Shown here: one piece after another, positions 1 to 46,587 of the stretch
How positions within the stretch are numbered: the first letter of the stretch is position 1
Layout: each line of letters opens with the position of its first letter
NCBI GenBank assembly: GCA_022072125.1
Contig: JAJVIH010000064.1
Location: 1-46,587, forward strand
Length of the DNA: 46,587 bases
Direction: 5' to 3'
From: Myxococcota bacterium
GTDB taxonomy: Bacteria > Myxococcota > JAJVIH01
The notes under the pieces: model-generated
Database searches by the model: none
What the model was told of the DNA's origin: nothing
Seen by the model: the letters and a program-made list of their open reading frames with translations, nothing else
Position numbers and translations under genes: made by a program

Positions 1-1
1 C

Positions 2-802
2 AACTCCAAGATCGCACTGATCGTGGTGGACGGCCTTGCCATGGACCAATGGCTGGTGGTCCGGGAAGCACTTGCCTCAAAACAGCCCGGGCTGCGATTC
101 CGGGAGCAGGCGGTCTTTGCCTGGATTCCTTCGCTTACCTCCGTCTCGCGCCAGGCCGCCTTTGCCGGCAAGGCTCCCATCTTTTTTCCGAACAGCATCC
201 AGACCACGGACAAGGAGCCCGCTCTCTGGGCGCAGTTCTGGGCGGATCAGGGCCTTATGCCAAACGAGGTCGTCTACATCAAGGGGCTGGGCGACGGTGG
301 TCTGGAAACCGTTTCCGAAGCGCTTTCTCATCCCAAGGCAAGAGTCGCCGGGCTGGTCGTGGACAAGGTTGACAAGATCATGCACGGGATGGAAATGGGC
401 ACCGCCGGGATGCACAACCAGGTGTGCCAGTGGGCCAAGCAGCCGTACCTGAATACACTTCTCGATCTGCTCTTGGATCGAGGCTTCCGTGTCTACCTGA
501 CCTCTGATCATGGCAACCTCGAAGCGGAAGGTTGCGGTCGTCCATCCGAAGGGGCTGTGGCGGACCTACGCGGTGAACGAGTCCGTATCTATCCCGACGC
601 GGTCCTTCGAGGCAAGGTGAAGGAACGCTTTCCAGCCGCGCTGGAATGGGGCACCGTTGGTCTCCCGGAGGACTACCTCGCCCTCCTGGCCCCTGCTCGG
701 CAGGCGTTTGTCCAAGAAAAGCAGCGCACCGTGAGCCACGGCGGCGTTTCAGTCGAGGAACTCATCGTCCCTCTGATCCAAATCGAGAGGAGGGGCGAAT
801 GA
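2..802 (+). CDS. pglZ: PglZ-type phosphatase-fold protein (5' truncated by window edge)
   Basis: The reading frame is open from base 2, so the gene starts upstream and only about 266 C-terminal residues are present. The first visible residues, KIALIVVDGLAMDQW, are the hallmark of the PglZ family of the alkaline phosphatase superfamily, whose metal-binding Asp lies in the VVDG turn. Further superfamily signatures follow: VYLTSDHGN about 160 residues later and SHGGVSVEELIVPLI near the end. PglZ proteins are core components of BREX and Pgl phage-defence systems; their biochemical role is not settled. The stop overlaps the next start (ATGA at 799-802), so the two are translationally coupled. The family is clear; the BREX subtype is inferred from neighbours. 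Confidence 0.9.
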   Translation, partial: NSKIALIVVDGLAMDQWLVVREALASKQPGLRFREQAVFAWIPSLTSVSRQAAFAGKAPIFFPNSIQTTDKEPALWAQFWADQGLMPNEVVYIKGLGDGGLETVSEALSHPKARVAGLVVDKVDKIMHGMEMGTAGMHNQVCQWAKQPYLNTLLDLLLDRGFRVYLTSDHGNLEAEGCGRPSEGAVADLRGERVRIYPDAVLRGKVKERFPAALEWGTVGLPEDYLALLAPARQAFVQEKQRTVSHGGVSVEELIVPLIQIERRGE

Positions 803-1572
803 CCAGACGGACCGACCAGATCGGATTCAGTCAGCGGGTGCGTCTGGAATGGCTTGAGCAGACGGCCAACCTGATCCTGGCAGGGAATGACAAGGCTGCG
901 GTCAACGATGCCTTGCAGGAGCTGCTGAAGGACAAGGTGTCCGTAGGCGGCCAGGCCGAGCGCGGCAATCGCGAGAAGATCATCACGATTCTCCTCAAGA
1001 CGTGGCTGACGGTTCCGAGTGAACTCGAATCGTTGCGCGTCGAAGGACTGGAACTACTCAAACGTGTTCCTCGACGCGATCATCTGGCCATCCACTGGGG
1101 GATGGTCATGGCCGTCTACCCGTTCTGGTCGGGTGTAGCCACCCAGACCGGCCGTCTTCTGAGGCTTCAGGGCTCCGCTGCCGCAGCTCATGTCCAGCGC
1201 CGGGTCCGCGAGCAATACGGCGAGCGGGAGACCGTTTCCAGAGCGGCCCGCCGCGTGCTGCGTTCGTACTTGGACTGGGGCGTGCTTCAGGAGACCGGCG
1301 CAAAGGGCATTTACTCCGCCGGGACAACGCTGGCTGTTGAGGATTCCCGACTGATCGCATGGCTGGCCGAAGCGTCCCTCCATGCCCGCGCCAACGGCTC
1401 GGCTCCGCTGAAAGATCTGATCGACAGCCCGAGCCTCTTCCCGTTCCGGATCAAGCCGGTCCACGCCGAAAGCCTCGTGGCTGCGTCATCCAGACTCGAT
1501 CTTCTCCGCCACGGGTTGGACGACGATCTCGTCATGCTGCGGAAGCAGACACCGAAGGGGGGCACACCATGA
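799..1572 (+). CDS. Unknown 257-aa protein of the PglZ-methylase operon, probable winged-helix
   Basis: This 257-residue protein starts with ATG inside the pglZ stop and ends inside the methylase start (ATGA at 1569-1572), so it is an integral operon member. I see no Walker A motif, no catalytic motif, no signal peptide and no membrane segment. The N-terminal half is charged and helical (EWLEQTANLILAG). The middle has the phrase HWGMVMAVYPFWSGV. The C-terminal part (SRAARRVLRSYLDWGVLQE, then a short beta-like GIYSAG) looks like a winged-helix DNA-binding fold. Its position suggests the small DNA-binding role that BrxA (DUF1819) plays in BREX, but I cannot show homology to BrxA. Function unknown. 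Confidence 0.85.
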   Translation: MTRRTDQIGFSQRVRLEWLEQTANLILAGNDKAAVNDALQELLKDKVSVGGQAERGNREKIITILLKTWLTVPSELESLRVEGLELLKRVPRRDHLAIHWGMVMAVYPFWSGVATQTGRLLRLQGSAAAAHVQRRVREQYGERETVSRAARRVLRSYLDWGVLQETGAKGIYSAGTTLAVEDSRLIAWLAEASLHARANGSAPLKDLIDSPSLFPFRIKPVHAESLVAASSRLDLLRHGLDDDLVMLRKQTPKGGTP

Positions 1573-3755
1573 CCCTGGCCCAGCGCGTCTCCCAGACCAA
1601 TCCGCTTTCTGGCGAACCCGGTCAGCAAACGACTTTTACCGCCTTTCCTGAAGGCACTCTGCTTGAATCGGGCAAGGTCCCCATTGCCGAGATCGCCGAG
1701 CTCGCTCTTCGTGAAGGTCAGTGCACCAATCCGATCTACCGTGTCCACCGCTGGTTTGCACGGCGTCTTGGCTCACAGTTCAGGGCTATCTTGACAGGCC
1801 TGTCCTTGAAGCCCGAGGAAGTCGGCCGGTTCTGGGACCTGTATCTCGGAGACCTGTCTCTGGATGGCGCGGTCGTACTCGATCCCTTCGTGGGCGGAGG
1901 CACCAGCCTCGTCGAAGCCGAGCGTTGTGGTGCCCGCGTGATTGGGTACGACATCGATCCGGTTGCCACATTCATCACGCGATTCGAGCTTGAAACAGCT
2001 TCTTATGATCCTTCGTCACCGGAGATTGCCGCTCTCTGCGAAATGGTGTCCGCACAGATTAGTCCTTTTCACCGGACAACCGTTCCAGGGGTAGGCGAAC
2101 GCGTGGTTCTCCATCATTTCTGGGTCGAGTGTCGAACCTGCAAAGCCTGCGGAACAACCTTTGAAATTCATCCCCATTACCAGTTGGCGTACAGCAAGGA
2201 AAAAGGTCTTCAATGGGTGTTCTGTAAAAGCTGCCATGAGGTCTCGGAGATTCCTATTGCCCGCAAGGAAATCCGATGCGGATGCGGGACTCGTACCAGG
2301 ATCGCGCAAGGAACCCTTGACCAGGGAAAGGTCAGATGCCCAGGGTGCGGTGACGTGTCGGGACTCGGCGAGCGTGGGGATGAGCCAACACCGCCTGAAT
2401 GGCGGCTCTTCGCACAGGAGTATCTTGAAACGACTCCAACGGGTGTTACCCGCCACTTCAAAGCGGCGAGTAAAGGCGACCGCATTCGTTACGGTCGGGC
2501 ACGCAGCCTTCTGGAAAATGTCGAAAAGGCAGGCCGTGGGTTCGCGCCCAGCCGGACCATTCCAGCAGACGGTCGATCCGACGGGAGGCCACTGATCCAC
2601 GGCTTCACCCGATACCGCGATCTCTTCAACGACCGCCAACTGCTCCACCTGTCATTGCTGGGCCAGGCCATCTCCAGAGTCGAGGACCCTCAGTCGCGCA
2701 AGCTTCTGGCCATTGCCTTTAGCGAGCACCTTACGACGAACTGCATGTATACGGCCTATGCGTTCGGTTATCGGCGGACCAGCCCGATGTTCTCAATCCA
2801 CGGGTACAGGCACATCACCAGGCCGGTGGAAATCAACCCATGGCTGGATGGCATTGGACGCGGCACTTTCCCAAATGTCCTCGGCAAGATCGCTAAAGCA
2901 GTGGCGTTTGCTACAGCGCCCACCAACCTGGACCCAAAGGGTGGGCGAAAACCAGCGATGATCTGTCGCCAAGCGGCCGTGAAGGAAGTCTCAACGCACC
3001 CATGGAGAGTGCTGGGAGGATCATCCCGGGCTTCGATATCCACCAAGACGTCGGAGAACCTCGAAGGGATTCCGGATGGCAGTATCGACCTCATCCTCAC
3101 TGATCCGCCGTATTTCGACAATCTGAGCTACTCAGAACTTTCCGACTTCTACCTGGCCTGGCACCAGTCACTCGGTATGGCCGAACCTCCTTACGACAAT
3201 CCGGCCATTGCAGCGCCGATTAAGGAAAACCTCGCTCTGACGGATCGCGGCGACCAGTCTATCGAAGTCTACCGGAACAGCTTGCACCGCATTTTCTGCG
3301 AGTGCCGGCGCGTGCTCAAAAGGGACGGTATTATGGTCTTCACCTATCACCACAAGTCGCCCGTGGCTTGGGGTGCTCTCGGGGACGCGCTTGTTCGTTC
3401 CGGGCTGAAGTGCGCGACCGTTTTGCCCCTGCGCGGCGAAGGTCAGGGTGGACTGCATTCCTATGACGGCACCATCAAATGGGATGCCGTGTTTGTCTGT
3501 CGTAAGGGCAGTCAGGTGCCGTCAGCGAGTTCGGACAATGCGGCGGTTCCGCGCACCGCAATCAAACAGGCCAAACAGCAGGCATCCGCATACGCCGAAG
3601 ATCTGGCTAAGACCCGACAAATCGGTTTCCGTGACCCGGATCGCCTGAACCTTGAACGCGCCATGATCGTGGCATCGGCTGTTATCGCTCCAACCCATCC
3701 CGATCTAATGCCACTCTCGGACGCTTTGAAAACGAGCTCTACTGGAGGACGCTGA
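1569..3755 (+). CDS. Zn-ribbon adenine-specific DNA methyltransferase (COG1743/DUF1156-like)
   Basis: A 728-residue predicted N6-adenine DNA methylase. Its N-terminus (IPIAEIAELALREG, then IYRVHRWFARRLGSQFRAIL) has the layout of the DUF1156/COG1743 family. The SAM-binding motif I is DPFVGGGTSLVEA from D105, and the amino-methylase catalytic motif DPPY starts at D512. Between them lie several CxxC pairs (CRTCKAC, CKSCHE, CGCG, CPGCGD) forming zinc ribbons typical of this family. A C-terminal strand with FTYHHK completes the fold. As I recall, BREX type 3 methylases (PglXI) belong to the same family. The start is the ATG overlapping the preceding stop. The likely role is host-DNA marking for the defence system; the target site cannot be read from sequence. 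Confidence 0.9.
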   Translation: MTLAQRVSQTNPLSGEPGQQTTFTAFPEGTLLESGKVPIAEIAELALREGQCTNPIYRVHRWFARRLGSQFRAILTGLSLKPEEVGRFWDLYLGDLSLDGAVVLDPFVGGGTSLVEAERCGARVIGYDIDPVATFITRFELETASYDPSSPEIAALCEMVSAQISPFHRTTVPGVGERVVLHHFWVECRTCKACGTTFEIHPHYQLAYSKEKGLQWVFCKSCHEVSEIPIARKEIRCGCGTRTRIAQGTLDQGKVRCPGCGDVSGLGERGDEPTPPEWRLFAQEYLETTPTGVTRHFKAASKGDRIRYGRARSLLENVEKAGRGFAPSRTIPADGRSDGRPLIHGFTRYRDLFNDRQLLHLSLLGQAISRVEDPQSRKLLAIAFSEHLTTNCMYTAYAFGYRRTSPMFSIHGYRHITRPVEINPWLDGIGRGTFPNVLGKIAKAVAFATAPTNLDPKGGRKPAMICRQAAVKEVSTHPWRVLGGSSRASISTKTSENLEGIPDGSIDLILTDPPYFDNLSYSELSDFYLAWHQSLGMAEPPYDNPAIAAPIKENLALTDRGDQSIEVYRNSLHRIFCECRRVLKRDGIMVFTYHHKSPVAWGALGDALVRSGLKCATVLPLRGEGQGGLHSYDGTIKWDAVFVCRKGSQVPSASSDNAAVPRTAIKQAKQQASAYAEDLAKTRQIGFRDPDRLNLERAMIVASAVIAPTHPDLMPLSDALKTSSTGGR

Positions 3756-3758
3756 CAG

Positions 3759-6700
3759 ATGCCACAGGTTGGAAAAGAGGCCCTATCGCAATTCATTAGA
3801 ACCGAATGTCTTCGTCTGCTCAGGCTGAACCTGAGCCCTGATGCCCAGGCTTTCCAACAAGAAAGAACGGCCGCTGGCATGCCACCCGTACAGCCCCCCC
3901 GTCCTGGCCTTGAATACCTGGCCCAAGCCGGTGAGGAATGGCAGGCGGAGAAGATCGCGGACCTCTCGGACACCTTCGGCACCGCCGTTGTCATCGGCGA
4001 CCGCTACACGAATCAGGTGGGCCAGGAACGATTTCGGGAGATCGAACTTGTCAATCACCTGACCACTGCTCCGCAGGGCTCCTTCCTTGTTGAATCCCAG
4101 TTTGACGTTGGACCTGCTTTCGAGGGCGCACTGGGGATCGCAGGATACAGGCAGAACTATGGCTTGAATTATTCCCGGCTACGGCCCGACCTAATTGAAG
4201 TACTGCCACCCACTTCGAACATCGACCGGTATGTCACACCAGCCGGCGCGGTACTGTGGCTGGCCGCTGACGACCATCGGATCAAACTCCGGGTCATCGA
4301 CATCAAACTCACGGCTGAACCATCTCCTTCATATTTCGCGGAAGTCACCTATTACTCCATGGCCTTGGCTGGATGGCTCGCTGATCAGGGCTTGGACAAT
4401 CGCTATGTGGTCGTTCCGGATGCCGCAATCTGGCCTGGTTCGCACGATGCCTCATGCTTGGTGCGGACTTGCCGGGAGATCGAGGATCAAGGAGGCACTC
4501 CGACTTACGTGCAGATGTGGGATGCGATGCAGGAAGACCTCGAGGCAGTACCCTTCGAGGTGTTCGTCGGGAGAGTCAAGCACTTCTTCATGGCCGATCT
4601 TCCCAGGGCTTTCGCATGTCCCTGGCAGCAACACCCCTGGCACGTGGACAACAGGTGCAAGGGATGTGATTACCTTGGCTACCCGTGGATTGATCGAAAC
4701 GGCCAGCCGACTGCTGATCCTCTTCACTGCATGCCGACTGCTGCTCAGACCGACCATCTCAGCAGAGTCGCGTTCATTTCTCGTGGGGCTTCCGCCGCCC
4801 TGAGTGACCAAGGGATATCGGATGTGTCGGCGTTGGCGCAGCTTCAACCGAACTCCACCATTTTCAATGCACACTACTCACTCAGAGCGACACGCAATGT
4901 CGTAGCGGGCAGAGCGACATCCCTTCAAGCCCAGCAATCGGCGATACCGCCACAGAGCGGCACCTCCGGGGTCATGCCCAAATATGCAGACCTACACATT
5001 TACCTTTCGGTCGATTTTGACCTCGGCAGTGCCATCACGTTCTCCTTGGGTGTGAAGGGCTTTTGGGTCGAGCCCCAGCCGTTTGGATATGTTGGCCAGA
5101 GAGCCAACCATCCCTATGGACCGCATACGCACGTGATCGACCAGAAGGACCTGCCCGTTGAGCGCCGGGAACTCTTGGCGTTCCTGAACAACATCAACGC
5201 AATCTTGACGGATGCCCGAAACCGCAACGCGGACACGACGGTCCAGTTCTATATCTGGGATTCAGTCCAGTACAAGCATCTCACGCGGATCATCGGCCGC
5301 CATTTGCAGGCAATCCTCGCCGACCAAACAATCCAACATCTCGCCTGGCTGTTTCCGCCAGAGGAGCTGTTGCCCAACGCTGCCATGGAAACGCGGAGGT
5401 CGCCGATCACCATTGTTCGCGAGGTCGTGCGGACTTTGCTCGCGGCCCCGATTCCTCATTATTACACGCTCTTTCATACGGCCCGTGTTTACCACCAGGC
5501 GTCTTTGCCCCAGCAGGTGGCGGCGTTCTCGGTACACCCGCTGTTTGAAGACACGCTGAGCGACCAGATTCCGAGTGAACGGGCCCATGAAATCTGGGCG
5601 CGGGTGACACGGCCAAGATCATGGTCTGACCAACTTGTGACCCTGCGTGAAACCGTGACAAAGCAACTCGGCGCTCTCGAGGCAATCACCAGGCGACTCG
5701 AAGAGGATCTTCGGACCACCCTCCAGCAGATTGCTCCGCAAATCCGCATAGAGCCGCCTCAACGACAATCGGGAATCAGTTTTGACGGGCAGTTGTGGTA
5801 TGGATTCGCGCGACTCAACGCAGCCCTTGGCGAACTGGAGGTTCACCAAATCAGGGCCATGCCACCAGAGGAGCGTGAGGCCAGGTATCGCAGCGCACGA
5901 CTGACGCGTCGTCTTACCGGTGCTGCAGAGACGGCAGCGCTGGCCCAGTTGGGGATCGCGCAACGTCCGAGGATGCGGGTCTACGAGATGATGCCGGAGT
6001 CAAAAGAAGTGAAGGCGCGCGAGGGGGATTTCAGCTTTGCCCTGGTTCCCGAGAACATGCCCGGCCTTCTTGACAGGTCGCTCCAAGTGGTAACACAGGG
6101 AACTCCATTGGAACCGCCCAATGGGTCCGGATGGCGAACTTACATGGAGACCGCAACAGGGGTCCGAATTGTTGCTATCGACCGCGACGCTGGCCTGATC
6201 GCTGTCCTTCCCAACAACCGCTATCCAACGATGCTTGACGATCTGGAGCAACAAGGACTGGCGGATTTCAGTCAAGACGTTGTTCTCGATCCTGTGTGGG
6301 TCGACACCTTCACAAAGAAGTTGCGAGAGACATTGCATGCCATCGGCAATCCTCCGAATGCTCGGAACAACGCCCTTGTGCGTAGGGCGGTGGGACTGAC
6401 CACAAGGCGCAGTGGCCGGCAGACTCCTGGAAGCCCTGCAGCAGACCTATTGTGGTCCGGCAACACTCTGGCGAACACGGCTGTTGCCAGAAACCTGCCA
6501 GGGATCAGGCAGCAACTTGAGCAAAATGGAATATCCCTCAATCAGTCTCAGTGGGCGGCGTGGGAGGCATCGCTTAGCCACCGTCTTCAAATCGTTTGGG
6601 GTCCTCCTGGAACAGGGAAGAGCCGGACACTCCGAGCGGTGGTGGTCGGCGCGGTTGTTGATGCGGTGCAGCGCAACATCCCTTTGCGCCTTCTGGTCTG

Positions 6701-8048
6701 TGCTCCCACGTACAACGCTCTCGACAACGTCCTGTTCGAATCGGTGGCTGACATCAGTCAGATGGTCCAGCATCCCGATCTGCAATGTGTGCGCCTCCGC
6801 TCCAGTTACCGGCCAATCGACCAGAACGTTCCTGCAGGTCTCGACCTGGAACTGAACAAATGGGATCCCACTATTGCGGTACAGCAGCTACGGCAGCGCC
6901 TGGTAAATGGCACGGGCATCACGGTGGTGGGTGCTACCCCGGAGCAGACGCACAACCTTCTGGTGACTGGAAACGCCGCCGCCCGTCAGGAATTCTTCGA
7001 TTGCATCATTCTCGATGAAGCGTCGCAGGTGGATGTTGCCCATTCGATCCTTCCGTTTGCGTCTCTGGCAGCAGATGGAGTCGTTGTGGTCGCAGGCGAT
7101 CCAAAGCAATTGCCACCAATCCACCAAGCGAAAGCGCCAGTCGGTCTCGAAGCGATGGTTGGCTCGGTCTACAGCTTTTTTGAACAGCTCCACCAAGTGC
7201 AGCCCGCCATCCTGGAAGAGAATTATCGCTCGAGTCGCGTGATCGTCGAGTTGGCCCACGAAGCTGGCTACGACAGGGCGCTCACGAGTTATTCGCCCGA
7301 TATGCGGACTGATATCATTACACCTTTTCCGACCGTTCAGGCTCCCGCTGGATGGCCACAGACACTCTTCTGGACGCCAGAATGGGCATCGCTGCTTGAT
7401 CCTGACGCTCCAGTCAGTTGCTTTGTCTATCCCGAGGGCCGCAGCAGTCAATGGAATCCTTTTGAGGCGGATTCGGTGGCGGCCCTGGCCTTGCTGCTGT
7501 ATGGCCGCCTTGGCAACCGGCTCCTAAATGAAAGAGCCCCAGCGTCTGGTGCCGTGATAGCCGCTTCGCACACCCCATACACGATGGATGAGTTCTGGCG
7601 CAGTGGGATTGGCATCGTTACCCCACATCGGGCTCAACAGGCATTGATCGTCGCGAGGCTCCAGCAGGTGTTCGGGCCATTAGGCGCTTCGAATCAACTT
7701 ATCCGGGACGCTGTGGACACGGTCGAGCGGTTTCAAGGGCAGCAGCGTGATGTAATCATCGCCTCCTTTGCCCTGGGTGACCAGGATGCCATTCAGGACG
7801 AGGACGAATTCCTGATGAGCCTTAATCGGTTCAATGTGATGACATCACGCGCCAGAGCAAAACTGATCACCCTGGTGACGCAAGAGGTGGTGAACCATCT
7901 CTCCGGAGAACTGGACATCCTCCGTCAGAGTCGCCTGCGTAAGGTGTATGTCGAATCGTTCTGCAGTAATTCTCGGCCAATGACCTTGGGCCATATCTCG
8001 GCGAATGCCGTCCTCCAGGTGGATGGGATGTTCAAGTGGAGGCAGTGA
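3759..8048 (+). CDS. RecB-like nuclease / RNase H-like / SF1 helicase fusion protein
   Basis: A 1429-residue protein with a GGAGGA ribosome site at 3744-3749. The N-terminal domain resembles RecB/Cas4-type PD-(D/E)XK nucleases: D144 in RPDLIE, D181-I-K183 in VIDIKLT, followed by YYSMALAGWL. Cysteines C287, C300, C303 and C324 are spaced like the iron-sulfur clusters of Dna2/Cas4/AddB nucleases. The middle (about 410-620, HIYLSVDFD and FYIWDSVQYKHL) resembles the RNase H-like domain found in TM0106-type nucleases but lacks most acidic residues. The C-terminal half is an SF1B (Upf1/Dna2-like) helicase: Walker A GPPGTGKS at 948-955, DEAS at 1086-1089, GDPKQLPPI, and VERFQGQQRDVIIAS plus NVMTSRAR near the end. 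It probably unwinds and cuts DNA for the defence operon. Confidence 0.9.
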   Translation: MPQVGKEALSQFIRTECLRLLRLNLSPDAQAFQQERTAAGMPPVQPPRPGLEYLAQAGEEWQAEKIADLSDTFGTAVVIGDRYTNQVGQERFREIELVNHLTTAPQGSFLVESQFDVGPAFEGALGIAGYRQNYGLNYSRLRPDLIEVLPPTSNIDRYVTPAGAVLWLAADDHRIKLRVIDIKLTAEPSPSYFAEVTYYSMALAGWLADQGLDNRYVVVPDAAIWPGSHDASCLVRTCREIEDQGGTPTYVQMWDAMQEDLEAVPFEVFVGRVKHFFMADLPRAFACPWQQHPWHVDNRCKGCDYLGYPWIDRNGQPTADPLHCMPTAAQTDHLSRVAFISRGASAALSDQGISDVSALAQLQPNSTIFNAHYSLRATRNVVAGRATSLQAQQSAIPPQSGTSGVMPKYADLHIYLSVDFDLGSAITFSLGVKGFWVEPQPFGYVGQRANHPYGPHTHVIDQKDLPVERRELLAFLNNINAILTDARNRNADTTVQFYIWDSVQYKHLTRIIGRHLQAILADQTIQHLAWLFPPEELLPNAAMETRRSPITIVREVVRTLLAAPIPHYYTLFHTARVYHQASLPQQVAAFSVHPLFEDTLSDQIPSERAHEIWARVTRPRSWSDQLVTLRETVTKQLGALEAITRRLEEDLRTTLQQIAPQIRIEPPQRQSGISFDGQLWYGFARLNAALGELEVHQIRAMPPEEREARYRSARLTRRLTGAAETAALAQLGIAQRPRMRVYEMMPESKEVKAREGDFSFALVPENMPGLLDRSLQVVTQGTPLEPPNGSGWRTYMETATGVRIVAIDRDAGLIAVLPNNRYPTMLDDLEQQGLADFSQDVVLDPVWVDTFTKKLRETLHAIGNPPNARNNALVRRAVGLTTRRSGRQTPGSPAADLLWSGNTLANTAVARNLPGIRQQLEQNGISLNQSQWAAWEASLSHRLQIVWGPPGTGKSRTLRAVVVGAVVDAVQRNIPLRLLVCAPTYNALDNVLFESVADISQMVQHPDLQCVRLRSSYRPIDQNVPAGLDLELNKWDPTIAVQQLRQRLVNGTGITVVGATPEQTHNLLVTGNAAARQEFFDCIILDEASQVDVAHSILPFASLAADGVVVVAGDPKQLPPIHQAKAPVGLEAMVGSVYSFFEQLHQVQPAILEENYRSSRVIVELAHEAGYDRALTSYSPDMRTDIITPFPTVQAPAGWPQTLFWTPEWASLLDPDAPVSCFVYPEGRSSQWNPFEADSVAALALLLYGRLGNRLLNERAPASGAVIAASHTPYTMDEFWRSGIGIVTPHRAQQALIVARLQQVFGPLGASNQLIRDAVDTVERFQGQQRDVIIASFALGDQDAIQDEDEFLMSLNRFNVMTSRARAKLITLVTQEVVNHLSGELDILRQSRLRKVYVESFCSNSRPMTLGHISANAVLQVDGMFKWRQ

Positions 8049-8172
8049 GAATGGTGCCTTCAAGGCTCCTTGAGTCTGACAATACCGGTAAGCCAGGGCG
8101 GGGGCATATTGCCCTGTCATCTGCAGCATCCTGGTCCGGAGTGCAAGAGCCGATGGATTTCCGGAGGTGGCA

Positions 8173-9039
8173 ATGAGTTTCTCAAAAGAAGTCGTTGATG
8201 CGGCACTCGTTGCCTCGGGACGCTGCTGTTGCATCTGCCACAAGTTCTGTGGCGTCAGGATCGAGACACACCACATTCGGCCTGTTTCAAAAGGGGGAGA
8301 CGATACCTTCGAGAACTGCATTCCCCTCTGTTTTGATTGCCACGCGGAGGTTGAACACTACAACGATCAGCATCCAAGAGGACGTAAGTTTTCCGAGAGC
8401 GAACTCCGGAAGCATCGTGACACATGGTTCTCGAAAGTCGAAGAGATGAATACGCTCACGCCGCCTCCCAGCGATTCGCCCCAGGTCATTCAGGCGGTTT
8501 CAGGAAATGGCAACATGGTTGCCGGGCGCGATTTGAACATTCGCACCGAACGGGTGGTCCGCAAGACGGTTGTTCAGACCGATCCGGGCGGCAAGCACAT
8601 TTCAAACACGACGGCCCGCAAAATCCAGGACCTGGTGAAGGATTATATCGATATCCACACGACGGCGGGCAAAGACACACAGCGAGCTGCGCAACGGATT
8701 TGGAGCAGCTTGAAAAACGAATTCAACGTGACCAGCTACAAGGAGATTCCCGCCCAGGATTCCGACCGTGCGATTCAGTGGCTTCAGGCTCAGGTCGCGA
8801 TGGCAAGACCCAAAATCCGCCGGAAAGCCCCTGGTAAATGGAAGGAGAGTCTATACAAGCCCATCTACGCACGCGCGGGCGAGCTTGGGATTTCCAAAGA
8901 CGACCTCTATCTGCTGGCGCAAGAGCGATTGGCCCTCAAGAAACCGATCCGATCCCTGAAGGAACTGACGCAGCGCGATCTTCAGCGGCTTCACCATGTT
9001 ATGATCTATGAAGTCAAGAAGTCCGGGAGCAAGCCATGA
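8173..9039 (+). CDS. HNH endonuclease domain protein with GRDLNI motif and helical C-terminal domain
   Basis: A 288-residue protein; the ATG at 8173 has GGAGG at 8163-8167, so I prefer it to the GTG six bases upstream. Residues about 15-60 form an HNH nuclease: a CCCICHKFC zinc knuckle, then ETHHIRPVSKGG, ENCIPLCFDCH. A linker contains GNGNMVAGRDLNI, a short motif I have seen in many bacterial conflict proteins of unresolved role. The C-terminal part (KEIPAQDSDRAIQWLQAQV) resembles the ORF6C domain of phage antirepressors, weakly. It lies 124 bp after the helicase on the same strand and may be a separately promoted accessory nuclease of the defence island. Missing membrane segments and signal peptide indicate a cytoplasmic protein. 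Confidence 0.82.
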   Translation: MSFSKEVVDAALVASGRCCCICHKFCGVRIETHHIRPVSKGGDDTFENCIPLCFDCHAEVEHYNDQHPRGRKFSESELRKHRDTWFSKVEEMNTLTPPPSDSPQVIQAVSGNGNMVAGRDLNIRTERVVRKTVVQTDPGGKHISNTTARKIQDLVKDYIDIHTTAGKDTQRAAQRIWSSLKNEFNVTSYKEIPAQDSDRAIQWLQAQVAMARPKIRRKAPGKWKESLYKPIYARAGELGISKDDLYLLAQERLALKKPIRSLKELTQRDLQRLHHVMIYEVKKSGSKP

Positions 9040-9203
9040 AATCTGGTGGTTGTCAGGCAGAGGGATGAAATCGAGGTCAACACCGCTTCCGGCCTACCGG
9101 AACGGCATGCTCTTTGATAACTCGTTGAATGATAAGCGCTTTCGGATTGACATCCGAACGGAGAACGGTTATGAAGAGGGTTGCACACGGGGAGCCATTT
9201 CTT

Positions 9204-9228
9204 CCTCGCTGCGAACTTCGCAGCGAGG
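9204..9228. repeat. Near-perfect 25-bp palindrome
   Basis: CCTCGCTGCGAA at 9204-9215 is exactly complementary to 9217-9228, with one central base. As RNA it would form a very tight hairpin just before the terminator at 9241. It could also be a protein-binding site. Confidence 0.75.
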
Positions 9229-9240
9229 GCCAGTTAACGG

Positions 9241-9278
9241 AGCCCCCCAGGTACATGCCTCGGGGGCTTCGTCTTTTT
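9241..9278 (+). terminator. Rho-independent terminator
   Basis: An 11-bp stem (9241-9251 with 9258-9268, one C-C mismatch) has a 6-base loop and is followed after five bases by TTTTT. It is about 200 bp downstream of the HNH gene and probably ends transcription of the defence operon or of a short transcript starting in the gap. Confidence 0.7.
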
Positions 9279-9336
9279 CCCGCTAAGTTCGCAGGGATTT
9301 GCGCGCTCGCGAGCACGTCGAGCGCCGGACCTGCGC

Positions 9337-9415
9337 TCGCGCAGAGAGCGCCGCAGGCGTGAAGAAGCGCGCGTGTCGAGGGCGCTCTGGACGGCGTTCG
9401 CGCAGAGAGCGCCGC
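9337..9415. repeat. Two copies of an 18-bp GC-rich direct repeat
   Basis: TCGCGCAGAGAGCGCCGC occurs at 9337-9354 and again at 9398-9415. The surrounding 9290-9480 is very GC-rich and full of CGCG steps, unlike the flanking genes. No reading frame here looks like protein. Confidence 0.6.
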
Positions 9416-9643
9416 GGGCGCGGCTCGGGCCACCAGGAGCCCGCGCGGGACCGCGTTCGCGCTCTCTCCTCGGTCCCGTCGGGAGACGGACGTTACACCC
9501 ATTCCAGAATAGAACTGACGACGGTTCTTCGTAGGTCTTGGATTTGCCGCTCCGATACGCCGCCATGCTTCTCAAATTTGCGGAATCATGGCTGGCGGGA
9601 AAGTTATTGACAACCCGCGATCCAATATTTACATTGCGCTCCG

Positions 9644-10042
9644 ATGGTTTTCCTGCGCGCCGTAATCTCTTTTGCTACTGCGGCACTGCTGCTGATTCAG
9701 GTGTTGGCGAGCCATCACCAAGCGCATCAGTTTCAACCAATACCCGGTCATGGCAAACAGGCGCTCCGTGCGGATTCTCTGGAGTGTTATTTTCAGGGAT
9801 CCGGGGGATCATCGCGAATATCCGGTTGGCAGCACTATTTTCGTGATCTTGAAGTAAATGATGGAGATGAAGATCCGCATATCTCCGGTTCTGGTTCTCC
9901 CGATCTTTTCATCAGGCGACTGCTCGACGAGCCGCATCATGCCGCGCCGGACGCTGTAAAGAATGAGATCGCGTCCTCCCTGCGGATTCATCCATCGCTG
10001 ATATATCTTCGTCTATCAAGACCGCGCGGACCTCCCGCCTGA
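9644..10042 (+). CDS. Possible small secreted protein, unrecognised
   Basis: A 132-residue frame beginning MVFLRAVISFATAALLLIQVLASHH, which reads like a signal peptide, followed by a polar region rich in Gly, Ser, Asp and His. I recognise no domain and see no good ribosome site, and the GC content is lower than in the flanking genes. It may be real, a remnant or chance. The rest of the 9279-10202 gap shows no convincing gene. Confidence 0.25.
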   Translation: MVFLRAVISFATAALLLIQVLASHHQAHQFQPIPGHGKQALRADSLECYFQGSGGSSRISGWQHYFRDLEVNDGDEDPHISGSGSPDLFIRRLLDEPHHAAPDAVKNEIASSLRIHPSLIYLRLSRPRGPPA

Positions 10043-10202
10043 CTCTTCCTCGTTTCAGAACGGCCGCTGTTTTGTAGTGGCTGACTTGTCTTGTCTCTTG
10101 GCGGTGGTGCGGAGCTCCATGCGCAACCGCCTGATCCACGCTCCATGTTAATAGTTTCCGCACGGAGATCTGCTTTCCGTGCGTCACAAGAGGTGCGCGC
10201 TC

Positions 10203-13200
10203 ATGGCTCGTACGGAGGAAAATCGTCTTGATTCCGGTGTTCCGCGAAACTATGCGGAGTTGCGCGAGCAAATTCATGCCATTGTAGAGCGTTGTTCATA
10301 CCTGTTGCCTGCGCAGGGACCGTTGGAGGTTTTTGTTCATCACAACACCCTGCATGCGTTGCAACATCTGCCCTTTCACGAGGCGCTCGGGGAAGCGAGG
10401 CGTATATGGGGAGCCGAGACGTACCTGAGCGAGGTCCAATACCGCGAAGCCCGGAATGCAGGAAGAATCCGGCAGGGCGATCTGGAAGAGGCGTTGCAGG
10501 AATTTGGTCCCGCGCCTCCTGAAATGCCAGCCACATTACCGCCCTCATTCGAGTGGGTGATGGCGATGATGTTGCATGGCGTCCAGTCTCCGCCGCCCGC
10601 CGTTGTGCGGTGGAGACTGGACGAGGAATTGGCGCGAAGCCGGTTTGCCCCGGGGGTGTCGCGCGAGGCCCGTTCGGCCATCATCCGCGACACATCCGAA
10701 TGGCTGAGCGGCCTGCTGGAGGGAGGCGAACCGGAGAAATTGGCGGCGATGATCTTTCCCGGCATATCCGCGGACGACGCGGTGAGGGAGTTTCATACGG
10801 TGATTGGCGCAAAGCCGGCCCGGCGGGGCTTCCGGGAGATGAAAAACAGCCAGGCGGAGGCGCTGGCAGTGGCGGCGTTGTGGGGAGCCTGCCAGAAATT
10901 GTCTTCCTCATCCCACGCTCCGGCTCCACGGCTGACGCCTGCCGCCAAGCTTCGCATCATTACCGGCGAAGACCCGGCGCATCTGGTCAATTTCCTGCTG
11001 ATTCCGTTGTGCGGGGCGTTTTTGGATCGTGGTCAAACCCACTGGCCCATGCCCGGCCGGGATAAGGGGCTGATCGAATGCTGGCTTCACCTCATATCCA
11101 GTGCGGATTGGACTGCCCCGGCCTGGATCGACGGACTGCGCGAGCGATTGATACAGTGGAAGGCCGGGGGCGGCCAAGCTGGAGAGTTGATTGTATCCAG
11201 CCTGGAATCGTTGGGAGTTTCTCCTGCCAGTGCGGAGCAGTTTATTCTGGATTCCCTCCTTCAGCTTGGCGGCTGGGCGGGTATGTTCAACCGGCTGGAG
11301 ACAGCGCCGGGGCCTATTGGCAGGACGCCTGCGAAAGTGCGTTTGCTGGATTTTCTGGCGGTGCGGCTGTTGCTGGATATCCACGCCTGGCGGGATGTCG
11401 CCCGCCGGTCAGGGTTCAGGGGAACAGACCTCGAACTGCTGGGCTGGATTGAATCCATGGCCGCGCGGCGCCAGCGGATGGGAAGATCCGGCGACCTGTC
11501 CTGGCCGCTGTTTATTCTCAGTCAGCACCTGGGGGTGTCCGCACCGAAGTTGCTTGCGCTTGACCAGGATGGCTTCCGGACGATTGAATCTCTGTTTGCG
11601 GTTTTCGGAGAGGCGGAGCGGCTCAAGATTTGGCACGAAGCCTATGAGCGCGGCTATCGCGATCCAGTGTTGGAGGGTGTCGCGGCGGCAGTCAAGACCC
11701 CCGCGCCGGAGGTCAGGGCGAAGTATCAGATCATCACCTGCATTGATGACCGCGAGGAATCATTCCGGCGCTATCTGGAGGAATTGTCCCCGGAGTGCCA
11801 GACCTTTGGGGCCGCCGGATTTTTTGGTCTCGCCATTGCTTTCCGGGGGCTAGACGATCCCGCCACCTTTCCCTTGTGTCCGGTGGTGCTTACGCCCCGG
11901 CATTTTATCGAGGAACTGCCTGTGGCCGGGCAGGATGGTCTTGCGGAACTCCGTCGCCAGCAACTGAGTCTGTGGGTGCGGATGAACGAGGCGTTCCGGA
12001 AGGGCGGCAGTTCGTTGGTGTGGGGTCCGGTGGTGACGGCTGTTGGCGGCATGATGGCGGCCATTCCGCTTTTGGCCAACGTATTTGCTCCCGGTCTGGC
12101 AGGCCGCCTGCGCAAGTGGGTTGCGGACCAGACCCCCCGTCCCGCGACGGTGTTGACAACACCCCGCGAAGAAGGTTGTGGAGCGGAATCGGATGGTCTC
12201 TTTCACGGATTCACGGTTGCGGAAAAAATCGAGCGCGTGGCCGCGTTGCTGGAGAACATCGGCCTGGTCAGGGATTTCGCTCCGCTAGTGGCCGTGCTCG
12301 GGCATACCTCGGAGACCGTGAACAACCCACATTTCGCCGCATATGCATGCGGGGCGTGCGGCGGACGCAGCGGCGGACCAAACGCCCGGCTGTTCGCCCG
12401 GATGGCCAACCGCCCGGAGGTGCGTGAAGGGTTGAAAAAGCACGGCATCCATATTCCGGATGACACTTGGTTTATCGGCGGGGTTCATGAAACCTGCGGA
12501 GACGCCATCGAACTGTTTGACGTGGAGGCTATTCCTCCGCGGTTTGCTTCCCATCTCGCCGGATTGCGCGGCCACCTGAATAGCGTGCGCCGGAACAACG
12601 CTCTGGAGCGCTGCCGCCGTTTCCATTCCGCGCGGCATATCCACACGCCGGGTGAAGCCCTGCGCCATGTGGAATCCCGTACTTTCGATTTGGCCCAGGC
12701 GCGTCCCGAACTGGGGCACGCCACCAACGCCGCGTGTATCGTGGGCCGGCGGGATTTGTCGCGGCGGCTGTTTCTGGACCGGCGGTCGTTCCTGGTCAGT
12801 TACGATCCTTCGATAGATCCGGAAGGACAAATTCTGGAGCGCATCCTCGCGGCGGTCGGTCCCGTGGGGGCGGGTATCAACCTCGAATACTTTTTTTCCG
12901 CTGTGGATAACGAGCGTTTCGGCGCAGGAACCAAGTTGCCCCACAATGTCACTGGCCTGTTTGGCGTGATGAACGGCGCCGCCAGCGATCTGCGGACCGG
13001 CCTGCCGCGGCAGATGATCGAAATTCACGAGCCCGTGCGGCTGCAACTGATTGTGGAAGCGGCGCCGGAAACCCTGTTGGCTATCTGCGAACGGCAGGCC
13101 GAACTGCGTGAGTTGACGGTCAATGAATGGATCAGGGTCATCTCGATTCATCCATCCACTAGGGAGTTCAATATCTTCATGGCTGGCAAAGGATTTATTC

Positions 13201-13328
13201 CCTGGCGCGGGGGCGGTGAAACCATTCCCCAGGCTGCGTCTTCGTCCGGATGGTTCATGGGGCGGCATGGTTTTCTCGCGCCAGCCCTGATTGGCGTTCA
13301 TCGTTCTGAAAGGAGCGATCATGCGTAA
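10203..13328 (+). CDS. dabA: Inorganic carbon transporter subunit DabA (DUF2309)
   Basis: A 1041-residue protein starting at ATG 10203, eight bases after AAGAGG. It is the cytoplasmic, carbonic-anhydrase-like subunit of the DAB (MpsAB) dissolved inorganic carbon pump, thought to hydrate CO2 vectorially using ion motive force through DabB. N-terminal VFVHHNTLHAL is typical of the family. The zinc site known from Halothiobacillus DabA (Cys, Asp, His, Cys) is present as C513 and D515 in TCIDDRE, H701 in VLGHTSE and C716 in YACGACGG. The 2- and 15-residue spacings within each pair match the characterised enzyme. It overlaps the next gene by 8 bp. Length is at the long end of the family, but no inserted domain was recognised. 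Confidence 0.95.
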   Translation: MARTEENRLDSGVPRNYAELREQIHAIVERCSYLLPAQGPLEVFVHHNTLHALQHLPFHEALGEARRIWGAETYLSEVQYREARNAGRIRQGDLEEALQEFGPAPPEMPATLPPSFEWVMAMMLHGVQSPPPAVVRWRLDEELARSRFAPGVSREARSAIIRDTSEWLSGLLEGGEPEKLAAMIFPGISADDAVREFHTVIGAKPARRGFREMKNSQAEALAVAALWGACQKLSSSSHAPAPRLTPAAKLRIITGEDPAHLVNFLLIPLCGAFLDRGQTHWPMPGRDKGLIECWLHLISSADWTAPAWIDGLRERLIQWKAGGGQAGELIVSSLESLGVSPASAEQFILDSLLQLGGWAGMFNRLETAPGPIGRTPAKVRLLDFLAVRLLLDIHAWRDVARRSGFRGTDLELLGWIESMAARRQRMGRSGDLSWPLFILSQHLGVSAPKLLALDQDGFRTIESLFAVFGEAERLKIWHEAYERGYRDPVLEGVAAAVKTPAPEVRAKYQIITCIDDREESFRRYLEELSPECQTFGAAGFFGLAIAFRGLDDPATFPLCPVVLTPRHFIEELPVAGQDGLAELRRQQLSLWVRMNEAFRKGGSSLVWGPVVTAVGGMMAAIPLLANVFAPGLAGRLRKWVADQTPRPATVLTTPREEGCGAESDGLFHGFTVAEKIERVAALLENIGLVRDFAPLVAVLGHTSETVNNPHFAAYACGACGGRSGGPNARLFARMANRPEVREGLKKHGIHIPDDTWFIGGVHETCGDAIELFDVEAIPPRFASHLAGLRGHLNSVRRNNALERCRRFHSARHIHTPGEALRHVESRTFDLAQARPELGHATNAACIVGRRDLSRRLFLDRRSFLVSYDPSIDPEGQILERILAAVGPVGAGINLEYFFSAVDNERFGAGTKLPHNVTGLFGVMNGAASDLRTGLPRQMIEIHEPVRLQLIVEAAPETLLAICERQAELRELTVNEWIRVISIHPSTREFNIFMAGKGFIPWRGGGETIPQAASSSGWFMGRHGFLAPALIGVHRSERSDHA

Positions 13329-14709
13329 TGGCGAATGGATCACGGCGTTGATCACCCTCTCTTTTGCCGCTCCCGCCGCGGCGGCGCTGGTCACGGGCGC
13401 CTTGATGGCGTGGGGAAGAACGCCTTCCGAAAAGGCCGTGACCAGGCTCACGCAATCCGCTCTGATGCTGTCCATGGTTGGCGTGGTCTCCGCCGCCGTG
13501 TTGTTCATCCAGCGGGGGATGACGCCATTTTCAGTGGATTATTTCACCTGGTATGAGGCAGGTGATCACGGCTTTCATATCCTTGCGCGGATTGATTTTA
13601 CCAATCTGACGTTCGCCATGCTCGCCGCGGTGCTGTTGTTGGCGACCGCCCGGTTTTCGTCGCTGTACCTGCATTATGAACCGGGGTTTATCCGTTTTCA
13701 TGCTCTCATGCTGGTGTTTGCGGCAGGCATGCAATTGATCGCTATTGGCGGTAATTATGAAATGTTGTTTGCAGGGTGGGAAATGGCCGGTCTGACCTCC
13801 GTGCTGTTAGTGGGTTTTTTTCATGAACGGAATGAGCCGCCGCGCTCCGCCATGCGCGTGCTGATCACCTACCGCATCTGTGACGTGGGTCTGCTCTTCG
13901 CTATGGGAATGATGCATTTGTTCGCCCATTCGACGGTGTTTGAGGAGGTGTTCAGCAAGGCGGATGGCGCGGCTTGGTCCTTGGCCGCCGCGGTGGGGCT
14001 GGTCTTTGCTTCGCTGGGCAAAGGCGCGCTCTTTCCAATGGGCGGCTGGCTGCCCCGCGCAATGGAAGGGCCAACCGCATCTAGCGCCATCTTTTACGGA
14101 GGGTTGTCTGTACATGCGGCCGTGTTCCTGTTGATCCGTTCCGCTCCGCTTTTCGCCGGACATTGGACGGTGCATGCGCTGATCGCCGGCGCTGGACTGA
14201 TCACTGTGGTAAGCGCCGCACTGGCCGGGCAAACCCGTCCCGACGCCAAAAGCTCGCTGGCGTGGGCGACCATCGCCCAAGTGGGGGTGATGTTTGTGGA
14301 GGTAGGACTGGGACTGAACTCGCTGGCGATGGCTCACCTCTGCGCCCACGCCCTGCTTCGTTACTATCAATTTTTGCGCGCCCCTTCCGCCTTGCAGGAT
14401 GCGCTGGCGCGCCGTACCCGGACATCCCTGGAAGGCCAGGCACAGGAATCTCCTTCCAGCAGCAGGTTGCGGCTGTTTGTATACCGGCTGGCGCTGGAAG
14501 GGTTCGGGGTCGAATCCGCGCTGGATCGTTGGATTGTACGGCCCTTTATTTCAGCGGCGCGCGCCATGGATCGCTTCGAGCGCCGGTGGATTGTTCGCGT
14601 GGGAGAGGCGGGAAGCCATTGGCTGGAGCCCCCCCATGAACAGCTTCCGCAACAAAAATCCGGCGGAGCAAGGGTGCATACGGCGTCCAATCAGGGAAGT
14701 GGGGAATAA
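13321..14709 (+). CDS. dabB: DabB, NuoL/ND5-like proton-conducting membrane subunit
   Basis: A 462-residue, strongly hydrophobic protein of the NADH-quinone oxidoreductase subunit L/antiporter family. Recognisable core sequences include GWEMAGLTSVLLVGFF, the ALFPMGGWLPRAMEGPTASSA segment around residues 235-255 and the LAHLCAHALLRYYQF-type helix. In DAB pumps this subunit lies in the inner membrane and couples cation flow to DabA. The ATG at 13321 lies within the end of dabA (8-bp overlap), and the next gene starts two bases after its stop, so all are co-translated. The C-terminus beyond about residue 365 is amphipathic and contains no recognised domain. No NADH-binding subunit of complex I is nearby, which argues for DabB rather than NuoL. 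Confidence 0.9.
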   Translation: MRNGEWITALITLSFAAPAAAALVTGALMAWGRTPSEKAVTRLTQSALMLSMVGVVSAAVLFIQRGMTPFSVDYFTWYEAGDHGFHILARIDFTNLTFAMLAAVLLLATARFSSLYLHYEPGFIRFHALMLVFAAGMQLIAIGGNYEMLFAGWEMAGLTSVLLVGFFHERNEPPRSAMRVLITYRICDVGLLFAMGMMHLFAHSTVFEEVFSKADGAAWSLAAAVGLVFASLGKGALFPMGGWLPRAMEGPTASSAIFYGGLSVHAAVFLLIRSAPLFAGHWTVHALIAGAGLITVVSAALAGQTRPDAKSSLAWATIAQVGVMFVEVGLGLNSLAMAHLCAHALLRYYQFLRAPSALQDALARRTRTSLEGQAQESPSSSRLRLFVYRLALEGFGVESALDRWIVRPFISAARAMDRFERRWIVRVGEAGSHWLEPPHEQLPQQKSGGARVHTASNQGSGE

Positions 14710-14711
14710 TA

Positions 14712-16229
14712 ATGGAACGGCTGGCCATATATTTGCCTTGCATCATTGCGGCGATTGGGGCGTCAGTCACGTTACGGCTGCAACCAGGCGAACGTGCGCG
14801 AATTGCTGGTGCGGCGTTCAGCGGGGCCGCCGGTATTGTAGGAGCATTGCTATTTATTTCCGCGGGAATTGCTCCATGGGAGCCTTTTGGAGCATCCGCC
14901 GCTTCACATTTGCGCGACTGTGGTCTGGACGGCCTGAACAGTGTGTTGCTGGTGTTGTGCCCAGCTTTGTCCGCGGCGGTGCTGATGGCGATACCCCGCG
15001 CCATGGTTCGTCCACGCGATGTCGCGGAGACGCTGATCAATCTCTCCTCCACGCTGGGATTCCTGGTGGCGAAAAATCCGTTGTTGTTGCTGTTGTTCTG
15101 GGTGGGAACGGCGTGGCCATTGCGGGCCCAGGCAGCCCGCTCGGGCAACCGGGTCTTCGCCGCCACGCTTAATATTGTCGTATTCGTGAGCGCGATTCCT
15201 CTCGCCATCGCACTTGCCGGAGCAGCGTATTTCACTTGGCAAGCCGGTGGAGATCCCTTCACTGTGGCGGCGTTTTCGACGCCCGCCGGCATGTCCTGGG
15301 TATCCGCATTTCTGTGGATCATGGCGCTGCTTCCCGTGTTCATGCGCATGGGGGTGTTTCCGTTCCACGGGTGGATCATTCTCTCCCTTGAGTCGGCGCC
15401 CGGACCCGTGGTGATTTCCACCGTGGCCTCACCTGCGGGAGCATTTGCCCTTGCACGGCTGACCCTTCAGCTCTTTCCCGATCTGGCGGCGGAAATGGCC
15501 TTCGCTTTGATCACGCTGAGCGCCGTCACTGCTGTCTACGGGGCCATTCTCGCTCTGTGTCAGTACGACCTTCGTTCCATGATCGGTTATATGTTGATCA
15601 GCAGCATGGGCTTCGCGGCTTCCGGTTTGTTCTCACTGGATCGGTCTGGAATGAGCGGCGCATTCCTGCACGAGATCGCCATGCTGCTGGGGTTTACCGG
15701 TCTGCTGCTCATGGTCTTTTCGGTGCAGGCGCGTACGGGCGCCGCTGATATCCGCCGGCTGGGCGGCTTGGTGCGCGGCGCTCCGCGCATGGCCACCGGC
15801 TTTCTGCTGCTCTCACTGGCGGTTTCCGGATTTCCCGGCGGCGCGGCGTTTGTCTCCGAAGACCTGATGATGCAGGGACTGATTGGCCAGCATCCCACCG
15901 CCATGTTGCTGCTGTTGATGGCGGGGGCCATGAATGGCGTGACTCTCTTTCGCGGTTGGAAGCGAACTTTCCTGGGTTGTTCCGCTCCCGGGGCGTGGCA
16001 TGGCGGGAGAGTATCCGATCTGACGCCTCGCGAGCGCTGGACATCCATCGTGCTCACCACACTGTTGGTCACCGGAGGCTTGGTTCCCGGTCCCGCGCTG
16101 ACGATCCGCGAAGGTGTGGTCAATGTGCTTCGCAACATCCATTCCACACAGACGGTTTCACATCCGTCATCCGCGTCCCGTACGGTCACTCGCGGCAAGG
16201 AGAATCTCCATGAGCGATCATCTCGATGA
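14712..16229 (+). CDS. Second NuoM/ND4-like membrane subunit of the dab operon
   Basis: A 505-residue polytopic membrane protein resembling complex I antiporter-like subunits (proton_antipo_M domain). Diagnostic stretches are FPFHGWIILSLESAPGPVV at about 217-235, LCQYDLRSMIGYMLISSMGF and SGFPGGAAFVSEDL. It starts 2 bp after dabB and overlaps sulP by 20 bp. Simple DAB systems need only one such subunit, so this looks like a second proton channel, or a subunit split from a larger one. The last 40 residues are Ser/Thr/Arg-rich and overlap the sulP ribosome site. Family membership is clear; its specific role in bicarbonate uptake is inferred from the operon. Confidence 0.85.
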   Translation: MERLAIYLPCIIAAIGASVTLRLQPGERARIAGAAFSGAAGIVGALLFISAGIAPWEPFGASAASHLRDCGLDGLNSVLLVLCPALSAAVLMAIPRAMVRPRDVAETLINLSSTLGFLVAKNPLLLLLFWVGTAWPLRAQAARSGNRVFAATLNIVVFVSAIPLAIALAGAAYFTWQAGGDPFTVAAFSTPAGMSWVSAFLWIMALLPVFMRMGVFPFHGWIILSLESAPGPVVISTVASPAGAFALARLTLQLFPDLAAEMAFALITLSAVTAVYGAILALCQYDLRSMIGYMLISSMGFAASGLFSLDRSGMSGAFLHEIAMLLGFTGLLLMVFSVQARTGAADIRRLGGLVRGAPRMATGFLLLSLAVSGFPGGAAFVSEDLMMQGLIGQHPTAMLLLLMAGAMNGVTLFRGWKRTFLGCSAPGAWHGGRVSDLTPRERWTSIVLTTLLVTGGLVPGPALTIREGVVNVLRNIHSTQTVSHPSSASRTVTRGKENLHERSSR

Positions 16230-17913
16230 ATCTTCTTACACATCCGGGGATGCGAGAGCCGGTGATAGGCCCACCGGCGGATTGGATGGGCTGAAAAAAT
16301 ACTATCGCCATGATCTGCTGTCCGGATTCCTGGTGTTCCTGGTGGCGTTGCCGTTGTGTCTGGGCATTTCCATGGCGTCGGGATTTCCGCCTGTTGCGGG
16401 CGTATTCACGGCTATCATCGGCGGTGTTCTGACGGGTTTGATCAGCAACTCCGAATTAACCATCAAAGGGCCCGCCGCTGGATTGATAGTGATCGTGTTG
16501 GGCGCGGTGACCGAATTGGGGCAGGGCGACCCGCAGCGAGGGTATCGGCTGGCGCTTGGAGTGGGTGTTGCGGCGGGAGTCATCCAGGTGTTGTTTGGCC
16601 TGTTCCGGTTTGGCCGGTTTTCAGAGTTTTTTCCGTTGGCCGCCATACACGGGATGTTGGCGTCCATCGGCGTCATCATCGCTTCCAAGCAGATTCATGT
16701 GATGTTGGGTGTTAAGCCGGAGGCCAAGGAGCCGCTTGGCCTGTTGGCGGAAATTCCCGCTTCAGTGGCGAAACACAATCCGGAGGTGGCGCTGATTGGC
16801 TTGGTTTGTCTCGCCATTCTCTTTATCCTTCCCAACCTGGGGTCGCCCAAGTTCCGCCGCATTCCCGGCCCCATGGTGGCGCTGGTGCTGGCCGTGCTGA
16901 TGGGAAAATACTTTGATCTGGAGCATGAGCATTTCTACTCCCTGGTTCCCCCTGATTACTTCCGCGTTGGTCCGGATTTTTTGGTGAATGTTCCCAAAAG
17001 CCTGTTCGATGCGATGGTGACGCCGGATTTTTCCGGCGTATTCACTCCGGTGGGAGTCAAATACATCGCGATGTTCGCGCTGGTGGGGTCCCTGGAGTCC
17101 ATGCTCAGCGCCAAGGCCATTGATCTGATCGATCCATGGAAACGGCAGACGGATTTCAACCGGGACTTGGCGGCTGTCGGTGTTGGCAACACCCTGGCCG
17201 CGCTGATCGGCGGCCTCCCCATGATTTCGGAAATCGTCCGCAGTTCCGCGAATATCGGAAATGGAGCCCACACACGCTGGGCCAATGTGTTTCATGGGCT
17301 GTTTCTGCTTGGTTTTGTCGCGCTGGTGCCCGGTCTGATTCACATGATTCCGCTTGCGGCTCTCGCCGCCATGCTGGTTTCGGTGGGATACCGGCTGGCT
17401 TCTCCCAGGGAGTTCGCCGCGACGATGCGCACGGGACCCGAACAACTGGTGGTTTTCACCACCACGCTTCTGACCACGCTGGCCACGGACTTGCTGATAG
17501 GTATCGCGGCTGGCATCGCCATGAAATTGCTGGTGCATCTCCTGTTCCACCGCGCCCCGCTGGACGTGATGTTCCGCCCGCAAGTGGTGGTGCAAACCCT
17601 GGACGAGGGAAAGGTTCGTATCCACATCAAAGGAGCCGCCGTTTTCAGCAACTGGCTTGGAATCCGGCACGTGCTCATGGCCCATGCGGAAACACCATAC
17701 ATCGAAGTGGAATTAAGCCAATGCCGGGTGGTGGACCATACCGTCCTCTCCAGACTGGATGATATCCGCCGTGACGCCGGAAACTCAGGCCGCAAACTGC
17801 TCATCACGGGTCTGGATAACCATCAACCCGTTTCGTCCCATCCTTTCGCGGCGCGAAAGGCGCGCGACCGCCGTGCAGATTTCTTGAGTCAAGGTTCGCC
17901 CGGAGAGGGTTGA
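16210..17913 (+). CDS. SulP-family anion transporter (probable bicarbonate)
   Basis: A 567-residue SLC26/SulP protein starting at ATG 16210 after AAGGAG at 16197-16202. The N-terminal region carries the family hallmark VALPLCLGISMASGFPPVAG, followed by about 12-14 hydrophobic segments (for example SELTIKGPAAGLIVIVLGA and LVGSLESMLSAKAIDL). The C-terminal 110 residues resemble a STAS-like domain (VRIHIKGAAVFSNWL, YIEVELSQCRVVDHT). SulP proteins carry sulfate, bicarbonate or other anions. Its position in an operon with dabA and dabB supports bicarbonate, in the manner of cyanobacterial BicA, although sulfate cannot be excluded. The gene ends inside one arm of a 13-bp inverted repeat. Confidence 0.92.
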   Translation: MSDHLDESSYTSGDARAGDRPTGGLDGLKKYYRHDLLSGFLVFLVALPLCLGISMASGFPPVAGVFTAIIGGVLTGLISNSELTIKGPAAGLIVIVLGAVTELGQGDPQRGYRLALGVGVAAGVIQVLFGLFRFGRFSEFFPLAAIHGMLASIGVIIASKQIHVMLGVKPEAKEPLGLLAEIPASVAKHNPEVALIGLVCLAILFILPNLGSPKFRRIPGPMVALVLAVLMGKYFDLEHEHFYSLVPPDYFRVGPDFLVNVPKSLFDAMVTPDFSGVFTPVGVKYIAMFALVGSLESMLSAKAIDLIDPWKRQTDFNRDLAAVGVGNTLAALIGGLPMISEIVRSSANIGNGAHTRWANVFHGLFLLGFVALVPGLIHMIPLAALAAMLVSVGYRLASPREFAATMRTGPEQLVVFTTTLLTTLATDLLIGIAAGIAMKLLVHLLFHRAPLDVMFRPQVVVQTLDEGKVRIHIKGAAVFSNWLGIRHVLMAHAETPYIEVELSQCRVVDHTVLSRLDDIRRDAGNSGRKLLITGLDNHQPVSSHPFAARKARDRRADFLSQGSPGEG

Positions 17914-17953
17914 TATTCATAACCCCGGATTTGACCCATCCTCCGGGCGAACC
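17893..17953. repeat. 13-bp inverted repeat overlapping the end of sulP
   Basis: GGTTCGCCCGGAG at 17893-17905 is perfectly complementary to 17941-17953, with a 35-base spacer that itself holds GGGTT/AACCC. No T tract follows, so it is not a standard intrinsic terminator. It could stabilise the operon mRNA 3' end or attenuate expression of the small ORF that follows. Confidence 0.7.
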
Positions 17954-17975
17954 GCTTTCACACAGGAGAATCTTC

Positions 17976-18050
17976 ATGTCCTTGTTTCGCACCATCGCAT
18001 CAGTCTCATGCTTGATTATATTATTAATAACGCCTAAAATGATATTATGA
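17976..18050 (+). CDS. 24-residue hydrophobic leader-like ORF
   Basis: ATG at 17976 follows AGGAG with good spacing. The product is MSLFRTIASVSCLIILLITP plus KMIL: a short basic N-terminus and one hydrophobic stretch. It may be a membrane-inserted small protein, but it reads more like the start of a secreted protein whose remainder was lost. The next frame, from about 18055 (FAWGGFTLLTEVYLRD), may be part of that remainder. Confidence 0.35.
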   Translation: MSLFRTIASVSCLIILLITPKMIL

Positions 18051-18380
18051 AGATGTGTTTTTTGCCTGGGGTGGCTTCACTCTGCTCACGGAAGTTTACC
18101 TGCGCGACACCGTGCGGGAAAACCATCCCGGCCAATGGTCCGCAGGAGGTTTTGGCCAGTTTGGTGTATTTTTTATCCCACATCCAGTTCGTCGGGCATG
18201 CCGGGCGGCTGAACACAAACAACGAAGCAGTGGCTGCAGAATTGTGAAAGCTATCTGCTTTGCGGCCATGCACCGCCGCCCAGCAGGAAGACCACTCTTC
18301 GAACGAAGTAGCGGTACATCGGAAAGTCCGGGCTGCGGTGATGAGCAGTCGCCGCCGCCACTGGATCGAGGCGTTTTTCG
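18051..18380. other. Gap with possible gene remnant
   Basis: No intact gene is supported. A plus-strand frame from about 18055 to 18170 (FAWGGFTLLTEVYLRD, then ENHPGQWSAGGFGQFGVFF) has protein-like composition but lacks a clear start and degenerates afterwards. The 3' part is downstream of the convergent DUF4256 gene. No terminator with a T tract was found. Confidence 0.4.
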
Positions 18381-18953
18381 TCAGACCCTTAGCTCACCCC
18401 TGAAGCCCCTGGCTGCGTAATAGGACTCGGCGCTGTTGTGGTAGACGAAGACCTTATTGAAGCGGCGATCGCAGAAGAGCGCGCCGCCGAGCCGCCTGAC
18501 ATCCGGCGGAGTTTTCACCCAGCTCGATGTCGTGGTGTCGAACTCCCCAAGCTGTTGCAACTGCCGGTACTGCTCCTCCGTCAACAACTCGATTCCCATC
18601 GCGGCCGCCATGCCGGTCGCGCTGTCTTTGGGCTTGTGCCCCTTGCGCGACTCGAGCGCCTCGTGGTCGTAGCAGACGCTCCTGCGGCCTTTCGGGCTCT
18701 GGGCTGAGCAGTCGTAGAAGACATATTCGCCGGTCTTCTTGTCATGGCCGGCGATGTCAGGCTCGCCGCCGCTGGCCTCCATTTCGTTGAGTGACCAGAG
18801 CTTCTCGGCGTTGGCTTCGAGCTTCGCTTGAACGGCTTCCCAGCGAAGCCCGGGGTGGCGCACGGTGTTCTTTTCGAAGCGATCCTTCAGGATGCCGAGC
18901 AACTCCTTCTGGCGCGCCGGTGGCAATTTCCTCCCGCTGGGCTTCTTCTTCAT
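18381..18953 (-). CDS. DUF4256 family protein
   Basis: A 190-residue soluble protein that I recognise as the DUF4256 family: a basic N-terminus (MKKKPSGRKLPPARQKELL), then RHPGLRWEAVQAKLEA, YVFYDCSAQSPKGRRSVCYD and MGIELLTEEQYRQLQ. Function is unknown; no catalytic motif is assigned. The chosen ATG at 18953 has AGGAG upstream. The frame continues upstream without a stop into the broken cupin, so the two may have been adjacent genes whose stop was lost, or they may be fused. It is transcribed towards the dab operon, convergently. Confidence 0.85.
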   Translation of the reverse strand: MKKKPSGRKLPPARQKELLGILKDRFEKNTVRHPGLRWEAVQAKLEANAEKLWSLNEMEASGGEPDIAGHDKKTGEYVFYDCSAQSPKGRRSVCYDHEALESRKGHKPKDSATGMAAAMGIELLTEEQYRQLQQLGEFDTTTSSWVKTPPDVRRLGGALFCDRRFNKVFVYHNSAESYYAARGFRGELRV

Positions 18954-19280
18954 GTCGTCTCCTTGATGTCTTGGATCGTCGTCACCGCTGGTCGCATAGA
19001 GCCATCGCAACTCGCCGCGCCCGGGGTTCCGGACCGTGTGTCGAGCGCGTGCTGGAATGAAGATCTCCTCGCCGGGGGGGATGGGCGATGCGCCCCCCCC
19101 GCCGATCTCTAACCCGGCATCGCCCTCGACGACCATGACGAACTGGCCGACGTTGTGCTGTAGTCGAACCAGACTTGGCCCGGCGGATCAACCCACAGCC
19201 CGCACGAGAAGCCGGGATCGCGCCAACAGTGTGCGATGAATTTCCGGTTGACGCTGGCGGTGTCCTTGGAAGATCCAGCG
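18954..19280 (-). pseudogene. Frameshifted cupin-domain gene
   Basis: On the minus strand, one frame reads NRKFIAHCWRDPGFSCGLWV then DPPGQVWFDY, and a second frame, starting just after it, reads HNVGQFVMVVEGDAGLEIGG and FIPARARHTVRNPG. Joined, they form a typical small cupin (beta-barrel metal-binding fold). The join near 19155-19165 requires a one-base change, so the gene is broken here or the sequence has an indel error. It is different from the intact cupin at 19467. The second frame runs directly into DUF4256. Confidence 0.65.
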
Positions 19281-19402
19281 CAGAGGCGTTGCGCGCGTTG
19301 ACGCGCGCCAACTTCTTGGGGACGCGCGCGTTGTGCTGGAGACGCGGCGGCGCATGCCCGGCTCAGGGTTTGTGGCCAGGGAATCTTCTCTCGAAAAATT
19401 GG

Positions 19403-19431
19403 TTGCATACGACTGTAACTAATTATATAGT
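19403..19431 (+). promoter_or_regulatory. Candidate promoter/operator of the cupin-TetR pair
   Basis: TTGCAT (19403-19408) and TATAGT (19426-19431) are 17 bases apart in an AT-rich stretch just before the cupin gene. The -35 match is weak. The -10 region lies in the partial dyad ACTAATTATATAGT, where the TetR protein encoded downstream could bind. Confidence 0.3.
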
Positions 19432-19466
19432 CCGGATGTCCGTACCTAAAAACCAGGAGATTGCAC

Positions 19467-19901
19467 ATGCCTATTCACATTGATCACCCCTACAACCAGC
19501 GTCCCCTTTCCGTCGTTGGCGATGAGGTTCGCCCCCTCGTGCGGGCCGGCACGCACGAACTCTTCGAGATCAGCGGTCCGGAGGGCAGCGGGCCTCCACC
19601 CCATGCGCATCCGTGGAACGAGTCGTACGTCGTTTTGGAGGGAAAGCTTGTGGTCGCCGTGGACGGCCAGGAGCACATCCTCAGCCGTGGGGACGTTGTT
19701 CACATCCCGGCCGGGGTGACGCATCTTTACAAGATCGCCGCGCCTGGCACGCGGTTCCTCGCCACCACGAGCGGAGACAAGGCGGGCGCCTTCTTCGCGG
19801 ACGTTGACGCGAACGTCCCGCCCGGTGTTCCCACGCCTGACTCGCTTCCCGGCCTGATCACGGTCGCCAAGCGCAACAGCCTGACTAGTCCGCTTTTTTG
19901 A
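19467..19901 (+). CDS. Cupin domain protein
   Basis: A 144-residue single-domain cupin starting at ATG 19467 with AGGAGA at 19455-19460. Motif 1 is PPHAHPWNESYVVLEGKL, with His residues and Glu as metal ligands, and motif 2 is GDVVHIPAGVTHLYK. Such proteins bind a metal and act as small dioxygenases, isomerases or sensors; the substrate cannot be deduced. The TetR gene follows 25 bp downstream on the same strand, so the two probably form a regulated pair. The last 25 residues are outside the barrel. Confidence 0.88.
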   Translation: MPIHIDHPYNQRPLSVVGDEVRPLVRAGTHELFEISGPEGSGPPPHAHPWNESYVVLEGKLVVAVDGQEHILSRGDVVHIPAGVTHLYKIAAPGTRFLATTSGDKAGAFFADVDANVPPGVPTPDSLPGLITVAKRNSLTSPLF

Positions 19902-19926
19902 GACACACGCCGGCCGCCATCGTCTC

Positions 19927-20550
19927 ATGAAGAAACCCTCTCGAAAGCGGCGCGAGTACTCGAGCCCGGTGCGCGAAGCCGCGGCCCGCAAGACCCGTTC
20001 CAGCATTCTTGAGGCGTTTGCGCGCCAGCTTGGGCGGCCTGGCGCAACCGATTTCTCCGTCGCCGAAGCCGCGAGGACCGCCGGGGTATCGGTGCGAACC
20101 GTCCATCACTATTTTCCGGACCGGCGTGCGTGCGTGCAGGCGCTCGCCGCCTGGGCGGAGGACGCATTCGGGCCGCTCGCCGCGCCGCTGGAAACTCCCG
20201 GGGATCTTCCCGCGTTCGTCCGGGCCGCCTACGAGCGCGCGGGCCGCAATATCGATCTGACGCGGGCCATGTACGTGACGGGTCTGGGCAATGAAGTCCG
20301 CCTCGCCCGGCTGAAAGCGCGGCGCGCGAAGATCCAGGAAATACTCGCCGCCTTGGGTGCGGACCCAGCCGAGACGCGGCGCGCCGCCGCGGTGGTCGCG
20401 ATGCTCGCCTCATCCGAGGCCGGCGTGCCGCTCATGGATATACACGGCCTTGATCTCGCCACCGCGGGAGAGGCGGCGGCCGAGGCGGTTGAGGCGATCG
20501 TGACCCGGCTGACCGCCGCGGGGCGCTGCGGGCGCGTGAAGAAAAGCTGA
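19927..20550 (+). CDS. TetR-family transcriptional regulator
   Basis: A 207-residue regulator. The N-terminal helix-turn-helix is visible at about residues 25-70: TRSSILEAFARQLGR, then FSVAEAARTAGVSVRTVHHYF, ending in the TetR hallmark HHYFPDRRA. The remaining helices would form the ligand-binding and dimerisation domain; part of it (AAAVVAMLASSEAGVPLMD) is hydrophobic. TetR proteins are usually repressors released by a small ligand. Given the 25-bp gap after the cupin gene it probably controls that gene and itself. The natural ligand is unknown. Confidence 0.9.
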   Translation: MKKPSRKRREYSSPVREAAARKTRSSILEAFARQLGRPGATDFSVAEAARTAGVSVRTVHHYFPDRRACVQALAAWAEDAFGPLAAPLETPGDLPAFVRAAYERAGRNIDLTRAMYVTGLGNEVRLARLKARRAKIQEILAALGADPAETRRAAAVVAMLASSEAGVPLMDIHGLDLATAGEAAAEAVEAIVTRLTAAGRCGRVKKS

Positions 20551-21124
20551 CGTCCGCGCCATATGCCAGTCGGCTGCGGATCGAGACCGATCACGGCGTG
20601 CTCCCGGCGCTTTGTTCGGGGATGTGATCGTGTCCGCCAGCGAGCGGGCGCGGTCGCACGGCCGCCGGCTGGCCATGTGGTGCGCCGTTCGTCGAGAGCC
20701 TTCGCCCGGGCGATCAAGAACTCACCCCGGCGCGGATGCCGGAGATGTGCTGGGGACCTGTTGAACGCCGGCTACGGACGCTCCATGCTGGCGCTTGTCC
20801 GTCTACCAGGACATTGATAGCATTTTCTCGCATGCGAGTGGCCCCGATGACAGGATCGGGGCTTGGGTGCCGGTTGACGTCCTGGCGGATCATGTTGGCA
20901 TCGCCAAGGATTTGGTGTACCGTTTGAGTAATGCGAAGGGGCTGCTTGCGCGATCCCGTCAAGCAAAACACCACGAAAACAAGAAGCCATTGGCCCGATG
21001 AAAAGCAGTACTCGTCGTGTTCGACACGATTCCAGCGAGAGAATGCCCCAACCCGACCTTTGCAGTTGGGCGCAGTGGTCCCTAGTGGAGTGGTGTGGTT
21101 GGGATTTTTAGCAATGTGAGATCT
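20551..21124. other. Degenerate region with an HTH_17/excisionase-like fragment
   Basis: No intact gene is supported. At about 20850-20950 the plus strand reads WVPVDVLADHVGIAKDLVYR, a good match by eye to the helix-turn-helix of excisionase/MerR-like HTH_17 proteins, but there is no proper start and the tail (RSRQAKHHENKK) is not like the family. This looks like a broken small regulator. Other frames here are GC-driven and uninformative. Confidence 0.45.
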
Positions 21125-21433
21125 ATGCGATACATCAAGAGTATAATTGTCCCGTCCTTCGACCGTTTCATCGCTCCGCTGCTTCGGTTTCTTGTCGGCC
21201 GGGGAACGGTGGTTTGCTCCCGAGATGCTCACGAGGCCATCTCCTTCACGCTCATACTGACGGATGTGCTGTCTCTGGCGTTCGACGTCTCGCGCTTCTG
21301 CGGGAGTTGGTCACGCGCGAAGGCGCTCCTTGGATGGTCTCCTCGAGTGCCGCTTGCAGAGGACTTCGCACAGTTCATTGGCGAGTTCTGTCGCCTGTTC
21401 GAGCGCTCACGTCCGCAGGTGGGCACATTGTGA
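21125..21433 (+). pseudogene. Chimeric ORF ending in a sugar-epimerase C-terminal fragment
   Basis: The frame opens at ATG 21125 (MRYIKSIIVPSFDRFIAPLL). Its last third, RAKALLGWSPRVPLAEDFA then QFIGEFCRLF, closely resembles the extreme C-terminus of NAD-dependent nucleotide-sugar epimerases/dehydratases. The Rossmann and catalytic parts are absent. I read it as the leftover end of an epimerase gene that once lay upstream of the glycosyltransferase gene. It overlaps the next start by a few bases. Confidence 0.5.
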
Positions 21434-23781
21434 AGGTTGTCCAAGTCATCCACGGATATCCCATGCGGTATAACGCGGGATCGGAGATATACACGCAGAC
21501 ACTCTGCCACGGCCTAACCAAACGGCACGAGGTCCACGTCTTCACGCGCGAGGAGGATGCATTCGCGCCCGACTTCCGCTTGCGCACCGAACAGGATGAG
21601 GACGATCCGCGAGTGATGCTCCATATCGTCAACAATCCTCGGTTCAGGGACCGCTACCGCGCGACGGACATTGACCAGCGCTTCGCGGGGGTGCTCGACT
21701 GCGTAAAACCCGACATTGTGCATATCGGCCACCTCAACCATCTCTCGATCTCGCTACTTCGGGAGGCCGCGCTGCGGGATATCCCAATCGTCTTTACGCT
21801 CCACGACTACTGGTTGATGTGCCCACGCGGCCAGTTCATGCAAATGTTCCCGGAGGACCCGGCGAACCTCTGGGCGTCCTGCAGCGGGCAAGAGGACCGC
21901 AAGTGCGCGGAGTGTTGCTACGCCCGCTATTTCAGCGGCGCCCCTGACGAGCATACTGCCGACGTCAAGTATTGGACTGACTGGGTTTCTCGACGCATGC
22001 GCCACGTCCGCGAGATGGCCGCGCTTGTGGACATCTTCGTCGCTCCAGCGCGGTACCTCCACGACCGCTTCCGCGACGACTTCGGGCTCCCCGAGAGCAA
22101 GCTCGTATACCTCGACTACGGTTTTGCGCGCGAGCGCATGAGCGCGCGACAACGACCAACGGGAGAGCCCTTCACATTCGGCTACATCGGCACGCACATC
22201 CCTGCGAAGGGAATCCATGATCTCATTCGCGCTTTTGGGAAGGTCAGCGGAAACACGCGCCTTCGCATCTGGGGAAGGCCGCGAGGACAAAACACGGAGG
22301 CACTGCGGGACCTTGCCGGTTCTCTGCCTGCCAGCGTCGCGGAGAGAGTCGAGTGGTTGCCAGAGTACAAGAACCAAGAGATCGTCCGTGATGTCTTCGA
22401 CTGCTGTGACGCGATCATCGTCCCGTCCATCTGGGTCGAAAACTCGCCTCTCGTGATCCACGAGGCACAGCAGGCGCGGGTGCCGGTGATTACGGCGAAC
22501 GTCGGCGGCATGGCCGAATACGTGCGGCACGAGGTCAATGGCCTCCTCTTCGAGCACCGTTCCGTGGACGCCCTCGCCGAGCAGATGCAGCGACTCGCCG
22601 ATGACCCGGATTTCGCGGTGCGACTCGGAGCGCGCGGGTACCTGTTCAGTGAGTCGGGAGACATCCCCGACATAGACTCGCACGTACGCGACATCGAGAC
22701 ACTCTACAAGCAGGTGATCGGCCGCCATGCGTCTTCGCGGGTCGAGCGCCTCCCTGGACCGTGGCGCATCACCTTCGACACGAACCCCGATCTCTGCAAT
22801 CTGAGCTGCATCATGTGCGAGGAGCACTCGCCGCACAGTTCGCTCCATATCCGCCGTAAAGAGGAGGGGCGGGAGCGCCGGTTGATGCCATTCGAGATGA
22901 TCGAGCGCGTCGTGGCCGAAGCAGCGCCACGAGGCCTACGGGAGATCATCCCCTCGACGATGGGCGAGCCGCTCCTCTACGAGCAGTTCGAGGGCATCAT
23001 CGAACTCTGTCGGCGCTACGGTGTAAAGCTGAACCTCACGACCAACGGTACGTTTCCCCGGCTCGGCGCGAAGTCCTGGGCCGAACTCATTGTGCCCGTC
23101 GCCTCGGACGTGAAGATCTCGTGGAATGGCGCGACAAAGACGACCCATGAAAGCATCATGCTCGGCAGCCGCTGGGAGAAAGTGGTCGATAACGTTCGTG
23201 AGTTCATTGGCGTGCGCGACGCACATGCCGCCGCTGGTGGTCATCGTTGCAGGGTCACGTTTCAACTCACGTTCCTCGAGGCCAACGTTGATGAACTCGC
23301 CGCGATGGTGAGGCTCGCGATTGAACTCGGAGTAGACCGTGTGAAAGGCCACCATCTCTGGGCTCACTTCAACGAGATCCAGGACCAATCGATGCGACGC
23401 AGCCCCGAGTCCATCGCACGGTGGAATCTGGCCGTGCTTGCTGCTCGAGAGGTGGCGGTCGAGCGGCGCTTACCGAACGGGAAGCACATCCTTCTCGAAA
23501 ACATCTTCCTCCTCGGCGCTTCGGCGACTGAGGATCTCGCCCCGGGCGGGCCGTGCCCCTTCCTCGGCCAGGAGGCGTGGGTGAGCGCGCAGGGACGCTT
23601 CGACCCTTGCTGCGCCCCCGATGCGCAGCGTCGAACGCTGGGTGAGTTCGGCAACCTTAACGAGCAGAGCTTCATGGACATCTGGGACGGCGACAAGTAC
23701 CGCGAATTCACCGCGACGTACCGAAACCGCCGGCTCTGCCTCGGCTGCAACATGCGCAGGCCCACGGGAGGCGCCTCGTGA
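21430..23781 (+). CDS. Glycosyltransferase family 4 fused to radical SAM/SPASM-like enzyme
   Basis: A 783-residue two-domain protein; I choose the GTG at 21430 because homology-like sequence (VVQVIHGYPMRYNAGSEIYT) starts there. Residues 1-375 are a GT-B glycosyltransferase of GT4 type: FTLHDYWLMCPRGQ, FGYIGTHIPAKGIHDLI and the donor-site SIWVENSPLVIHEAQQARVP. Residues about 440-783 form a radical SAM domain with the [4Fe-4S] motif CNLSCIMC (C456, C460, C463), then TTNGTF and a C-terminal cysteine-rich part (C709, C727, C728, C770, C773) resembling SPASM auxiliary clusters. Such enzymes modify peptides or sugars by radical chemistry. It overlaps the WG-repeat gene (GTGA), so they are coupled. 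The substrate is unknown. Confidence 0.85.
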   Translation: MKVVQVIHGYPMRYNAGSEIYTQTLCHGLTKRHEVHVFTREEDAFAPDFRLRTEQDEDDPRVMLHIVNNPRFRDRYRATDIDQRFAGVLDCVKPDIVHIGHLNHLSISLLREAALRDIPIVFTLHDYWLMCPRGQFMQMFPEDPANLWASCSGQEDRKCAECCYARYFSGAPDEHTADVKYWTDWVSRRMRHVREMAALVDIFVAPARYLHDRFRDDFGLPESKLVYLDYGFARERMSARQRPTGEPFTFGYIGTHIPAKGIHDLIRAFGKVSGNTRLRIWGRPRGQNTEALRDLAGSLPASVAERVEWLPEYKNQEIVRDVFDCCDAIIVPSIWVENSPLVIHEAQQARVPVITANVGGMAEYVRHEVNGLLFEHRSVDALAEQMQRLADDPDFAVRLGARGYLFSESGDIPDIDSHVRDIETLYKQVIGRHASSRVERLPGPWRITFDTNPDLCNLSCIMCEEHSPHSSLHIRRKEEGRERRLMPFEMIERVVAEAAPRGLREIIPSTMGEPLLYEQFEGIIELCRRYGVKLNLTTNGTFPRLGAKSWAELIVPVASDVKISWNGATKTTHESIMLGSRWEKVVDNVREFIGVRDAHAAAGGHRCRVTFQLTFLEANVDELAAMVRLAIELGVDRVKGHHLWAHFNEIQDQSMRRSPESIARWNLAVLAAREVAVERRLPNGKHILLENIFLLGASATEDLAPGGPCPFLGQEAWVSAQGRFDPCCAPDAQRRTLGEFGNLNEQSFMDIWDGDKYREFTATYRNRRLCLGCNMRRPTGGAS

Positions 23782-24506
23782 ACTGGCGCACGTGGACAAT
23801 CAGTTGCGACGGCACACACCACGTCGATGAGCTGGGCGCGCCCGTCTATACTGAGCGGTTCGACGAGGTCCTGAAGTTCCACGAGCCGGGCCTCGCACCC
23901 GTGCGTCGCCACGGTCATGCATGGCATGTCCGGGCAGACGGTAGTGCCGCGTATGATCGGCGCTTCAAGCGGACGTTCGGATTCTACGAAGGCGTAGCTG
24001 CCGTCGCCGACTCCGATGGCTGGCGCCACATCAAGGCCGATGGGCAAGACGCCTATCACCAACTCTACGCGTGGTGCGGGAATTTCCAGGGCGGCCGGTG
24101 CCCCGTCCGTGAAAGCGACGGCTCATACTATCACATCGACATCAATGGCCGCCCGGCCTACCCGGCGCGCTGGCGCTATGCCGGCGACTTCCGCGACGGC
24201 TGCGCGGTCGTGCAGGCGGACCACGGATGCTCGACGCACATTGATCGGCACGGCGTGCTCCTCCACGATCGCTGGTTCGATGACCTTGACGTCTTCCACA
24301 AGGGCTTCGCGAGGGCGCGTGACGACGGCGGATGGATTCACATCGACATCAAAGGGTGCGCCGTCTACGCGCGCCGGTTCGCCGCCGTAGAGCCCTTCTA
24401 CAATGGGCAAGCCAGGGTCGAGCGCTACGACGGGGCGCTCGAGATCATCGACGAGAGTGGTATCGTCATCATTGAGCTTCGTCCCCCACAGGAGCGGCCT
24501 CGGTGA
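23778..24506 (+). CDS. WG-repeat (beta-propeller-like) protein
   Basis: A 242-residue protein built of about six repeats of roughly 36 residues, each with a core such as HIDINGRPAYPARW or HVRADGSAAYDRRF followed by a FYEGVAAVADSDGW-like strand. This matches the WG (KWG) repeat family, thought to form a beta-propeller or stacked beta structure for binding. No signal peptide is present. It begins with GTG within the stop of the radical SAM gene and ends in an overlap with the phosphatase gene (24503-24506), so it belongs to one operon. It may be a scaffold or the substrate of the upstream enzyme; neither is shown. Confidence 0.82.
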   Translation: MNWRTWTISCDGTHHVDELGAPVYTERFDEVLKFHEPGLAPVRRHGHAWHVRADGSAAYDRRFKRTFGFYEGVAAVADSDGWRHIKADGQDAYHQLYAWCGNFQGGRCPVRESDGSYYHIDINGRPAYPARWRYAGDFRDGCAVVQADHGCSTHIDRHGVLLHDRWFDDLDVFHKGFARARDDGGWIHIDIKGCAVYARRFAAVEPFYNGQARVERYDGALEIIDESGIVIIELRPPQERPR

Positions 24507-25078
24507 TTCCGAATAGTGAGCACTTCATCCTGTTTATCCGCCACGCCGAGCGCATGCCGTTGACCCAGGACGACCCCTTCGGCGATATCGATCTGACGCC
24601 GAGCGGCTATGCCGACGTCGCTCGTCTTGCCGCTGTGCTGCGCGGTCGCATCCACTGGACGGCAGCCAGTCCTTTCCTACGCTGCCGCGCCACAGCCAAG
24701 GGGCTCGGCTTCGAACCAGAGGAGGATACGCGCCTCGGAAGGCACGGCCCGTGGGTGATTGACGCCGACGCCGCAGGGCGGGAGTTCACCTCGCGAGGCA
24801 CTGAGGGCGTGGTTCGTGCCCAGGTCGCTCAAGTGCCGCTCCGAGGGATCCGTGGAGCTGAGGAGGCCGTCCCGCTCCTCCTGTCGGCCGGTCTCGAGCG
24901 CGCCCGGCTTGGATCCGGTGTCTGCGTCTCTCACGACACCGTACTGATGCCGGCCATGTCGTGGCTGTTTGGCGCTGACGCCGTTGACGAGTGGCTGGCG
25001 CCGCTCGGAGGCTTCGCTGTCGAACTCCGCCCAGGTGGTCCTGTCGCTGTCTGGCGCGACCGAGAGCGACGATGCTGA
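24503..25078 (+). CDS. Histidine phosphatase superfamily protein
   Basis: A 191-residue protein with the phosphoglycerate mutase-like RH motif at LFIRHAERMP (R13, H14, the phospho-histidine), SPFLRCRATA for substrate phosphate binding and the second catalytic-type histidine H144 in CVSHDTVLMP. The family removes phosphates from sugars, proteins or small metabolites. It starts with GTG overlapping the WG-repeat stop by 4 bp, the third link of a coupled operon. Here it may act on a phospho-sugar or on the product of the glycosyltransferase-radical SAM enzyme. The following 245 bp to 25323 hold no recognisable gene. Confidence 0.87.
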   Translation: MIPNSEHFILFIRHAERMPLTQDDPFGDIDLTPSGYADVARLAAVLRGRIHWTAASPFLRCRATAKGLGFEPEEDTRLGRHGPWVIDADAAGREFTSRGTEGVVRAQVAQVPLRGIRGAEEAVPLLLSAGLERARLGSGVCVSHDTVLMPAMSWLFGADAVDEWLAPLGGFAVELRPGGPVAVWRDRERRC

Positions 25079-25323
25079 CCGATGGTGTCTTTGCATTCGG
25101 GACACAACCACAGCAGCGTTCCAGCCCCCCCACACCATCACATCCGCAACGCGCCGTTCGCGCGCCGTGCGCAGGCCAAGACCCGTGCGTGAAGGTGAAT
25201 CGCTTGATCGCGTATCCGGACCTAGAGTAGAGTACCTTGGAACCATCCGCACGCATGTGGGAAGGTGGAAGAGGGCGCCGTGGCGATGAATAATCACCCC
25301 CCCAAATCCCCGGGAGACACCTG

Positions 25324-25806
25324 ATGACCGAACTCATCACCTGCGTCTGGTTCGACCATGGCGAAGCACGCAAGGCGGCGGAATTTTACGCCGCGACCTT
25401 TCCCGATAGCCATGTTGGACGGGTGAACCTCGCCCCGGCTGATTTTCCCGGCGGAAAAGAAGGATGCGAATTGACCGTGGAATTCACGGTGATGGGGCGG
25501 CGCTTTGTCGGCCTCAACGGCGGCCCGGACTTCAGGCCGAATGAATCGGTGAGCTTCATGATCGTGACCGGGAGTCAGGAAGAGACCGACCGGTACTGGA
25601 ATGCGATAATCAGCAATGGAGGCGCCGCGAGCGCCTGCGGCTGGTGCAGGGACCGCTGGGGATTTTCCTGGCAGATCACGCCGCGGCGGTTGCTCGATCT
25701 CACAACCAGTTCCGATCATGACCAGGCAAAACGCGCCTTCGAGGCGATGATGACGATGACCAAGATTGACATCGCCGCTCTCGACGCCGCGGTGAACAGG
25801 AAATGA
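25324..25806 (+). CDS. VOC-family (PhnB-like) protein
   Basis: A 160-residue protein of the vicinal oxygen chelate fold, PhnB/3-demethylubiquinone methyltransferase-like subgroup. Recognisable features are [30 protein letters not shown] and [16 protein letters not shown]. Many members of this subgroup lack an assigned activity. It is followed by DUF1428 and an AHSA1-like gene on the same strand with short gaps, a neighbourhood that often recurs. Start ATG 25324 follows a GGGAGA site. Confidence 0.85.
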
Positions 25807-25819
25807 AGGAGGAATCGCC

Positions 25820-26224
25820 ATGTCCTATGTAGATGGTTTTGTCATCGCCGTGCCGGCGGCGAACAAACAGAAATTCATCGAACACGCCGGGCTGGGCGAC
25901 AGCGTTTTTATTGACCTCGGCGCGTTGCGTGTCGTCGAATGTTGGGGCGATGACGTTCCCGAGGGGCGGATCACCGATTTTCGCAAGGCGGTCCAGGCGC
26001 AGGATGACGAAATCGTCGTCTTTTCCTGGATCGAATGGCCGGACAAACAGACCCGTGACGCGGCCTTTGCGAAGATGACCGGCTGGATGAACAATCCGGA
26101 AAGCGCCGATCCGCGCATGGACCCCGCAAAAAATCCCATGCCCTTTGATGGCAAGCGTTTGATCCTTGGCGGTTTCACGCCCCTGGTCGAACTTGGAAAG
26201 GCCGCTGGCGGCAAGGAGCCTTGA
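25820..26224 (+). CDS. DUF1428 (YbaA-like) protein
   Basis: A 134-residue protein that I recognise as DUF1428: MSYVDGFVIAVPAANKQKF, then ALRVVECWGDDVPEG and FSWIEWPDKQTRD, ending in MPFDGKRLILGGF. It adopts a dimeric alpha-beta barrel-like fold in characterised relatives; the function is unknown. AAGGAGG precedes the ATG with normal spacing. It is 13 bp after the VOC gene and nearly touches the following gene. Confidence 0.88.
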   Translation: MSYVDGFVIAVPAANKQKFIEHAGLGDSVFIDLGALRVVECWGDDVPEGRITDFRKAVQAQDDEIVVFSWIEWPDKQTRDAAFAKMTGWMNNPESADPRMDPAKNPMPFDGKRLILGGFTPLVELGKAAGGKEP

Positions 26225-26226
26225 TC

Positions 26227-26670
26227 ATGCCCGGCGTTGTCAATCTGCATCGCGTCTTCGCCACGAAACCAGAAAAGCTCTTTCGCGCCTTCACTGAACC
26301 CGACGCCGTGGCGAGTTGGCTGCCTCCCTTCGGTTTCACCTGCACGGTGCATGAACTGGATGCGAAGGAAGGCGGCAGGCATCGCATGTCCTTCCGGAAT
26401 TTCACCACCGGAAACCGCCATTCCTTTGGCGGGGTCTATCTGAAAATCGTTCCAGACAAGATGCTGGTTTATACCGATACGTTTGATGACCCGAATTTGC
26501 CGGGAGAGATGAAAGTGACCGTCACGCTGAACGCGGTCTCCTCCGGCACGGAGATCACCATTGTTCAGGATGGCATCCCCGATCCAATTCCGGTGGATGC
26601 CTGCTATCTCGGCTGGCAGGAGTCCCTGCGGAAACTGGCCAAACTCGTGGAGCCGGATATCGCCGGATGA
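26227..26670 (+). CDS. SRPBCC/AHSA1-like lipid- or ligand-binding protein
   Basis: A 147-residue START-like (SRPBCC) protein: VVNLHRVFATKPEKLFRAF at the N-terminus, DAVASWLPPFGFTC in the first strands and GWQESLRKLAKLVEP in the C-terminal helix that lines the cavity. I choose ATG 26227 because AAGGAG lies 7 bases upstream; a TTG six bases earlier is possible. The family binds hydrophobic ligands or regulates Hsp90-like partners; no function can be assigned here. It closes the three-gene cluster. Confidence 0.87.
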   Translation: MPGVVNLHRVFATKPEKLFRAFTEPDAVASWLPPFGFTCTVHELDAKEGGRHRMSFRNFTTGNRHSFGGVYLKIVPDKMLVYTDTFDDPNLPGEMKVTVTLNAVSSGTEITIVQDGIPDPIPVDACYLGWQESLRKLAKLVEPDIAG

Positions 26671-26751
26671 ACGGGCGCGGTCCGCCGTGCTTCGCCAGAG
26701 AGAGCGGGGGATCACCGGGTCGAATGGCTGCTGGTCTTCCTGGACGGAGCC

Positions 26752-26880
26752 GCGCCGATCACGCCAGGCTGCCCTCGCCGATCTGAAAGAGCGCCTGGGT
26801 CCATGGGATGTGGTGAAGACCGATCTGCAGGAAGAGCGACACCACCACAACGCCGGGAAGCTGGAAATGGCGCCGGGTCC
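26752..26880 (-). pseudogene. Remnant of a P-type ATPase C-terminus
   Basis: Minus-strand translation gives FQLPGVVVVSLFLQIGLHHI then PWTQALFQIG followed by a stop. This matches the near-C-terminal part of the intact P-type ATPase at 28231-30726. The 78 bp at 26778-26855 differ from 28364-28441 at two positions only. The rest of the gene is absent at this place. Confidence 0.7.
26778..26855. repeat. 78-bp direct repeat, copy A
   Basis: It matches 28364-28441 with two mismatches and the same orientation. The two copies enclose the TIR-like gene. Confidence 0.85.
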
Positions 26881-26898
26881 GGAACGCGCATCAAACGG

Positions 26899-26929
26899 TT
26901 GACATTAGTGCAGTGCGCGTGTTTTCTAT
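26899..26929 (+). promoter_or_regulatory. Candidate promoter of the TIR-like gene
   Basis: A consensus TTGACA (26899-26904) is followed 17-19 bases later by a poor -10 (TTTTCT or TTCTAT, 26922-26929). If used, transcription would begin almost at ATG 26937, giving a leaderless or nearly leaderless mRNA. Confidence 0.3.
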
Positions 26930-26936
26930 CTGGAGA

Positions 26937-28067
26937 ATGAATGACCTTCTCGACTATCTGGCTAATGCCAGGCAGCAATGTGAACGCGCCGCACAGCAAA
27001 TGAAGGCTGAGGATATCCTCGCCATCCAGCGGCGGCTCATGCGCGCCATTGAACAAGTTGGCCTCGCGTGGTCGGGGTCCTGTATCGGTTATCAAGCGCG
27101 CGTCTATATCAGGGACTTTCAGCGACCCGGTCCGGTGGATCGCTTCGACGACAATTGGAGATCGTACGCTCACCATCGCATAGGTCTTGGCTGGGTAGAA
27201 TACAACGATGACGAGGTGAAGGACCACGTCAATCAATTGGCGGAGGTCCCGGAGGAGGATTGGCAGCGCATCAAGACCACGGCGGCTTCTGCCGCTGCGG
27301 TCTTCAGCGCCGTGCAGAGCGAGATCGTACCGACGCTCGATGCGGTTCTCGCTGAATATGATGACGAGAGAATAAGGGAAAAGCGCAATGATATTGCCAG
27401 ACTGAAGAGCTATCATAATATGCCCGATATTGCAGAGAAATTACAAAAAACTCAATACATGATGAAAACTAGTGACTTGAACGCACTGAAGGAAGGCTGG
27501 CGAATCCCACCCCATATTCGGATGAAAGCGGATCTCGATGAACAATTCTCCTACGGCAAGCAAGTAGAGGAACTCGCAAAGGAGATCCGATATATCTTCA
27601 CTTACCTGAAACAGCGGCAACAGACGAAGGGCAAGTTGGCCGTGCGCACGGACGGAAAGATATTCATTGGACACGGCCAGTCAAAGGTGTGGCTTGAACT
27701 CAAAAACTTCGTCCAGGATGATCTTCATCTCCAGTATGAGGAGTTCAACCGGGAGCCGCCGGCCGGCAAAGCCACCAAGGAACGGTTGGAGGAAATGCTC
27801 GGCGCTTCGTCCTTCGCGTTCCTGGTAATGACCGCCGAGGATGAGACCGCTGACGGGAAACTACAGGCCCGGGCCAACGTGATCCACGAAATCGGACTGT
27901 TCCAGGGGCGACTTGGGTTCAATCGCGCGATCATGCTGCTCGAAGAGGGATGCGAGGAGTTTTCGAATATCACCGGCATCAATCAAATCCGGTTCCCAAA
28001 GGGAAATATCAGGGCAATATTCGAGGAAATCCGCCGCGTGCTTGTGCGGGAGAAAATTCTTCCCTGA
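26937..28067 (+). CDS. TIR-like (PF10137-type) predicted NAD-cleaving effector
   Basis: A 376-residue protein from ATG 26937 (GTG 26913 would add eight residues; the only ribosome-like site, GGAG, is too close, so the start is uncertain). The last 140 residues match the TIR-like nucleotide-binding domain of Cap12/PF10137 proteins: GKIFIGHGQSKVWLELKNFV, SSFAFLVMTAEDE and NVIHEIGLFQGRLGFNRAIM, with the likely catalytic glutamate E318. Residues 1-230 are helical and unrecognised; FDDNWRSYAHHRIGLGWVEY may form a sensor region. Related domains destroy NAD+ in CBASS and other antiphage systems. No cyclase or STING gene is adjacent, so it may act alone. The base composition is lower in GC than the flanks, suggesting transfer. 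Confidence 0.8.
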   Translation: MNDLLDYLANARQQCERAAQQMKAEDILAIQRRLMRAIEQVGLAWSGSCIGYQARVYIRDFQRPGPVDRFDDNWRSYAHHRIGLGWVEYNDDEVKDHVNQLAEVPEEDWQRIKTTAASAAAVFSAVQSEIVPTLDAVLAEYDDERIREKRNDIARLKSYHNMPDIAEKLQKTQYMMKTSDLNALKEGWRIPPHIRMKADLDEQFSYGKQVEELAKEIRYIFTYLKQRQQTKGKLAVRTDGKIFIGHGQSKVWLELKNFVQDDLHLQYEEFNREPPAGKATKERLEEMLGASSFAFLVMTAEDETADGKLQARANVIHEIGLFQGRLGFNRAIMLLEEGCEEFSNITGINQIRFPKGNIRAIFEEIRRVLVREKILP

Positions 28068-28125
28068 TTAACGCCAAAGTATGTGCGGCCGAGCAGCGGC
28101 GGCGGATTCCGCGAGAACTTCAAAA

Positions 28126-28148
28126 GGCGCCACCGGCTCGATGGCGCC
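28126..28148. repeat. Small inverted repeat between TIR and ATPase genes
   Basis: GGCGCCA at 28126-28132 pairs with TGGCGCC at 28142-28148 (9-base loop). It lies between the two convergent genes and might end transcription weakly, but no T tract is present. The remaining 28068-28230 gap shows nothing else. Confidence 0.4.
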
Positions 28149-28230
28149 AATGACTCGCGTCTCCGGCCGGATGCACAATCCGGCCTAGTCGCGCCAGGGA
28201 AAGCCGCGATTTTTGGAGACCCCGTCCAGA

Positions 28231-30726
28231 TTATTCCGGTCTTGGAACTGGCGGCGCCTCGACGGCTTTGCGGAGGCGGCGCACGAACTTGGTCAACTCC
28301 AGGAGCGACACCGGGATCAGGCCCAATCCAAGCGCCAAGGCGCAGTCGGCGAGTGGGATGTCACCGATTTGAAAGAGCGCCTGGGTCCATGGGATGTGGT
28401 GAAGACCGATCTGCAGGAAGAGCGACACCGCCACAACGCCGAGGAGTCGCAGGTTGGTGAAGGCTCCAACCTCCCAAAAGAGCCGATCCGGGCTACGCGC
28501 TGCAAAGGCCCGGAGGAGTTCCCCGAACACAAGCGTCGAGAACGCAAGATTGCGCGCCTCGACAATATCCCGAGCGTTCAAGGCCCAGGCGAACACACCG
28601 AGCGTGACCACGGCCTGGAGCAACCCCGTCCATCCGATGAGCACCCACTGAGGACGCGAGAGCATCGGTTCGTCCGGCTTACGGGGAGGCTTGTTCATCG
28701 CATCGGGAGCGACAGGGTCAGTCACCAGCGCGAGCGCCGGCAGCCCGTCGGTGACCAGGTTGATCCAGAGAAGATGGAGCGGCAGGAGCGGCAAAGGCAT
28801 CCCGAACAGCGCGGCGCCGAGCATGACTGCGAGTTCGCCGGCGTTTCCTGCGAGCAGGTAGACGATGGTCTTGCGGATGTTGTCGAAGATGCCGCGCCCC
28901 TCGCGAACGGCGGAGACGATGCTCGCGAAATTGTCGTCGGTGAGGATCATGTCCGAGGCCTCGCGTGTCACCTCGGTTCCGGTCCTGCCCATGGCCACGC
29001 CGATATGCGCTTCTTTCAACGCCGGCGCATCGTTGACGCCATCTCCGGTCATCGCCACGACCTCGCCGCGCGCCTTCCAGCGCCGCACGATCTCCAGCTT
29101 GTCCGCAGGGGTTGCGCGCGCGTGGACGACCTCCTCCGGCGCTTCACCAGGCCGGAGGAGGCCAAGTTCCCGGGCGATTGCGCGGGCGGTAGCAGGATGG
29201 TCTCCAGTGATCATCACCGTTCGTATCCCCGCGGCCCGCGCGGCGGCGACGGCGGCGATGGCCTCGGTCCGCGGCGGATCGGCGATCCCCACGAGACCGA
29301 GCAACTGAAGATTCTCCTCGCGAGGACCACTCCCGGTCGCCACCGCGAGGACGCGCAGTCCGCGCTCCGCCATCCGCTGGTTCGTTTCCTGTGCGCTCCC
29401 GGCGTCCGCGTTGCAGAGCGGGAGCACGGATTCCACCGCACCTTTGACGTAGAGGACGCCGTTGGCGCGAAGAATGGACATGCGCTTCCGGTCCGGGTCG
29501 AACGGATTGACCTGAACGCGGGGGTTGGACTTCTCGATAGACCTGCGTGAGATGCTCCGCTCGGCGGCGCAGAACAGGATGGCGACCTCGGTTGGGTCGC
29601 CATTGCCGTGCAGTTCATCCTCGTCGAGTTCAGCGTCGCAACATGCGGCCGCGGCGAAGATCAGAGCATCGTGGTCGTTTCCCCAAAGCTCGCGCACCTT
29701 CATGACGCCTGTCGTCAGCGTTCCCGTCTTGTCGGTGCAAATGACGGTCGCGCAACCGAGCGTCTCCACGGCGGGCAATCGCCTGACCAAGACATGTTGC
29801 GAGACCATGCGCTGCACCCCCAACGCAAGCGCTATTGTAACGACGGCGGGGAGACCTTCAGGAACGGCCGCAACCGCCAGTGACACCGCCGAAAGGAATA
29901 CCTCGACGATCGGCTGCCCACGCATGAGCCCAAGCGCCGCGACCACGACAACGACGCCCAGACAGAGGAAAAGCAATACATGGCTCACCTTCGTCAAGCG
30001 CTTCTGAAGCGGCGTCTCATCAACCTGCGCCGTCGCCAGCAGGTGGGCGATCTTTCCGATCTCCGTCTTCATCCCGGTCGCGGTCACGACGGCGACCCCG
30101 GTCCCATTGGCGACCGCCGTACCCATGAAGACGGAATCGCGCCGCTCGGCGAGCGGAGCGCCGTCAGGCGCCGGATTCGTGTTCTTCTCCACAGGCGCGC
30201 TCTCTCCCGTGAGTGCGGCCTCGTTGGTCAGGAGGGCGTTCGCCTCCACCAACCGTGCGTCCGCGGAGACGATGTCGCCCGCGTCGAGGAGAAGAACGTC
30301 GTCCGGAACCACTTCCGCCGCCGGAATGACGATCGCATGGCCATCGCGAAGCACGCGAGCACGAGGCGCCGTCATCGCACGCAGGGCGAGCACCGCGCGC
30401 TCGGCGCGGTACTCCTGGAAAAAGCCGACCAGGGAATTGATGATGACAATTGCGCCGACCGCGATGGCGTCAACGACCTCGCGTAGCACGGCGGCGGCGA
30501 TAGCCGCGGCCAGCAAGAGCCAGACGAAAGGGTTTTTGAACTGGCCGAGGAACAGCACGAAAGGGGATATGGGTCGCTCCCGCTCCACGAGATTCGGTCC
30601 GGCGTCGCGGAGGCGCGTGGCGGCCTCCTTGGAACTCAGACCTTTGTGGGATGACGCCGGCTCCCGCTCTGTGCGCGGAGAGTCTGGCCCTCTGCCTTGC
30701 GGTTCTTCGTTGGTGTCAGACGGCAT
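28231..30726 (-). CDS. P2-type cation-transporting ATPase (Ca/Mn-type sequence)
   Basis: An 831-residue inner-membrane pump. The phosphorylation motif is CTDKTGTLTTG (Asp near residue 332), with LTGES in the actuator domain, TGDHPATA and MTGDGVNDAPALKEAHIGVA in the nucleotide domain, AVPEGLPAVV in TM4 and WINLVTDGLPALAL in TM6. PEGLP and N-x3-D in TM6 are typical of P2A Ca2+/Mn2+ pumps, not of the CPx copper pumps (no CPC). It begins 11 bp before the end of the RND gene, so it is co-translated with a heavy-metal efflux system, an unusual pairing. The ATG at 30726 is preceded by a weak GGCGGA. A 78-bp piece of it is duplicated at 26778. Confidence 0.9.
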   Translation of the reverse strand: MPSDTNEEPQGRGPDSPRTEREPASSHKGLSSKEAATRLRDAGPNLVERERPISPFVLFLGQFKNPFVWLLLAAAIAAAVLREVVDAIAVGAIVIINSLVGFFQEYRAERAVLALRAMTAPRARVLRDGHAIVIPAAEVVPDDVLLLDAGDIVSADARLVEANALLTNEAALTGESAPVEKNTNPAPDGAPLAERRDSVFMGTAVANGTGVAVVTATGMKTEIGKIAHLLATAQVDETPLQKRLTKVSHVLLFLCLGVVVVVAALGLMRGQPIVEVFLSAVSLAVAAVPEGLPAVVTIALALGVQRMVSQHVLVRRLPAVETLGCATVICTDKTGTLTTGVMKVRELWGNDHDALIFAAAACCDAELDEDELHGNGDPTEVAILFCAAERSISRRSIEKSNPRVQVNPFDPDRKRMSILRANGVLYVKGAVESVLPLCNADAGSAQETNQRMAERGLRVLAVATGSGPREENLQLLGLVGIADPPRTEAIAAVAAARAAGIRTVMITGDHPATARAIARELGLLRPGEAPEEVVHARATPADKLEIVRRWKARGEVVAMTGDGVNDAPALKEAHIGVAMGRTGTEVTREASDMILTDDNFASIVSAVREGRGIFDNIRKTIVYLLAGNAGELAVMLGAALFGMPLPLLPLHLLWINLVTDGLPALALVTDPVAPDAMNKPPRKPDEPMLSRPQWVLIGWTGLLQAVVTLGVFAWALNARDIVEARNLAFSTLVFGELLRAFAARSPDRLFWEVGAFTNLRLLGVVAVSLFLQIGLHHIPWTQALFQIGDIPLADCALALGLGLIPVSLLELTKFVRRLRKAVEAPPVPRPE
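28364..28441. repeat. 78-bp direct repeat, copy B (inside the ATPase gene)
   Basis: It matches 26778-26855 with two mismatches. This copy is in-frame coding sequence of the intact P-type ATPase, about 45-70 residues from its C-terminus. Confidence 0.85.
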
Positions 30727-33700
30727 CAGTTCCGCCTTCGTCCGCGGGCGCGGCCGCAAGCTGTTCCAGCCGGACCTGCCGGCGGTTCCAGATCGCATAA
30801 GCGGCCGGGATCACAAGGAGCGTGAGAAGCATGCACGACCATAGGCCGCCCACGACGGGAGCGGCGGTGCGCGCGGAGACATCGGCGCCAACACCGCTTT
30901 CCCAAAGAAGCGGAAGGAGCCCGAGAACGGTCGTCGCGACAGTCATGATCAGCGGCCGGACTCGCATCGAGGCGCCCTCGATAACCGCTGCATCCACGTC
31001 CGCCGGTGTCTGGAGGCGGCCCTCGCGCCGGTATCTTTCCATGGCCTCGTCGAGATACACGACCATGACGATGCCTGTTTCCGCGGCGACCCCGGCGACG
31101 GCGATGAGGCCCACCCAGACCGCCGTGGACAGGTTGTAGTCAAGCGCGGCGAGCAGCCACACGCTTCCGGCGATGGCGAAAGGGAGGCTGAGGAGGACGA
31201 GCAGCGTTTGCGGCCAGCCCTTCATGGACATGAAGAGCAGTGCGACGATCAGAACGAACGTCAGGGGCAGGATATACTTCATCCGCTCCTCCATTTCGGC
31301 CATGAACTCGTATTGGCCCGTCCACACAAGCCGGTAACCGGGGGGCAGCGTCAGGCGGCTCTGCACGGCCGCTTTCGCGTCCCTCACCCACCCGCCGAGA
31401 TCGCGTGACGCCGTGTCAATGTCCGCGAAGACGTAGCCGGCGAGCACGCCGTTCTCGTCTTTGATCATTGGTGGTCCGGTGACGACGCGAACATCGGCGA
31501 TCGCGCCGAGCGGAACCACGGCGCCCTGGGGCAACCAGCGGCCGCTTGGATCGGCGTCGAACCCTCCGCTCCCGCCCATCGGGGGTGGAGAAGCGGCCGT
31601 ATCCATCGCGCCCATCCCGCCGCCCGCGCGCGCGGAGGTTCCCGGACCCATGGCGCCCATGCCTCCGCCCGGGCGCATGGAAGAACCGCCGCTCCGCGCT
31701 GACATCTGGGGAGAAGCGCCTGCGCCTGTTCCTGCTCCTGTTGTGGGTGATTGTGTGGAGTCCGAAGACGCGACCGGGATGAGGATATTCCTGAGCGCGT
31801 CAGGGTCGGCGCGGTAGTCGGCCGCGAAGCGCAAGTTGATGGAGAAGCGCGATCTGCCGGCGATGACGGTCGAGACGGGCATTCCGCCCACGGCCGCCTC
31901 GATGACGTCATGCACATCGCGAACCGTGAGTCCGTAGCGTGCGATGGCCTCGCGGTCGGGAACCACGTCAATATACTCGCGCCCGGTCTGCCGCTCCGCG
32001 AATGTGCTCCGGGTGCCGGATACATCCCGCAAGAGCCCCTCAAGCTCAATGGACAGCCGCTCGATCTCCGCGAGGTCAGGGCCGAACACTTTGATGCCGG
32101 CGGGCGTCCGGACGCCGGTCGAGAGCATGTCTATGCGAGTGCGAATCGGCGGGGACGTTGACATCTGATACCCCGGCATCTTCAGCGCCGTGGACATGTC
32201 GCGCGCGAGTTCATCCAGCGTGCGCACGCGCTCTTCCGGCCAGATCCAACGGAGGGGCGCCTTGAGCCACCCGGGCGCTCCGCTGTGCCAGCGAGGGTGA
32301 AATGTCTTCGGCCACAGGTCGCGGGGCTTGAGCATGACGACGCTCTCGATCATGTCGAGTTGCGCGGGGTCCGTGGCGGTTTCAGCCCGCCCCGCCTTGC
32401 CGTGAACCGACTCCACCTCTGGGAAGCTCATGACGATGCGGTGCTGAGCGGCGAGCGCCTGGCGCGATTCCTCGATCGAGATGCCCGGAAACGTCGTCGG
32501 CATGACAAGCAGCGAGCCTTCGTCGAGCGGAGGCATGAACTCGGAGCCAAGCCGCAGGAAGATTGGAACCGTCCCGCCCATGACGAGGAATGCGATGGCG
32601 ACGACGAGTACACGGCGCCGGACGATAAGCCTCGCCACGGGGTGATAGAGCCGCTGCAGGAAGCGGCTGACCGGGTTCTCGTTTTCGCTCCGGAACCGGC
32701 CGCGAAGCAGGAGCACCATCAGCGGCGGCGCGAGCGTGATGGACAAGATCGCAGCCGCGAACATGGCGAACGTTTTCGTATACGCGAGAGGGGAGAAGAG
32801 CCGTCCCGCTTGCCCCGCCAACGTGAAGATCGGCAGGAAGCTGACCGTGATGAGCAGGAGGGAGAAGAAGATCGGCCGGCCGACCTCCTTGCATGCGTCA
32901 ATGATAATCCGCTTGCGATCCGCTTCCTCCGGCGCCGCCGCCAGACGGACATGCGCGTTCTCGATGAGGACGATGACCGCGTCCACCAGTTCGCCAACGG
33001 CGATGGCGATGCCGCCGAGGGACATGATGTTTGCTGTCAGCCCGAGGTAATTCATTCCGATGAAAGTGGTCAGCACCGAGATGGGCAGCACGATCATCGC
33101 CACGATCGCCGACCGCATGTGGAAGAGGAAGACGATACAGATAAGGAAGACAATGACGCCCTGCTGAATGAGGGTGTTCGTCAACGTATCAATCGAGCCG
33201 AGGATGAGTTCGGATCGGTCGTAACTTGGAACGATGCGAACGCCCGCTGGAAGGCTGAGCTGTGCGATCTCCTTTTTCACCGCGTCGTTTACTTCGAGAG
33301 CGTTCGACCCAATGCGCATGACGACAATCCCGCCGACCGCTTCGCCGCGCGCGTTCCAGTCCGCGGTTCCCCGCCGGATTTCTGGTCCGAACTGGACGCG
33401 AGCCACATCCCGGACCCGGATCGGCGTCCCGCCTGCTCCCACCGCCACGACGCTGGTCTCGAGATCCTGGAGCGTATTGACGTAGCCGCGCCCGCGAAGG
33501 ACGTACTCCCGGCCTGCCAGTTCAAGCACCCGGGCTCCGACTTCCGAGTTCGCGTTGCTCACCGCCCGGGTGACGTCTCCGATGGAAAGTCCGTATCCAG
33601 CCAGGCGATTCGGATCGAGGACGATTTGGTACTGACGCTCGAAGCCGCCCAAGGAAGCGACCTCGGCCACCCCAGGCATCGCTTGGAGCGCGGGACGCAC

Positions 33701-34189
33701 GGTGAAGTCTTGCAGTTCGCGCAACTGAGCGAGGTCGAGCCTGCCCGATGTGTCTTCCAGGACATACTGGAAGACCCAGCCCACTCCGGTGGCGTCGGGA
33801 CCGAGGATCGGCGACACGTTGGGAGGAAGAACCTGCTGCACACGGCCCATCTGTTCGAGCACGCGCGTACGCGCCCAATAGATGTCGGTTCCGTCGTCGA
33901 AGATGGCGTACACGAAGCTCATTCCGAACATCGAGTAACCACGCACCGTACGCACGCCTGGCGTGCTCTGCAGCGTGCGTACGAGCGGATAGGTGATCTG
34001 ATCCTCGACGAGATCGGGACTCCGCCCCATCCAGTCGGTGAAGACGATGACCTGCGGGTCGGACAAATCCGGAATTGCGTCGAGCGGCGTTTTCCGCATC
34101 GAGATGACAGACCACACGATGAGCAGCGCGGTCACCCCGAAAACGATCCACTTGTGCTTCGCCGAAAGTTCTATGATTTGCTCGACCAC
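30716..34189 (-). CDS. cusA: CusA/CzcA-family heavy-metal RND efflux pump
   Basis: A 1157-residue inner-membrane proton/metal antiporter. N-terminal WIVFGVTALLIVWSV is TM1; DAIPDLSDPQVIVFTDW and GVGWVFQYVLED are family hallmarks. The three methionines that carry Cu(I)/Ag(I) in E. coli CusA are conserved in context: SLLVMPTTFPGI, AQLDMIESVVML and RIDMLSTGV. This favours monovalent copper/silver over zinc. Residues about 805-885 are an extra low-complexity Gly/Ser/Met insert (PGGGMGAMGPGT and a second GGGMGAM) absent from E. coli CusA. The GTG start follows GAGGA, nine bases after the MFP stop. It overlaps the ATPase gene by 11 bp. Confidence 0.92.
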   Translation of the reverse strand: MVEQIIELSAKHKWIVFGVTALLIVWSVISMRKTPLDAIPDLSDPQVIVFTDWMGRSPDLVEDQITYPLVRTLQSTPGVRTVRGYSMFGMSFVYAIFDDGTDIYWARTRVLEQMGRVQQVLPPNVSPILGPDATGVGWVFQYVLEDTSGRLDLAQLRELQDFTVRPALQAMPGVAEVASLGGFERQYQIVLDPNRLAGYGLSIGDVTRAVSNANSEVGARVLELAGREYVLRGRGYVNTLQDLETSVVAVGAGGTPIRVRDVARVQFGPEIRRGTADWNARGEAVGGIVVMRIGSNALEVNDAVKKEIAQLSLPAGVRIVPSYDRSELILGSIDTLTNTLIQQGVIVFLICIVFLFHMRSAIVAMIVLPISVLTTFIGMNYLGLTANIMSLGGIAIAVGELVDAVIVLIENAHVRLAAAPEEADRKRIIIDACKEVGRPIFFSLLLITVSFLPIFTLAGQAGRLFSPLAYTKTFAMFAAAILSITLAPPLMVLLLRGRFRSENENPVSRFLQRLYHPVARLIVRRRVLVVAIAFLVMGGTVPIFLRLGSEFMPPLDEGSLLVMPTTFPGISIEESRQALAAQHRIVMSFPEVESVHGKAGRAETATDPAQLDMIESVVMLKPRDLWPKTFHPRWHSGAPGWLKAPLRWIWPEERVRTLDELARDMSTALKMPGYQMSTSPPIRTRIDMLSTGVRTPAGIKVFGPDLAEIERLSIELEGLLRDVSGTRSTFAERQTGREYIDVVPDREAIARYGLTVRDVHDVIEAAVGGMPVSTVIAGRSRFSINLRFAADYRADPDALRNILIPVASSDSTQSPTTGAGTGAGASPQMSARSGGSSMRPGGGMGAMGPGTSARAGGGMGAMDTAASPPPMGGSGGFDADPSGRWLPQGAVVPLGAIADVRVVTGPPMIKDENGVLAGYVFADIDTASRDLGGWVRDAKAAVQSRLTLPPGYRLVWTGQYEFMAEMEERMKYILPLTFVLIVALLFMSMKGWPQTLLVLLSLPFAIAGSVWLLAALDYNLSTAVWVGLIAVAGVAAETGIVMVVYLDEAMERYRREGRLQTPADVDAAVIEGASMRVRPLIMTVATTVLGLLPLLWESGVGADVSARTAAPVVGGLWSCMLLTLLVIPAAYAIWNRRQVRLEQLAAAPADEGGTDAV

Positions 34190-34198
34190 GGGCGATCC

Positions 34199-35566
34199 TC
34201 AGTGTCCTTGATGTCCACCCGGCGGCGATGGCTGATGGCCCTTGTGGTCAGCCGGCGGCGGTTGATGTTCTTCGTGGCCCGGATCGGCGTCGGGTTGCCG
34301 CGGCTGTGGATTTGCGGGAGCGTTCGCGGGCGGCGTATGGCCTTCGTGCTGCGCGCCCGGCTGGTCATGTTCCATGCCCCCGTGTCCCATGCTCCCGTGC
34401 GCGTGTCCGGTTCCGCCGCCGGATGCGCGAAGGCGGCTCTCGGAGTCGATGAGGAAGACTCCCGATGCGACGACATCCTCTCCCTCCTGGAGTCCCTCGC
34501 GAACCTCGATGCGGCTGTCGAACCGCGCGCCAAGCTTCACCGGCCGGGGTACGAAACGCCGCTCACCGGCGGCCACAAAGACATGTTGGGCGCTGCCCGT
34601 GTCAACGATGGCGTCCCGGGGGACCGTCAACGCCTGCCGGGGCGAGACGCGGAAGACGGCCGTTCCGTAGATGCCGGGACGAAGCGTCCCGCGGGGATTA
34701 TCCACGTTGAACCGGACCCTGAGCGTGCGTGTGCGCTCGGATAACGTCGGGTAAAGGAACTCGACCCTGGCTTCGAAAGGTTCGCGTCCTGACGCTGGAA
34801 ATTCGAGCATCGCGGGCGTACCGATCTGGACGCCCGGAATGTCTCCCTCTGGAATCTCCGCGAGGACCCAAACGCGGGACAGGTCAGCGATCGTAACGAT
34901 CTCCGTTGAAGGATCGACCGCGGCGCCGGCCGAAATGCCGCGATGAAGGACGACGCCGGATCGCGGAGCTAAAACGGTCACCAGCCGTCGCGCCTCACCG
35001 GATTCGTCAATCGCGCTGATCTCGGCGTCGGTCATCCCGAGAACCTTGAGACGAGACCGCGCGCCTTCGACCACCGCGCTCCGGGGGCCAGCCGCGCTGG
35101 CGCGTCTGGCCGCCAGATATTCGTTTTGGGTCGAGAGGAGTTCTTGCGAGAAGATCCCCGCCAGCGGTTGTCCCGCACGGACCTGCACCCCGGTCGTGTT
35201 GACATAGAGCCGCTCGATCCAGCCAGACACCCGGGTATGCACATGTGAAACACGCGACTCGTCGGGCGCCACCGTGGCGACGGCGCGGAGCGGTTGCGCG
35301 ATGGCCTCGCTCCGCACCTTTTCAATGCGGACGCCGATCAAGCTGGTCTGAGCCTGATCCAATTCCACCGGCGCCCTCGGATGCGCGGGCGGAGCGCTGC
35401 CATTGGCCTGCGTGGCGGCTGATGCGGACGGGGGAGGCGCGCCCACGCCGTGGTGCAACGAGAAAGGCCAGCCATGCCGGAGGTGCTGGACGGTGAAGAA
35501 CCCGATGACCAGCACCAACGCCAACGTCATGGTTACCGCGAGGGTCCGTGGATCCTTGAGCTTCAC
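34199..35566 (-). CDS. cusB: CusB-like periplasmic adaptor (membrane fusion protein) with His-rich tail
   Basis: A 455-residue HlyD/RND adaptor linking the pump to the outer-membrane channel. The GTG start overlaps the OMF stop (GTGA). Residues about 10-27 are a single hydrophobic anchor or signal (LAVTMTLALVLVIGFFTV). Next come a His-containing periplasmic linker, HTRVSGWIERLYVNTTGVQV and the barrel-sandwich part LAPRSGVVLHRGISAGAAVD. The last 75 residues are His/Pro/Gln-rich (GHAHGSMGHGGMEHD and PADHKGHQPSPPGGHQGH), a likely metal-binding tail unusual in length. It belongs to the minus-strand OMF-MFP-RND-ATPase operon. Confidence 0.9.
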   Translation of the reverse strand: MKLKDPRTLAVTMTLALVLVIGFFTVQHLRHGWPFSLHHGVGAPPPSASAATQANGSAPPAHPRAPVELDQAQTSLIGVRIEKVRSEAIAQPLRAVATVAPDESRVSHVHTRVSGWIERLYVNTTGVQVRAGQPLAGIFSQELLSTQNEYLAARRASAAGPRSAVVEGARSRLKVLGMTDAEISAIDESGEARRLVTVLAPRSGVVLHRGISAGAAVDPSTEIVTIADLSRVWVLAEIPEGDIPGVQIGTPAMLEFPASGREPFEARVEFLYPTLSERTRTLRVRFNVDNPRGTLRPGIYGTAVFRVSPRQALTVPRDAIVDTGSAQHVFVAAGERRFVPRPVKLGARFDSRIEVREGLQEGEDVVASGVFLIDSESRLRASGGGTGHAHGSMGHGGMEHDQPGAQHEGHTPPANAPANPQPRQPDADPGHEEHQPPPADHKGHQPSPPGGHQGH

Positions 35567-36840
35567 CGGCGGGCTCCTGTCTCGAACTGGCCCTGCGCGC
35601 GATGAAACCTCGCCCAGGCGAGGCCGAGTTCGAACTCGGCGGACACCAATTCGGCTTCGAGCGACCAAAGCGCCTGCGCCGCATCAATCACGCTGACGAG
35701 CGGCATCGTTCCAGCGGCGTAAGCCGCCAGCGATGGTTCGATGGACTGCCGGGCGCGCGGCAGGACGTCATCACGCAGAGCGGCCACGCGCCGGCGGGCG
35801 GCGATCACCTGGTTCCTCGCGGATGCGGCCTCCCCTTCGATCATCCGGGTCATCGCGGAGAGGTCCGCATGCGCCATATCCTCCATCGCGCGCGCCTCCC
35901 GGACACCCGCGTCGTACTTTCCGCGCCAGATCGGAACGCTGACGCCGACCATGAGCATCCAGCCCCAGCGGTCGGTCATTGTGTAGGCAGGTCCCGTGCG
36001 AACGAAGCCCATGGGGAGATACATCGTCTCCATCACGGATATCTCGGCCTGGGCGCGGCCAATCTCGGCGCGGCCGGCTTCGAACTCCGGCCGGTGACGC
36101 AAGGTGAGGGTGCGGACATCGGTCCACGGTGCGGGTTCCCGGTCAACTGGCGCCCCCGCCAACTCAGGGATGGCAGCCTCGACCGGCCGTCCAAGACTTG
36201 CGTTCAGCATGGTTTCGCCCGCGGCGGCCTCGGCGGCGATCACGCGAATCGCCCCCTCGAGCCGTGCGACCTCGACCTCGGCGCGGAGGACTTCAGGTTG
36301 ATTTCCGGTTCCCGAACTGTAGCGGGCGTTCGCAGCGCTCACAAACTGGCGTGCGAGCACCACCTGCTCATTGAGAATACGCGCCATCTCGCGGCGCTCG
36401 CGCAACATCAGGAACGCGCGGGCCGCATCGAGTTGAACATCCAGCGCGACGCGCTCTGAATCAGCCCGGAGGCGCCGCGCGTCAGCGTCGGCTGCGCGCC
36501 GGCGATGGCCAAGCACGCCGGACAGCGGAAAGCTCTGCTCGATCATCAGGCTCGCATCCACGCCGTGGAGTTTGAAGGGCAAGTGATCGACCGAAGGCAT
36601 GACCATCGGGTCATCAAGCGCGGAAACGAAGTCCGGCCGTTGGTCCGCCGCGCGAGTTCGCGCCTGGGCCGCCACGATCTCTTGCCGGTGTTCGCGGGCG
36701 TAGCGAAGCACATCCTCGAGCCGCAGGGGCGTTGGCAGCGTATCCCGCTGCTCTTGGACTTGCGCGGCTCCGATCCTGGCGAGCAGCAGGGATGCGGCCA
36801 GAACCAGACACCGCGCCGCCGCCGGGGTGAGGTGCGTCAT
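35563..36840 (-). CDS. TolC/CusC-type outer-membrane efflux protein
   Basis: A 425-residue outer-membrane factor. The N-terminus RCLVLAASLLLARIGAAQ is a signal peptide. The rest is the two-fold repeated coiled-coil plus beta-barrel of TolC (helices such as LDVQLDAARAFLMLRERRE and RAEVEVARLEGAIRVIA). QSFPLSGVLGHRRRAADADA resembles the metal-efflux subgroup. It completes the tripartite pump. Its ATG overlaps the stop of the upstream small ORF (ATGA at 36837-36840), and its stop overlaps the adaptor start. Confidence 0.9.
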   Translation of the reverse strand: MTHLTPAAARCLVLAASLLLARIGAAQVQEQRDTLPTPLRLEDVLRYAREHRQEIVAAQARTRAADQRPDFVSALDDPMVMPSVDHLPFKLHGVDASLMIEQSFPLSGVLGHRRRAADADARRLRADSERVALDVQLDAARAFLMLRERREMARILNEQVVLARQFVSAANARYSSGTGNQPEVLRAEVEVARLEGAIRVIAAEAAAGETMLNASLGRPVEAAIPELAGAPVDREPAPWTDVRTLTLRHRPEFEAGRAEIGRAQAEISVMETMYLPMGFVRTGPAYTMTDRWGWMLMVGVSVPIWRGKYDAGVREARAMEDMAHADLSAMTRMIEGEAASARNQVIAARRRVAALRDDVLPRARQSIEPSLAAYAAGTMPLVSVIDAAQALWSLEAELVSAEFELGLAWARFHRAQGQFETGARR

Positions 36841-36986
36841 GGCCGATACCGCCTGCCCCGTCTCCCGTGGCGCGCGAAAACATTCGTGAGATCACCGGTC
36901 TTTTGCATGCTTTCAGCGGGCTTTCCGCGCTCGAAAGCGTGTCTCTTACAGGTCTCGACGTGTGAGCGCAGGATGTCTTCGTCCAT
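36837..36986 (-). CDS. Small 49-residue ORF coupled to the OMF gene
   Basis: The frame MDEDILRSHVETCKRHAFER continues to a basic end (ARHGRRGRRYRP), and its stop overlaps the OMF ATG by 4 bp (ATGA), which argues for translation. GGAGG lies 12 bases before the ATG and GGAAAG directly before it. One Cys and several His and Arg residues are present; I recognise no family. It could be a small metal-responsive protein or a leader peptide for the efflux operon. The gap from here to 37263 contains only the divergent promoter region. Confidence 0.5.
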   Translation of the reverse strand: MDEDILRSHVETCKRHAFERGKPAESMQKTGDLTNVFARHGRRGRRYRP

Positions 36987-37263
36987 CTTTCCGTGGAACC
37001 TCCGGATGCCTATGCCCCCAAGGGGAGGGGCGAAATCCCCACAGCTTTCGGCGGGCATGCACGCCTGTGTATAGGCGTTTGGGGCGCCTTGCGTGACACA
37101 CCCGGCGAACCGTTTATCCCGCGCACCCTCCGCGGTTTCCAGCCCCCGCGCTTCCATGGGTGTCACGTTTACCCATCGTGGAGCCTACTTCAGTGGACGC
37201 AAGATGCCTACTAGAGGACGCGGCGGCCAGGGCGCCGGCGCCATCGGAAAGGAAACAGCAAAT

Positions 37264-38037
37264 ATGAGACGAGCGACTTGGCGGATATTGATTCTTGGTC
37301 TGGCGGCGGCTGGTTGCGCATCCAAGAGCCCGGGCGCCCGGCCGCATGACATGAGCGCGGCCGCGCACGAGCACGAGACACGGGCGCATGCGGGGACCGT
37401 GGACGCGCACGAGGGACAGTACAATCCGAACGCCCATATTGAGCACGAACGATGCCAGGGGCGTGCGGGAGGAGCGGCGCGCGCCGAAAGAGACACCGGC
37501 CCTATTTGTTGGACGTCCGTCAACAACCCGACCACCACGCATCTGCGGCAAGCAGAAGATCACCGGCGTCATGCGGCCAACCACCGCGCTGCGTCAGCGG
37601 CGCTTCGCGATGCGGAAGAGCGGGCGTGCGCCGGCGTCTCGTCAGACGATCGCGATATGAGCCCATTCGAGCATGTCGAAGACATCACGAACGTCGAGCC
37701 GTTGATCGAACAAACCGGAACAGGCAAGCAGCCATCGCAGCGGACCGCCGGAGCAATCGTGACGTTCCGGGCGGTGCCCGGCATGACGGCCAAGTGGCTC
37801 CAGCAAGCGATCGGCTGTCACCTCGCTCGCAACGCATCGCTCGGCCACGTCGTACCGGAGATGCCGGATTGCCCGCTCGTCCCGAATGGCGCCCAGGCGC
37901 GAGTGACTTCCACCGGGAACGGCTTCGCTGTGGCGATCCGTTCAGACGATGCAGCGGCTGCACAGGAAATACTTTTGCGCGCGCAGCGGCTGCGAACGGC
38001 TGCCGCGCCCGCGAACTCAGCGGCGCCAACCCAGTAA
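37264..38037 (+). CDS. Histidine-rich lipoprotein, divergent from the efflux operon
   Basis: A 257-residue predicted lipoprotein; ATG 37264 has a nearby AAGGAAA and starts MRRATWRILILGLAAAGCAS, where LAAAGC is a lipobox. The mature N-terminal part is His-rich (AAAHEHETRAHAGTVDAHEG, HIEHERC) and probably binds metal. The C-terminal 100 residues (AGAIVTFRAVPGMTAKWL, QAIGCHLARNASLGH) form a separate conserved-looking domain with Cys and His. It is transcribed away from the OMF gene, so both may share a control region at 36987-37263. A role as periplasmic metal chaperone is inferred from context. I do not recognise the family. Confidence 0.82.
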   Translation: MRRATWRILILGLAAAGCASKSPGARPHDMSAAAHEHETRAHAGTVDAHEGQYNPNAHIEHERCQGRAGGAARAERDTGPICWTSVNNPTTTHLRQAEDHRRHAANHRAASAALRDAEERACAGVSSDDRDMSPFEHVEDITNVEPLIEQTGTGKQPSQRTAGAIVTFRAVPGMTAKWLQQAIGCHLARNASLGHVVPEMPDCPLVPNGAQARVTSTGNGFAVAIRSDDAAAAQEILLRAQRLRTAAAPANSAAPTQ

Positions 38038-38174
38038 AGGGCAAAAGATCATCATGACCGGGCCAACTGCAATTCAGGCGCGGCGGGAGACCTTCCATAT
38101 CTGCTGGATGCCGGGTTTCATCTCTTGGCCGCCGCGTCGCCAGAGGCCGCGCATCGGTAACGAACGGAGCGCCC

Positions 38175-39293
38175 ATGTCTGAGGGGCGCGACATCCTCGT
38201 CGCCGGCGGCTACGGTGTGGTTGGCCGCCGCATTGCATCGCGATTGGCGCCGGAATTCCCAGGCCGTGTTGTGATCGCCGGACGCGACGAGCGGAAGGCG
38301 CTCGCGTTTTCCAACGAACTCGGAAATGGCAGCCGTGCACGCCGGATTGATGTGGACGATTCCGCCTCTGTTTCAAGCGCGCTGGACGGTATCGGCACAG
38401 TAATGACATGCGTCGCGCAGCACGAGTTTCATCTTCTCCGGACCGCCATCGCACGTGGACTCGCCTATACGGACATCGCCCCCCGGCTGGCCTTCTGGCG
38501 CGGTGCGGAGGAAATGGAGTCGGAGGCGAGGCGGACCGGCGCCCGAATCGTCCTCGGCGCAGGTCTTTCGCCGGGGATCTCGAACATGATGGCCGCGAAC
38601 CTTGCAAGGATGGTCGAGCGAGTTGATCAGATTGAAACCGCGATTCTTCTGAGCCTCGGCGATGAGTACGGGCCGGACTCACTCCATCATGTTCTTGAAG
38701 CTGTGATATCGCCGTTCAGCGTGGTCTTGGACGGCCGCCGCGAGACAGCAACCCCGTTTTCGGATGGGCGGCGCGTCGTGTTCCCTGAACCTCTTGGCGA
38801 GCGAATCGCTTACCTGTTTCCTTGGTCGGACGCCGTCTATTACCCGAAGACCATCGGCGCCCAAACGTCGCTTGGAAGGTTCGCGCTTGAGCCGGCGTGG
38901 ACCGGCGGGCTTGCTGCGTTGCTTGTGCGTCTTGGCGCCCGGAACTGGTTGCGGCGCGGCGGAGTCCTGCAAGGTCACCAGCGCGCGATTGATGGTTTGA
39001 AGCGGATCTACGCGGGAAGTGATCGCTTCGCGCTCGTCGTCACGATCCGGAGCGGAGAGCGAGTGGTCATGATGAATCTCGCGGGACGGCGCCAGGCTGA
39101 CGTGACGGCCGACAGCGCCGCCGAGTTTGCGCGAATGCTCGCGCGTTCAGAAGCCGGGCAACCGGGAGTCTGGCTCCCGGAACAGGTGATTCCGCACGAG
39201 CGCTTCTTCACCCGGCTCGCCGCTTGGGGATGGAAGGCGGCGGTTGAGGAGCAGCCTGCTGACCCGTCCCTGAAGACTTCTGGGCATCGGTAG
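38175..39293 (+). CDS. Saccharopine dehydrogenase-like NAD(P)-binding protein
   Basis: A 372-residue protein with an N-terminal Rossmann fold: ILVAGGYGVVGRRIASRLA (GxGxxG variant GGYGVVG) and VVIAGRDERKALAF. VLGAGLSPGISNMMAANLAR is typical of the saccharopine dehydrogenase/trans-acting enoyl reductase-like group. The C-terminal catalytic region is not assigned to a reaction. Such stand-alone members are often uncharacterised oxidoreductases. Start ATG 38175 follows GGAG. A 43-residue frame upstream (38054-38182) overlaps it by 8 bp but looks like chance. The gene is not obviously tied to its neighbours. Confidence 0.85.
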   Translation: MSEGRDILVAGGYGVVGRRIASRLAPEFPGRVVIAGRDERKALAFSNELGNGSRARRIDVDDSASVSSALDGIGTVMTCVAQHEFHLLRTAIARGLAYTDIAPRLAFWRGAEEMESEARRTGARIVLGAGLSPGISNMMAANLARMVERVDQIETAILLSLGDEYGPDSLHHVLEAVISPFSVVLDGRRETATPFSDGRRVVFPEPLGERIAYLFPWSDAVYYPKTIGAQTSLGRFALEPAWTGGLAALLVRLGARNWLRRGGVLQGHQRAIDGLKRIYAGSDRFALVVTIRSGERVVMMNLAGRRQADVTADSAAEFARMLARSEAGQPGVWLPEQVIPHERFFTRLAAWGWKAAVEEQPADPSLKTSGHR

Positions 39294-39395
39294 AGAGTTT
39301 GTTGGATAAACAACTCCAGCGATACGACGCCATCATCACCTGCGGATACCCCGCTGGATAGCGGGTACAACCAGCAGAACCCGTTGCGCCCCGAT

Positions 39396-39458
39396 CCGGC
39401 CGCGGAAGCAGCAAATATCAGCGGCGCCAGGTGACGGAATCGGCGCGCGGGCGCTGGT
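39396..39458. repeat. 63-bp direct repeat, left copy
   Basis: It matches 42094-42156 with two mismatches, both in the first 27 bases; the last 36 bases are identical. The two copies bracket the HTH and reverse transcriptase genes. On the minus strand it reads RFRHLAPLIFAASAAG. Confidence 0.9.
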
Positions 39459-39566
39459 GCGCCGCCGCCCCGGGCCGGCAACGAAGGACGTGGGCGGGCT
39501 GGCGGCGACACACAAACGATCTTACTTGAGCAGATGCGATGTTTTGGCTAGTTTTTTGTGGAGAAT

Positions 39567-39800
39567 ATGCGCCATGAACAACAGGTCATCGCCGCGAACC
39601 TCAAGAAAATTCGCGGATTCAAAGACATCCTGCAGCACCGGATCGCAGAGGCGGCGGGCCCATCGCGCGGCGTCTACCATATCATCGAGGGCGGCAAGGC
39701 GCAGCCCCGCGTGCATAACCTCATTGCCACCACCAACGCTCCCAAGACCCTCGTACATGAACTGCTGGAGCACGCCAAGCGTATCTGGCCCCGTCCGTAG
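39567..39800 (+). CDS. XRE-like helix-turn-helix protein upstream of the RT gene
   Basis: A 77-residue protein (80 if GTG 39558 is used). The sequence VIAANLKKIRGFKDILQHRI followed by GVYHIIEGGKAQPRVHNLIA has the layout of an XRE/HTH_3 domain: helix, turn, recognition helix, then the E-x-GK-x-x-P loop. ATG 39567 has GGAG only three bases upstream. The RT gene starts 8 bp after its stop, so they are co-transcribed, and this protein is a likely repressor of the pair. A few positions deviate from the usual motif (AAGPSRG for AGLSRG, LIATTNAPKTL for LIxIAxALxxx), which may mean divergence. Confidence 0.7.
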   Translation: MRHEQQVIAANLKKIRGFKDILQHRIAEAAGPSRGVYHIIEGGKAQPRVHNLIATTNAPKTLVHELLEHAKRIWPRP

Positions 39801-39808
39801 CCGACTCA

Positions 39809-41914
39809 ATGAAGCTGAAGCTGCTCGCCACGCCTTCGAACCTGGAGCTTGCATGGCGTCGGATCACGACGGGCGGCAACCACCAGTACAAGCGCTTCTT
39901 CCGCCCGCTGTACGTGGCGTACGAGATTGCCCTCAATGACAACCTCGAGGATCTGCGGAGGCGTCTCGAAGGCGGGTCGTTCAGACCGCGCCAGCCTGAG
40001 CGCATCTACCTCCCGAAGGCTTTGGGCCTGCATCGCCCACTAAGCCTCCTCCACATCGAAGACCAGATCGTTCTTCAGGTCTTCGCCAACTTAGCTGCGA
40101 AGAAGCTCCATCTGCGCCGGGCGCCGCTGCAGTTCAGGGTCGTCTTCAGCAACATCCCCCAGAGAGACAGCAGCATCTTCTTCTTCAAGCGCTGGCAGTA
40201 CACCCACGCCGCGTTCCGGCGGCGCATTCGCGAGCACTATGCCGGCGGCCTGTGCTGGGTCGGCGACTTCGACCTCTCAGCCTTCTACGATACCATCTCG
40301 CACAACCTCCTGCTCAAGACGATCTACCCGCGCACGCGCACGAACAGCGAGATGGAGTTGTTTCGTTCGTGCCTTGCGGCGTGGAGTTCGGAGAAGGCGG
40401 CGTCACAGCACGGCCACGGCATCCCACAGGGACCGTTGGCTTCGGACTTCCTTGCCGAATGCTTCTTGCTACCCATCGATGAGAAACTCCAGAAGACACC
40501 CGGGTACACTCGGTATGTTGACGATGTTCGATTGTTCGGGAAGACCGAGGACGACGTTCGTGCGGCTATCTTCCAGCTTGAGTGGTGCTGCCGGGAGCGC
40601 GGGCTGGTCCCGCAGACGGGGAAGTTCGCAGTGAAGCAGGCGACGACGGTGCAGGATGCGATGGGTATGCTTCCCAGCATTGCCGACCCACAGCGGTTGA
40701 ACGGTTCTTCACGGGAGCCTCTGGCAGGGGAGCGTGCCCGATCCCTCTTCCTCTCATCGCTCGGCGGGGATCCATCTCGCGTCCAGGACAAGACGCGGCT
40801 CCGCTACGTGCTCTATCATGCTGAGCCGGACACCGAAATACTCAATCTCGTGTGCAGTCTCGTTCCGCACCATCCCGAGCACGCTGAAGCCTTCTTCACG
40901 TACCTCGCTCGGTTTTCGCCCAATATGCAGATCATGAGGCTCTGCCTTGATCTGATCAGAAAGAGTCCGTACGCCTACGTGCGTGGCGAGGCGTGGATGA
41001 ACCTTGCAGGCCAACCCGAGTCCATACGCATGCTCGACAACACGACGCGCAGCCGCTTGGTGCAGGATGCGATCACCATCGCAAGGAAGTCGCCTAAGGA
41101 CTTCATGGAGATGTTGGGAGTCTGCCATTTTCTTTCTGTGGCCGAGGTGGTCGAAGGAAAGCGATATAGCCAGTTCCTCAGGTACAAGCGCGCGCTGCTT
41201 CAGGCCTTCGTCGCGGAGGTGCTGCCCGATAGCGCGTTCGCCGCCGGCGGGGTCGTGAATGCATACCTGCGGAAGCGCGCCTTCGAGCCTGGAATCTCGA
41301 TCTGCACGCGCATCCACGCGATGGGACTTTGTCCCGCGACGTTCAACATCGAGCCATCAGCCTTGCCGTCGCAGGTGCGCAACACGATGAAGGCTCTCCG
41401 CACAATCGCCGTGAAGGGCGGCCCGGTCGATCCGATCGCCGAACTGATCGAGAATCGCTACAAGGTCAACTCGGCGCCGAAGTCTTGGTGCACACTGCTC
41501 GGGAATGACTACGTGCATGCGCTTGGTCTCCTGAAGAGCGCCGACGCAGCGTTCAACATAGACAGGTCCCACTGGCTCGCGTACCAGAACTCGTTTCACA
41601 ACGCGATCTTCCTCGCGCTTCAGCGGCAATTCAAAGCGATGGGGCATGCAGCGGCATGCACGACCCACTCTCGCAACGGGGAGTTGGTCGCCTTCGGCGT
41701 CATGCTGGACGAGAGCAACACGTTCTCGAAGGAATTTCCGATCGTCGCTGACTGCTTCCGTGCGATGAACGACCGACGGAACCACCTTCCGAATTCGCAC
41801 CCGTACGACAAGAAGAGTGCGACCCCGTCGAAGCACCTGAGCGCGCAGGAGCGTAACCGCTTCGTCCGCGACCTCAAGGCCGCGCTGCCCGTATTCGTGG
41901 GGCTGATGCCATGA
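39809..41914 (+). CDS. Reverse transcriptase with C-terminal HEPN-like domain (AbiA-like)
   Basis: A 701-residue protein. The RT domain occupies residues about 1-290: FDLSAFYDTISHNLL with catalytic D153/D155, HGIPQGPLASDFLAECF, and YTRYVDDVRLF with Y236-V-D-D239. No group II maturase domain is present. Residues about 300-560 are helical repeats, as in Abi-type RTs. Near the C-terminus MNDRRNHLPNSHPYD contains R657-N-x5-H664, a textbook HEPN ribonuclease motif (R-N-x(4-6)-H). RT plus helical repeats plus HEPN is the architecture of AbiA, a lactococcal abortive-infection protein. I infer phage defence by abortive infection. No retron RNA or diversity-generating repeat was found next to it. Confidence 0.85.
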   Translation: MKLKLLATPSNLELAWRRITTGGNHQYKRFFRPLYVAYEIALNDNLEDLRRRLEGGSFRPRQPERIYLPKALGLHRPLSLLHIEDQIVLQVFANLAAKKLHLRRAPLQFRVVFSNIPQRDSSIFFFKRWQYTHAAFRRRIREHYAGGLCWVGDFDLSAFYDTISHNLLLKTIYPRTRTNSEMELFRSCLAAWSSEKAASQHGHGIPQGPLASDFLAECFLLPIDEKLQKTPGYTRYVDDVRLFGKTEDDVRAAIFQLEWCCRERGLVPQTGKFAVKQATTVQDAMGMLPSIADPQRLNGSSREPLAGERARSLFLSSLGGDPSRVQDKTRLRYVLYHAEPDTEILNLVCSLVPHHPEHAEAFFTYLARFSPNMQIMRLCLDLIRKSPYAYVRGEAWMNLAGQPESIRMLDNTTRSRLVQDAITIARKSPKDFMEMLGVCHFLSVAEVVEGKRYSQFLRYKRALLQAFVAEVLPDSAFAAGGVVNAYLRKRAFEPGISICTRIHAMGLCPATFNIEPSALPSQVRNTMKALRTIAVKGGPVDPIAELIENRYKVNSAPKSWCTLLGNDYVHALGLLKSADAAFNIDRSHWLAYQNSFHNAIFLALQRQFKAMGHAAACTTHSRNGELVAFGVMLDESNTFSKEFPIVADCFRAMNDRRNHLPNSHPYDKKSATPSKHLSAQERNRFVRDLKAALPVFVGLMP

Positions 41915-42093
41915 GGCCGGGCAACTCCTGAACAATCCGCAATGGTTCGGGTTTACATTGGCAGCAGCCTGCCGGTCCCGCCCGCCCCGCGTTCGCCGTA
42001 GCAGCGTAGCGCCGCCGTAAGCCCCGTTCCGCGCGCTCGTGATCGCATCTTGGGGGCGGCCGGATGCTCTTGAAGCGCCGCTTGCGCACCGGG

Positions 42094-42156
42094 CCGGCCG
42101 CGGAATCCGCAAATATCAGCGGCGCCAGGTGACGGAATCGGCGCGCGGGCGCTGGT
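42094..42156. repeat. 63-bp direct repeat, right copy
   Basis: It matches 39396-39458 with two mismatches. A GGCGCCGG/CCGGCGCC inverted repeat (42168-42175 with 42191-42198) follows immediately. Confidence 0.9.
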
Positions 42157-42293
42157 TTCTGGCTGCCGGCGCCGGAATTCTCGCTTTTGACCGGCGCCAT
42201 GGGCTGCGCATGCGCGCCGGTCTGGCCGTTGGTTTTGGGGCTGGGGTGGCGCCTGGACTCCACCGCAAGGCCTCCGGCGTCAAGGAACCGTTA

Positions 42294-42330
42294 GCTCCCT
42301 GTCACGCCAGGTCTGGGAGCGGCCTACTAT
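42294..42330 (+). promoter_or_regulatory. Candidate dyad and -10 box of the copper operon
   Basis: GCTCCC (42294-42299) and GGGAGC (42315-42320) form a 6-bp dyad, followed by TACTAT (42325-42330), a good -10 sequence. A dyad just upstream of the -10 would suit a MerR- or two-component-type activator. No convincing -35 was found. Confidence 0.25.
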
Positions 42331-42393
42331 CATCATGAACCGTCCAAGGTTCGCCAGAACGGTCAACCACCCCAGCCTGATGGAGGTCACGCC

Positions 42394-43899
42394 ATGACGC
42401 GCATCCGCTCGATTCACGCCGCCCTTTTTGCGGGCGCTCTCCTCGCAGGCTGCAGTCGCGACATGGGCGGCATGGGCGACATGGGCGGGATGATGATGTC
42501 TCCTGACGCTGGAGACATGATGATGGTTCCTGGCGTCATGGATGTTCCCCCATCCGAAGGTCCCTTCGAGACCGTGCTGGCCAGGGATCTGGACCCGTCT
42601 CCGGATGTCGTGGAGGTCGCGCTCGAAGCGAAGGTCGCTGATGTTGAACTCGCCCCGGGGCGCCGCGTTCCGATGTGGACCTACAACGGGACCCTGCCTG
42701 GTCCCCGTATCGAGGCGCGTGTGGGTAACACGGTGCGCGTCCGTTTCAAGAATTCGCTCCCCGAAGCCACGACGATCCACTGGCACGGCGTCCGGGTTCC
42801 AGCCGCCATGGACGGCGTGCCGGCGGTGCAGTCGCCGATCGCGCCCGGTGCGGAGTTCACGTACGAGTTCGTCGTGCCTGATGCGAGCACGTTCTGGTAT
42901 CACCCCCATATCCGGTCCGATGAGCAGGTCGAGCGCGGACTCTACGGCGCGTTCGTGGTTCGCGGCGACAACGAGCCCGCGGCGACAAGCGATCGCGTCG
43001 TGGTCCTCGATGACATTCTCGTGAACGGGGATTGGACGCTGAGCGCGTTCGATCCCATGCACGCGATGGCGGGACGGCAGGGCAACCTGATCCTGGCAAA
43101 CGGGCGGGCGCGCCCGATCGCTCCGATGGAGCGCGGCGGACTTCATCGCTTTCGCTTCATCAACGCCGCCAACGCGCGATATTTCCGGCTGGCCTTGCCA
43201 GGGCATCGCCTGCTGCTGATCGGAACCGACGGCGGGCTTCTCACCGCTGCCCGCGAGGTCAACGAGGTGCTGCTCGTTCCAGGTGAACGCGCGGATGTGC
43301 TGGTGGTCATGCAAGGAGACGCGGGGACGGTTCTTGACTGGAAGTCGCTGCGATACGATCGCGGTCACGGTACGGGCGAACTCCCGGACGCCGTGGTCTT
43401 CCAATCGAGGAATGGAAGCGGCGCTCCGGTTTCGACGCCAGCGCCGCCAACCGTACTGACGAATATCGCTCCCTTGCCCGCGGCGGACGTGCGGCGCGAA
43501 CTGAGGCTGGAGGAGTCCATGAACATGAGCGGGGAGCACGGAAGTGGTCATGGCTCTGGCTCTGGGATGGGGATGGTCTTTTCGATCAACGGCCAAGTTT
43601 ATCCCAATGCCGCTCCCTTGAACGCGAAACTCGGCGCCGTCGAGGATTGGTCCATCGTCAACACGACTGAAATGGACCACCCCTTCCACCTGCATGGATT
43701 CCGGTTCCAGATCGTGTCCGGGGATGGGCAGGCGCCGGAGTTTCCCGCCTGGCGCGATTCGATCAACGTGCGCGCGGAGAAGACGACGGTGATTCGCGTA
43801 CGGCTTGAGGACCACCCGGGCGTATGGATGTTCCACTGCCATATCCTTGAACATGCTGAGCGGGGAATGATGGGCGAACTAAGGGTGGTGAAGCCATGA
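42394..43899 (+). CDS. Multicopper oxidase lipoprotein (copper tolerance)
   Basis: A 501-residue laccase-type oxidase. The N-terminus MTRIRSIHAALFAGALLAGC has a lipobox (LLAGC), so it is likely anchored in a membrane facing the periplasm. It then has a Met-rich stretch (DMGGMGDMGGMMM) as in CueO/CopA copper-binding segments. The copper ligands are complete: HWHG (H129, H131), FWYHPH, HPFHLHG and the C-terminal HCHILEHAERGM with C482. A second Met/His stretch (NMSGEHGSGHG) precedes the third domain. It would oxidise Cu(I) to the less toxic Cu(II). It overlaps the next gene by 4 bp (ATGA). Confidence 0.93.
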   Translation: MTRIRSIHAALFAGALLAGCSRDMGGMGDMGGMMMSPDAGDMMMVPGVMDVPPSEGPFETVLARDLDPSPDVVEVALEAKVADVELAPGRRVPMWTYNGTLPGPRIEARVGNTVRVRFKNSLPEATTIHWHGVRVPAAMDGVPAVQSPIAPGAEFTYEFVVPDASTFWYHPHIRSDEQVERGLYGAFVVRGDNEPAATSDRVVVLDDILVNGDWTLSAFDPMHAMAGRQGNLILANGRARPIAPMERGGLHRFRFINAANARYFRLALPGHRLLLIGTDGGLLTAAREVNEVLLVPGERADVLVVMQGDAGTVLDWKSLRYDRGHGTGELPDAVVFQSRNGSGAPVSTPAPPTVLTNIAPLPAADVRRELRLEESMNMSGEHGSGHGSGSGMGMVFSINGQVYPNAAPLNAKLGAVEDWSIVNTTEMDHPFHLHGFRFQIVSGDGQAPEFPAWRDSINVRAEKTTVIRVRLEDHPGVWMFHCHILEHAERGMMGELRVVKP

Positions 43900-44450
43900 C
43901 CGCTTTTTCCATGAAGTTGGGGAGTCTGGTCAGTCTTGCCGCGCCCTGGGTGATTGCCTGTGCGCCGGCGGCCAGCCAGATGCGGCCTGCCGGGCAGACC
44001 GCTTCCGCTCCGGCTGCGCACGAGACCCATGGCGCGCACCACCATGACGAACACGCCGCGGCTTCGACTTCTCCCGTGGCGTCGCCAGCGCCCGCCGCCG
44101 GCCCTCCAGACGCTGCGCCGGCAAGCGGAATCCTGAGCGAGCAAGACGCCTACGAGCGGGCTCTCCCGGTGTTCCAGCGGTACTGCGCGAACTGTCACAC
44201 AACCGCCGGTGATCGTTCGCGGGCATCCACGCTGCGGCATTTCAACATGGACCGTTACCCGCTCACTGGACACCACGCCAACGAGATCGGCGCGACCGTC
44301 CGGAAAGTTCTGGGCGCATCGGGAAAGCGGGCGACGATGCCGCGCGATCGTCCAGGAGCCGTTCAAGGTGATGATCTCCGGCTCGTCTTGGAGTGGGCGG
44401 AAGCCTTCGACCGGGCGCATCCGCCCGGCCACGGCGGTCATCGGCGCTGA
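43896..44450 (+). CDS. Cytochrome c-type lipoprotein with His-rich linker
   Basis: A 184-residue exported protein. The N-terminus (LGSLVSLAAPWVIAC) has a possible lipobox VIAC. A linker with HETHGAHHHDEHAA is His-rich, and the mature domain has one haem c motif CANCH in VFQRYCANCHTTAGD. MPRDRPGAVQGDDL, at the place where many class I cytochromes have their Met ligand, has Met. It is translationally coupled to the multicopper oxidase gene and could pass electrons from it, or bind copper. The family is cytochrome c-like; the partner is inferred. Confidence 0.82.
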   Translation: MTAFSMKLGSLVSLAAPWVIACAPAASQMRPAGQTASAPAAHETHGAHHHDEHAAASTSPVASPAPAAGPPDAAPASGILSEQDAYERALPVFQRYCANCHTTAGDRSRASTLRHFNMDRYPLTGHHANEIGATVRKVLGASGKRATMPRDRPGAVQGDDLRLVLEWAEAFDRAHPPGHGGHRR

Positions 44451-44464
44451 TGGAGACAAAACCC

Positions 44465-44929
44465 ATGACGAAATCAAATAGCATGATTCTGGCGGCCGTG
44501 ATGATTCTCGCCGCCGCGTGCGAGGAGAGCGCCCAACCCGCCTCTTCCGCCGTCGCTCGCGCAAAGGATGAGCCGGCCATCAGTTCATCGCAGCCAGCGG
44601 CCCCACCGGCGATGGCGTCATCACAGCCGCGGACCGGGCCATTGACGCTGGTGAGTGATCGAAGCCTGGTCTGCATGGTCAACAACCGGTTCATGGGAAG
44701 ACCGCAGATTCCCGTCACCGTGGGCTCCAACACCTACTACGGATGTTGCGAGATGTGTAAGGGACGTCTGGCGAACGATCCGGCTTCACGAACGGCCATC
44801 GATCCAGTGAGCCGGCGCCCGGTTGACAAGGCGATGGCCGTCATCGGCCGCGCCGGGAACGGGACGGTCGTTTACTTCGAGAACGAGCGGAACTTCGATG
44901 AGTACGCGCGGCAGGCGCGCGCCAACTGA
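44465..44929 (+). CDS. Cys-rich lipoprotein with YHS/TRASH-like metal-binding region
   Basis: A 154-residue predicted lipoprotein starting at ATG 44465 with GGAG upstream. MTKSNSMILAAVMILAAACE has the lipobox LAAAC. A Pro/Ser/Ala linker is followed by CMVNNRFMGRPQIPV, then TYYGCCEMCKGRL, whose CCxxC cluster resembles TRASH/YHS metal-sensing domains found in copper-handling proteins. It follows the cytochrome gene by 14 bp and probably belongs to the same copper-resistance operon as a periplasmic chaperone. The exact metal and partner are not known. Confidence 0.8.
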   Translation: MTKSNSMILAAVMILAAACEESAQPASSAVARAKDEPAISSSQPAAPPAMASSQPRTGPLTLVSDRSLVCMVNNRFMGRPQIPVTVGSNTYYGCCEMCKGRLANDPASRTAIDPVSRRPVDKAMAVIGRAGNGTVVYFENERNFDEYARQARAN

Positions 44930-45268
44930 AAAGAGCGCGGCCCTGCCCGGCGAGGCCCCAATCCATCGCGGGGGTTCCGGAAGACGGTCATCACGCGATG
45001 AGTTTTATTGAGCGGCGGCCATGACAACGCTGCTGTTTGGGGATTCGCCAGGGAAAAGGTCCGGATGAATGGCGATGCGGACAGGGAAACGTCCGCATCC
45101 CCCCGCGACAACCGGAAAAATGACAGGCGGCGGAACCCGCGCCCGCGGGTCTGGGCTTTACCTGGCCTCCTTGACTTGGGGGATGTGCGAGAATAGCACC
45201 TGTTCTCCATGTCACGCGCTTTTGCGGAGCGCATGCTCATTTCCAAAAAACCAACGCAGGAGAATCCC
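44930..45268. other. Gap with a hairpin and weak promoter
   Basis: No gene seen. ATGCGGAC (45075-45082) pairs with GTCCGCAT (45091-45098), an 8-bp stem with an 8-base loop, without a T tract. TTGACT at 45171 could serve as a -35 for the NmrA-family gene, but the -10 is poor. Confidence 0.5.
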
Positions 45269-46135
45269 ATGGCGGCGAAACAGGTTTTGGTATCCGGAGC
45301 GACCGGCAAACAGGGTGGGGCGCTTGCGCGCCTGCTGATCCAGCGCGGACACAAGGTCCGGGCGCTGACCCGCAACAAGGATTCCGCCGCGGCGCGATCG
45401 CTCGCCAGCCTGGGCGCTGAACTGGTCACCGCGGATCTTCTCGACCGCGCCGCCCTCGACAAGGCGGTGAACGGCATGGATGCGGTTTTCGCCATGACCA
45501 CTCCCTTCGAGGCGGGCGTGGACGCCGAAACCCGTCAGGGAATCACCCTTGCGGACGCCGCCCAGGCCGCGGGCGCGCACCTCGTCTACACCTCGGTGGG
45601 CAACGCGGACCTGAATACCGGCATTCCCCATTTCGACAGCAAATGGGCTGTCGAACAGCATCTGAGGAAATCCGGCGCGCGCGCCACCGTGATCGCGCCC
45701 GTCTACTTCATGGAGAACGTCGGATTTGTGCGCCAGCAGTTGAGCCAGGGCGTCCTGCCATCGCCGTTGTCGCCGGATCGCAAGCTGGCCCAAATAGCAG
45801 TGGGCGATATCGCCGCCGCCGCCGCGGCCATCATCGAGGCGCCGGAGCGGCACACGGGCAAACGCTACGATCTGTCGGGATACGAGTTGAGCGGACGCGA
45901 GCAGGCGGAGATCATGTCGCGCGTGATTGGGCGTCCGTTCCAGTATTTCAAGCTGCCGATGGAGGTCATCCGCGGTTCCATGGGCGAGGACGGCGTGATC
46001 ATGTACCAGTGGTTTGAAAACACCGGCTACAAGATTGATTACGCCGCGCTCCGGCAGGCCTTCCCGGAGATTACCTGGACGACCTTCGAGTCCTGGGCGA
46101 AATCCTTCGACTGGGACGCCTTCTTCAAGGGGTGA
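45269..46135 (+). CDS. NmrA-family NAD(P)-binding protein
   Basis: A 288-residue atypical short-chain reductase; ATG 45269 follows AGGAG. The N-terminal VLVSGATGKQGGALARLL is the GxxGxxG dinucleotide site of the NmrA/isoflavone reductase-like group, and HLVYTSVGNAD, FDSKWAVEQHLRKSG and PVYFMENVGF follow the usual order. The Tyr-x3-Lys pair of classical SDRs is replaced by a Trp-containing segment (SKWAVE), as in redox-sensing NmrA proteins. It could be a quinone or aldehyde reductase or a regulator; the substrate is unknown. It stands alone and ends before a strong terminator at 46328. Confidence 0.9.
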   Translation: MAAKQVLVSGATGKQGGALARLLIQRGHKVRALTRNKDSAAARSLASLGAELVTADLLDRAALDKAVNGMDAVFAMTTPFEAGVDAETRQGITLADAAQAAGAHLVYTSVGNADLNTGIPHFDSKWAVEQHLRKSGARATVIAPVYFMENVGFVRQQLSQGVLPSPLSPDRKLAQIAVGDIAAAAAAIIEAPERHTGKRYDLSGYELSGREQAEIMSRVIGRPFQYFKLPMEVIRGSMGEDGVIMYQWFENTGYKIDYAALRQAFPEITWTTFESWAKSFDWDAFFKG

Positions 46136-46327
46136 ATGGGGGGACGGGAGCAGAGCCGCCAGACCCGGGTAGCTGGGCGTTGACCTTGGCGTGATGGCGC
46201 CACAAGCAGACACGTGATGAGCCGCAAGCCCCTGATGTCATTCCGGTTCGTCAAGCCGGGGCCGCCTGCAACCAGAAAGAGGGCAGGGCGGGCGTGGACT
46301 CCCGTCCGGCCTTCGCGCCTCCAGTTT

Positions 46328-46362
46328 ATCCCCGCGTGATTCCACGCGGGGATTTTGTTTTT
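46328..46362 (+). terminator. Rho-independent terminator after the NmrA-family gene
   Basis: An 11-bp perfect stem (46328-46338 with 46343-46353, 4-base loop) is followed by TTTTGTTTTT. This is the strongest terminator in the window and would also work poorly in the opposite direction. Confidence 0.85.
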
Positions 46363-46472
46363 CCGGGCGGCGCTGATGATCCATCGTGCCCTCGCGCTTT
46401 CCCGCTCACCAGCGCATTTCCTTGCTCGACGGCGCGCATCCCCGCGGATGAACGGTTTTGGCGGCCGGGGCG

Positions 46473-46502
46473 TGTCACCTTGAATGGTGACAAAAGGTGA
46501 CA
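46473..46502. promoter_or_regulatory. Three-heptamer element, possible operator
   Basis: TGTCACC (46473-46479) is the reverse complement of GGTGACA at 46486-46492, and a second GGTGACA follows at 46496-46502. This inverted plus direct arrangement suggests a DNA-binding site for a gene to the right of the window. Confidence 0.4.
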
Positions 46503-46587
46503 GGGCGCGGGTTTTGGTCGCTTGCAGGTCCGCGGAAAATCAGCGGAAAGCCGATTTTTGTCCGGATGCCCATGAAAATCACCATAA

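Follow-up and report, generated by a model that had tools for sequence, protein, structure and literature searches.

The GT4–radical SAM operon of the window

The window, that is, the whole stretch of 46,587 nucleotides analysed here, carries three overlapping genes on its forward strand. The first (21430-23781, GTG to TGA) comprises 783 codons in a single open frame and encodes a GT4 glycosyltransferase joined to a radical SAM enzyme. The second (23778-24506, GTG start) encodes a WG-repeat protein of 242 aa, and the third (24503-25078, GTG start) a histidine phosphatase of 191 aa. A three-gene operon with 4-bp overlaps had been described in the original prediction, and its coordinates and frames were exactly right: in the ORFs of the window, the fusion/WG and WG/phosphatase junctions are each 4-bp GTGA overlaps. 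The window genome contains a single copy of this operon.

When the operon epimerases of relatives were used as queries in tblastn, a remnant of the NAD-dependent sugar epimerase of the operon was found directly upstream. It is a degenerate C-terminal stub (21107-21433, forward strand), with 21281-21388 as its best-preserved part. The stub matches the epimerase of locus L044 (67% over 33 aa, E 1e-8) and that of L040 (34% over 88 aa, E 8e-9), and its stop codon and the GT4 start share 4 bp, the same type of overlap as at the other junctions. The remainder of the epimerase and all operon parts above it are gone. The window genes are thus a shortened, 5'-truncated copy of a larger, horizontally spread biosynthetic operon.

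Comparison of the window copy with its relatives gave dN/dS values of 0.07-0.10 for the fusion, 0.11-0.21 for the WG gene and 0.15-0.18 for the phosphatase gene, and the fusion deviates at 7 of the 348 columns that are highly conserved in its family (family median 6). All three genes are under purifying selection and are not degenerate. A decaying pseudo-operon is therefore unsupported for these genes, even though the 5' end is truncated. As the window copy has no intact epimerase, 5' RNA or methyltransferase, it may no longer yield the same product as the full operon.

Recurrence and spread of the operon

Using the radical SAM half as query, we scanned 84,980 species genomes and kept the best 80 of 183 relatives (61-83% identity). 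Together with loci from prior searches and the window, these gave 85 loci, which were mapped with seed proteins; L030 and L022 represent one contig, which leaves 84 distinct loci. All 85 loci carry a WG gene downstream of their radical SAM gene, and the two are directly adjacent except in three cases (L026 and L028, which have an insert, and L046, which has a 4.6-kb gap). GT4 is found upstream in 83 loci, and the contig ends there in the other two. An O-methyltransferase accompanies the core in about 60 loci, a histidine phosphatase in about 59, an upstream sugar epimerase in about 46 and a nucleotidyltransferase-like domain in 25. The order of the full operon is epimerase–GT4–radical SAM–WG–O-methyltransferase–phosphatase–nucleotidyltransferase, in which GT4–radical SAM and WG, in part with the epimerase, form the constant core and the tailoring genes vary. 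The gene families do co-occur in other genomes, as had been suggested for checking, and the presence of WG at every locus rules out chance neighbours. The trio that had been taken for the system recurs, but it is not the whole pathway, being the shortened form of a larger operon.

The carriers fall into about nine phyla (Myxococcota, Pseudomonadota with several classes, Chloroflexota, Planctomycetota, Cyanobacteriota, Verrucomicrobiota, Nitrospinota, Gemmatimonadota and Thermodesulfobacteriota), many of the genomes being MAGs, whose taxon labels can be wrong. Azospira oryzae DSM 21223 (L061) and Halomonas sp. 25-S5 (L029) are examples of culturable bacteria with the canonical operon. In a tree built from the radical SAM halves, the window groups with a Polyangiaceae MAG, beside Halomonas and Pseudodesulfovibrio, and apart from L023 and L024, the copies of Myxococcaceae. 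Fitting the phylum labels to this tree takes 21 changes, compared to a minimum of 8. The operon has apparently spread horizontally between very different bacteria. Its three core parts appear to travel together, as indicated by their concordant distances: Mantel r was 0.72 for GT and radical SAM, 0.71 for radical SAM and WG, and 0.77 for GT and WG, and 0 of 999 permutations reached such values. In the Paludibacterium operon (L078, about 7751-13324), several genes are frameshifted, which reflects either sequencing error or decay.

The open-access papers searched (subscription journals and preprints were outside the scope) contained no description of a WG repeat with a radical SAM enzyme, of a GT4–radical SAM fusion or of the peptide motif reported below. 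This agrees with the earlier statement that no described system with this trio was known. The component domains are known; what is new, as far as the searches made have shown, is the fusion, the WG protein as a constant partner and the distribution. Conservation over about nine phyla without a described product points to a common but unstudied natural product or glycan modification.

GT4 and radical SAM domains in a single polypeptide

The GT4 domain occupies residues 1-425 of the fusion (21430-22704, forward strand; PF00534/PF13439). Glycos_transf_1 (PF00534) scores 94 bits against a Pfam cut-off of 26.4, the E-x7-E motif (E337/E345) is invariant in an alignment of 57 fusions, and a Foldseek search with the model returned MshA/BshA-type retaining transferases. 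Assignment to GT4 follows from the Pfam domains above cut-off together with this motif. The radical SAM domain with its C-terminal twitch domain covers residues 441-783 (22750-23781, forward strand; PF04055, PF13186). Radical_SAM (PF04055) scores 49 bits against a cut-off of 29.5 and the Pfam SPASM model 45 bits. The cysteines of the cluster motif C456-x3-C460-x2-C463 (CNLSCIMC) are invariant in the 57 fusions, and this CxxxCxxC motif and PF04055 place the protein in the radical SAM superfamily. A sugar transferase and a radical SAM enzyme within one polypeptide, as predicted, are therefore present, both in a single open frame and both above the Pfam cut-offs.

Could the fusion be an annotation artefact of two genes? 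This is ruled out by the single frame, by purifying selection and by the relatives: the two domains share one frame in 67 of the 83 loci having both, joined by a linker of 45-81 bases, mostly 45-54. Mean column identity of the fusion is 74% over 783 residues. The question whether the domains are found apart in other genomes has a divided answer, because most are fused but 16 loci, mostly from Chloroflexota and Arsenophonus plasmids and including one frameshifted copy, have them separate; two loci are undecidable. The prevalence of the fused form suggests that the two halves catalyse consecutive steps.

The C-terminal cysteines of the radical SAM half had been likened to those of SPASM clusters. 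Only C709, C727, C728, C770 and C773 are invariant among them in the 57 fusions, and four of them form the pattern C709-x17-C727-x42-C770-x2-C773. Despite the Pfam SPASM match, this pattern suffices for one auxiliary cluster, and a two-cluster SPASM domain with its seven C-terminal cysteines was rejected. BtrN, the 2-deoxy-scyllo-inosamine dehydrogenase of butirosin biosynthesis, acts on an aminocyclitol and has a twitch domain with one auxiliary [4Fe-4S] cluster. In an hmmsearch against the BtrN structures (4m7s/4m7t), the auxiliary cysteines of the window protein aligned with the auxiliary-cluster region, and four of them have the BtrN spacing, which would make the domain a BtrN-type twitch. 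The match is limited to the C-terminal domain (E 0.0025), and BtrN, in contrast to the window protein, is not fused to a glycosyltransferase. Our data thus fit a BtrN-like twitch domain with one predicted auxiliary cluster better than the SPASM type.

The curated radical SAM models closest by score are those of peptide or metalloenzyme maturases. SPASM/twitch maturases (TIGR04317, ScmF, SuiB) gave the best HMM scores, and the peptide enzyme SuiB was also among the fold matches (Foldseek). The window protein is nevertheless far below the curated cut-offs (73 bits for TIGR04317, where 380 are needed), and it has cysteines for one auxiliary cluster only. Identity with BlsE was also rejected: its model (TIGR04466, >400 bits needed) is outside the 25 best NCBIfam families, the lowest of which scores 23 bits. 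A role as a defence system was dismissed, since PADLOC gave nothing beyond a weak similarity of the radical domain to viperin. More distant forms of the radical SAM half (L167:8326-9798 and L169:8053-9495; 47-49% identity), which belong to the Myxococcota family f13, stand alone and have no GT4 or WG neighbours.

The WG-repeat protein as a putative scaffold

WG_beta_rep (PF14903) matches the second gene product with 44.3 bits, above the gathering threshold of 25.6. Each repeat, about 35 residues long, contributes one histidine that is invariant across 66 sequences, giving six in total (H15, H50, H84, H119, H154 and H188). From an alignment that excluded one row of plasmid origin, AlphaFold predicts a compact beta-propeller (pLDDT 96.5) without a disordered acceptor tail, and the model matches BamB and designed propellers in Foldseek with TM 0.5-0.6; a sequence search against solved structures yielded nothing useful. 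The regular repeat protein that had been predicted is thus borne out by the family match, the histidine pattern and the modelled fold.

We considered whether the WG protein could serve as carrier or substrate itself, its repeats being glycosylated and radically modified by the fusion. It always adjoins the fusion, and its invariant residues are very regularly spaced with one histidine per repeat. However, in relatives the WG domain forms the N-terminus of catalytic proteins, namely an O-methyltransferase (58 loci), a class II aldolase or a P-loop kinase, an arrangement typical of scaffolds. These fusions, along with the compact propeller without an acceptor tail, favour a binding scaffold as the more likely role, and we regard modification of the WG protein as very improbable. 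The WG repeat family would thereby gain a testable role as a biosynthetic scaffold.

Phosphatase and accessory genes

The third gene had been predicted to encode a phosphatase, and its product matches His_Phos_1 (PF00300) with 29.9 bits against a gathering threshold of 21.7. The RHA and SHD motifs are both present and place it in branch 1; the activity is a prediction. It is 66-72% identical to the phosphatases of L082 and of the variant operons L057, L065, L067, L068 and L079. In these variants, the phosphatase gene lies between a WG-aldolase gene and a gene for a NodU-like carbamoyltransferase, followed by more radical SAM genes. Across the operons, phosphatases of unrelated folds occur (His_Phos, Y_phosphatase3 and a sulfatase fold), so that dephosphorylation itself seems to be important.

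Several accessory enzymes are of a type that acts on sugars, including the GalE-like epimerase, the NodU-like carbamoyltransferase and the class II sugar-phosphate aldolase. Others are the O-methyltransferase and a 2OG dioxygenase. Such a variable set, providing O-methylation, carbamoylation, dephosphorylation, aldol chemistry and 2OG-dependent hydroxylation, is what is expected for the decoration of a sugar-containing small molecule. The operon could instead decorate a cell-surface polysaccharide or lipopolysaccharide, the fusion adding and oxidising a glycan sugar that is then O-methylated, carbamoylated and trimmed of phosphate. Glycan loci often contain GT4 enzymes and GalE-like epimerases, NodU-like carbamoyltransferases act on sugars, and the phosphatase has a weak match to PmrG. 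Yet no flippase, polymerase or ligase was found among the recurrent neighbours, and the operon is compact and crosses phyla. We consider surface decoration quite unlikely.

Structured RNA and small ORF upstream of the operon in relatives

In at least 20 loci, a small ORF of about 55-95 aa with the motif DNRANQLNPxxxxYxxSRG, sometimes present twice, lies just upstream of the operon. A search of 21 operon genomes for this ORF gave a strong match in 14, each at the operon, and a weak match in one. Directly before the small ORF is a structured, strongly covarying RNA of about 190 nt. In L027, the RNA covers 2880-3067 and the small ORF 3073-3318; a similar arrangement was seen in L026, L033, L037, L040, L059, L061, L072-L076, L078 and others.

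An alignment of the RNA from 19 loci shows changes on both sides in 26 of 35 pairs. Pairing was observed in 91.5% of cells, compared to 76% after shuffling (0 of 500 shuffles reached the observed value) and 33-44% when slid, the slide control being biased in favour of the structure because this was read from the same 19 sequences. A recount on 31 matches aligned to the model, an alignment that leans towards it, gave 92.0% against 70.8%. The covariance model also found members outside the set from which it had been built (L074 with 126 bits, L061 with 111, L078 with 93, L038 with 91 and L075 with 59). The Shine-Dalgarno sequence GGAGC is complementary to a conserved GCTCC segment, with which it can pair, and matching changes occur in L033 and L060. 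In the 13 operon genomes searched, the RNA occurs once each. Rfam 15 gave no match at the gathering threshold in L026, L029, L037, L038 or the window, and none at E<=1 in the L027 region. A search of the window genome found neither this RNA nor the small peptide gene, and the core of the RNA element was not found in viral contigs. A search of 195 Myxococcota genomes with the RNA model gave no match; with its strict filters and no known positive shown in the set, it is a weak test. Judged by covariation, the element is a candidate for a new regulatory RNA, and its ligand, if there is one, may reveal the product of the operon.

These features raise the possibility of a new RiPP pathway, in which the small DNRANQLNPxxxxYxxSRG protein would be the precursor, GT4 would glycosylate it, the radical SAM half would modify it and the WG protein would recognise it. 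The position of the small ORF with its sometimes duplicated motif, its location at the operon in each of the 14 genomes with a strong match, the dedicated RNA with its Shine-Dalgarno complementarity and the scores of the radical SAM half to peptide maturases are all consistent with this idea. On the other hand, the twitch domain resembles that of BtrN, there is no copy of the small ORF in the window or its genome, and it is also missing from the genomes of L029 and L032, whose canonical operon is complete. Furthermore, the motif occurs without an intact operon in five of the eight motif-bearing Myxococcota genomes, once inside a longer, apparently secreted protein. Taken together, a RiPP pathway is possible but rather unlikely. 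Slightly less probable again is the more specific proposal that the full operon represents a new class of peptide modification, with a ribosomally made peptide that bears the Asn-rich DNRANQLNP motif, a new riboswitch-like RNA controlling it, and one bifunctional enzyme on a WG propeller that would first glycosylate and then radically rearrange it. The longer protein (L163:310-855), from a genome without the operon, carries tandem NRSNQLNPNNSAF motifs like those of the operon peptide.

A proposed glycoside-editing pathway

With a little better than even confidence, we lean towards a biosynthetic operon, horizontally spread and 5'-truncated in the window, in which GT4 makes a glycoside that is reworked by the fused radical enzyme, while the WG protein acts as a scaffold. 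The epimerase would make an NDP-sugar; with this enzyme lost, the window copy would depend on a donor from another source within the cell. The GT4 half would transfer the sugar of this NDP-sugar onto a small acceptor. The radical SAM half would then abstract a hydrogen from the new glycoside, which would be dehydrogenated, decarboxylated or epimerised, in the manner of BtrN on an aminocyclitol and of BlsE on cytosylglucuronic acid. The WG propeller may bind the substrate or the enzyme complex and hand over to the tailoring enzymes, which are often fused to WG, and the phosphatase would take off a phosphate at a late step.

The proposal that the fusion both makes and radically edits a glycoside draws on the variable sugar-tailoring genes and on a precedent from blasticidin S biosynthesis, where the cytosylglucuronate synthase BlsD is followed by BlsE, a radical SAM decarboxylase acting on the transferred sugar (PMC3715490). 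The sequence of a transferase and then a radical SAM enzyme on a glycoside is the same, and the CxxxCxMC motif of BlsE corresponds to CNLSCIMC in the window protein (PMC3715490). In contrast, BlsD and BlsE are two separate proteins with no WG partner described, and the window protein falls below the BlsE model. The original prediction of a pathway combining glycosylation and radical modification fits these results well; of the two targets it had offered, a sugar-linked product is favoured over a carrier repeat protein. Through a natural GT4–radical SAM fusion, a reaction that edits glycosides in two steps would become directly accessible.

A similar set of genes is found on the plasmids CP132902, CP132904 and CP132908 of Arsenophonus louse-fly symbionts, where epimerase, GT4, radical SAM and WG-methyltransferase follow in the same order with 45-55% identity. 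Here, however, GT4 and radical SAM are two genes, and PhyH and SHMT-like genes follow. The genome of the symbiont is <1 Mb (PMC10654098), and retention of the GT4 and radical SAM genes in a genome of this size hints at a useful product. The split GT4 and radical SAM pair (L021:7828-10196, CP132904.1) is unannotated in its record, and the Arsenophonus plasmids also carry panBCE.

Other features of the window

A partial defence island at 23-8048 comprises the C-terminal part of PglZ, BrxA, a PglX/DUF1156-type DNA methyltransferase and a DpdJ-like helicase, and resembles a BREX-type locus truncated where the window begins. The gene at 39809-41914 encodes a reverse transcriptase (PADLOC RT_UG19, E 3.7e-138) and is a candidate for DRT defence. 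The protein encoded at 26913-28067 has a TIR effector-like domain at its C-terminus (PADLOC TIR effector, PycTIR; E about 1e-12 to 1e-15). The ORFs on either side of this gene encode the same peptide, LKERLGPWDVVKTDLQEERH, which suggests a direct repeat flanking it. Finally, the region 10179-17913 contains the inorganic-carbon transporter DabA (PF10070, 768 bits), adjoined by an apparent DabB-type membrane subunit and a SulP transporter.

Follow-up and report, generated by a model that had tools for sequence, protein, structure and literature searches.

The window, that is the whole stretch of 46,587 nucleotides of Myxococcota DNA that was analysed, carries a reverse transcriptase (RT) gene preceded by a short ORF for an XRE-like helix–turn–helix (HTH) protein. 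The HTH ORF ends at position 39800 and the ATG of the RT follows at 39809 on the same strand, in agreement with the 8 bp spacing given in the initial annotation. Both ORFs lie between two copies of a direct repeat. The features of the locus are the following.

39384–39458, + strand: direct repeat, left copy (75 bp)
39558 (GTG) or 39567 (ATG)–39800, + strand: XRE-like HTH ORF, with the HTH part reaching up to about 39761
39762–39808, + strand: 47 bp of GmrSD-tail homology (the last 12 codons of the HTH ORF, its stop codon and the 8 bp gap)
39809–41914, + strand: RT ORF of 701 amino acids, a putative defence reverse transcriptase of the UG19 group (PADLOC and tree; under purifying selection)
39809–40675, + strand: RT fingers/palm (residues 1–289, YVDD at 236–239; searched separately, it matches RT_UG19 at E = 1.1e-108)
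40676–41470, + strand: helical region (residues 290–554; pLDDT 52–74 for residues 301–400)
41471–41911, + strand: probable HEPN domain (residues 555–701, R657-N-x5-H664)
42082–42156, + strand: direct repeat, right copy (75 bp)

The repeat that brackets the HTH and RT ORFs measures 75 bp and not the 63 bp first reported. Its two copies are 93% identical, with the last 48 nucleotides fully identical, and a search of the genome returned these two copies and no third. The repeat-bounded element has a saccharopine-dehydrogenase-like gene on one side and a multicopper oxidase gene on the other, and its G+C content is about 60% compared with 63–66% in the surroundings. No tRNA was found in the window, which leaves the repeats without a tRNA explanation. 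An integron origin was also considered and rejected: an integron integrase is absent from the genome (96% complete), where only sub-threshold tyrosine recombinases are picked up, the best of which reaches 80 bits (cut-off 265). Loci L007 and L009 contain short stretches that match the repeat; they lie within GC-rich coding regions and appear to be chance matches, and a similar short match is present in L008. Neither Rfam nor folding relative to shuffled sequences supports structured RNA in the repeats or their flanks. Elsewhere in the window, positions 26913–28067 encode a protein with a C-terminal TIR domain of the CAP12/Pycsar type (PF10137, E = 1.8e-23), which is another likely defence gene at about 12 kb from the RT. 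A further single ORF (21214–23781) encodes glycosyltransferase domains (among them GT4-conflict) together with radical SAM-SPASM domains.

The RT ORF contains the YVDD motif that had been recognized in it and matches the Pfam family RVT_1 (E = 7.9e-12). It is a clear member of the UG19 group. The PADLOC model RT_UG19 matches residues 3–694 with 460 bits (E = 3.7e-138), compared with 169 bits (E = 5e-50) for the second-best family, UG21, which is weaker by 88 orders of magnitude; UG32, UG23, UG22, UG20 and Drt8 rank behind it. When the search is restricted to the RT part, the ranking is again led by UG19, UG21 and UG32. The AbiA-like assignment that was originally proposed therefore has to be replaced by UG19, which is ahead of the next family by nearly 300 bits; the RT does not place the protein in AbiA, as no AbiA model is found among the 25 best PADLOC matches. 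In a tree of a small set of fetched RTs, to which AbiA does not belong, the window RT and its homologue from genome G071 (L012) form a pair at 100/99 that lies outside the clade with the group II intron RT. The whole chain is under constraint, since dN/dS between the window protein and this closest homologue (76% identity) is 0.22 overall, 0.17 for the RT part and 0.29 for the C-terminal part. The window protein is about 140 residues longer than the UG19 profile, and its C-terminal 128 residues correspond to only 68 profile positions, so that, within UG19, the HEPN part may represent an extension. A report of antiviral activity or of any other tested function of UG19 was not found in the literature searched. 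Taken as a whole, the find is real and for the most part ordinary, a further UG19 protein whose tail is probably HEPN.

Residues 555–701 probably form a HEPN domain, an assignment in which we have fairly good confidence. The RN-x4-6-H motif occurs once in the RT protein, as R657-N658-x5-H664 with the letters RNHLPNSH (residues 657–664). On its own this motif is weak evidence, because shuffling the C-terminal 147 amino acids produces RN-x5-H by chance in 3.4% of cases, and shuffling the complete protein does so in 8%. An AlphaFold2 model built from two sequences for residues 555–701 has a pLDDT of 53 and places helices, at low confidence, at 12–27, 32–56, 90–104 and 125–143 in domain numbering, with the motif starting at 103. 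The R-x4-6-H motif thus follows helix 3 of a helical domain in this low-confidence model, and the succession of helices is like that of HEPN domains. No HEPN family of Pfam matches the C-terminus at E values up to 10, and Foldseek alone returns nothing significant for the model. With VIA-align, about a dozen HEPN entries are among the top 30, headed by 5yep_C (Z = 7.7, r.m.s.d. 4.2, 121 aligned) and 7bxo_G (Z = 7.6, r.m.s.d. 4.0, 120 aligned) and followed by the HEPN toxins 8xdj_A (Z = 6.9), 7ae9_C (6.5), 1wty_C (6.0) and 2hsb (5.6); all Z scores are under 8, and designed or unrelated four-helix bundles reach the same values. Of the C-terminal HEPN motif reported initially, the letters are in place, while the domain around them is a low-confidence prediction of the model. 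The helical repeats assigned to the same chain are seen as a helical region (residues 290–554), again at low confidence: the full-length model has a pLDDT of 39 and its RT part is uninterpretable.

Four close RT loci were found, the window included, in a search that covered genomes of this phylum; two of them are intact and two decayed. No RT homologues came from scanning genome contigs with a single sequence or viral contigs with an alignment, and plasmid and phage records hold distant RTs only. The RT of G071 is the only other intact homologue fetched, and its DNA homology with the window extends from the RT start codon to about the RT stop codon, with flanks that are unalike. A different ORF (L011 10855–11676) lies upstream of this RT and overlaps its start; it has no match in Pfam or PADLOC. 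The last part of this ORF resembles the C-terminus of restriction proteins of the HNH type, so the RT may sit behind different nuclease tails. In a Labilithrix MAG (L013, 6001–6846) codons 36–323 of the UG19 RT are deleted in frame and the C-terminus is lost, the match to the window RT ending near residue 564; a Cap4-nuclease fragment is found downstream of this decayed RT on the opposite strand. A Kofleriaceae MAG (L014, 6001–6201) retains codons 1–67 of a UG19 RT, followed by an IS66-type element (6237–8528). Directly before this RT is an intact GmrSD gene (GmrSD_N, PF03235, E = 8.4e-39; GmrSD_C, PF07510, E = 3.1e-27), the TGA of which overlaps the RT ATG (ATGA). Further upstream are genes that, read from their ORFs alone, resemble modification and restriction subunits.

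These homologous loci bear directly on the origin of the HTH ORF, which is best explained, from the alignments, as the product of a deletion or recombination event that joined an XRE start to a GmrSD tail at about 39761/39762. The homology between the window and L014 reaches upstream past the RT to position 39762, where L014 5954–6000 agrees with the window at 42 of 47 bases, and this upstream limit lies in the GmrSD 3′ end of L014. The last 12 codons of the HTH ORF correspond to the GmrSD tail in the same frame, with the residues LLEHAKRIWPRP in both the window and L014, after which TAG follows in the window and PPTP-TGA in L014. The GmrSD tail is seen again before the RT of L013 (AKRGEKQLEIAKRIWPRPQSNP). 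Because the HTH ORF ends in the GmrSD tail, in the same frame, and this tail is also kept in L013, the HTH–RT pair is likely to be a secondary fusion. The HTH may have brought a promoter or regulator; on this comparison it is not a conserved antitoxin.

The HTH part itself is matched weakly by Pfam (HTH_19, 14 bits against a cut-off of 30, E = 0.038), while PADLOC gives capH (E = 6.8e-6) and control_protein, and there is weak likeness to Y4mF antitoxins and HigA. None of G071, L013 and L014 has an HTH gene upstream of the RT. Among 195 genomes of the phylum a single homologue of the HTH is found at E < 1e-6, an XRE-peptidase fusion with no RT near it in the stretch read; plasmids contain no homologue and phages contain only weak XRE repressors. 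The idea that the RT has an HTH partner of its own, on which the initial annotation had been built, is thus contradicted: G071 has none, GmrSD or its tail takes the place upstream of the RT in L014 and L013, and the only HTH homologue in the phylum stands without an RT, which is the observation that the annotation itself had named as telling against it.

We favour, with moderate confidence, a one-protein Abi-type defence RT of the UG19 group with a HEPN-like tail, for which a GmrSD gene was the ancestral neighbour and the HTH ORF is a secondary junction. The protein would be built from three parts, with the RT first, then a helical domain of the Abi type and, at the C-terminus, a HEPN-like domain. 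Upon infection it would most likely synthesise DNA as Abi polymerases do. By analogy with AbiA this would be a protein-primed and template-free synthesis, with the polymerase activity itself providing the protection. The HEPN part would dimerise the protein and might also bind RNA or cut it; an active RNase is here the alternative to a structural role. UG19 membership, purifying selection, the GmrSD tail and the lack of an HTH gene next to the other RT copies are direct results of the analysis, whereas we infer the HEPN fold, the DNA polymerisation and the role in defence. The ancestral upstream gene would have been a GmrSD (type IV restriction) gene with its stop codon overlapping the RT start. 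In the window this gene would have been lost save for 12 terminal codons, which continue the frame of a short XRE HTH. The HTH ORF would then provide no more than a new promoter or regulator.

The last point can be taken further. The HTH could be a new and working autoregulator, comparable to the control proteins of restriction systems, that was gained together with its promoter through the fusion and is not an antitoxin. This concerns the HTH alone and is compatible with the reading that we favour. We consider it possible but lean against it: the tight spacing, the open frame, the control_protein and capH matches and the upstream region that the cassette has of its own before the HTH, following the repeat, speak for it, but a sigma-70-like promoter was not found in 39290–42400 (the search covered this promoter type only), the HTH score is well below the Pfam cut-off, and prolines seen in the sequence where the recognition helix begins and within the helix after it may mean decay. 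The toxin–antitoxin style of control suggested initially goes a step further, with the HTH repressing the promoter, neutralising the RT-HEPN protein or both, and with RNA cleavage by the HEPN domain stopping growth when the HTH is missing. Two ORFs on one strand 8 bp apart, the likeness of the HTH to capH, Y4mF antitoxins and HigA and the R-x6-H motif in the RT protein are what such a pair would look like. Nevertheless we regard it as improbable, given that three related RTs (G071, L013 and L014) do without the HTH, that the 3′ end of the HTH ORF derives from a GmrSD gene, that the sole homologue of the HTH in the phylum is a peptidase fusion without an RT, and that no conserved antitoxin gene stands beside the RT. 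It is weakened further by the data on AbiA, whose HEPN domain shows no RNase activity in a published in vitro assay and whose defence does not behave like induced death (PMC11077055). The locus thus calls for caution, as a tight HTH–RT pair that resembles toxin–antitoxin control can be a splice onto the tail of another gene.

Two other explanations concern the RT itself. It could copy a noncoding RNA encoded beside its gene, as do the class 2 systems DRT2, DRT9 and DRT10, and its core does resemble those of group II and other templated RTs. We find this quite unlikely, as the flanks are not conserved relative to the 76% identical copy (one intact pair compared), there is no match to an Rfam family and the intergenic stretches fold no better than their shuffles. 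Alternatively, the locus could be a decaying remnant without function. Two of the four close homologues are indeed broken, one by an internal deletion (L013) and one cut by IS66 (L014), and a fusion gene lies upstream in the window; the full-length frame, the intact catalytic motifs and the dN/dS of 0.22 of the window RT argue the opposite, and make a remnant very improbable.

Several known systems share parts with this family. In the case of the GmrSD type IV restriction enzymes, L014 has a complete gene that overlaps the start of the RT, and the tail persists in L013 and in the window, whereas the window itself has no GmrSD gene at the locus and only its last 12 codons. As close homologues are few, the coupling is seen at one complete and two partial loci. 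In genome G118 (L046 5770–9405, minus strand) an RT of the Drt8 group is followed by a GmrSD_N gene of the NsnA-like kind and by a RiboL-PSP HEPN gene, possibly a three-gene RT–GmrSD–HEPN set. Like the window family, this stretch brings RT, GmrSD-type and HEPN parts together on one strand; unlike it, it uses three separate genes, an RT of the DRT8 group and an NsnA-kind GmrSD_N, and the genes may belong to adjacent systems. The three parts are thus found together twice, as GmrSD plus an RT with a probable HEPN tail and as three genes in G118. HEPN domains have been described in operons with ParB/DUF262-type nucleases, and the AbiA-CTD with restriction systems (PMC3710099). Our literature search did not find a paper describing UG19 with GmrSD. 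A speculative proposal, and one that we consider unlikely, is that the UG19 RT-HEPN protein is the second component of a GmrSD-coupled defence, in which overlapping genes would encode a modification-dependent restriction enzyme and an Abi-like polymerase with HEPN, in joint action or as a fallback, and of which G118 would be a split version.

The helical region provides a link to UG15/DRT4: with VIA-align, window residues 300–441 align with residues 304–437 of 9l9s_B (Z = 7.6, r.m.s.d. 3.0, 119 aligned), a Z score that common helical repeats also reach. We know of no HEPN tail in UG15/DRT4.

The closest parallel is AbiA. Both proteins combine an RT, a helical domain and a C-terminal HEPN domain (probable in the window) in one chain, and the R-x6-H spacing in the window RT (RNHLPNSH) is equal to that in AbiA from Lactococcus (RNSNPVSH; PMC11077055), with the letters partly the same. 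The two differ in RT group, and the AbiA-CTD profile (HEPN_AbiA_CTD, PF18732) has no match in the window, the genome or the phylum, although no positive control gave a match either and a diverged CTD is possible. Of the AbiA-like character claimed at the outset, domain order and motif therefore stand, while membership of the AbiA group does not. In AbiA the HEPN domain is needed for polymerisation (PMC11077055). Our comparison suggests that an AbiA-like RT-HEPN architecture has arisen or persisted in a second RT group, and the role of the HEPN domain in such polymerases, either as a dimer interface or as a nuclease, can now be compared between two lineages.
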